Shown here: positions 1-24,481 of the stretch, one piece after another | Numbering within the stretch: the first letter of the stretch is position 1 | Layout of the letters: the number at the start of each line of letters is the position of its first letter | IMG/VR virus record: IMGVR_UViG_3300047510_002126 | Location: 1-24,481 of that record | Direction: 5' to 3' (one strand) | Length of the DNA: 24,481 nt | Source of the DNA: a virus | Notes under the pieces: model-generated | What the model was told of the DNA's origin: nothing | Database searches by the model: none | The model's input: the letters and a program-made list of their open reading frames with translations, nothing else | Made by a program: the position numbers and the translations under genes

Positions 1-2
1 AT

Positions 3-236
3 CTGGGTTCAAGATTGAATGCATTATTGTTCGAACCAATGAATCCTTTGACGGAAAACAGTATACAAAACGAAATTGCTCTGATGCTTGAAGCCTATGA
101 ACCTAGAGTAATTTTGCAAAAGGTGAATGTGGAAGCAGATGATGCTAGGAATGCCTACAATGTGACAATAAGTTTCTTCTTACAAAATGCTACCACACCA
201 ACATCAATAACAATACTTTTAGAGAGAAACCGATAA
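3..236 (+). CDS. 25: Baseplate wedge gp25-like protein (GPW/gp25 family), 5'-truncated
   Basis: The frame is open from the first complete codon at position 3, so the true start lies outside the window; 77 residues are visible. The visible part carries the family's typical features: a hydrophobic LLFEP motif near its start, a helix (SIQNEIALMLEAYEPRV) leading into 'EPRV', and a closing beta region ending in LLERNR. In T4, gp25 is a small wedge protein that packs with gp6 and gp53 near the sheath-initiation site, and its fold resembles the lysozyme-like GPW family. The TTG at 15 lies inside the conserved region, so it is not a credible start. The stop is followed immediately by the gp6 ATG, as expected for co-expressed wedge genes. 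The family call is from remembered family pattern and context. Confidence 0.85.
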   Translation: MGSRLNALLFEPMNPLTENSIQNEIALMLEAYEPRVILQKVNVEADDARNAYNVTISFFLQNATTPTSITILLERNR

Positions 237-2312
237 ATGGCTGGAGCAAATAGCAATATTCAGATAACGGATTTGGATTTTAATGACATTAAAACCAATC
301 TGAAGAACTATCTAAAGTCACAAAACGCTTTAAAAGACTACAATTTTGAAGGTTCAGCACTCTCTGTACTATTAGACATACTTTCATATAATACGCAATA
401 CAATGCATATTATTTGAACATGGTTGCAAATGAGATGTTCTTAGACTCCGCAATTCAGAGAGAATCTGTTGTTTCATTAGCAAAATTACTGAATTATACA
501 CCAAAATCCGCAATTGCACCTGAGGCCACTATTAATGTTCTCGTCAATCAAGTCACAGATGCATCACTAACACTACCAAAGAATACACAATTTTTATCTG
601 AAAATATCGATGGTGTCAACTACAATTTTGTTACAACAGATGCATCAACTGTTGCCGTTTCTGGCCAACAAGCATTATTTTCAAATGTATCAATAAAACA
701 AGGTATTGTTGAATCAATATCATATGAAGTCGATTCAACTACAAATCCAACTTATACATTCTCTATTCCAGATGAAAATGTTGACACCACAACACTTTTG
801 GTATCGATACAACAATCCATTTCAAATACAACATCTGAAATCTATACAAAAGCATCAGATGTTTTGTTGTTAACAGGTGATTCAACAGTTTATTTCTTGC
901 AAGAGAGTGTTAATGGATTGTATGAAATTAATTTTGGTGATGGTATACTTGGTAAACAACTTGTGGATGGTAACATTGTCAACCTAAGTTACTTGTCCAC
1001 AAACGGTTCGGCTTCTGCTGGCGCAAATAGTTTCATCAATATGGACGCAATTGGAGGATTCTCCAATGTTGTGGTTACAGCTGTGCAAGCAACATCTTAT
1101 GGGCAAGATAAAGAATCCGTAAGTTCGATAAAGTTTCAGGCACCAAAGTCTTTCTCTGCACAGAAACGTGCAGTAACTAAAGAAGATTATATCACCGCAA
1201 TTCAACAGAACAACTTGGGTTATTCTTTTGATGCTGTCAACGTTTGGGGTGGGCAAGAAAATGATACGCCAATTTATGGACAAGTTTTCGTTTGTTTAAA
1301 ACCAGCAGGTTCTTACAATCTGACACAACTACAAAAACAGAAACTGATACAAGACGTTATCCGACCAATTTCTGTTCTGACAGTTACACCAACAATTGTG
1401 GACCCAGACTACACATACCTACAACTGACTGTAAATGTGTTGTATGATCCAAGTAAAACAAACTTGACTTCTTCACAAATTAAAACAAACGTAAAAAATG
1501 CGATTTCTAATTTGGCTGTAAGTCAGTTGAATACTTTCAATTCAACATTCAACATTACAAATTTCAATAATGCAGTCAACAATGTTAGCCCATCAATCAT
1601 TACAAATGAAATAAATCTACAAGTTCAGAAAAAATTCTTGCCAATTTTGACCGTGCCGACGACATATAATTTGTATTATGGAACATCACTCAAAAAAGGT
1701 ATGTTTCAAAGCGGAATTAGTACATCACCATCATTGCAATTCAGAGATATAGACAATTTAATAACAATTATTAATGGTGTACAGATTGAAGAAGTTCCTT
1801 CATCAACTGGTGGTATTGATTCAATTTCAATTATTAATCCAGGTTTTGGTTATCAGATCGCACCAACAATTCAAATTCTTGGTGACGGAATTGGTGCAAC
1901 AGCTGAGAGTACAATTTCTGCCACAGGTACTCTAAAGTCGATTAATATAACCAACAAAGGTTCTGGTTATACCAGTGCGATTGTTAAGATCACACCAAAA
2001 TCAAATGATACCACAGGCCAATTAGGTGCTGCAATTGCAAATCTTGAAGGTCGTTATGGCACATTAAGATCATATTATAATAATAACGAAAACGTGAAGG
2101 TCATATTGAATGGTTCTGTTGGCACAGTCGATTATAACTTGGGTGTTATCACACTTGAAAACTTCAATCCTTATGGTGTACAGAATGATCTTGGTCAACT
2201 AACAGTTTCTGCAAATCCAACAACGTCGATTATCTCATCAACTTATAATAGGATCATCACAGTAGATCCATTTGATCCGAATTCGATTATTGTCAACGTA
2301 ACAGCTAAGTAA
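237..2312 (+). CDS. 6: Baseplate wedge subunit gp6 (baseplate J-like)
   Basis: The protein has 691 residues, close to T4 gp6 (about 660). Residues 10-95 carry the characteristic gp6/gpJ start: an acidic hydrophobic segment (ITDLDFNDIKTNLKNYL), then NYNTQ-type helices, a YLNMVANEMFLDSA motif and a KLLNYTPKS turn. gp6 forms the inter-wedge ring that holds the six baseplate wedges together around the hub. The gene starts on the base after the gp25 stop, with GAGAGAAA upstream as a weak ribosome site, and ends one base before the gp7-like gene. Near the C-terminus, about residues 525-590, lie two copies of a module with GFGY and GSGY, absent from my memory of T4 gp6 and also found in three other baseplate proteins here. 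Identification is strong from sequence pattern and gene order. Confidence 0.9.
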   Translation: MAGANSNIQITDLDFNDIKTNLKNYLKSQNALKDYNFEGSALSVLLDILSYNTQYNAYYLNMVANEMFLDSAIQRESVVSLAKLLNYTPKSAIAPEATINVLVNQVTDASLTLPKNTQFLSENIDGVNYNFVTTDASTVAVSGQQALFSNVSIKQGIVESISYEVDSTTNPTYTFSIPDENVDTTTLLVSIQQSISNTTSEIYTKASDVLLLTGDSTVYFLQESVNGLYEINFGDGILGKQLVDGNIVNLSYLSTNGSASAGANSFINMDAIGGFSNVVVTAVQATSYGQDKESVSSIKFQAPKSFSAQKRAVTKEDYITAIQQNNLGYSFDAVNVWGGQENDTPIYGQVFVCLKPAGSYNLTQLQKQKLIQDVIRPISVLTVTPTIVDPDYTYLQLTVNVLYDPSKTNLTSSQIKTNVKNAISNLAVSQLNTFNSTFNITNFNNAVNNVSPSIITNEINLQVQKKFLPILTVPTTYNLYYGTSLKKGMFQSGISTSPSLQFRDIDNLITIINGVQIEEVPSSTGGIDSISIINPGFGYQIAPTIQILGDGIGATAESTISATGTLKSINITNKGSGYTSAIVKITPKSNDTTGQLGAAIANLEGRYGTLRSYYNNNENVKVILNGSVGTVDYNLGVITLENFNPYGVQNDLGQLTVSANPTTSIISSTYNRIITVDPFDPNSIIVNVTAK

Positions 2313-2313
2313 A

Positions 2314-2532
2314 ATGATTCCTGATTTTCAGAAGACTTCGTTACTAATACCTTCTCAACTTCCCTCTTTTGTGAGGGAAAATCCGGACTATGACAAGTTC
2401 GTTACGTTCTTGCAGGCATACTATGAATGGATGGAAGAGAATGGTAATGTCACAGAGAGAAGTAAAAACATTCTCAACTATAAAGATATTGATAGAACAT
2501 CAGAAGAATTTATAGAATATTTTTACGAATGA
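2314..2532 (+). CDS. 7: Baseplate wedge gp7-like protein, N-terminal fragment (frame breaks at about 2522)
   Basis: This open frame of 72 codons starts MIPDFQKTSLLIPSQLPSFV and contains the conserved pattern DYDKFVTFLQAYYEWMEENG, which resembles the C-terminal domain of T4 gp7 (the 'FEAFCEAYIQYLSDGYG' region). It stops at TGA 2530-2532 in mid-domain. Reading on in the +1 frame from the T run at 2520-2524 restores the expected continuation EYFTNEFLQYFPQEVL, so this is the front of one long gene, not an independent small gene. A single extra T in a five-T run explains the shift. Without the shifts the gene would be 2314-5112, about 932 residues. It lacks the large N-terminal half of T4 gp7. The gene starts one base after the gp6 stop. 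Confidence 0.7.
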   Translation: MIPDFQKTSLLIPSQLPSFVRENPDYDKFVTFLQAYYEWMEENGNVTERSKNILNYKDIDRTSEEFIEYFYE

Positions 2533-2737
2533 GTTCCTTCAGTATTTTCCACAAGAAGTTTTAATTGATAAACGTACTGCTGTAAAGTATGCTCGTCAAC
2601 TATACTACACAAAAGGTACACCAGCATCTTATCAATTCTTGTTCAGAATTTTATACGATTCCGATTTCGATATCTTCTATACAAAAGATGCAGTTTTAAA
2701 AGCTTCTGATGGTTCTTGGTATGTTGCAAGAAGTTGA
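2522..2737 (+). other. Middle segment of the gp7-like gene in the shifted (+1) frame
   Basis: Between the two open pieces of the gp7-like gene, the second frame (codons from 2522) is open up to TGA 2735-2737. It encodes well-formed, conserved-looking protein: NEFLQYFPQEVLIDKRTAVK, then KGTPASYQFLFRILYDSDFD and YTKDAVLKASDGSWYVARS. This matches T4 gp7 in the patterns DKRxAV and STKGIEASYKFLFKVLYN. At the far end, inserting one base near 2733 (AGT TGA CAA becomes AGT TTG ACA A) returns the reading to the original frame. The two shifts therefore cancel. The most economical reading is one extra T at 2520-2524 and one missing T at 2734-2735, from sequencing or assembly error or a recent double mutation. 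Confidence 0.75.
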
Positions 2738-5112
2738 CAACAGGCAATAAAAATTTCTTAAAAGTTAATAACTATAGACTGTTTGGTGAAACAACAAAGT
2801 CGATTGCAACAATTGAAAATGTAACATCGACAGGCAATAGAGTTGAAGTATTTATTTCAGACATTACAAGATTGTTTCAGTCTGGTGAATTTGTTAGAGT
2901 AGTTGATACAAACAACCAAGACGTTTTGTTTGGTGGTCAACCACTCAGAGCAAAAATTGTCGGTCAAATTAGTCAGATAAGAATTGATCCAAATAGAAGA
3001 GGTTTATTGTATCAAACTGGTGATCCTGTAGTAATTTATGGTGGTCTGAACTCTGCCAATGGAGTTGGTGCATCTGCAACAGTTGGAGCAACAACATCAG
3101 GATCGATTCAACGTATCAACGTTGTTGATGGAGCTTATGGATTTAGAACTGATCCAAATACAATTATTTCTATCACAAATGCACCTGGAGCTTCTGCTGC
3201 GGTTGGTTCCGTAGATCCAAATCCAACAAAAACTGCAAACGTTACTTTATTATCTATAGAAGCCATCAATCCAAAAAGATTTGTCACAATTGGCAACACA
3301 AATTATGGTTTCACAAATGTAGCTTCAGCAAATGCAAATACCAGATTATCTGATGCATTTAGTTTCACTCAATTTGCAGCATATCCAATATCTTCTGTTA
3401 TTGTTACAAATGGTGGTGGTGGAATCAGAACTATTCCAACAGTGCAAGCAACATCTGTATATCAAAATGATTTAGGTGATTCAATTGATCTTGGTAATTT
3501 AGGCATACTCTCACCAATTCAAATTTTAAATGGTGGGCATGGTTATCAAGCAAATGATCAAATTGTTTTTTCTGGTGGATCTGGTGTTGGTGCTCGAGCA
3601 AATGTGGTGGCTGTTTCTAACACAGGTTCTATTACAGATGTTGAATACGTTTATGGTCCTGTGAGAGATTATCCACTTGGTGGTTTAGGTTATTCAGAAT
3701 TATCTATACCAACAGTAACTGTGCAATCAGCCAATGTGCAAGCCGCAAATGCAAGTTTGGTTGTTCCTGGTGTACTTGGTAGAGGTGCAACATTCTCTCT
3801 TGTAACAGATAGAACAGGTGCAGTAACAACAATTAACATTAGTAATCCAGGTGAAGAGTATGTTTCTGCACCTGGCGTTTCTTTAAAAGTTGAAGATATT
3901 TTAGTTTCCAATGTTGGTTCATCAGTAATACAAAGTGGAGATGTTATTTTCCAAGGAGTTGATGCAAACACCTCGACATATTTGGCATATATAGATTCTT
4001 TTTCTGTATATCAATTCAATGCTGACCCAGCACAAACGATATACAACTTGCGTGTCTATAATTACAACTCAACACCAAATACTGCATTACCACTAAGAAC
4101 AGAAAACAATGTTAACTTACAAATGGTTGGCGCAGCACTAGATTCGAACTACAATTCTAGCGGCGTCAGAAGATATGGTGATGGTAACGCAAGAGCTAAT
4201 GCATCTTTCTTGAATGGACTAGTTGTAAGTCAAGGGCAATACCTAAACTCAAGAGGTAAACCAAGTTCTTCGGACGTATTGCAAAGTAAAATCTATAACA
4301 ACTTCACTTATATAATCAGTGTCGAAAAAGAAATTGAAAAGTATAGAGAAATTCTACTGAACCTGTTGCACCCAACAGGAATGAATTTCTTAGGTCGTTA
4401 TGTATTGAGATCGAATACCGATTATCAACTCGACACTTACAGTGCAGTATTCCAAGGTTACCCATTAGACTACTATACAGGTTATACCGGTACGCAAGCA
4501 CACATTTATACTAGTTTTACAAATGGCAGTAACAACATAGTTTATTTTGATGACTTAGCTGGTGCAAATCTTGCCAACATCATATTTGCAAACACAGATA
4601 CACTTGTTCTGAAAACAACAAATGGTCCACAGGTATCTTCAAAAGTTATTTCTGTTGATAGTGCTGCAAATACAGTAACACTCGAAAACAATGTTTGGTT
4701 GACTTATGCTAATGTTGCATTCGTATCTGGCAATTCTGGTTCGAACGTCATAAATATTAGATCATTGACCAGTGCTTATAATATTGTGAACAATGGTCAG
4801 TATAGTAACACAGATTATCCGATCAAAGATATCGTTTATGTTGGCGATACAATTTTGGTGGACAACAACACAAGTAAGGTTGTACAGAGTGTTGACTTTG
4901 AAAACGATAAGATTTATTTGACAGCGAATCTAACATCAAATGTTGGTAATACATTAATGTCAGTCAACAGAACATTCATTGCAAACACTGCACTGAACTC
5001 AAGACAGATATTCATTTATGGTGCAGTTGGGCAAGTTTATATACCGGAACTTACAACAGAAGATGGACTTTCAATAACAACTGAAGATGGTAGAACACTT
5101 CTATTAGGATAA
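2716..5112 (+). CDS. 7: Baseplate wedge gp7-like protein, main C-terminal part
   Basis: This is the large remainder of the gp7-like wedge gene. The open frame reaches back to 2716, but the TTG there is only an accident of the frame break. Authentic protein in this frame begins near 2734 with LTTGNKNFLKVNNYRLFGET, continuing the shifted segment before it. In the T4 baseplate gp7 joins gp6, gp8 and gp10 within each wedge; that role is taken from the family. The central region (from about 3110 to 3900) holds several GGxGY-like modules (GAYGF, GGGGI, GGHGY, GEEY), giving a beta-rich low-complexity appearance. The segment at about 4300-4420 (VEKEIEKYREILLNLLHPTG) resembles the T4 gp7 'VIRFVHPVGFGF' region. 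The end carries a short duplicated TEDG motif. It is followed after three bases by the next gene. Confidence 0.7.
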   Translation: MVCCKKLTTGNKNFLKVNNYRLFGETTKSIATIENVTSTGNRVEVFISDITRLFQSGEFVRVVDTNNQDVLFGGQPLRAKIVGQISQIRIDPNRRGLLYQTGDPVVIYGGLNSANGVGASATVGATTSGSIQRINVVDGAYGFRTDPNTIISITNAPGASAAVGSVDPNPTKTANVTLLSIEAINPKRFVTIGNTNYGFTNVASANANTRLSDAFSFTQFAAYPISSVIVTNGGGGIRTIPTVQATSVYQNDLGDSIDLGNLGILSPIQILNGGHGYQANDQIVFSGGSGVGARANVVAVSNTGSITDVEYVYGPVRDYPLGGLGYSELSIPTVTVQSANVQAANASLVVPGVLGRGATFSLVTDRTGAVTTINISNPGEEYVSAPGVSLKVEDILVSNVGSSVIQSGDVIFQGVDANTSTYLAYIDSFSVYQFNADPAQTIYNLRVYNYNSTPNTALPLRTENNVNLQMVGAALDSNYNSSGVRRYGDGNARANASFLNGLVVSQGQYLNSRGKPSSSDVLQSKIYNNFTYIISVEKEIEKYREILLNLLHPTGMNFLGRYVLRSNTDYQLDTYSAVFQGYPLDYYTGYTGTQAHIYTSFTNGSNNIVYFDDLAGANLANIIFANTDTLVLKTTNGPQVSSKVISVDSAANTVTLENNVWLTYANVAFVSGNSGSNVINIRSLTSAYNIVNNGQYSNTDYPIKDIVYVGDTILVDNNTSKVVQSVDFENDKIYLTANLTSNVGNTLMSVNRTFIANTALNSRQIFIYGAVGQVYIPELTTEDGLSITTEDGRTLLLG

Positions 5113-5115
5113 AAA

Positions 5116-6528
5116 ATGTCAACAGTAAAAATTACAGACTTAGCATCAAAAACGCTGGCAACAAACACTGCAAATACAATATTTGTTGGTGTGGACTTGC
5201 CGAGTGGTGTAACAGGAAAATATACAGCCAAAGACTTAGTTGATAATCTGTATGCGAATGATCCTTTGAACATTGGTGATTCAATTATATTTGCTGACAG
5301 TACCACACAAAACACCTCTTTTGCTGCGGCCGCATCATATGCAAACGCTGCATTCTTAAGAGCCAATGCGGCATATGGTTCACAGAACACAACAGGAACT
5401 TATGCGAATGCTGCATTCTTGGTAGCAAATACACCACACGCTATTGCAAACTCTGCTGCATTATATGCAAATGGTGCTTTCATTCAAGCCAATGCTGCAT
5501 TCTTGGTAGCAAATACACCTACACATGTAGCCAACTCAGCAGCACTTTATGCGAACGGAGCTTTCGCAAAGGCAAATGCCGCACTGGCCAATACAACAGG
5601 AACTTTTGCTGGTGATCTGACAATTACGGGCAACACACAAACTCAAGCAATTAATACTGGTAACTTAACTGTAGTTGGAACATCGGCAGTATCCGGCAAT
5701 GCAAACTTTGCTGGTATAATTAATGTGACTGGTGCAGTGAACATGAATGCAACACTCGTTCTTGCCAACTCCAATTTCTCTGCAACGGAAGCTGCCTTCA
5801 GAATTACAGCAGCAGGAAATTCACAACCTGTAACACAGGCCGGTACAATGTTGCAAATAACCGGCAAATCAAACACGCCGACCAGAGTGCTTATTGATTC
5901 TTTTGGTACATCAAATGCATCCTATTCTCTTATTGCTGGTAGAACTGCCAGAGGTACAGTAGATGCACCAGCACCAACACAGAACAACGATATACTATTG
6001 CGTATTGCTGGTAACTCATATGGTAATACAGGATACGCACCATTTGGTGATGCAAGAATCGATTTTGTTGCTTCTGAAGATCATTCAGACACCGCTCGTG
6101 GTTCTAGAATAAGATTTTGGAATACACCAAATGGTTCAAATGTTGTTAATGAAATTGCTTCGTTTAATGCCGATTCTGTGTATTTTACTGGTACCGTGTC
6201 ACCAGAAAAAGGATTCGTCTATACACCAAGAATATTAGGTCCTCAGACTGCAATCACTATTGACTTTGCAACAAATTCAATGATCAGAGCAACATTCAGT
6301 TCAACATTGACAATCTCTTTCTCAAACTATACATATGGTAAAGTTGTTGAGGCATGGATAACAAACACCGCAGGCACAGGCCAAACAATTAACCTTGGTG
6401 TCTTGGCAAATAACTCCACAACAGGTTCTGCAACACTATCTGTTGCATCAAATAGATCAGCAAAGTTACAGTACTTCAGTATTGACGGCGATTTAGCAAA
6501 TACTTTCTGTGCAATAACTTACGCTTAA
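5116..6528 (+). CDS. Repeat-containing virion / tail-fibre protein
   Basis: The protein has 470 residues and no recognised enzyme motif. The N-terminal region (about residues 3-60, KITDLASKTLATN...KYTAKDLVDNL) has the look of the attachment domain common to marine T4-like fibre proteins. Residues about 73-163 are a run of alanine- and asparagine-rich repeats (YANAAFLRANAAY, YANGAFIQANAAF), probably an extended trimeric rod. The remainder is beta-rich and ends in a compact hydrophobic C-terminal domain. The same repeat type occurs in the 1019-residue fibre gene at 15317. The gene lies between gp7-like and gp8 genes, so a baseplate-attached fibre is likely. TTAGGATAAAAAATG gives a good ribosome site for the chosen start. 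The exact role and receptor are unknown. Confidence 0.7.
   Translation: MSTVKITDLASKTLATNTANTIFVGVDLPSGVTGKYTAKDLVDNLYANDPLNIGDSIIFADSTTQNTSFAAAASYANAAFLRANAAYGSQNTTGTYANAAFLVANTPHAIANSAALYANGAFIQANAAFLVANTPTHVANSAALYANGAFAKANAALANTTGTFAGDLTITGNTQTQAINTGNLTVVGTSAVSGNANFAGIINVTGAVNMNATLVLANSNFSATEAAFRITAAGNSQPVTQAGTMLQITGKSNTPTRVLIDSFGTSNASYSLIAGRTARGTVDAPAPTQNNDILLRIAGNSYGNTGYAPFGDARIDFVASEDHSDTARGSRIRFWNTPNGSNVVNEIASFNADSVYFTGTVSPEKGFVYTPRILGPQTAITIDFATNSMIRATFSSTLTISFSNYTYGKVVEAWITNTAGTGQTINLGVLANNSTTGSATLSVASNRSAKLQYFSIDGDLANTFCAITYA
5329..5604 (+). repeat. YANGAF/QANAAF coding repeats in the 470-residue fibre
   Basis: At least four imperfect copies of a (S/T)xYANxAFxxANAAx unit are encoded here, separated by short linkers such as NTTGT and NTPHAIANSAAL. 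They are related at nucleotide level to the repeats at about 16996-17710 in the 1019-residue fibre gene, where phrases such as GCTGCATTCTT recur. Boundaries are approximate. Confidence 0.7.
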
Positions 6529-6534
6529 TAAATA
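6527..6534 (+). promoter_or_regulatory. Possible T4-type late promoter (AATAAATA)
   Basis: AATAAATA fits the NATAAATA late-promoter pattern described for T4-like cyanophages. It overlaps the stop codon of the 470-residue fibre gene and lies just before the gp8 start at 6542. About nine such matches occur on the + strand, roughly what chance predicts in DNA this AT-rich, so position is the only real support. No Shine-Dalgarno sequence is visible before gp8. Confidence 0.3.
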
Positions 6535-6541
6535 ACTCACT

Positions 6542-7909
6542 ATGACAAATAAAATCGTAATCACACCTGAAGCTAAGCTCTTACAAGTGCAACAGAGTTA
6601 TTATGCGCCTGTTGCCGTAATCGCAGCAAAAAACAATTTGCCTGTTGAAACAAACTATTGTTTTCTTTCCAGAGTTGATCCGTGGCCAGTAGCAAATACA
6701 CCACCTGTTCCAGGATTAGATCAGAAGAGTAGAAAAGAAATCTTCAAAAATATCTTTGCAGTTAAAAAAGTAAACACATCAGATATTTCTCCAGTCATTC
6801 AACGAATAAATTGGGAATCAGGAACAATTTTTGATTACTATCGTGACGACATTAATATGTTGGAACAAGATGTAAATGGAAATTTAGTTTACAATTTCTA
6901 TGTTAAGAATAGATACGATCAAGTCTTTAAGTGTTTGTGGAACGGCAACGGTGTGCCAGCAACAGATGAACCAATGTTCACACCCGGCACATACGGAACA
7001 AATAACATTTATGTCGGTTCGGATGGTTACAAATGGAAATTTATCTATTCGATTGACACCGGTTTAAAAGTTAAATTCATGGATACAAAGTGGATGCCTG
7101 TTGGTGTCAGCACAACTTCATTGAATGCATTAACAGCTCCAGAAGGTATTGGTGGAGTTGAAGTTATAAATGTTTACAATGGTGGTTCTGGTTACGATGC
7201 ACCCAATGCAACGATTACTGTAACTGTAACTGGTGATGGCAATGGTGTAGTTGCAACGGCCAACACATCAAACGGATCTATTATAGATATTATCGTTACA
7301 AATCCTGGTGCAAATTATACGTATGCAAACGTAACTATCACATCAGCCTTAGGTAGTGGTGTTGTTGCATATGCAAATACATCACCTGTCGGCGGCCACG
7401 GTTTTGATCCAATTTCTGAACTTGGTTGTTCACATGTTATGTATTCAGTTGAGTTTAATGGTTCTGAAGGCGGTGAAATACCAACCGATATCGACTTTCA
7501 CCAATTAGGTTTGGTGGTAAATCCAACTTCTAAACAAACAACTCCAAATCCTGCAACCGGTTCAATCTATAGAACAACGACCGATTTGGTTGTTGCTCCA
7601 GGTTTTGGTACTTTCCAAAAGGATGAAATTGTTTATCAAGGTTCTTCTTTAGTTGCAGCAACATTTACTGCAAAAGTTTTAAGTTTCGATGTTGCAAGCA
7701 ATGTACTTAGACTCATAAATACAACAGGCACACCAGCACTTAATGGTTCCGTTTACGGAAACACATCATCAACAGCAAGAACTGTACTAACCGTCAGTTA
7801 TCCAAACTTTGTTTTATTCTCTGGTTACTTGGCATATATAGAAAATAGAGAAAGCATTCAAAGAAGTTTTGACGGCATAGAACAATATAGATTCGTATTA
7901 GGTTACTAA
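6542..7909 (+). CDS. 8: Baseplate wedge subunit gp8
   Basis: The protein has 455 residues, against 334 in T4 gp8. Patterns shared with T4 gp8 are NYCFLSRVDPW (T4 'FITFGRSEPW') near residues 40-50, a KCLW/RCL segment, SDGYKWKFIYSI (T4 'GDGYVWEYLFEI') near residue 160, and a C-terminal GYLAYIENRESI (T4 'GEMIYMENRPPI') with a final hydrophobic strand. gp8 is a dimeric beta-sandwich wedge protein that contacts gp7 and gp10. Much of the extra length is explained by an insertion at about residues 205-290 containing GGSGY, GANY and GGHGF modules, the same type seen in gp6 and the gp7-like protein. The position after gp7 repeats T4 order. The stop is followed by AAAGGA and the next start. Confidence 0.85.
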   Translation: MTNKIVITPEAKLLQVQQSYYAPVAVIAAKNNLPVETNYCFLSRVDPWPVANTPPVPGLDQKSRKEIFKNIFAVKKVNTSDISPVIQRINWESGTIFDYYRDDINMLEQDVNGNLVYNFYVKNRYDQVFKCLWNGNGVPATDEPMFTPGTYGTNNIYVGSDGYKWKFIYSIDTGLKVKFMDTKWMPVGVSTTSLNALTAPEGIGGVEVINVYNGGSGYDAPNATITVTVTGDGNGVVATANTSNGSIIDIIVTNPGANYTYANVTITSALGSGVVAYANTSPVGGHGFDPISELGCSHVMYSVEFNGSEGGEIPTDIDFHQLGLVVNPTSKQTTPNPATGSIYRTTTDLVVAPGFGTFQKDEIVYQGSSLVAATFTAKVLSFDVASNVLRLINTTGTPALNGSVYGNTSSTARTVLTVSYPNFVLFSGYLAYIENRESIQRSFDGIEQYRFVLGY

Positions 7910-7918
7910 AGGAAAAAA

Positions 7919-10900
7919 ATGGCTCTGAATTTTAACGTTGATCCATATTACGATGATTTCGACCCATCAAAGAATTTTCATCGTATTCTTTTTAAACCAG
8001 GCGTTGCAGTACAGGCAAGAGAATTAACACAATCTCAAACAATTCTGCAAAGCCAGATTTCCAAATTTGCAGATAACATTTTTTCACAGAACACACCAGT
8101 TACTGGTGGTAAAGTTACTGTCAATCAAAATTGTTATTATTTAAAACTAAATGCACAATACAATAGTGCTGACATTGTTGCTGGTGATTTCACCAATAAA
8201 ATTATTCAGGATTCAACCGGTCAAATTATTGCGAAAGTAATTAAGACAGCAGAAGCAACAGGTACAGATGCTGCAGCAGGCGATCCACCAACACTGATTG
8301 TTACATACCTTTCTGGTACTCAGTTCAGTGATGGCATGGATGTTTTCCCTGCTGATGGTTCCAACTTTGCAGCAACAATTATTGGTACTCTTGGTGGTTC
8401 AACAGGCGTAGGTCTTTCTTCTGTTGCATCCATTTCTGATGGTGTTTTCTACATTGTCAACGGATATTCACAGTCAAGTACACAGAATGAAGATGGTTCT
8501 TATACCAAGTATTCAATTGGTAACTTCGTATCTGTTCAACCACAAACAACAATACTGGACAAGTACAGTTCATCACCGTCCTATCGTGTTGGTTTGTCGA
8601 TCCAAGAAACAATCGTAGACTATATTGACGACCCATCACTATTGGATCCCGCAGTTGGTGCATCAAACTACCAGGCACCAGGTGCAGACAGATATCAAAT
8701 CAATCTGACACTCACAACATTACCATTAGAATTGGGTAATGATGATGCGTTCGTTGAGTTGCTGAGAATTGAAAATGGTAATGTACAGAAACAAGTCGAT
8801 AATACAGTATATTCTGTCATCGATGAATACTTTGCAAAGAGAACTTCTGAAACAAACGGTGATTATATCGTTAGTAATTTCAAGATAACACCTTCTGCAA
8901 ACACGATTGACGCAAATACATACATCTTAGGCGTTGGTCCTGGTATTGCTTATGTTCAAGGTTTCAGATTAGAAAACCAGTCAACACTACAAATTACATC
9001 TGATCGTGCAAGAACAACAGATTCTGTTAATAACAATAGTAACTTTATTGATTATGGAAACTACATCTACGTTGACAATTTAAAAGGTCAAGGTAATAGT
9101 TTCTTTGATATCACAACCGGCAGCCCAGTAGATTTTCATATTGTTGGTACCGCAAGTGTTAACAGAGCAAACACAACAACCTACAATTCAACTTTAGCTG
9201 GCAGCGGTTACATTCGTGCGGTAACTTATGTTCAGGCTTCCAATGGTTCGAACACACAAACATATACTTACAAGGCACATATCTTTGATCTTGCAAGTAA
9301 AACTCTTTCGAGCAACGTTTCTGCTGCGAACACCAACTTTACAACACTGTATGTTGGTACCGCTGGCCTATTGTCTAACGTTGCAAATGCGTATGTTGGT
9401 TGTTCTATAACAATCGACTCAGGTACAGATGCTGGTGATGCAAGAACAATCACCTATTACGATCCAAACAACAAGACAATTCAAACTGATGCACCATTCA
9501 CAATCGCACCTGACGGAACATCTCAGTTCTCAATTCGTTTTGGTGTAAAAGATTTTGAAACGATTGTGCAACCTGTTTCGGGCACACCATATACTTTCCA
9601 AGGTAGTGCAAGTGTTAGTAACTTAGGTAAAGTAAACAATGTTGCTTCGGGTTATACACAGTTATTCAATCCAGGAAATCCACAACTGATCTTCCCATTG
9701 GGTAACAAGTTTGTTTCTGCCGTAACAGATTCTTCTTTCACAACACTACAAGAATTCAGAGCACAATCTTTTGCAAGTTACTTGAGTGGATCTAGAAGAT
9801 ATCTGCAATTAGATCCATCATCTGTAGGAGTCTTCGACTTTATTAGAACAGGCACAACAGAGTCGGCTGATGCAATCAGACAAAACTGGATAGTTGTTGC
9901 AACAGATAGACTGACAAACACCACAATAAACAATGGTGATATTATTGATTTCACCACAGGCAGCAGAACTATTGCCGTTGATTCTGACAAGAATGGTGTC
10001 TATCTAACATGCCCAGACCTTGCACCATTCGCCGCAACAATTTATGCCAAGTTGTCCGTCACAGATGGTAACGATACAAACTATGTACTGAAAACCAAAA
10101 CATTGGTTACTGCAAACACAACAGTAGCAAGCTCTGCTGGGCCAGATGGTGTTGTTAATGATACCTATATTGACTTAACAAATGGTCAAATCTGGATTCC
10201 AACGGCTGGTGTATTAAGTTATGGAAACAACCAGAAGTTATATGTTTCCGATGTTAAAAGAATCGTCAAGATCATTGACACAAATGGTGTAACACCAAAT
10301 ACGGAACTGTTGACAACAGGCACCGATATCACATCTTACTATACATTCAATGATGGTCAGACAGACAATTATTATGGCCACTCATACATCACATTGAAAC
10401 CAGGTCGTCAGAAACCCGTTTCATTGTGGATATTGTTTGATCACTTCAGTCATTCTGGTGGTGATGGTTACTTTAGCGCACAGTCTTATACAAACGTTGG
10501 CTTTACCGACAGACCAAAATATTATGCAGGCAACGGCACATTGTATGATCTGAAAGATTGTTTAGACTTTAGACCTGCTGTGTTGAATGGCCAAGGCAAC
10601 TTTGTATTCAAATACAAAATCACACCAACAAGCACAAACAATTCTGGTTTCTTTATTCCATCAGACTTGAGTGCATTTACATCCGATTATGCATACTACC
10701 TAGGAAGAAAAGACATACTTGTGATTGGTAAAGACAAGGGCATAAGATTAATTGAAGGTGTTCCAGATATTAATCCTGTTTTCCCTAGTCAACCAGAAGG
10801 TTCTATGTTGTTGGCCAAAATTTCTTTGGATCCATACACCGAATACGTGACAGGTCAAACAACAACTGGACAAGTTGCAAACATCAGTGTTCAACCAGTA

Positions 10901-13006
10901 CTACACAAACGTTGGGCATTCAAAGACATTACAGATTTACAGACACGTGTTAACAATCTGGAATACTATACTTCATTGAATTTGTTGGAACAAAAAGCCA
11001 CAAACCTACAGATACCTGACGGAAATGGTTTAAATCGTTTCAAGAATGGTATCTTAGTTGATGATTTTTCAACCTTTAGTGTTGGTGACACATTTAATCC
11101 AGACTTTAGTGCAGCAATTAATACAAGATTGCAATACTTGACACCTGCAATATTGGTTAAAAACTATCCTCTACAGAATCAACAATTGTTAAGTGTTGGT
11201 GGTTTCAAAGGTTTGTCAAATACAGCCACCACAGGTCTGTCATACAAACCAACAAACTCGGATATTTCTCCACTTTATACTCTAAAGTATACGGAAGAAA
11301 TAATTGCAAGCCAACCTTTGGCGAGCAGAGCAATTGCAATTAATCCTTTTGCTGTAGCAGATTCGGTTGGTACACTGACTCTGACTCCACCAATGGACAA
11401 TTGGATTGACAATACAGCACAACCTGATTTGTTATTCATTGATCCAAACCTGAAGATGTATCAACCATCAAGTACCTCAAACTTACTTGAAGGCAATCCA
11501 ACTCTGGCTGTTGGTGACTGGCAAACAATTCCAGGAACAGAAACAACAACCACAAAAACACTAACAGAAACCAGCACAGATGAATACGGTAATCAGTATT
11601 CTTCTTCTTATAATGCAAACGTCACAACTGTAGACAAACAAAACATCTATACCTACGGATATTGGTCACTAACATATTCAGTTGAAGGTAATTATATTAC
11701 CAACGTTTCTCTGTTGCCTTACATCAGAGCACAACAGATTGCTTTCAGAGCAACAGACATGTTGTTTAATACAACAGTTAACGCATTCTTTGATGAGAAA
11801 CGTGTCTCACGTTTAATCAGAAAACCAAACATTATTGAGTTGAGATCTGTTTCCGGAACATTCAAAATTGGTGATACAATTGGTTATGTCGTGAGTTCAA
11901 TCTTCACAAAGACTGGTATCATTTCCGATATTTACAAGTATGCAAACGGCAACGTTCGTCTGTATGTGATTGGTGATGTTGGCACCACAAATTATGGTGC
12001 AATTGTGAGAAACGGATTCTTTAACACATCTGGTGTATATCAAAATAGTACAGCAAGTGGCACATTGGTTACACTAACTCACTATTCTGGTGCATTTAGA
12101 GCAAACACAAATACAGCAAACACTGTAACACTTGCAACAACAGCATCTTCTAGCAACACTGCTTATGTTGGCCAAGAGTTCTGGATTGTCAATGGATCAG
12201 AAGCAAGTGTGCTTTCGATACCTATCGGTCAAAAGGCAACAGTTTCAAGTTACAACGGCGTAACTAAAGTGGCAACACTGAATAGAAATATAATTGCAAA
12301 AACTGGAGAAACTTACTCCATTGGACCTATCACAACAAACGAAGTTGGTTCTGTGTCTGGTGTGTTCAACTGTCCAGGTGGTTACTTCCATGTTGGCGAA
12401 AGAACGATGAAGATTGATAACAGAATTGTTTCTGAAGGTATAACAGACTTCTTCTACAACAAAGGTACCGAAACCACTTCAGCTGAGGCAACTTTCTTTG
12501 CACAAGGTCTTTCTACAACATCTCAGCAAATTAATTACTCTGCAAGCGTATCTGGCCAAGCCAACACAGTTACAACCATCAAAACAGTTAATGATTATGT
12601 TACAAATACTCAAAGAATTGCTAGTGGTGGTGGTGGCGGTTGTTGTGTTATCTCTACAGCAATGGCTGACATGGGTATTTGGTCGAAAGATCAGAAGTTT
12701 GATCTGATCGAATGGTGTGAAAAGTATCTACACAACAAGACACTTGGTGAATGCTTCCGCCGTGGATATCAAGTGATTGGTTCTAAGGTTGCTGTGCCGT
12801 TGTTGAGAGATCAAGGCATTATTGGTAAGATTTTAAGACCTTATGGCAATTGGGCATTCACCAACGGCACAAACATGGTTCGTGGTAAGAAGTTCTCATG
12901 GTTGTCTGTACCCAACTCTCTAGTTTGGATTGCAGGTTTCATGGCAGTTGGTGCAGTTGTTACAACAAAGTATGCGAACAAGTGCTGGAAAAAACTGTAC
13001 GAATAA
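7919..13006 (+). CDS. Giant DUF4815-family virion/baseplate protein with CFI-box-like C-terminal tail
   Basis: The protein has 1695 residues. Its N-terminus (NVDPYYDDFDPSKNFHRILF, then PGVAVQARELTQSQTILQSQ) is the hallmark opening of the DUF4815 family found in large structural proteins of marine T4-like phages. The body is beta-rich and repetitive. Near residue 1540 the text 'GTETTSAEATFFAQGLS' is the usual late section of the family. Then come Gly5-Cys2 (residues 1570-1576) and a 120-residue tail beginning CVISTAMADMG, resembling the CFI-box C-terminal domain, with a hydrophobic segment at about residues 1660-1680 (SLVWIAGFMAVGAVVTT). Homologues I remember continue instead into the 'DPVAQTF' domain, which here is a separate gene at 13440. 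AAAGGA before the ATG is a good ribosome site. The location suggests the outer baseplate, in the gp9/gp10 position. Confidence 0.75.
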   Translation: MALNFNVDPYYDDFDPSKNFHRILFKPGVAVQARELTQSQTILQSQISKFADNIFSQNTPVTGGKVTVNQNCYYLKLNAQYNSADIVAGDFTNKIIQDSTGQIIAKVIKTAEATGTDAAAGDPPTLIVTYLSGTQFSDGMDVFPADGSNFAATIIGTLGGSTGVGLSSVASISDGVFYIVNGYSQSSTQNEDGSYTKYSIGNFVSVQPQTTILDKYSSSPSYRVGLSIQETIVDYIDDPSLLDPAVGASNYQAPGADRYQINLTLTTLPLELGNDDAFVELLRIENGNVQKQVDNTVYSVIDEYFAKRTSETNGDYIVSNFKITPSANTIDANTYILGVGPGIAYVQGFRLENQSTLQITSDRARTTDSVNNNSNFIDYGNYIYVDNLKGQGNSFFDITTGSPVDFHIVGTASVNRANTTTYNSTLAGSGYIRAVTYVQASNGSNTQTYTYKAHIFDLASKTLSSNVSAANTNFTTLYVGTAGLLSNVANAYVGCSITIDSGTDAGDARTITYYDPNNKTIQTDAPFTIAPDGTSQFSIRFGVKDFETIVQPVSGTPYTFQGSASVSNLGKVNNVASGYTQLFNPGNPQLIFPLGNKFVSAVTDSSFTTLQEFRAQSFASYLSGSRRYLQLDPSSVGVFDFIRTGTTESADAIRQNWIVVATDRLTNTTINNGDIIDFTTGSRTIAVDSDKNGVYLTCPDLAPFAATIYAKLSVTDGNDTNYVLKTKTLVTANTTVASSAGPDGVVNDTYIDLTNGQIWIPTAGVLSYGNNQKLYVSDVKRIVKIIDTNGVTPNTELLTTGTDITSYYTFNDGQTDNYYGHSYITLKPGRQKPVSLWILFDHFSHSGGDGYFSAQSYTNVGFTDRPKYYAGNGTLYDLKDCLDFRPAVLNGQGNFVFKYKITPTSTNNSGFFIPSDLSAFTSDYAYYLGRKDILVIGKDKGIRLIEGVPDINPVFPSQPEGSMLLAKISLDPYTEYVTGQTTTGQVANISVQPVLHKRWAFKDITDLQTRVNNLEYYTSLNLLEQKATNLQIPDGNGLNRFKNGILVDDFSTFSVGDTFNPDFSAAINTRLQYLTPAILVKNYPLQNQQLLSVGGFKGLSNTATTGLSYKPTNSDISPLYTLKYTEEIIASQPLASRAIAINPFAVADSVGTLTLTPPMDNWIDNTAQPDLLFIDPNLKMYQPSSTSNLLEGNPTLAVGDWQTIPGTETTTTKTLTETSTDEYGNQYSSSYNANVTTVDKQNIYTYGYWSLTYSVEGNYITNVSLLPYIRAQQIAFRATDMLFNTTVNAFFDEKRVSRLIRKPNIIELRSVSGTFKIGDTIGYVVSSIFTKTGIISDIYKYANGNVRLYVIGDVGTTNYGAIVRNGFFNTSGVYQNSTASGTLVTLTHYSGAFRANTNTANTVTLATTASSSNTAYVGQEFWIVNGSEASVLSIPIGQKATVSSYNGVTKVATLNRNIIAKTGETYSIGPITTNEVGSVSGVFNCPGGYFHVGERTMKIDNRIVSEGITDFFYNKGTETTSAEATFFAQGLSTTSQQINYSASVSGQANTVTTIKTVNDYVTNTQRIASGGGGGCCVISTAMADMGIWSKDQKFDLIEWCEKYLHNKTLGECFRRGYQVIGSKVAVPLLRDQGIIGKILRPYGNWAFTNGTNMVRGKKFSWLSVPNSLVWIAGFMAVGAVVTTKYANKCWKKLYE
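12623..13003 (+). other. Gly5-Cys2 linker and CFI-box-like C-terminal domain
   Basis: This stretch encodes Ser-Gly5-Cys-Cys-Val-Ile-Ser-Thr-Ala followed by about 115 residues with regularly spaced Trp/Leu/Cys (IEWCEKYLHNKTLGECFRRG) and a near-terminal hydrophobic helix flanked by lysines. A Cys-(Phe/Val)-Ile-(Ala/Ser)-Thr-Ala box after a glycine-rich linker matches the CFI-box C-terminal domain seen on many otherwise unrelated large proteins, whose function is not established. It replaces the domain normally expected here in the DUF4815 family. Confidence 0.55.
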
Positions 13007-13009
13007 ATT

Positions 13010-13459
13010 ATGGGACTAAGCGTAGCTGAATATTTCGCACAAAAGGAGGCATGTGCCTCCTGTGTGGATCATGGCACCGAAGAACATTGTGTTACCACAT
13101 TGTTGAGTAGAAAAGAAAATTGTTTTGTTTATAATATTATACATAATCAAATTGGTGAGTATAAACAAGAAGAGATAGAAATGCTCAGAAAAATGAGAGA
13201 AGAATCCTCAGAAGAAGAGAATGTAATTTATTATGTTAGAGGTGAAAGAATCATCGAAAAGATGCACCTTATGGAGAAACCTTTCTATGAGCAGGTATCT
13301 TTTTTTAGTTATATTAATTTTAAATACATCAAAAGTGTTGTTGAAGCACTAGTTCAGAAACGAACAGAAGATGCAAAACGTCTAATAAATACTATGTTAG
13401 AAGTTCTTGAAAAAGAAAATAACATACCGAAGGAATTAAATGAGTTCAAGTACTATTGA
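13010..13459 (+). CDS. Unknown protein with an N-terminal Cys/His cluster
   Basis: This 149-residue protein is not recognised. Residues 15-27 read CASCVDHGTEEHC (Cys15, Cys18, His21, His26, Cys27), which could bind a metal, and another Cys follows at 38. Residues 48-75 are strongly charged and probably helical (KQEEIEMLRKMREESSEEEN), and residues 105-143 look like a second long helix (VEALVQKRTEDAKRLINTML). No transmembrane segment or signal peptide is seen. The gene starts three bases after the DUF4815 protein and overlaps the start of the 551-residue protein by 20 bases. It therefore lies exactly between two pieces that appear to belong to one structural protein. It may have arrived with the CFI-box tail, or may be a small chaperone or partner for that tail. 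Function unknown. Confidence 0.7.
   Translation: MGLSVAEYFAQKEACASCVDHGTEEHCVTTLLSRKENCFVYNIIHNQIGEYKQEEIEMLRKMREESSEEENVIYYVRGERIIEKMHLMEKPFYEQVSFFSYINFKYIKSVVEALVQKRTEDAKRLINTMLEVLEKENNIPKELNEFKYY
13044..13061. other. Perfect 8-bp GC-rich inverted repeat (AGGAGGCA-TG-TGCCTCCT)
   Basis: AGGAGGCA (13044-13051) is matched exactly by its reverse complement TGCCTCCT (13054-13061) with two bases between. It lies about 35 bases inside the 149-residue gene and could fold as a stable hairpin (stem AGGAGG, loop containing CATG). On the - strand the stem would be followed by TTTT, like a short intrinsic terminator, but no - strand gene precedes it. It also contains an ideal Shine-Dalgarno AGGAGG that would be hidden in the stem and has no useful start codon after it. 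Confidence 0.5.
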
Positions 13460-15095
13460 TCCAGTAGCGCAAACATTTATCATAGATGGTCAGAATTTTC
13501 CATCTGGAGCTTTCTTAAGTTCCGTAAATTTGTTTTTTAGAACAAAGCCATCGACCAGCGTACCTGTTCGTGTTTGCATATTACCAACTCTTAATGGTTA
13601 TCCAACTGGTCAACCATTACAGTATTCTATTGTTAGTTTGCCAGCCACTTCTGTTAATGTATCTGAAACACCACATTATTTAAATTCAAATACATATACA
13701 AATTTTGCTTTTTCGTCACCTGTCTACATTAATCCGGATCAATTGTACGCAATAGTTGTACAATCGTCTTCAAATGATTACACATTGTGGTGTTCACAAC
13801 AAGGTGATACTGCACTGTTGTCAACATCAAAAGCTCTACCGACTGATGCAAATCCATCTTCACCAACAAAGATTGTTACCACACCATATGTTGGTGACTT
13901 GTTCGAATCACAGAATGGATTAACTTGGACAGCCGATCTATTAAAAGATTTGATGTTTACAATTAATAGATGTAAGTTTAGTACCAATACATCACCATCA
14001 ATTTCATTTGTTGTTCCGGCAGGATTACCAGAAAGAAGAAGAATCGAATCAACTACAGCTCTTGCTGTAGCCAATTCCATATACGATGCACTCAACCTAT
14101 CCACAACAGACTTAACACCACCAGGAACATCTCTTACATATCAGTACACAACGACACTAGAGTCTGGTATATCCGATGGTCCATACAGTGTGGTTCCAGG
14201 AAAATATGGAACACCAAAATCAGAAGATGTTAGTCTGAATGACAACAAAGGATCAAGAGTATTAAATTATACCGCAAACGATTCATTCAAATTACAAGTT
14301 ACTCTATCAACGGATAATGATGCGGTAAGTCCAGCAATTGCAGAAGACGGATTGAACCTATGGACAATTCGTTATAGAATTAATAACATGGGTATTTCTA
14401 ATGATGACATTTTCTTAATTACTGGTGGTCGCGGTTACTTAGCTAATGCAAACGGAACAATTTCTTATCCCGAAATTACCGTTTCTGCACCAGATTTGGA
14501 TGGTGGCGAACAAGCTTACGTTTCTGCCAACATTTATTTGGGAAATATCGTTAGTGTGTATGTCACATCGGAAGGTTCTGGATATCTGACAACACCAACA
14601 ATTACTATTTCAAACACATCAAACGTGTTGGCGAACGTAATTATTGCCGGTGAAACTTCACCTTCCGGCGGAAACGGCAGAGCCAAATATATCACACAGA
14701 CCGTCACGTTGGCCGAAGGTAGTGATTCTGGTGACCTGAGAGTATATACAACCGCATACAGACCAACAAATTCTGATATTCATGTGTACTATAAGATTGT
14801 GGCTAGAGATGATACACAGAAAATTGAAGACAGTGATTGGAAACTAATGACGATCACCAGTGGTGCTGGAAGATACTCAACAAGTTTCTCCGATATCGTT
14901 GAATACGAATTCTCACCAGGCACCTTAAATGTTGCAGATGAATTTGTAAGTTACACCAGTAAAGCAAATGGTCTTTCTTACACTTCATTCTATCAGTTTA
15001 TGATCAAGGTTGTTATGTCATCTTCTGATTCGACATTCGCACCATTCTTGGACGACATAAGAGCAATTGCTCTGCCACCAGGAACAGGACTATAA
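13440..15095 (+). CDS. DUF4815-associated virion protein, detached C-terminal portion
   Basis: The protein has 551 residues. It begins abruptly with SSTIDPVAQTFIIDGQNFPS, then SVNLFFRTKPSTSVPVRVCI and NGYPTGQPL, and later GLTWTADLLKDLMFTINRCKF. In marine T4-like phages this DPxAQTF...GxTWTAD...MFxxxRAKF series normally forms the C-terminal part of the same large polypeptide that starts with DUF4815. Here it has its own start, with GAAGGA nine bases upstream of the ATG at 13440. Residues about 325-420 hold GGRGY and GSGY modules like those of gp6, gp7-like and gp8. The gene overlaps the preceding one by 20 bases and the following one starts just after its stop, so translation is probably coupled. 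Assembly with the 1695-residue protein is inferred. Confidence 0.65.
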   Translation: MSSSTIDPVAQTFIIDGQNFPSGAFLSSVNLFFRTKPSTSVPVRVCILPTLNGYPTGQPLQYSIVSLPATSVNVSETPHYLNSNTYTNFAFSSPVYINPDQLYAIVVQSSSNDYTLWCSQQGDTALLSTSKALPTDANPSSPTKIVTTPYVGDLFESQNGLTWTADLLKDLMFTINRCKFSTNTSPSISFVVPAGLPERRRIESTTALAVANSIYDALNLSTTDLTPPGTSLTYQYTTTLESGISDGPYSVVPGKYGTPKSEDVSLNDNKGSRVLNYTANDSFKLQVTLSTDNDAVSPAIAEDGLNLWTIRYRINNMGISNDDIFLITGGRGYLANANGTISYPEITVSAPDLDGGEQAYVSANIYLGNIVSVYVTSEGSGYLTTPTITISNTSNVLANVIIAGETSPSGGNGRAKYITQTVTLAEGSDSGDLRVYTTAYRPTNSDIHVYYKIVARDDTQKIEDSDWKLMTITSGAGRYSTSFSDIVEYEFSPGTLNVADEFVSYTSKANGLSYTSFYQFMIKVVMSSSDSTFAPFLDDIRAIALPPGTGL

Positions 15096-15096
15096 G

Positions 15097-15324
15097 ATGT
15101 TGGTCAAAGTAGAAGGCACAAATCTGTATCGTGATACAGAAACTATGGCTTTAATTAATAGAGACACCAAAGAGAGAAACGATTATATAATGAAGACTCG
15201 CTTAATTAAGAACCAAAAAGATCAAATAAATACCGTAAAAGAAGAAATAGAAGTCATCAAGGGCGAAATGTCCGAGATTAAACAATTGATGATAAAACTA
15301 CTCGAAAAAGGTTCAAATGGCTAA
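15097..15324 (+). CDS. Small coiled-coil structural protein
   Basis: This is a 75-residue protein starting MLVKVEGTNLYRDTETMALI. The first 30 residues look like a short globular or beta segment. Residues about 31-72 form a charged heptad-like helix (KDQINTVKEEIEVIKGEMSE), predicted to be a coiled coil. The ATG at 15097 sits one base after the previous stop. An in-frame ATG at 15067 lies inside the 551-residue gene and would add an unconvincing MLCHQEQDYK, so 15097 is preferred. The end overlaps the following fibre gene by eight bases. Position suggests a trimerising adaptor or chaperone for the adjacent fibre, but the role is unproven. Confidence 0.7.
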   Translation: MLVKVEGTNLYRDTETMALINRDTKERNDYIMKTRLIKNQKDQINTVKEEIEVIKGEMSEIKQLMIKLLEKGSNG

Positions 15325-18300
15325 TACAGTTACATCGTTAAGTTACGCAAACACATTTGGTGAGTGGGTTGTTGCGACTAATAGTCTTATTAGAGAGAAT
15401 AATGATCTTGCGGCAAATGATTATGTTAAAAGCACAGGTACACTTTACCTAAATGAAACTACACAAAACTCTCTTCAATCAAACGGAACTGTAATCATAC
15501 AGAAAGAACTGCTTGTACAAGGTACAGGTTCATCTGCGACAGTGCAAAATAATTTAAACGTTGGTAGTCAATTATATCTAACAAATGGTACACTAAGTTT
15601 AGTTGCATCAGGTCAAGCAAACGTTGCTGGTCAGATTAACGGGCAAGCTTCTGGTATTGGTCTGTTCATTGCAAACAATGCACATATTGGTGGCACCACA
15701 GTTTCCGCTGTTAGACTGACAACAGGAGTTTTGCAAGCAAACTCTTCCGTCAATACATCAAACGCATCGATTGTTAATACATTATTCACTAAAGATTTAC
15801 AGGCAAATTCAACAGTTAATACAGCAACCGCTTCTGTAACTGGTACCACATTTACCAATGTACTACAAGCCAACACATCAACAAACACAAGTAATGCTTC
15901 GATTGTTGGAACGACATACACCGGTATGTTACAAGCCAATACTTCTGCAACTGTTGGTACATTGCAAGCTAATACATCCACAAATACTGCTACTGCGTCC
16001 GTAACAGGCACCACATTTACTAATGTATTGCAGGCGAATACGTCAACTAACACCGCCACTGCATCTGTAACAGGTACCACATTTACCGGTGTGTTGCAAG
16101 CCAATACATCAACAAATACGGCAACAGCATCTGTAACTGGTACCACATTTACTAATGTACTTCAAGCCAATACTTCTTCAAATACCAGAACAGCTTCTGT
16201 AACAGGAACAACATTCACTGGTTCATTGCAGGCAAACACTTCTGCAATTGTTGGAACGTTACAGGCTAATACATCGACAAATACTGCCACAGCATCTGTC
16301 ACAGGCACAACATTTACGGACATTTTACAAGCGAATACGACCGCAATAGTTGGTACATTACAGGCCAACACAACTGTAATTGCACCAACATCATCCGTAT
16401 CTGGTACAACATTCACCAATGTTTTACAGGCCAATTCGACCGTCAACACAGCAACAGCATCGATAACTGGTACAACATTTACAGACACTCTACAAGCGAA
16501 TACAATTGCTATTGTAGATTCACTAAGAGCTAATGCCGCAGTAAATACGAACTCGTTACTTGCAAATACTATTACTGTCAATAACAGTATTAATGCTAAT
16601 GCTGCCGCCGGTTATTTTAATAGTCTGTCTGTTCAAGGTGGTGGATTAACAGTTGGTGGAAACTTTGTTATAACTGGTACAACTGTATATACTTCAAATA
16701 CATTCGTTCTTTCTTCAAACGTTTCATCGGCAATTTCTAGTTATTTTAATGTTGATAGAGGATCTACTGGTGTAGATGCAGCGTTCCGTTGGAATGAACC
16801 CAACAAATATTGGGACATGTTGAATGTCACATCAAACACATACTATCGTGTTTTGACAGATGAATATTTGAATGATACATTAACATCTACCAGTACAACA
16901 TCTGTTTCAACTGCAAATGCAGCCAACACACTAAACAATCTTTTAAATACAGCAAATACTTTCTTACAAACTGGTATTGCTTCTTCAGGATTATATGCAA
17001 ACGGAGCATTCTTAAGAGCTAATGCTGCATACAATTCTCAAAATACAACTGGCACATACGCAAATAATGCATATGCACAGGCAAATACAGCAACTAATAA
17101 CGCAGCTGGTGCATCACTGTATGCCAATGGTGCTTTCATACAAGCCAATGCTGCATTCTTGAGAGCTAATACACCAGATGCAATTGCAAACTCTGCTGCG
17201 CTGTATGCCAATGGTGCATTCGTTCAAGCCAATGCTGGTTATACACAGGCCAACACTGCAACCAATAACGCAGCTGGTGCTTCCTTATACGCGAACGGGG
17301 CTTTTACACAAGCTAATGCTGGTTACACACGAGCAAATACTGCAACCACCAATGCGGCGACAGCTGACAGTAAAGCAGTAACAGCTGGTTCTTATGCAAA
17401 CTCCGCATACGGACAAGCAAACACCGCTACGACCAATGCAGCAACAGCAGACTCTAAAGCTGTAACTGCTGGGTCTTATGCGAACTCAGCGTATGGTCAG
17501 GCTAATACCGCCACAACGAATGCATCTGTTGCAACCAACAATGCGGCTGGTGCATCTCTGTATGCGAACGGTGCTTTCATACAGGCAAACGCAGCATTCT
17601 TAAGAGCCAATACACCAGACGCTATAGCAAACTCTGCAGCACTCTATGCCAATGGTGCTTTTGTACAAGCTAACGCAGCTTTCACAACAGCCAATAGTGC
17701 ATTAAATGCAAGTAATCTTTCAAGTGGTACTGTTCCTCTTGCACGTTTAAGTGGTATTACAACTACACAACTGAGTACAAGTGCTGGTATTATAAACGCA
17801 CAATTACAAAATAGCACAATTTCTGGTGTCGCTTTAGGTTCAACTTTAGCTTCACATTCAGCTGGAACTTATTTGGTTGGCAGTGCTTATAATGGCAGCA
17901 CAGGTCAAACATGGTCTGTTGATGCCACCACAACGAATACTGCAAGCAAAATTGCAGCAAGAGATAGTGCTGGTGATATCTACGCAACAGTATTCAGAGG
18001 TCTTGCAACTAGTGCCAACTACGCTGACTTGGCAGAAAAATATTTGGCTGATCAAGAATACGAAGTTGGAACAGTTGTTGCTGTTGGTGGTGAAGCAGAA
18101 GTTACCGCTGGTTCATATGGAGATAGAGCAATCGGAGTAGTATCTGCTCATCCTGCTTATATGATGAACAGTGAACTGGAAGGTGGAACTTATATTGCAC
18201 TTAAAGGTAGGGTTCCAGTGAAAGTATCTGGCACTGTGCGTAAAGGACAACGCTTGGTTGCATATAACAACGGTACGGCTGTTGCAGCAGTGCCACACGC

Positions 18301-18376
18301 AAATGACGTTTTCGCAATCGCACTAGAATCGAGTGATGATACTGGAGTAAAACTAATCGAAGCAGTGATTTTATAA
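15317..18376 (+). CDS. Large repeat-rich tail-fibre protein
   Basis: The protein has 1019 residues. Residues 1-130 form an N-terminal domain (TSLSYANTFGEWVVATNSLI). Residues about 138-400 hold a 22-residue repeat (QANTSTNTATASVTGTTFTN). Residues about 405-555 are a non-repeat beta region with FRWNEPNKYWDML. Residues about 558-798 are YANGAF/QANAAF repeats. A linker (SSGTVPLARLSGITT) typical of fibre tips leads into a C-terminal domain at about residues 898-1019 (ANYADLAEKYLADQEYEVGT, GDRAIGVVSAHPAY, VRKGQRLVAY). That terminal domain is common on marine phage fibres and resembles the family of autoproteolytic fibre tips; whether it cleaves itself cannot be told. AAGG nine bases upstream supports the start. 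A receptor-binding or rod fibre is likely. Confidence 0.75.
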   Translation: MANTVTSLSYANTFGEWVVATNSLIRENNDLAANDYVKSTGTLYLNETTQNSLQSNGTVIIQKELLVQGTGSSATVQNNLNVGSQLYLTNGTLSLVASGQANVAGQINGQASGIGLFIANNAHIGGTTVSAVRLTTGVLQANSSVNTSNASIVNTLFTKDLQANSTVNTATASVTGTTFTNVLQANTSTNTSNASIVGTTYTGMLQANTSATVGTLQANTSTNTATASVTGTTFTNVLQANTSTNTATASVTGTTFTGVLQANTSTNTATASVTGTTFTNVLQANTSSNTRTASVTGTTFTGSLQANTSAIVGTLQANTSTNTATASVTGTTFTDILQANTTAIVGTLQANTTVIAPTSSVSGTTFTNVLQANSTVNTATASITGTTFTDTLQANTIAIVDSLRANAAVNTNSLLANTITVNNSINANAAAGYFNSLSVQGGGLTVGGNFVITGTTVYTSNTFVLSSNVSSAISSYFNVDRGSTGVDAAFRWNEPNKYWDMLNVTSNTYYRVLTDEYLNDTLTSTSTTSVSTANAANTLNNLLNTANTFLQTGIASSGLYANGAFLRANAAYNSQNTTGTYANNAYAQANTATNNAAGASLYANGAFIQANAAFLRANTPDAIANSAALYANGAFVQANAGYTQANTATNNAAGASLYANGAFTQANAGYTRANTATTNAATADSKAVTAGSYANSAYGQANTATTNAATADSKAVTAGSYANSAYGQANTATTNASVATNNAAGASLYANGAFIQANAAFLRANTPDAIANSAALYANGAFVQANAAFTTANSALNASNLSSGTVPLARLSGITTTQLSTSAGIINAQLQNSTISGVALGSTLASHSAGTYLVGSAYNGSTGQTWSVDATTTNTASKIAARDSAGDIYATVFRGLATSANYADLAEKYLADQEYEVGTVVAVGGEAEVTAGSYGDRAIGVVSAHPAYMMNSELEGGTYIALKGRVPVKVSGTVRKGQRLVAYNNGTAVAAVPHANDVFAIALESSDDTGVKLIEAVIL
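15729..16520 (+). repeat. 66-base coding repeats (TATASVTGTTF) in the large fibre
   Basis: A 22-residue unit (LQANTSTNTATASVTGTTFT) is repeated with exact 66-base spacing at least at 15995, 16061, 16127 and 16193, and more loosely on either side. Shorter inserts (IVGTLQAN) interrupt the register. Nucleotide copies differ mainly at third positions. These are protein-coding repeats: there are no unique spacers of the kind found in a CRISPR array. Confidence 0.85.
16996..17710 (+). repeat. YANGAF/QANAAF coding repeats in the large fibre
   Basis: Repeats of the type LYANGAFIQANAAFLRANTPD occur here several times with linkers TATNNAAGAS and NTPDAIANSA. They are of the same family as those in the 470-residue fibre gene at about 5329-5604, indicating duplication or exchange between the two fibre genes. 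Boundaries are approximate. Confidence 0.75.
17348..17515 (+). repeat. Tandem 84-base repeat, identical in protein but recoded in DNA
   Basis: Two adjacent 28-codon copies (17348-17431 and 17432-17515) encode exactly the same peptide (TNAATADSKAVTAGSYANSA, then YGQANTAT). Comparing codon by codon, 17 of 28 codons differ, all synonymously, including an AGT/TCT serine change. Part of a third, diverged copy follows from 17516. Confidence 0.9.
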
Positions 18377-18458
18377 ATTTCGAAATCCTGCGTTCCGGCC
18401 CGAAAAAAATCTCGGCGCTTCCCAGGGTCCGAAAAGTCATTTTTACTTTTTGCTTGTT
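18377..18458 (+). promoter_or_regulatory. GC-richer intergenic boundary with weak hairpins
   Basis: This is the longest gap in the window. Positions 18387-18432 are clearly richer in G and C than anything nearby (GCGTTCCGGCCCG, CTCGGCGCTTCCCAGGGTCC). CGGCCC (18396-18401) can pair with GGTCCG (18426-18431) apart from one mismatch. AAAAGT (18432-18437) can pair with ACTTTT just beyond, within a T-rich stretch. It separates the fibre genes from the radical SAM cluster, so a terminator, promoter or processing site is plausible. No standard promoter or Shine-Dalgarno sequence is visible before the ATG at 18459. Confidence 0.35.
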
Positions 18459-18989
18459 ATGATAACACTAGATGAGTTTGAAAACTTCTTGTACACAGAT
18501 TTGGTATACGAACAGAAAATAATTTCTGTTATTGATGATCAATCTAGGCAAATATTAATTGATAGTGTACATCAGTTACATGAATACTCAAACTGTACCA
18601 TAAAACTGGAACAGATGGAAAAATACAACGAAAGTATTTTCCAAAAGTGTCAAGAGTTGAAAGCAAAGTACTCGCATCCAGGTCCAATGACTTGCCATGC
18701 ATTCCTTGCTTTCAAAGGTTCTAAGAGTTTTGGTTTGCATACTGATCCAGACAATGTTATAATAGAATGTATCTTTGGTTCAAAGACACTGTATGTTGAT
18801 ACCAAAAATGATAGAAGACATGTGCTCAAACAAGGCGAATATATATTCATACCAGCCAACAAAGAACACGAAATCGTTAATGAAGAGAAATCATTGATAT
18901 TGAGTTTTGGATTTGAAAAATTTTACACTGAGAAACTTAAATTAAATTATGGAATCGATGTTCTACCTCAAAACGACAGAAACTTGTAA
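18459..18989 (+). CDS. Cupin / JmjC-like Fe(II) oxygenase-type protein
   Basis: The protein has 176 residues. The second half carries a cupin core: GLHTDPDNVIIECIFGSKTL with His94 and Asp96, then KQGEYIFIPANKEHEIV with His137. An HxD...H triad plus 'GxYIxIPxxxxH' is the pattern of JmjC/cupin_4-type Fe(II)/2-oxoglutarate oxygenases, such as those that hydroxylate ribosomal proteins. The first 75 residues are helical and charged. It is the first gene of the modification cassette, and the radical SAM gene begins within its last 41 bases, implying coupled expression. By inference it could hydroxylate a residue of the Cys/His-tailed 179-residue protein, or of another target. A non-enzymatic cupin is possible, because the 2-oxoglutarate-binding residue cannot be identified with certainty. 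ATG 18459 is chosen over TTG 18450; neither has a clear ribosome site. Confidence 0.65.
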   Translation: MITLDEFENFLYTDLVYEQKIISVIDDQSRQILIDSVHQLHEYSNCTIKLEQMEKYNESIFQKCQELKAKYSHPGPMTCHAFLAFKGSKSFGLHTDPDNVIIECIFGSKTLYVDTKNDRRHVLKQGEYIFIPANKEHEIVNEEKSLILSFGFEKFYTEKLKLNYGIDVLPQNDRNL

Positions 18990-19998
18990 TCTAGACTGTC
19001 TTCATTGTTTCACTAGTGGTTCCAAAGGCGCAAAGATATACTGGAACCATGTCAAAGTCGCTGATTGGTTACAAAGACTCTCAGAAAAAACACCATACAT
19101 AACACACGCACACTTTGAATTTCATGGTGGTGAACCATTTCTGGCAGATATTTCTTCACTTCAATACGTGTACGACAACTGCCAGAATCTATGGAAAAGC
19201 CAGAGTTGGGGCGTCACAACCAACCTAACATTCAAATTAGATCAAGAAAAAATAGACTTCATAATGGGTCCTTTGGGTGGCAGAGTTGGTACCAGTTGGG
19301 ATCCAGATATACGATTCGCAAATCCTAAACAGTATGATCTCTGGAGAAAGAATGTACAAACACTGATCGATCTAGGTGTTGTTATCAAGTTGTTTGTCAG
19401 TGTAACAAAAGGAACTATTGCAATAGAACCTATAGACTTACTTGAGTGGGTCAAGTCACTTGGTGTCACAGAACTTGCACTAGAGAGACTGACGATGAAT
19501 GGTAGTGCAAAACAAAATTTGCATATATTTCCTACAAACATCGAACAAGACCAATGGTTTCTTAAGATGCATCAACAAATTGAAAAACATGATGCGAGAG
19601 ACTGGTTTGTAAATGAATTTATGGAAACCGTATATGATAAATTCGAAACTGGATTTACAGGTGGTGGAACATTCTGTAGAGACTGTGAGGAGAAGTTATT
19701 CACCGTGAATGCTGATGGCACTGTATCGGGCTGTCCAAATTCCGCACCAGAGTTTCAGTTCGGCACGATAGACGATGACATAGATGCATTACTATCTAAT
19801 CCACAGAGATTGGAGAACATTGCGTGTGAGAGAGCAAGAGATCCTAGGTGTTATACGTGTGAGGTGTTCCAATATTGCAACAGTGATTGTCACCAGTTAG
19901 AGTGGCAAGGTGATATCTGTGGTGCACCAAAGAGTTTGATGATGGACTTGGCAAAAATAAATAAAAAACACCCAGTTTTCAACCTTCTACAGGTTTAA
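18949..19998 (+). CDS. Radical SAM/SPASM peptide-modifying enzyme (first of three)
   Basis: The protein has 349 residues. The radical SAM motif CNLDCLHC (Cys13, Cys17, Cys20) binds the SAM-reducing 4Fe-4S cluster, and HGGEPF (Gly60-Glu62) is the SAM-binding GGE motif. The C-terminal SPASM domain is textbook: Cys246-x10-G-x4-Cys262, then Cys301-x2-Cys304-x5-Cys310-x3-Cys314 and Cys324, which would hold two auxiliary 4Fe-4S clusters. This architecture is that of enzymes maturing peptides or proteins (sactipeptide, mycofactocin, PQQ and anaerobic sulfatase types). No RRE-like recognition domain is obvious; the enzyme starts only 12 residues before the first Cys. It overlaps the cupin gene by 41 bases, and the next radical SAM gene follows after one base. 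ATG 18958 is an alternative start. The target is unknown; the CHSS-tailed protein downstream is the best candidate. Confidence 0.92.
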   Translation: MESMFYLKTTETCNLDCLHCFTSGSKGAKIYWNHVKVADWLQRLSEKTPYITHAHFEFHGGEPFLADISSLQYVYDNCQNLWKSQSWGVTTNLTFKLDQEKIDFIMGPLGGRVGTSWDPDIRFANPKQYDLWRKNVQTLIDLGVVIKLFVSVTKGTIAIEPIDLLEWVKSLGVTELALERLTMNGSAKQNLHIFPTNIEQDQWFLKMHQQIEKHDARDWFVNEFMETVYDKFETGFTGGGTFCRDCEEKLFTVNADGTVSGCPNSAPEFQFGTIDDDIDALLSNPQRLENIACERARDPRCYTCEVFQYCNSDCHQLEWQGDICGAPKSLMMDLAKINKKHPVFNLLQV

Positions 19999-19999
19999 T

Positions 20000-21025
20000 G
20001 TGTTAACCAGAACAAAACCATATTCGACAGCATACGAACAGTACGGTGATCCACATAAACTTGTGGAGTTCCGTATGATGGTGCTCAATCATTGTTCTAT
20101 GGACTGTAAAGGATGTTTCTACAAGAGAACTGATAACAATTTCAACGATTTCAAAAGTTCAAGGTCTTTGGCAGAAGATATGCAATCGAATGGATATCGA
20201 TTGGAGACTTGTTATCTACTACCGACAGACATATTTGACAATAAAGATAACTACCTGTTATTCAACGATGAAGATTTCTCAGCAACAGTATCACAGTTTG
20301 CATATTTGGGTATCGCATCGACACTAGAAGATGGTTTTGATACCAAATTCTTTGATATTGTTTATGGTTTGAATGATGATATCAAGATCGAACTGCAAGT
20401 GAATCTTTTGGTGAGTAAATTGTTTGACATAAACTATCAAATGATACTCAAACACAATGTGAACCGAATCAAAAATCTATACAAAGACAGAATAGTAATT
20501 AATCTGGCAATCAATACTGGGTTTTCATTAGATACCAAAGAAAAAGATAAAATCAAATCAATGTTGAAATACCTTAGTGAAGATGGTATCGTAGAATTGA
20601 ACTTCACTTTCCTATATAACAAGGATATTTCGGAAGAAAAGAAACAAAAGATGATGAAAGATAGCATCAGAATCATTCAAGATTTTGGTGATTTCTACCA
20701 GAAAGACGATTCGTTTGTCACTAAATACAACCAACGCACATTCTTACGCAAACCATCTTTCGTTTTCGTTGGGGAACCAAACACAATATACGTCAATCCT
20801 ATAGTTCCCTTTGACGAATATGTTTACATTAAGAAAGATAGATATGTTGTTGAGTCTCCAACATACGATGGTTTTTTAAATTCTTATGGTAAAATAACTG
20901 AGATAAATACACCAGTAGTAGACGCCTGCGAATCTTGCGAACACTTGACTCACTGTATGGGTAAGTTTTACTTTGCTATATCAAATGATTTTGACTTAGG
21001 GTGTTTCTTAAATCTGAAGGAATGA
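20000..21025 (+). CDS. Divergent radical SAM protein with reduced auxiliary-cluster region (second of three)
   Basis: The protein has 341 residues. The motif CSMDCKGCFYKR gives Cys32, Cys36 and Cys39 for the SAM cluster. The GGE motif seen in its two neighbours is not recognisable; LLPTDIFDN occupies a comparable place. The C-terminus has Cys310-x2-Cys313-x5-Cys319 and Cys335, but lacks the upstream C...GxxxxC pair and the fourth close Cys of a full SPASM domain. It may bind a single auxiliary cluster (twitch-like), or may act as an inactive partner. Its central part is rich in lysine, aspartate and isoleucine and differs from the other two enzymes. The start is GTG at 20000, one base after the preceding stop; the first in-frame ATG is only about six residues before Cys32 and so is less likely. 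It lies directly upstream of the CHSS-tailed protein. Confidence 0.85.
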   Translation: MLTRTKPYSTAYEQYGDPHKLVEFRMMVLNHCSMDCKGCFYKRTDNNFNDFKSSRSLAEDMQSNGYRLETCYLLPTDIFDNKDNYLLFNDEDFSATVSQFAYLGIASTLEDGFDTKFFDIVYGLNDDIKIELQVNLLVSKLFDINYQMILKHNVNRIKNLYKDRIVINLAINTGFSLDTKEKDKIKSMLKYLSEDGIVELNFTFLYNKDISEEKKQKMMKDSIRIIQDFGDFYQKDDSFVTKYNQRTFLRKPSFVFVGEPNTIYVNPIVPFDEYVYIKKDRYVVESPTYDGFLNSYGKITEINTPVVDACESCEHLTHCMGKFYFAISNDFDLGCFLNLKE

Positions 21026-21035
21026 TGGAGAAAAA

Positions 21036-21575
21036 ATGGCAAATTCTGGTTCATTAATTACAAAACAGAGCATAGTAGACGATTACTATTCGTATATTAG
21101 GAATCCCGCATACAATGCAGTGGTTTTTTGGAGTGGAAATAATCCTGGTCCTTCCAGAATTAATACTGGCGCTCTTGGGCCAAGAGATTTTACTGCAAAT
21201 TTGGCAACAGGTAACATAACAGATACTGTCGTAACTGCAGCAACAATTGTCAATCAAGTTAGAAGTTTTGCTGCATACACAACAGCCGCAAGAAGAGCTC
21301 GTAGTGGTTATATTGTGGATAATTTTAGTCCAGATGAAGCACCATATACGATTGATGATAGAACCGATGTTTGCCGTTTAACAGACAGTTATTTAATTGG
21401 CTACACTTATGGTGGTAGTGTGAGTAATCCTGTGGGTGCAACAAACATCAATCAATTCTATACTAATATTAGATCAACTGCTCAGAATGCACAAACATCA
21501 GCAGCCGTAGTAGATTTACGTGTGTGCCACAGTTCATGTCACAGTTCATGTCACGGTTCAAGAGGAAGAAGATAA
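21036..21575 (+). CDS. Putative modification target: 179-residue protein with C-terminal CHSS-repeat tail
   Basis: The protein is not recognised as a known family. Residues 1-150 look like a compact alpha/beta phage structural protein without a signal peptide (SIVDDYYSYIRNPAYNAVVF, TAARRARSGYIVDNFSPDEA). The last 16 residues (164-179) read CHSSCHSSCHGSRGRR: three Cys spaced by three, each followed by His-x-Ser, then a basic end. Only one other Cys (about residue 112) occurs. Such a tail is both a CXXX repeat and a His-Xaa-Ser repeat, two patterns known from targets of radical SAM maturases. Its gene sits between radical SAM genes two and three, with GGAG before the ATG. It may be a virion tip decorated by the cassette. 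An unmodified metal-binding tip, like the iron-binding HxH tips of phage spikes, is an alternative. The tail is seen directly; its role is inferred. Confidence 0.75.
   Translation: MANSGSLITKQSIVDDYYSYIRNPAYNAVVFWSGNNPGPSRINTGALGPRDFTANLATGNITDTVVTAATIVNQVRSFAAYTTAARRARSGYIVDNFSPDEAPYTIDDRTDVCRLTDSYLIGYTYGGSVSNPVGATNINQFYTNIRSTAQNAQTSAAVVDLRVCHSSCHSSCHGSRGRR
21528..21551 (+). repeat. Exact tandem 12-base repeat encoding His-Ser-Ser-Cys
   Basis: CACAGTTCATGT occurs twice in a row (21528-21539 and 21540-21551), and a third, partial copy starts CACGGTTCA. The repeat encodes HSSC units of the C-terminal tail. Exact repetition in DNA, in contrast with the recoded repeats of the fibre gene, suggests recent expansion or a tail whose copy number can change. 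Confidence 0.9.
21561..21572 (+). promoter_or_regulatory. Shine-Dalgarno sequence embedded in the RGRR tail codons
   Basis: The codons for the final Arg-Gly-Arg-Arg of the CHSS-tailed protein (AGAGGAAGAAGA) contain GAGGA, placed about nine bases before the ATG at 21576. The start codon follows directly after the TAA stop. Translation of the 352-residue protein is therefore probably coupled to completion of the tail. Confidence 0.6.
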
Positions 21576-22634
21576 ATGTTTCATATTGCTAACAGAGTAT
21601 ATTTGGAATACGATTACAAATTCCATCAACAATACCCATATATTGTTGCATCAAGTAGATGGAAAGATCATCCAGTAACCATATCGAAAAGTGAACTAGT
21701 TGCTCAGGTACCAAGTTTCGAAGAACTGTTATCTGAGAGATATAATAATAACATCGAAACTTTTTGGTCAGCATTGTTATCTGAAACCAGAAAACTTGTT
21801 GTTTTCGTTGATCCGGAAACTATGGCAAAGTTGCAGTTTCAATATTGGAAAAGTATTTTCAAAGATGGTGTAAAGGCAGAAGACTTACACAAGTTACATG
21901 CCAGTTCTATAGAAAGTAACAGATTATCCAGTTACTACGCTTTAACTGGTTCATGGGACAGAGGCACAAATTCCTGGACCAAATCTAATGCATTCACCGA
22001 ATTGACCATACCAACTTTGGCAGATTCTACCAAACTGTTTAATGAAACTGTCGCATCGAATGCTATCAAATCGATGAACAAATCATCTGTCAGTATTGAA
22101 TATTTGATGGCTGATTTCTTCTATAACAATACTTCCAGTTACAAACAAGAACTACTAAAGAGAATTGAGTTTCTAACTTGGGATAACTGGTTGGATGAAC
22201 TAGAGCATTTAAAATATGAAATTATTTCTGGCAACATCGATGCTGGTAAATTAGATACATCTTTAAATATGAGTATCGGTAACATCGAAAGTGAACTGGC
22301 GAAAAGTGACTTGTTAAAATGGACTGTCGATCCAGCTTTCACCAATGATGCGGAGTATATCAAAGCAAATTATGATCCGCAAATTTTTGTTAACTGTTAC
22401 ATCAAATTAGCAGAAGTTTGGCAACATGAATATGATGACATGTCAGAACTCAGTAGACTAATTAATGAAGAACAATATGAAGAGTTGTTGAATAGAGATA
22501 TTAACAGGAACTATGGTTGTTCTTATACACGCACACGATTCTTTGAAAAATCCAATCATGTGTTTGCCACATGGTGTTATGACTTGAAGAGAAAAGGTCA
22601 AACTTCTCAGTTGTCATCATTCGTTCTACGTTGA
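21576..22634 (+). CDS. Unknown 352-residue protein of the modification cassette
   Basis: I do not recognise this protein. It begins MFHIANRVYLEYDYKFHQQY and has a predominantly helical second half (LDELEHLKYEIISGNIDAGK, YIKLAEVWQHEYDDMSELSR). It has only three Cys (about residues 272, 317 and 332), not arranged as a cluster site, and no SAM, cupin, ATP-grasp or protease motif that I can identify. No membrane segment or signal peptide is seen. It starts immediately after the stop of the CHSS-tailed protein with a strong ribosome site, and is followed by a small hairpin gap and the third radical SAM gene. The tight coupling suggests a partner, chaperone or recognition protein for the tail, or a further modifying enzyme of unknown type. 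Confidence 0.75.
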   Translation: MFHIANRVYLEYDYKFHQQYPYIVASSRWKDHPVTISKSELVAQVPSFEELLSERYNNNIETFWSALLSETRKLVVFVDPETMAKLQFQYWKSIFKDGVKAEDLHKLHASSIESNRLSSYYALTGSWDRGTNSWTKSNAFTELTIPTLADSTKLFNETVASNAIKSMNKSSVSIEYLMADFFYNNTSSYKQELLKRIEFLTWDNWLDELEHLKYEIISGNIDAGKLDTSLNMSIGNIESELAKSDLLKWTVDPAFTNDAEYIKANYDPQIFVNCYIKLAEVWQHEYDDMSELSRLINEEQYEELLNRDINRNYGCSYTRTRFFEKSNHVFATWCYDLKRKGQTSQLSSFVLR

Positions 22635-22637
22635 TGT

Positions 22638-22661
22638 AACACTTAATTTTTCGTGAGTGTT
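22638..22661 (+). other. Intergenic hairpin before the third radical SAM gene
   Basis: AACACTTA (22638-22645) pairs with TGAGTGTT (22654-22661), giving eight pairs including one G-T wobble, around an eight-base loop ATTTTTCG. It ends ten bases before ATG 22672. No T tract follows, so a simple terminator is unlikely; an RNA stability or translation-control element is possible. A GTG start at 22657 would lie inside the stem, which favours the ATG. Confidence 0.45.
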
Positions 22662-22671
22662 TAATTATAAT

Positions 22672-23793
22672 ATGTATTCGGTATTCTCAAAAGAATTTAA
22701 TGTCGTTTACCTTAGGGTGGTACAAGGGTGCAACTTAAATTGTACTCATTGTTTCACTCTGGGTAATAAAGATCCCATCATGTTCACAGAATTGTCCGTT
22801 CTGGAAAAATTCTTAACATCAATACGAAACAATGTAAATCCGCAGAAGGCGACTTTTTACATTCATGGTGGCGAAACATTTTTAGCACCACTAGAATATC
22901 TATCAAGTGTCAACGATCTAATTCGGGAAAAGTTTCCTGATATAAAGATGGACATAATACCACAAACAAATTTAATCTACAAGGTAGACCAAGAGTTTGT
23001 GGAGTTTATCAAGAAAGAATACAGAGGCACGATAGGTGTTAGTTGGGATGCCGACATACGATTTGGATCGGTAGCCATCAACAAAAAATCGGAACAAGAA
23101 GAAGTGTTCTTTAAGAACCTCCGATATCTGATCGACAATGGCATCAAAGTACACATTGCCATTACTGCACAAAAGAATTTACTGAATTATGATCCAATAG
23201 AGATCGTAGAAAAATTTGACGGCGTTGATAGTATAGACTTTGAATTGTTGACCACGTTTGATGATCAAACAAGAAGTCTGCGGCCAAACAATTTGAAATG
23301 GGCAAACTGGTTGGATAAACTTGTCACGTATTATGAGAACAATGAAACAACTTGGTGTCTGCCACAAATTGATCTGTTTACAAAGACATTGATGACAGGC
23401 AAGATGTTTGATTGTAAATGTAACTGTTGTGATAAACGAACATTCACCTTGAATCCAAACGGAACTGTTGGTCTGTGTCCAGACATGACTTATGTTGAAC
23501 CATTCAGCACAGTGGATGAAATGTCAACGGATTGGTCAACGTTCGAATCCAAGTCTTTGGACCTGATTGTAAAGAAGATCACCGCACAACAAGAACATGA
23601 GATGTGTTTCAAGTGTGAACACTACGACATTTGTGGTGGTAATTGTGACGCTTCATTATTTGATGACACAGAAGAATGCCCTCTGAGCAAGAAGGTTATT
23701 AGTCGCATAAGAGGCAACATAAATAATTTTATTCGACTTTATGAACAAAAAGCCAAATCTAATTTGACAGAACTGAGAGAAAATTATGAATAA
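22672..23793 (+). CDS. Radical SAM/SPASM peptide-modifying enzyme (third, paralogue of the first)
   Basis: The protein has 373 residues from ATG 22672; an in-frame GTG at 22657 would add five. The motif CNLNCTHCFT (Cys20, Cys24, Cys27) binds the SAM cluster, and HGGETF is the SAM-binding GGE segment. The C-terminal SPASM domain is complete: C-x10-G-x4-C (NPNGTVGLC), then CFKCEHYDICGGNC followed ten residues later by a final Cys, i.e. C-x2-C-x5-C-x3-C. An additional CKCNCC cluster precedes it. It shares with the first enzyme not only the motifs but also CNLxCxHCFT, HGGExFLA and GxSWDxDIRF, so the two are paralogues. They may modify different residues of one target, act in sequence, or form a heterodimer. 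Its stop overlaps the start of the next gene by eight bases. Confidence 0.92.
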   Translation: MYSVFSKEFNVVYLRVVQGCNLNCTHCFTLGNKDPIMFTELSVLEKFLTSIRNNVNPQKATFYIHGGETFLAPLEYLSSVNDLIREKFPDIKMDIIPQTNLIYKVDQEFVEFIKKEYRGTIGVSWDADIRFGSVAINKKSEQEEVFFKNLRYLIDNGIKVHIAITAQKNLLNYDPIEIVEKFDGVDSIDFELLTTFDDQTRSLRPNNLKWANWLDKLVTYYENNETTWCLPQIDLFTKTLMTGKMFDCKCNCCDKRTFTLNPNGTVGLCPDMTYVEPFSTVDEMSTDWSTFESKSLDLIVKKITAQQEHEMCFKCEHYDICGGNCDASLFDDTEECPLSKKVISRIRGNINNFIRLYEQKAKSNLTELRENYE

Positions 23794-24481
23794 GATCCGA
23801 GAAACTGTGGCACCTCTGCCAATTGAAACAATCAAAGAATATTTCCACGACAAAGAAATTTCTTTCTTGGTTGATTACGAAAACTCCAAGATTGCGGATA
23901 AAATTTTCTTAACATATGTTTCTAACCTAGACATACCACTAGATATCAAGTTGAGAAAAGACTTTCCCAAAGAAAAATTGTTTTCTCTAATTGATGCATA
24001 TATGGATGTAAAAACTATTTGCAATGTTGAAACATTGACTATGATGGTTGTACACATTCTACTCAAAGCAATCGGTGTAAACACAAAAGAATCATTGGCA
24101 AATACCTTTATGTCTGAAGAATTGGTCGATGAATTCATTGAAACAAGAAAAGAAAAAGTTTCAAAGTGGGCTCACTTTCTAGATTCTTCAATGTTGTTTC
24201 TGATCTACTCATACAAAGATTTGAATGAAAAGGTAAAGGTCGAGGAATCTTTCCCGAAAATAGAAGATGCAAATTATGTCGGTTTGAATATCGTAAACCT
24301 ATTCAGTGTTCCTGGGTTTATGAATTGTTATTTCGGTGCAGGTCCAACTCCAAACATGAGTTTCTTCACTGAACAATTCACCAAGTATATGTTCAAAGGT
24401 AAAAACCTATTCGACTATTTCAATAACGAAGAGAATATGTTTGTACCATTATTGATCGGTCTTGTTGAAAAGAAGTTGGAG
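23786..24481 (+). CDS. Unknown protein, 3'-truncated by the window end
   Basis: The ATG at 23786 overlaps the end of the third radical SAM gene by eight bases, and GAGAG lies just upstream. The frame is then open for 232 codons to the last base of the window, with no stop. The visible protein starts MNKIRETVAPLPIETIKEYF and contains FLVDYENSKIADKIFLTYVS, an apparently helical middle (TLTMMVVHILLKAIGVNTKE) and a phrase FSVPGFMNCYFGAGPTPNMS. There is no Cys cluster and no obvious signal peptide. I do not recognise a family. The overlap makes it part of the same transcript as the radical SAM cassette, so it may be another cassette member or the first gene of the next block. Confidence 0.75.
   Translation, partial: MNKIRETVAPLPIETIKEYFHDKEISFLVDYENSKIADKIFLTYVSNLDIPLDIKLRKDFPKEKLFSLIDAYMDVKTICNVETLTMMVVHILLKAIGVNTKESLANTFMSEELVDEFIETRKEKVSKWAHFLDSSMLFLIYSYKDLNEKVKVEESFPKIEDANYVGLNIVNLFSVPGFMNCYFGAGPTPNMSFFTEQFTKYMFKGKNLFDYFNNEENMFVPLLIGLVEKKLE

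Follow-up and report, generated by a model that had tools for sequence, protein, structure and literature searches.

The window analyzed here is the entire IMG/VR record IMGVR_UViG_3300047510_002126 (24,481 bp). Its plus strand carries T4-like baseplate wedge genes (positions 237 to 7909; phrog_219, E 2e-148; phrog_17744; phrog_438, E 3e-77), a tail fiber gene (15317 to 18376; 1,019 aa; phrog_19602 [tail fiber] and phrog_22593), and, directly downstream of the fiber gene, a cassette of seven genes. In order, these plus-strand genes encode a cupin, a radical SAM/SPASM enzyme (rSAM-A), a divergent radical SAM protein (rSAM-G), a protein with a C-terminal CHSS tail (CHSS-tail protein), P5, another radical SAM/SPASM enzyme (rSAM-E), and P7, with successive intergenic gaps of -41, +1, +10, 0, +22, and -8 bases. 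The original prediction had described seven packed genes downstream of baseplate and fiber genes, and the gene set, its limits, and the upstream PHROG family matches all agreed with that description. However, the record stops within P7 (23786 to 24481; 232 aa within the record, with no stop codon before its end), so that only part of the cassette is present here. Its further genes in the close relatives L003, L004, and L006 encode rSAM-F, rSAM-B, rSAM-C, and rSAM-D.

The two radical SAM/SPASM enzymes had been predicted to be complete. Indeed, rSAM-A (18949 to 19998; 349 aa; core subfamily A) and rSAM-E (22657 to 23793; 378 aa; GTG start; accessory subfamily E) both have, on reading of their sequences, the CX3CX2C motif and a seven-Cys SPASM pattern, and both pass the cutoff (27 bits) of the NCBIfam SPASM model TIGR04085 (32.2 and 29.4 bits, respectively). 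The former matched phrog_1802 (E 2e-64) and was 41 to 48% identical to the orthologue adjoining the CHSS-tail gene in cultured jumbo phages; the latter matched Pfam Radical_SAM and was 72 to 76% identical in L003 to L006. The third enzyme, rSAM-G (20000 to 21025; 341 aa; GTG start; accessory subfamily G), contains CSMDCKGC and a shortened C-terminal CxxC set and scored below the TIGR04085 cutoff. Because it had no Pfam match, its earlier labeling as divergent is fair. Subfamilies (A to G) were assigned by HMM classification. Across the loci surveyed, CX3CX2C was kept in 231 of 232 radical SAM relatives; those of the divergent class had the motif in 94 of 96 cases and the full SPASM pattern in only 1. 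The presence of CX3CX2C, a mark of radical SAM/SPASM peptide maturases, suggests that rSAM-A, rSAM-E, and rSAM-G are akin to such maturases at the superfamily level. Their similarity was far below the cutoffs of all specific maturases, and the chemistry thus cannot be read from it. Fold and sequence searches of the PDB gave nothing usable for rSAM-A or rSAM-E.

The proposed substrate is the CHSS-tail protein (21036 to 21575; 179 aa), the C terminus of which is CHSSCHSSCHGSRGRR (21525 to 21572). Its last 48 residues matched phrog_35144 (E 5e-9), and no match was obtained in Pfam, in NCBIfam, or, by fold or sequence, in the PDB. A tblastn search with the protein itself yielded no usable phage record. 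Given that the protein body diverges too fast, the survey relied on enzyme queries and on DNA patterns of the tail motif. Scans for CHx[S/N]CHx[S/N]CHx[S/A]R[G/S]RR ending exactly at the stop codon detected 145 distinct proteins with variable bodies (~110 to 350 residues), 102 of which had no Cys outside the tail. The invariance of C, H, and R in these proteins is by construction; the independent evidence for the tail comes from the loci reached via rSAM-E, rSAM-A, and P7. Pattern matches that were off frame or in unrelated bacteria (e.g., L133, L134, and L140) were set aside. When no stop codon was required, all in-frame matches except one were still exactly C-terminal, and the tail motif is therefore not due to chance. 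Codons at position 4 of the repeat were about equally divided between TCN (202) and AGY (176), indicating selection on the amino acid. The tail barely varied among phages of different hosts. In the AlphaFold model of the CHSS-tail protein, pLDDT was mostly about 90 for the body and 51 for the last block; the body fold matched no known tip protein. The single in-frame match that was not C-terminal lay in an odd 37-residue frame at the end of a contig.

The remaining genes encode one core and two accessory proteins. The accessory cupin (18459 to 18989; 176 aa; ATG start), proposed earlier from its HxD...H signature, was confirmed by Pfam Cupin_2 (E 4e-7); it also matched phrog_8014 and had relatives in 71 loci. 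A TTG at 18450 is an open alternative start. P5 (21576 to 22634; 352 aa) is a frequent accessory protein (phrog_36207, E 2e-13; relatives in 78 loci). P7, the core partner, matched phrog_20767 (E 6e-65) and had relatives in 115 loci and in 9 of 9 Bdellovibrionota-type genomes tested. The AlphaFold model of its L006 orthologue had a pLDDT of 95, and no PDB match for P7 was found by fold or sequence. A BTB/Skp1 fold, which had been a hunch from the P7 sequence, received no support from these searches.

Whether the search starts from the CHSS-tail protein or from the radical SAM set, the one is almost never found without the other. A radical SAM ORF was present in 131 of 138 tail loci, and the remaining 7 loci were truncated. 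The regular occurrence of tail proteins without radical SAM genes, which the original prediction had named as an argument against itself, was thus not observed. Among cultured phages, the rSAM-A, rSAM-E, and P7 queries each recovered the same seven records, in all of which the tail gene follows rSAM-A. Records reached by rSAM-A alone contained the tail whenever they were >25 kb (6/6; 0 matches in a backwards control), and other records found with rSAM-A had a variant tail (e.g., CHSNCHGSCHGSL) directly after this gene. As is typical of RiPP systems, a conserved gene for a putative substrate, with a conserved core region, is tied to the enzymes.

The fiber encoded upstream ends in an ADLAEKY...ALKGRVPV domain. 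Of 86 loci, 61 had a tail fiber with a C-terminal domain of this ADLAEKY type just before the cassette; for roughly one locus in four, the upstream gene was not recognizable as an ADLAE-type fiber, and the phiKZ-like loci had a different upstream neighbor with the same tail and enzymes. In 21 loci, the fiber gene abuts the CHSS-tail gene (gap, -1 to +12 bases), and elsewhere the cupin and rSAM-A genes lie between them. The end domain of the L003 fiber gave a weak Peptidase_G2 match (E 2e-5), just under the cutoff.

The cassette is widespread. Long loci from T4-like marine phages, from jumbo phages of two kinds, and from Bdellovibrionota chromosomes repeatedly contained P7 and subfamilies A to D, and the A-B-C-D core is common to the phage groups and Bdellovibrionota. 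The Bdellovibrionota neighbor is a prepilin/endosialidase-chaperone chimera, i.e., an N-terminal prepilin motif fused to Peptidase_S74; the partner gene of this chimera co-occurred with P7 in 11 of 12 genomes (P 6e-12). In its prepilin motif, the chimera differs from the MAT chimeric fibers of Bdellovibrio, which are likewise S74-chaperoned, phage-like trimeric fibers in predatory bacteria; MATs have a signal peptide, and radical SAM genes are not mentioned for them (PMC10769870). In Atu_ph07, the tail protein is gp170, the CDS with which a cluster of virion proteins delimited by mass spectrometry begins (PMC6102473). All three such clusters are 46 CDSs wide, and the border at gp170 may therefore be arbitrary. 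The structural proteins that have been named for FLC6 do not include gp72.

The cassette falls under no specific Pfam, NCBIfam, or PADLOC family, and we found no description of it in the literature. The His-Xaa-Ser system (HxsA with HxsB/HxsC) also combines a short His/Ser repeat protein with paired radical SAM enzymes. However, HxsB matched rSAM-A only weakly (34.6 bits; cutoff, 370), HxsC scored 33.3 bits (cutoff, 267.9), and neither HxsA nor HxsD was matched in NCBIfam, which places the cassette outside this system; it further differs in its CHxS (not HxS) tails, four core radical SAM enzymes, and fiber neighborhood. The CXXX-repeat system (TIGR04115/TIGR04119) similarly has Cys at every fourth residue and a radical SAM/SPASM maturase, but the scores (25.5 bits against a cutoff of 350 and 20.2 against 150) exclude membership, and every unit of the cassette tails is CHx[S/N], with R[G/S]RR as the usual ending. 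The best database neighbors of rSAM-A and rSAM-E were PapB, DynA/DarE, and the anaerobic sulfatase maturase, with which they share the superfamily, CX3CX2C, and SPASM clusters; these matches reached only 47 and 62 bits (cutoffs, 340 and 450), and the proposed cassette substrate is of another kind. In T-even phages, the tip adhesin/chaperone gp38 is encoded after the fiber gene gp37. In 21 loci, the CHSS-tail gene is likewise a small gene straight after the fiber gene, and a tip role is possible for its product; we found no sequence or fold link between the two, and we know of no modification of gp38 by radical SAM enzymes. A defense role as a viperin (pVip) was rejected on the basis of low scores (NCBIfam viperin, 24 to 26 bits with a cutoff of 180; PADLOC pVip, 18 to 36 bits).

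With a probability of about two in three, we propose that the cassette is a RiPP-like maturation system acting on the Cys-His-Ser tail of a fiber-associated surface protein. A small globular protein would be made beside the tail fiber (in Bdellovibrionota, a pilin-anchored fiber), and its C-terminal CHx[S/N] repeats would be the substrate of four core radical SAM enzymes (A to D). With P7 as a helper, these enzymes would modify the side chains of Cys, His, and Ser, which might be cross-linked, oxidized, or epimerized; depending on the locus, additional radical SAM enzymes, cupins, and 2OG-Fe(II) oxygenases would assist. The matured protein could then be incorporated into the fiber or baseplate or attached to it, where it may form a host-contact tip that is stiff or binds metal. 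The loci exhibit a conserved tail, an inseparable gene set, a fiber neighborhood, and intact radical SAM and SPASM cysteines. The tail/enzyme coupling and the fiber neighbor lend strong comparative support to the original prediction, in which a protein encoded by the phage itself, probably part of the virion, is modified by the phage; we infer the substrate role of the tail, its modification, the location of the product in the virion, and the contact with the host. Since a small protein with a repeated Cys-His-x-Ser tail, encoded beside a tail fiber, is surrounded by a matched set of no fewer than four radical SAM enzymes, many large phages with contractile tails, as well as certain predatory bacteria, probably subject a part of their attachment machinery to chemical remodeling.

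The products of multi-enzyme radical SAM clusters are usually released peptides, and a variable body with a constant tail would also suit a large leader from which a modified tail is cut off to act on the host or on rival phages. We consider this improbable, given that the body of the modeled member is a folded domain, that bodies span ~110 to 350 residues, and that the tail is tied constantly to fiber genes and, unlike warfare peptides, is nearly constant over phages of different hosts. In addition, on reading of individual loci, we noticed no obvious protease or exporter gene in the conserved core. An unmodified metal site (Cys3His3) at the virion tip, with the radical SAM set making a cofactor, a modified nucleotide, a glycan, or the like, seems equally improbable. 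Metal binding is known for phage spike tips, and the CH repeats could bind Fe or Zn, but such a site explains neither the near-constant pairing of tail and enzymes nor why the closest relatives are peptide-modifying subfamilies of the SPASM type. It is more doubtful still that the enzymes act on the neighboring fiber, with the CHSS-tail protein as their chaperone or carrier. The fiber gene adjoins the cassette, and T4-like phages encode fiber-assembly chaperones after their fiber genes; yet the phiKZ-like loci retain the tail and enzymes beside another neighbor, and the conserved Cys-His-Ser tail stands out as a target more than does the fiber end domain, which is not known to be modified.

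To our knowledge, no phage structural protein is matured by radical SAM enzymes, and remodeled attachment machinery would be a new use of radical SAM chemistry. If correct, the maturation of the CHSS tail would define a new class of virion protein with built-in noncanonical chemistry and would account for the puzzling "radical SAM," "cupin," and "2OG oxygenase" clusters in jumbo phages, which have been noted in, e.g., S13 (PMC11898562). It would also give phage adsorption and bacterial predation a molecular link in common. Because the cassette occurs in cultured phages, the proposal is directly testable. A broader version is tentative, and we lean somewhat against it: a prey-touching appendage (tail fiber or pilin-anchored fiber; Gram-negative prey) might receive a cross-linked CHxS-repeat tip from a dedicated four-enzyme radical SAM assembly line common to phages and predatory Bdellovibrionota, the gene set having moved between them more than once.

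The complete IMG/VR record (24,481 bases) contains baseplate wedge genes (237-7909) and a fiber gene (15317-18376; 1,019 residues). Downstream of the fiber gene are seven plus-strand genes with intergenic distances of -41 to +22 bases, in the order cupin, rSAM-A, rSAM-G, CHSS-tail protein, P5, rSAM-E, and P7; the record end interrupts P7. (rSAM-A to rSAM-G are radical SAM subfamilies, the CHSS-tail protein [here, tail protein] is the proposed substrate, P5 is an accessory protein, and P7 is a core partner protein.) This layout bears out the original prediction of a tightly packed radical SAM cassette following baseplate and fiber genes. rSAM-A and rSAM-E carry CX3CX2C plus a SPASM domain, scoring above the curated cut-off; rSAM-G retains CX3CX2C with a reduced C-terminal cysteine set, as in 95 of 96 relatives of this divergent class. 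The fiber contains many near-identical LQANTSTNTATASVTGTTFTNV-type repeats, followed by ANGAFxQANAAF-type repeats. A phrog_358 protein is divided in two (7919-13006, profile positions 5-1416; 13440-15095, from position 1420), with a 149-residue ORF (13010-13459) between the parts; a similar short 3' part also occurs in loci L020 and L033.

Among loci retrieved via rSAM-E without using the tail (L003-L006; L007-L010, i.e., phages Phosso, Atu_ph07, FLC6, and pPa_SNUABM_DT01 [DT01]), each had an rSAM-A-proximal protein ending in CHx[SN]CHx[SN]CHx[SA]R[GS]RR. The motif was likewise present in phages FLC8 and SURPRISE13. A DNA pattern for CHxxCHxxCHxxRxRR was scanned across viral contigs (at least 119 stretches) and prokaryote genomes (19 stretches). 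At least 145 distinct proteins terminate exactly at the motif, a stop codon being no requirement of the viral pattern. The C, H, and R were fixed by the pattern and the fourth repeat position was left free; among the matches listed, this position was Ser/Asn in repeats 1 (139/145 proteins) and 2 (141/145) and Ser/Ala in repeat 3 (141/145). Its TCN and AGY codons were about equally frequent (202 versus 176 among the matches listed), indicating selection on the residue rather than inherited DNA. Variants found without the pattern retain CHx[S/N] units (i.e., CHSNCHGSCHGSL, without RGRR, in L194 and relatives; CHYSCFTSSCHFSRGRR in L225; CHGNFPPPCHGSRGRR and CHTNVPTPPPCHASRGRR in Bdellovibrionota). 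The tail is a real feature common to these loci. Tandem pairs of tail genes are frequent, some with differing bodies and an identical tail (L082, L061, L011, L035, and others).

Tail homologs regularly occurring without radical SAM genes had been named as evidence against the original prediction; among the matches listed, 131 of 138 tail loci had an ORF of the radical SAM family within the fetched sequence, and the remaining 7 are cut short near that gene on one or both sides. When the phage collection was queried with rSAM-E, rSAM-A, or P7, each query matched an identical set of seven records (Atu_ph07 [two], Phosso, FLC6, FLC8, SURPRISE13, and DT01). Conversely, whole-record scanning of 23 rSAM-A records whose fetched stretch had no tail revealed a tail in 8 of them, including all 6 records of >25 kb (backwards control pattern, none). 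These genes stay together as a set. According to HMM classification, rSAM-A, -B, -C, and -D occur together in marine T4-like loci (L003, L004, L006, L090, and L112), in the Atu_ph07/Phosso group and the SURPRISE13/DT01 jumbo phages, and on Bdellovibrionota chromosomes (e.g., L165, L167, L169, and L171-L173), while the presence of rSAM-E, -F, -G, cupins, and 2OG-Fe(II) oxygenases varies between loci. P7 was found in 115 loci among the matches listed. The window shows rSAM-A, -G, -E, and P7; judging from L006, rSAM-F, -B, -C, and -D should lie past its end.

The C-terminal domain of the window's fiber (ADLAE[KR]Y...ALKGR[VI]PV) ends the gene immediately 5' of the cassette in 61 of the 86 listed loci with enough sequence to read that gene. 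Such a fiber directly adjoins the tail gene (mostly two short tandem tail proteins) in 21 loci among the matches listed. In L004 and L125, the genes before the cassette look unrelated, with no recognizable fiber. For Atu_ph07, the numbering in its record matches the published one (gp215, major head protein; gp132 and gp140, sheath; gp198, portal), and the tail protein, gp170, is the first CDS of "CDS 170-215," a virion cluster defined by mass spectrometry (PMC6102473). All three clusters in that paper are 46 CDSs wide, so the border at gp170 may be a convention.

The predicted tail protein structure comprises a compact alpha/beta domain (mean pLDDT, 87) and a poorly ordered end (51) that might fit a modification substrate. 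Among viral models, its only matches were related proteins of the same kind, gp170 included, and the PDB yielded no match. The P7 model (confidence, 95) matched nothing known. Three proteins of Myoviridae sp. ctijX18 (504 to 660 residues; BFVD A0A8S5USV2, A0A8S5USJ7, and A0A8S5USJ8) have models matching the tail protein body, and these longer versions may indicate its position in the virion.

The cassette is real, occurs widely, and is undescribed within the scope of the searches. Papers on jumbo phages list the cupin, radical SAM, and 2OG-oxygenase genes under accessory functions or leave them unassigned (PMC8066314; PMC11898562), and in the literature searched (without most subscription papers or any preprints), no paper was found that brings together a modified tail protein and radical SAM genes of phages. 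The most economical explanation is that the enzymes encoded alongside the CHxS tail modify it, an explanation to which we assign a probability of about two in three; a role for the tail protein at the fiber tip is plausible but less certain.

The Bdellovibrionota cassette is chromosomal and not phage contamination, given that one contig carrying it spans 4.15 Mb and that no phage sheath gene scored above the cut-off in the nine such genomes searched. Its neighbor, in which a type IV prepilin motif at the N terminus is joined to a phage-type Peptidase_S74 fiber chaperone (Pfam E value, 2e-14), looks like a pilin-anchored fiber and is accompanied by a conserved partner gene. Among 129 genomes of the class, 15 had the partner gene, 12 had P7, and 11 had both (hypergeometric P = 6e-12). 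The fusion genes are in L169, L166, L164-L165, and L170-L173, and the conserved neighbor's product ends in RHWVK[IV]K. In a P7 tree, Bdellovibrionota fall at two or more positions among phages, a placement that is tentative because of the quick method and long branches. A further CHSS tail lies at a contig end in a MAG titled only "bacterium" (L139, 5203-5406, minus strand), next to genes (3135-3617 and 4293-5096) whose sequences suggest a type IV pilin and a prepilin peptidase.

Follow-up and report, generated by a model that had tools for sequence, protein, structure and literature searches.

The question raised by the locus studied here is what purpose is served by a short tail, rich in cysteine and histidine, that ends a small viral protein, and which of the enzymes encoded around it may act on it. 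The window (the whole stretch of DNA analysed, 24,481 nucleotides, positions 1 to 24,481 of IMG/VR record IMGVR_UViG_3300047510_002126) carries all of its features discussed below on the plus strand. The presumed substrate, here termed the carrier, is a 179-residue protein translated from the open reading frame at 21036..21575 and ending ...DLRVCHSSCHSSCHGSRGRR; its C-terminal tail CHSSCHSSCHGSRGRR (21525..21572) comprises codons 164-179 exactly. The initial annotation described three Cys, each followed by His-x-Ser, at the end of a protein with one other Cys, and the translation confirms this: all three His of the carrier and three of its four Cys are within the tail, the sole Cys outside it is found in TDVCRL, and there is no His elsewhere. 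The tail had been interpreted as a radical SAM modification site, a metal-binding tip, or each in turn. Of this interpretation the modification half is now well supported, whereas metal binding as the sole function is disfavored. The reading preferred here, at a probability of roughly 0.62, is that a dedicated radical-SAM modification cassette has the tail as its substrate segment, and that the carrier belongs to the virion as a protein of its tail-fibre/baseplate region.

The carrier body itself provided few inroads. The window carrier had no match in Pfam or NCBIfam, and its last 48 residues match phrog_35144 (E 5e-9, PHROGs). An AlphaFold model built with an alignment of 70 of 76 non-redundant carriers was good except in the tail (pLDDT 85.3, pTM 0.78), and the fold recurs in gp170 of Agrobacterium phage Atu_ph07 and in a 178-residue viral protein (BFVD). 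Since a PDB fold search found no match for the carrier, nor for the cassette protein phrog_20767 described below, no function was inferred from folds. Whole-carrier tblastn in phages and a single-sequence search of viral contigs likewise found nothing; the body diverges too fast for BLAST, and relatives had to be reached by synteny from a neighboring enzyme.

The tail, by comparison with the body, is readily recognized. In viral contigs, at least 119 stretches match the pattern CHxxCHxxCHxxRxRR, in which a stop codon was not required, and a stop directly follows RxRR in 114 among the 119 stretches listed. When six earlier loci are added, the matches listed number 147, and a stop comes directly after 142 of them; counted per locus, again among the matches listed, this holds for 120 of 125, the five without a direct stop being L013, L048, L062, L065 and L122 (the last cut at its end). 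A control pattern in which Cys and His exchange places matched 8 stretches of the viral contigs, and in no case did a stop come next. The tail occurs far more often than chance would give. In 198 distinct carriers it is encoded by 184 different DNAs specifying 93 peptides, with TGT/TGC and CAT/CAC each used about half the time, and this mixture of Cys and His codons indicates that selection acts on the protein. Whether Cys/His spacing is conserved while the number of repeats varies had been proposed as a check; the spacing of the standard tail is indeed conserved, but the number is not variable, being three in 203 of 204 distinct carriers and four in one. The 198 carrier bodies fall into 12 BLAST clusters (143, 39, 3, 2, 2, 2, 2 and five singles), and the two largest have no clear relation by profile comparison (E 0.006, probability 6%), so that the tail is found on at least two bodies without detectable kinship; as far as sequence comparison can tell, the clusters have nothing but the tail in common. 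Some loci (L008, L032, L041 and similar ones) encode two tandem short carriers of about 125-140 residues, belonging to a second body family and bearing the same tail, and these loci also hold several G-type radical SAM genes.

Relatives of the locus were found through radical SAM/SPASM enzyme A (18949..19998), which identifies the jumbo phages Atu_ph07 and Sinorhizobium Phosso as well as Burkholderia phages SURPRISE13, FLC6 and FLC8 and Pseudomonas DT01. The five of these six phages that were examined (Atu_ph07, Phosso, SURPRISE13, FLC6, DT01) all have the same cassette, and in all five the gene after enzyme A, encoding 178 to 306 residues, has the same tail end: CHSSCHASCHNSRSRR, CHTSCHASCHSSRSRR, CHSSCHTSCHGSRGRR (both Burkholderia phages) and CHTSCHTSCHSARGRR. 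Other CHxxCH patterns in these five records occur elsewhere only singly. No tail was read in MT839433, a short unannotated record of 4.3 kb with 25% identity to enzyme A. When viral contigs were searched with enzyme A alone and 80 of 368 relatives were kept, the tail was present in 75 of 75 uncut loci, the remaining five (L175, L179, L191, L200, L205) stopping at a contig end close after the enzyme; it is this linkage, together with the resemblance of variant tails to HxsA-type repeats, that supports the proposed modification site. A second viral-contig search, using distant members of the enzyme A family as queries, added 79 loci, of which 44 have the full tail, 23 have three CHx[SN] repeats and a final I or L replacing RxRR, three have altered tails, one has a chaperone fusion, and four are cut short (L282, L286, L313, L321). 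No carrier was seen in the other four (L259, L304, L324, L333), three of which are on contigs of 7 to 11 kb; L259, a 122-kb contig without any CH triple, is so far a true exception to the link of tail and enzyme A. Counted over both searches, which overlap in contigs, there are 81 distinct C-termini with RxRR, 21 without it and 2 altered. In the reverse direction, a radical SAM gene is present at 114 of 120 tail loci, and at 97 of 100 having at least 3 kb on one side.

The enzymes of the window can be assigned to broad classes, with the proviso that all enzyme names are distant matches under the curated cut-offs of every functional family. The cassette begins with a cupin or JmjC-like Fe(II)-2OG oxygenase (18450..18989), placed in this class by a JmjC_2 profile match over cut-off (PF08007, 24.8 bits; cut-off 22) and an HxD...H triad that is kept, with a Lys 13 residues after the Asp; H97, D99, K112 and H140 are invariant in 5 sequences (alignment A2). 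Among 2OG oxygenases in the PDB it matches the histidyl hydroxylase MINA53 best (E 3.8e-6); other cupins, e.g. quercetin dioxygenase, outscore MINA53. Enzyme A (phrog_1802, E 2e-64) and enzyme C (22657..23793; phrog_1802) belong among the radical SAM/SPASM maturases, both having CxxxCxxC and a SPASM cluster domain (TIGR04085 over cut-off); in the enzyme A family, CxxxCxxC and 8 further Cys, 11 in all, are invariant (alignment A1), and the nearest named families of enzyme C are DynA, sulfatase maturase and YhhB. Enzyme B (20000..21025) is a divergent radical SAM-like protein with CSMDCKGC (CxxxCxxC) and only a weak Pfam match; it has relatives in L208, L213, L221 and L033, a variant that includes Bdellovibrio-like loci. 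Two conserved cassette proteins follow the carrier. One, phrog_36207 (21576..22634; PHROGs match), is a protein of unassigned function and occurs in 61 of 82 RxRR loci with at least 5.5 kb downstream. The other, phrog_20767 (23786..24481, cut by the window end; E 6e-65), occurs in 82 of 82 such RxRR loci and 8 of 8 RxRR-less ones; its AlphaFold model, from an alignment of the window and 55 of 70 sequences listed, has a pLDDT of 95.5. The usual order in phages is fibre gene, JmjC-like gene, enzyme A, carrier, phrog_20767, phrog_36207, then enzymes D, E and F or G; the arrangement in the window, which has enzymes B and C, is less common and is shared with L033 and three Bdellovibrio-like loci. 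Inside Burkholderia phage cassettes, two adjacent dihydrofolate-reductase-like genes were also noted (L004:14406-15583 and L006:14319-15532).

Natural variants of the tail bear on which residues would be modified. The tail of L253 reads C HSS HSS HSS HSS RGRR, i.e., one Cys and four HSS, and that of L254 (identical in L309) C HSN HCS HSN HGS RGRR, with two Cys off register; both are His-Xaa-Ser/Asn repeats without a Cys spacer. In L330 and L332, which carry CHYSCFTSSCHFSRGRR, Phe replaces one His, and in L251 (CHSNCYTPPPKSRSRR) Tyr does so. Coordination of zinc or iron by the three Cys and three His, either alone or following modification, would suit the constancy of these residues in the standard tail, and phage spike tips bearing metal are known. 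These losses of Cys (L253, L254/L309) and replacements of His (L330/L332, L251) in distant homologues nevertheless argue against a pure metal site, and such a site leaves the several radical SAM genes per cassette unexplained, making this a quite unlikely account. Loss of Cys or His with the radical SAM genes kept had been put forward as evidence that would count against the original proposal; it is absent from close homologues and seen in distant ones, which nevertheless retain H-x-S/N-like units. A modification centered on Cys, with thioether links from the tail Cys (ranthipeptide/sactipeptide-like, of the CXXX-repeat type) and His secondary, is less easily set aside. The best named match of enzyme A is the thioether-forming PapB (47 bits, below the curated cut-off), CX3C spacing is constant in the standard tail, and there are weak matches to CXXX-repeat maturases that fall short of their cut-offs (enzyme D to TIGR04115, 18.2 against 350; enzyme C to TIGR04119, 20.2 against 150). 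Even so, L253 keeps enzymes A, D, E and F with its one Cys and four HSS, and the two Cys of L254/L309 are off register, so thioether formation is considered possible but doubtful. One variant or another dispenses with Cys, with RxRR or with the repeat spacing, and aromatic-x-Ser/Asn-like units stay, which suggests that the ring side chain serves as the chemical handle, to judge from a handful of variants. In the part of PMC11002830 available, three-residue rings are reported from His, Phe or Tyr to the residue two places on, and ring-forming radical SAM enzymes are reported to tolerate aromatic swaps (His to Tyr in ScaB); the Phe of L330 and the Tyr of L251 fit this tolerance.

Conservation of the Arg-rich end was another point proposed for checking, and the final RxRR is conserved yet dispensable, as 23 loci end CHGS[IL]. 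These RxRR-less loci lack the JmjC gene (0/23) and enzyme D (0/8 with 5.5 kb downstream), and keep enzyme A (23/23), enzyme E (8/8) and phrog_20767. For comparison, RxRR loci have JmjC in 167 of 204 with 2.5 kb upstream, enzyme D in 77 of 82 and enzyme E in 72 of 82 with 5.5 kb downstream, with the reservation that the loci counted overlap and are non-independent, the RxRR-less side being one clade. Loss of RxRR, JmjC and D together, with A and E kept, suggests that the repeats may be the target of A and E, and the Arg end that of JmjC and D; the 37 RxRR loci without JmjC argue against a strict rule for RxRR and JmjC. The same clade bears on another proposal, that formylglycine or another single-residue oxidation is made at CHxSR, as in anaerobic sulfatase maturation, for which the motif is C-x-A/P-x-R. 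An Arg is indeed present at Cys+4 in the third repeat, and the enzyme A profile matches an anaerobic sulfatase-maturating enzyme first among solved structures (4k37, E 4.9e-8), but 23 loci have enzyme A and no Arg after the third repeat, and repeats one and two have no Arg at all; this chemistry is judged very improbable. Covalent haem attachment is suggested by CxxxCH, which occurs twice in the tail and resembles a variant haem motif. It is scarcely credible, as CxxCH is missing, radical SAM enzymes are not haem ligases, and the carrier N-terminus (MANSGSLITKQS...) has no obvious signal peptide by eye. The metal-only, haem and formylglycine readings were all placed below that of a radical-SAM substrate segment.

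Among described systems, the His-Xaa-Ser system is most similar, with C-terminal His-x-Ser repeats adjoining two or more radical SAM enzymes. In G271, an HxsA-like protein beside HxsD ends HYSHYSHASHSSHSSHSSHSSHYSSSR, likewise with His-Xaa-Ser-type repeats. The L253 tail matches HxsA2 (NF038296; E 6.6e-5, 23.9 bits) below the curated cut-off of 48, enzyme A matches HxsB at 34.6 bits (cut-off 370) and enzyme E matches HxsC at 24.5 bits (cut-off 267.9); the window carrier had no NCBIfam match to HxsA or HxsA2. HxsD (TIGR03976) was over cut-off in none of 14 records, the window itself being a fragment, and a positive control found it in 1 of 229 genomes; phrog_20767 compared by eye with HxsD showed no likeness. 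Unlike the His-Xaa-Ser system, the standard repeats here are Cys-spaced and end in RxRR, the carrier is a phage protein of the fibre region, and the cassette adds JmjC and up to six radical SAM genes. The best reading is that the cassette would work like a His-Xaa-Ser system while falling below each curated cut-off tested. Viral contigs scanned for trimers of His-Xaa-Ser (with TCN serine) yielded three stretches, which were set aside: the match in L256 is in an ORF resembling low-complexity sequence, and in L257 and L258 no in-frame RxRR tail was seen. Triceptides (HaaB, ScaB, YhhB, MscB) offer a second parallel, in that enzyme C matches YhhB at 53.6 bits, below the cut-off of 445 and the best among the cyclophane maturases tested (YhhB, GrrM, FxsB, AmcB), all of which scored under their cut-offs. 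Triceptide targets reported in the available part of PMC11002830 have His or Phe at position i, followed at i+2 by Ala, Arg or Ser; here, by contrast, the putative substrate is a whole phage protein and not a small peptide, and a similar cross-link chemistry would be a presumed one.

A location of the carrier in the virion is suggested by its surroundings. Directly upstream of the cassette is a long tail-fibre-like protein (15317..18376; phrog_19602 tail fiber, E 1e-8), and T4-like baseplate genes (phrog_219, phrog_438) are further upstream in the window. The fibre-like protein has dense NANTS/QANTS-type repeats. In a part of PMC6102473, virion mass spectrometry of Atu_ph07 places CDS 170-215 among the three clusters with most virion proteins; gp170, the carrier, is the first gene of this cluster, which is known as a range and not at peptide level, and gp215, the major capsid/head protein in both sources, confirms the numbering. 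The Peptidase_S74 domain makes trimeric fibres and cuts itself off. The Pfam search found no such domain in the window carrier, which in this respect differs from S74 fibres and from the mosaic adhesive trimer (MAT) fibres of Bdellovibrio. It is present in the carrier of L334, where a Peptidase_S74 chaperone (PF13884, E 1.5e-11) comes after four CH repeats and contains SDxxxK, the Peptidase_S74 motif according to the available part of PMC10769870; with self-cleavage the repeats would remain near the end of the mature chain. The suggestion of a tip protein gains support from this fusion and from the fibre-gene surroundings.

Resemblance to MAT fibres extends to predatory bacteria, in which S74 proteins adjoin four cassettes, in part with prepilin N-termini. 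Two of these proteins (L229:6959-8146(-), L254:17135-18334(-)) have both a type IV prepilin N-terminus (PF07963) and a C-terminal Peptidase_S74 over cut-off, and in two others (L226:17658-18698(-), L231:15421-16500(+)) only S74 is over cut-off. A genome-contig scan for the tail gave 19 stretches, 16 of them with the tail followed by a stop in an open frame of at least 67 residues, and 8 of the 16 are in records of Bdellovibrio-like families or genera; the flanks of several were read by eye as chromosomal, e.g. with cytochrome oxidase genes. Within the phylum of G006, 10 of 191 genomes encode enzyme A, and six of these ten had already been found through the tail. Of the four additional genomes, G071, G091 and G157 have altered tails (the G157 locus, on a 9.5-kb contig, may be viral), and in G160, where the cassette runs to the contig end, the tail was not seen. 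A search for phrog_219 in nine predator genomes gave no signal, its control being equally silent. A predator cassette also includes a B12-binding radical SAM protein (L227:8548-10308), and in two genomes runs of several probable 2OG-Fe(II) oxygenase genes, identified by eye, adjoin the cassette (L254:2694-7417, L252:4014-8712). The text of PMC10769870 available on MAT fibres mentions neither the tail nor radical SAM enzymes; no literature was found that links such enzymes to a virion part, whether under phage fibre, structural and RiPP terms or among listings on His-Xaa-Ser and Bdellovibrio, in a search mostly outside subscription journals.

It could be held that the enzymes are coincidental neighbors acting elsewhere and the tail an unmodified assembly or docking signal, as modification of the tail is deduced indirectly. 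The joint occurrence of tail and enzymes across very distant phages and predator chromosomes, and tail variants that accompany enzyme losses, make this improbable. With the tail taken as a modification substrate, the working unit would most likely be His-x-Ser/Asn, Cys-spaced in its standard form. Enzymes A and E, constantly accompanied by phrog_20767, would probably form a single bond in each unit, such as one closing a three-residue ring between the His side-chain ring and the Ser/Asn beta carbon at the second residue beyond, and the JmjC-like hydroxylase and radical SAM enzyme D would probably come into play at the RxRR end or at a later stage. The cassette would thus most likely cross-link or oxidise His-x-Ser/Asn units on a virion tip protein, and the product would give a fibre or tip that contacts or pierces the host envelope a compact end, cross-linked and positively charged. 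In short, the tail may form the end of a viral attachment structure, hardened by chemical means.

Radical SAM enzymes that mature peptides have been described for small natural products. The nearly invariant 16-residue tail of the present phage protein accompanies a cassette of several enzymes in predator chromosomes and in more than a hundred contigs of uncultured viruses, as well as in jumbo phages that infect Agrobacterium, Sinorhizobium, Burkholderia and Pseudomonas. A more far-reaching and tentative proposal, on balance unlikely, is that this represents an undescribed, widespread virion maturation in which His-x-Ser units are radically stapled into an Arg-capped fibre or tip end, with chromosomal machinery of Bdellovibrio-like bacteria, beside a prepilin/S74 hybrid, hardening a prey-attachment fibre. 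Phage radical SAM, cupin and 2OG genes are listed as accessory or role-less in the available parts of PMC5468394, PMC11898562 and PMC8066314, and modification of a virion tail would give such genes a purpose. The unsolved chemistry of His-Xaa-Ser systems would at the same time become testable on an abundant particle.
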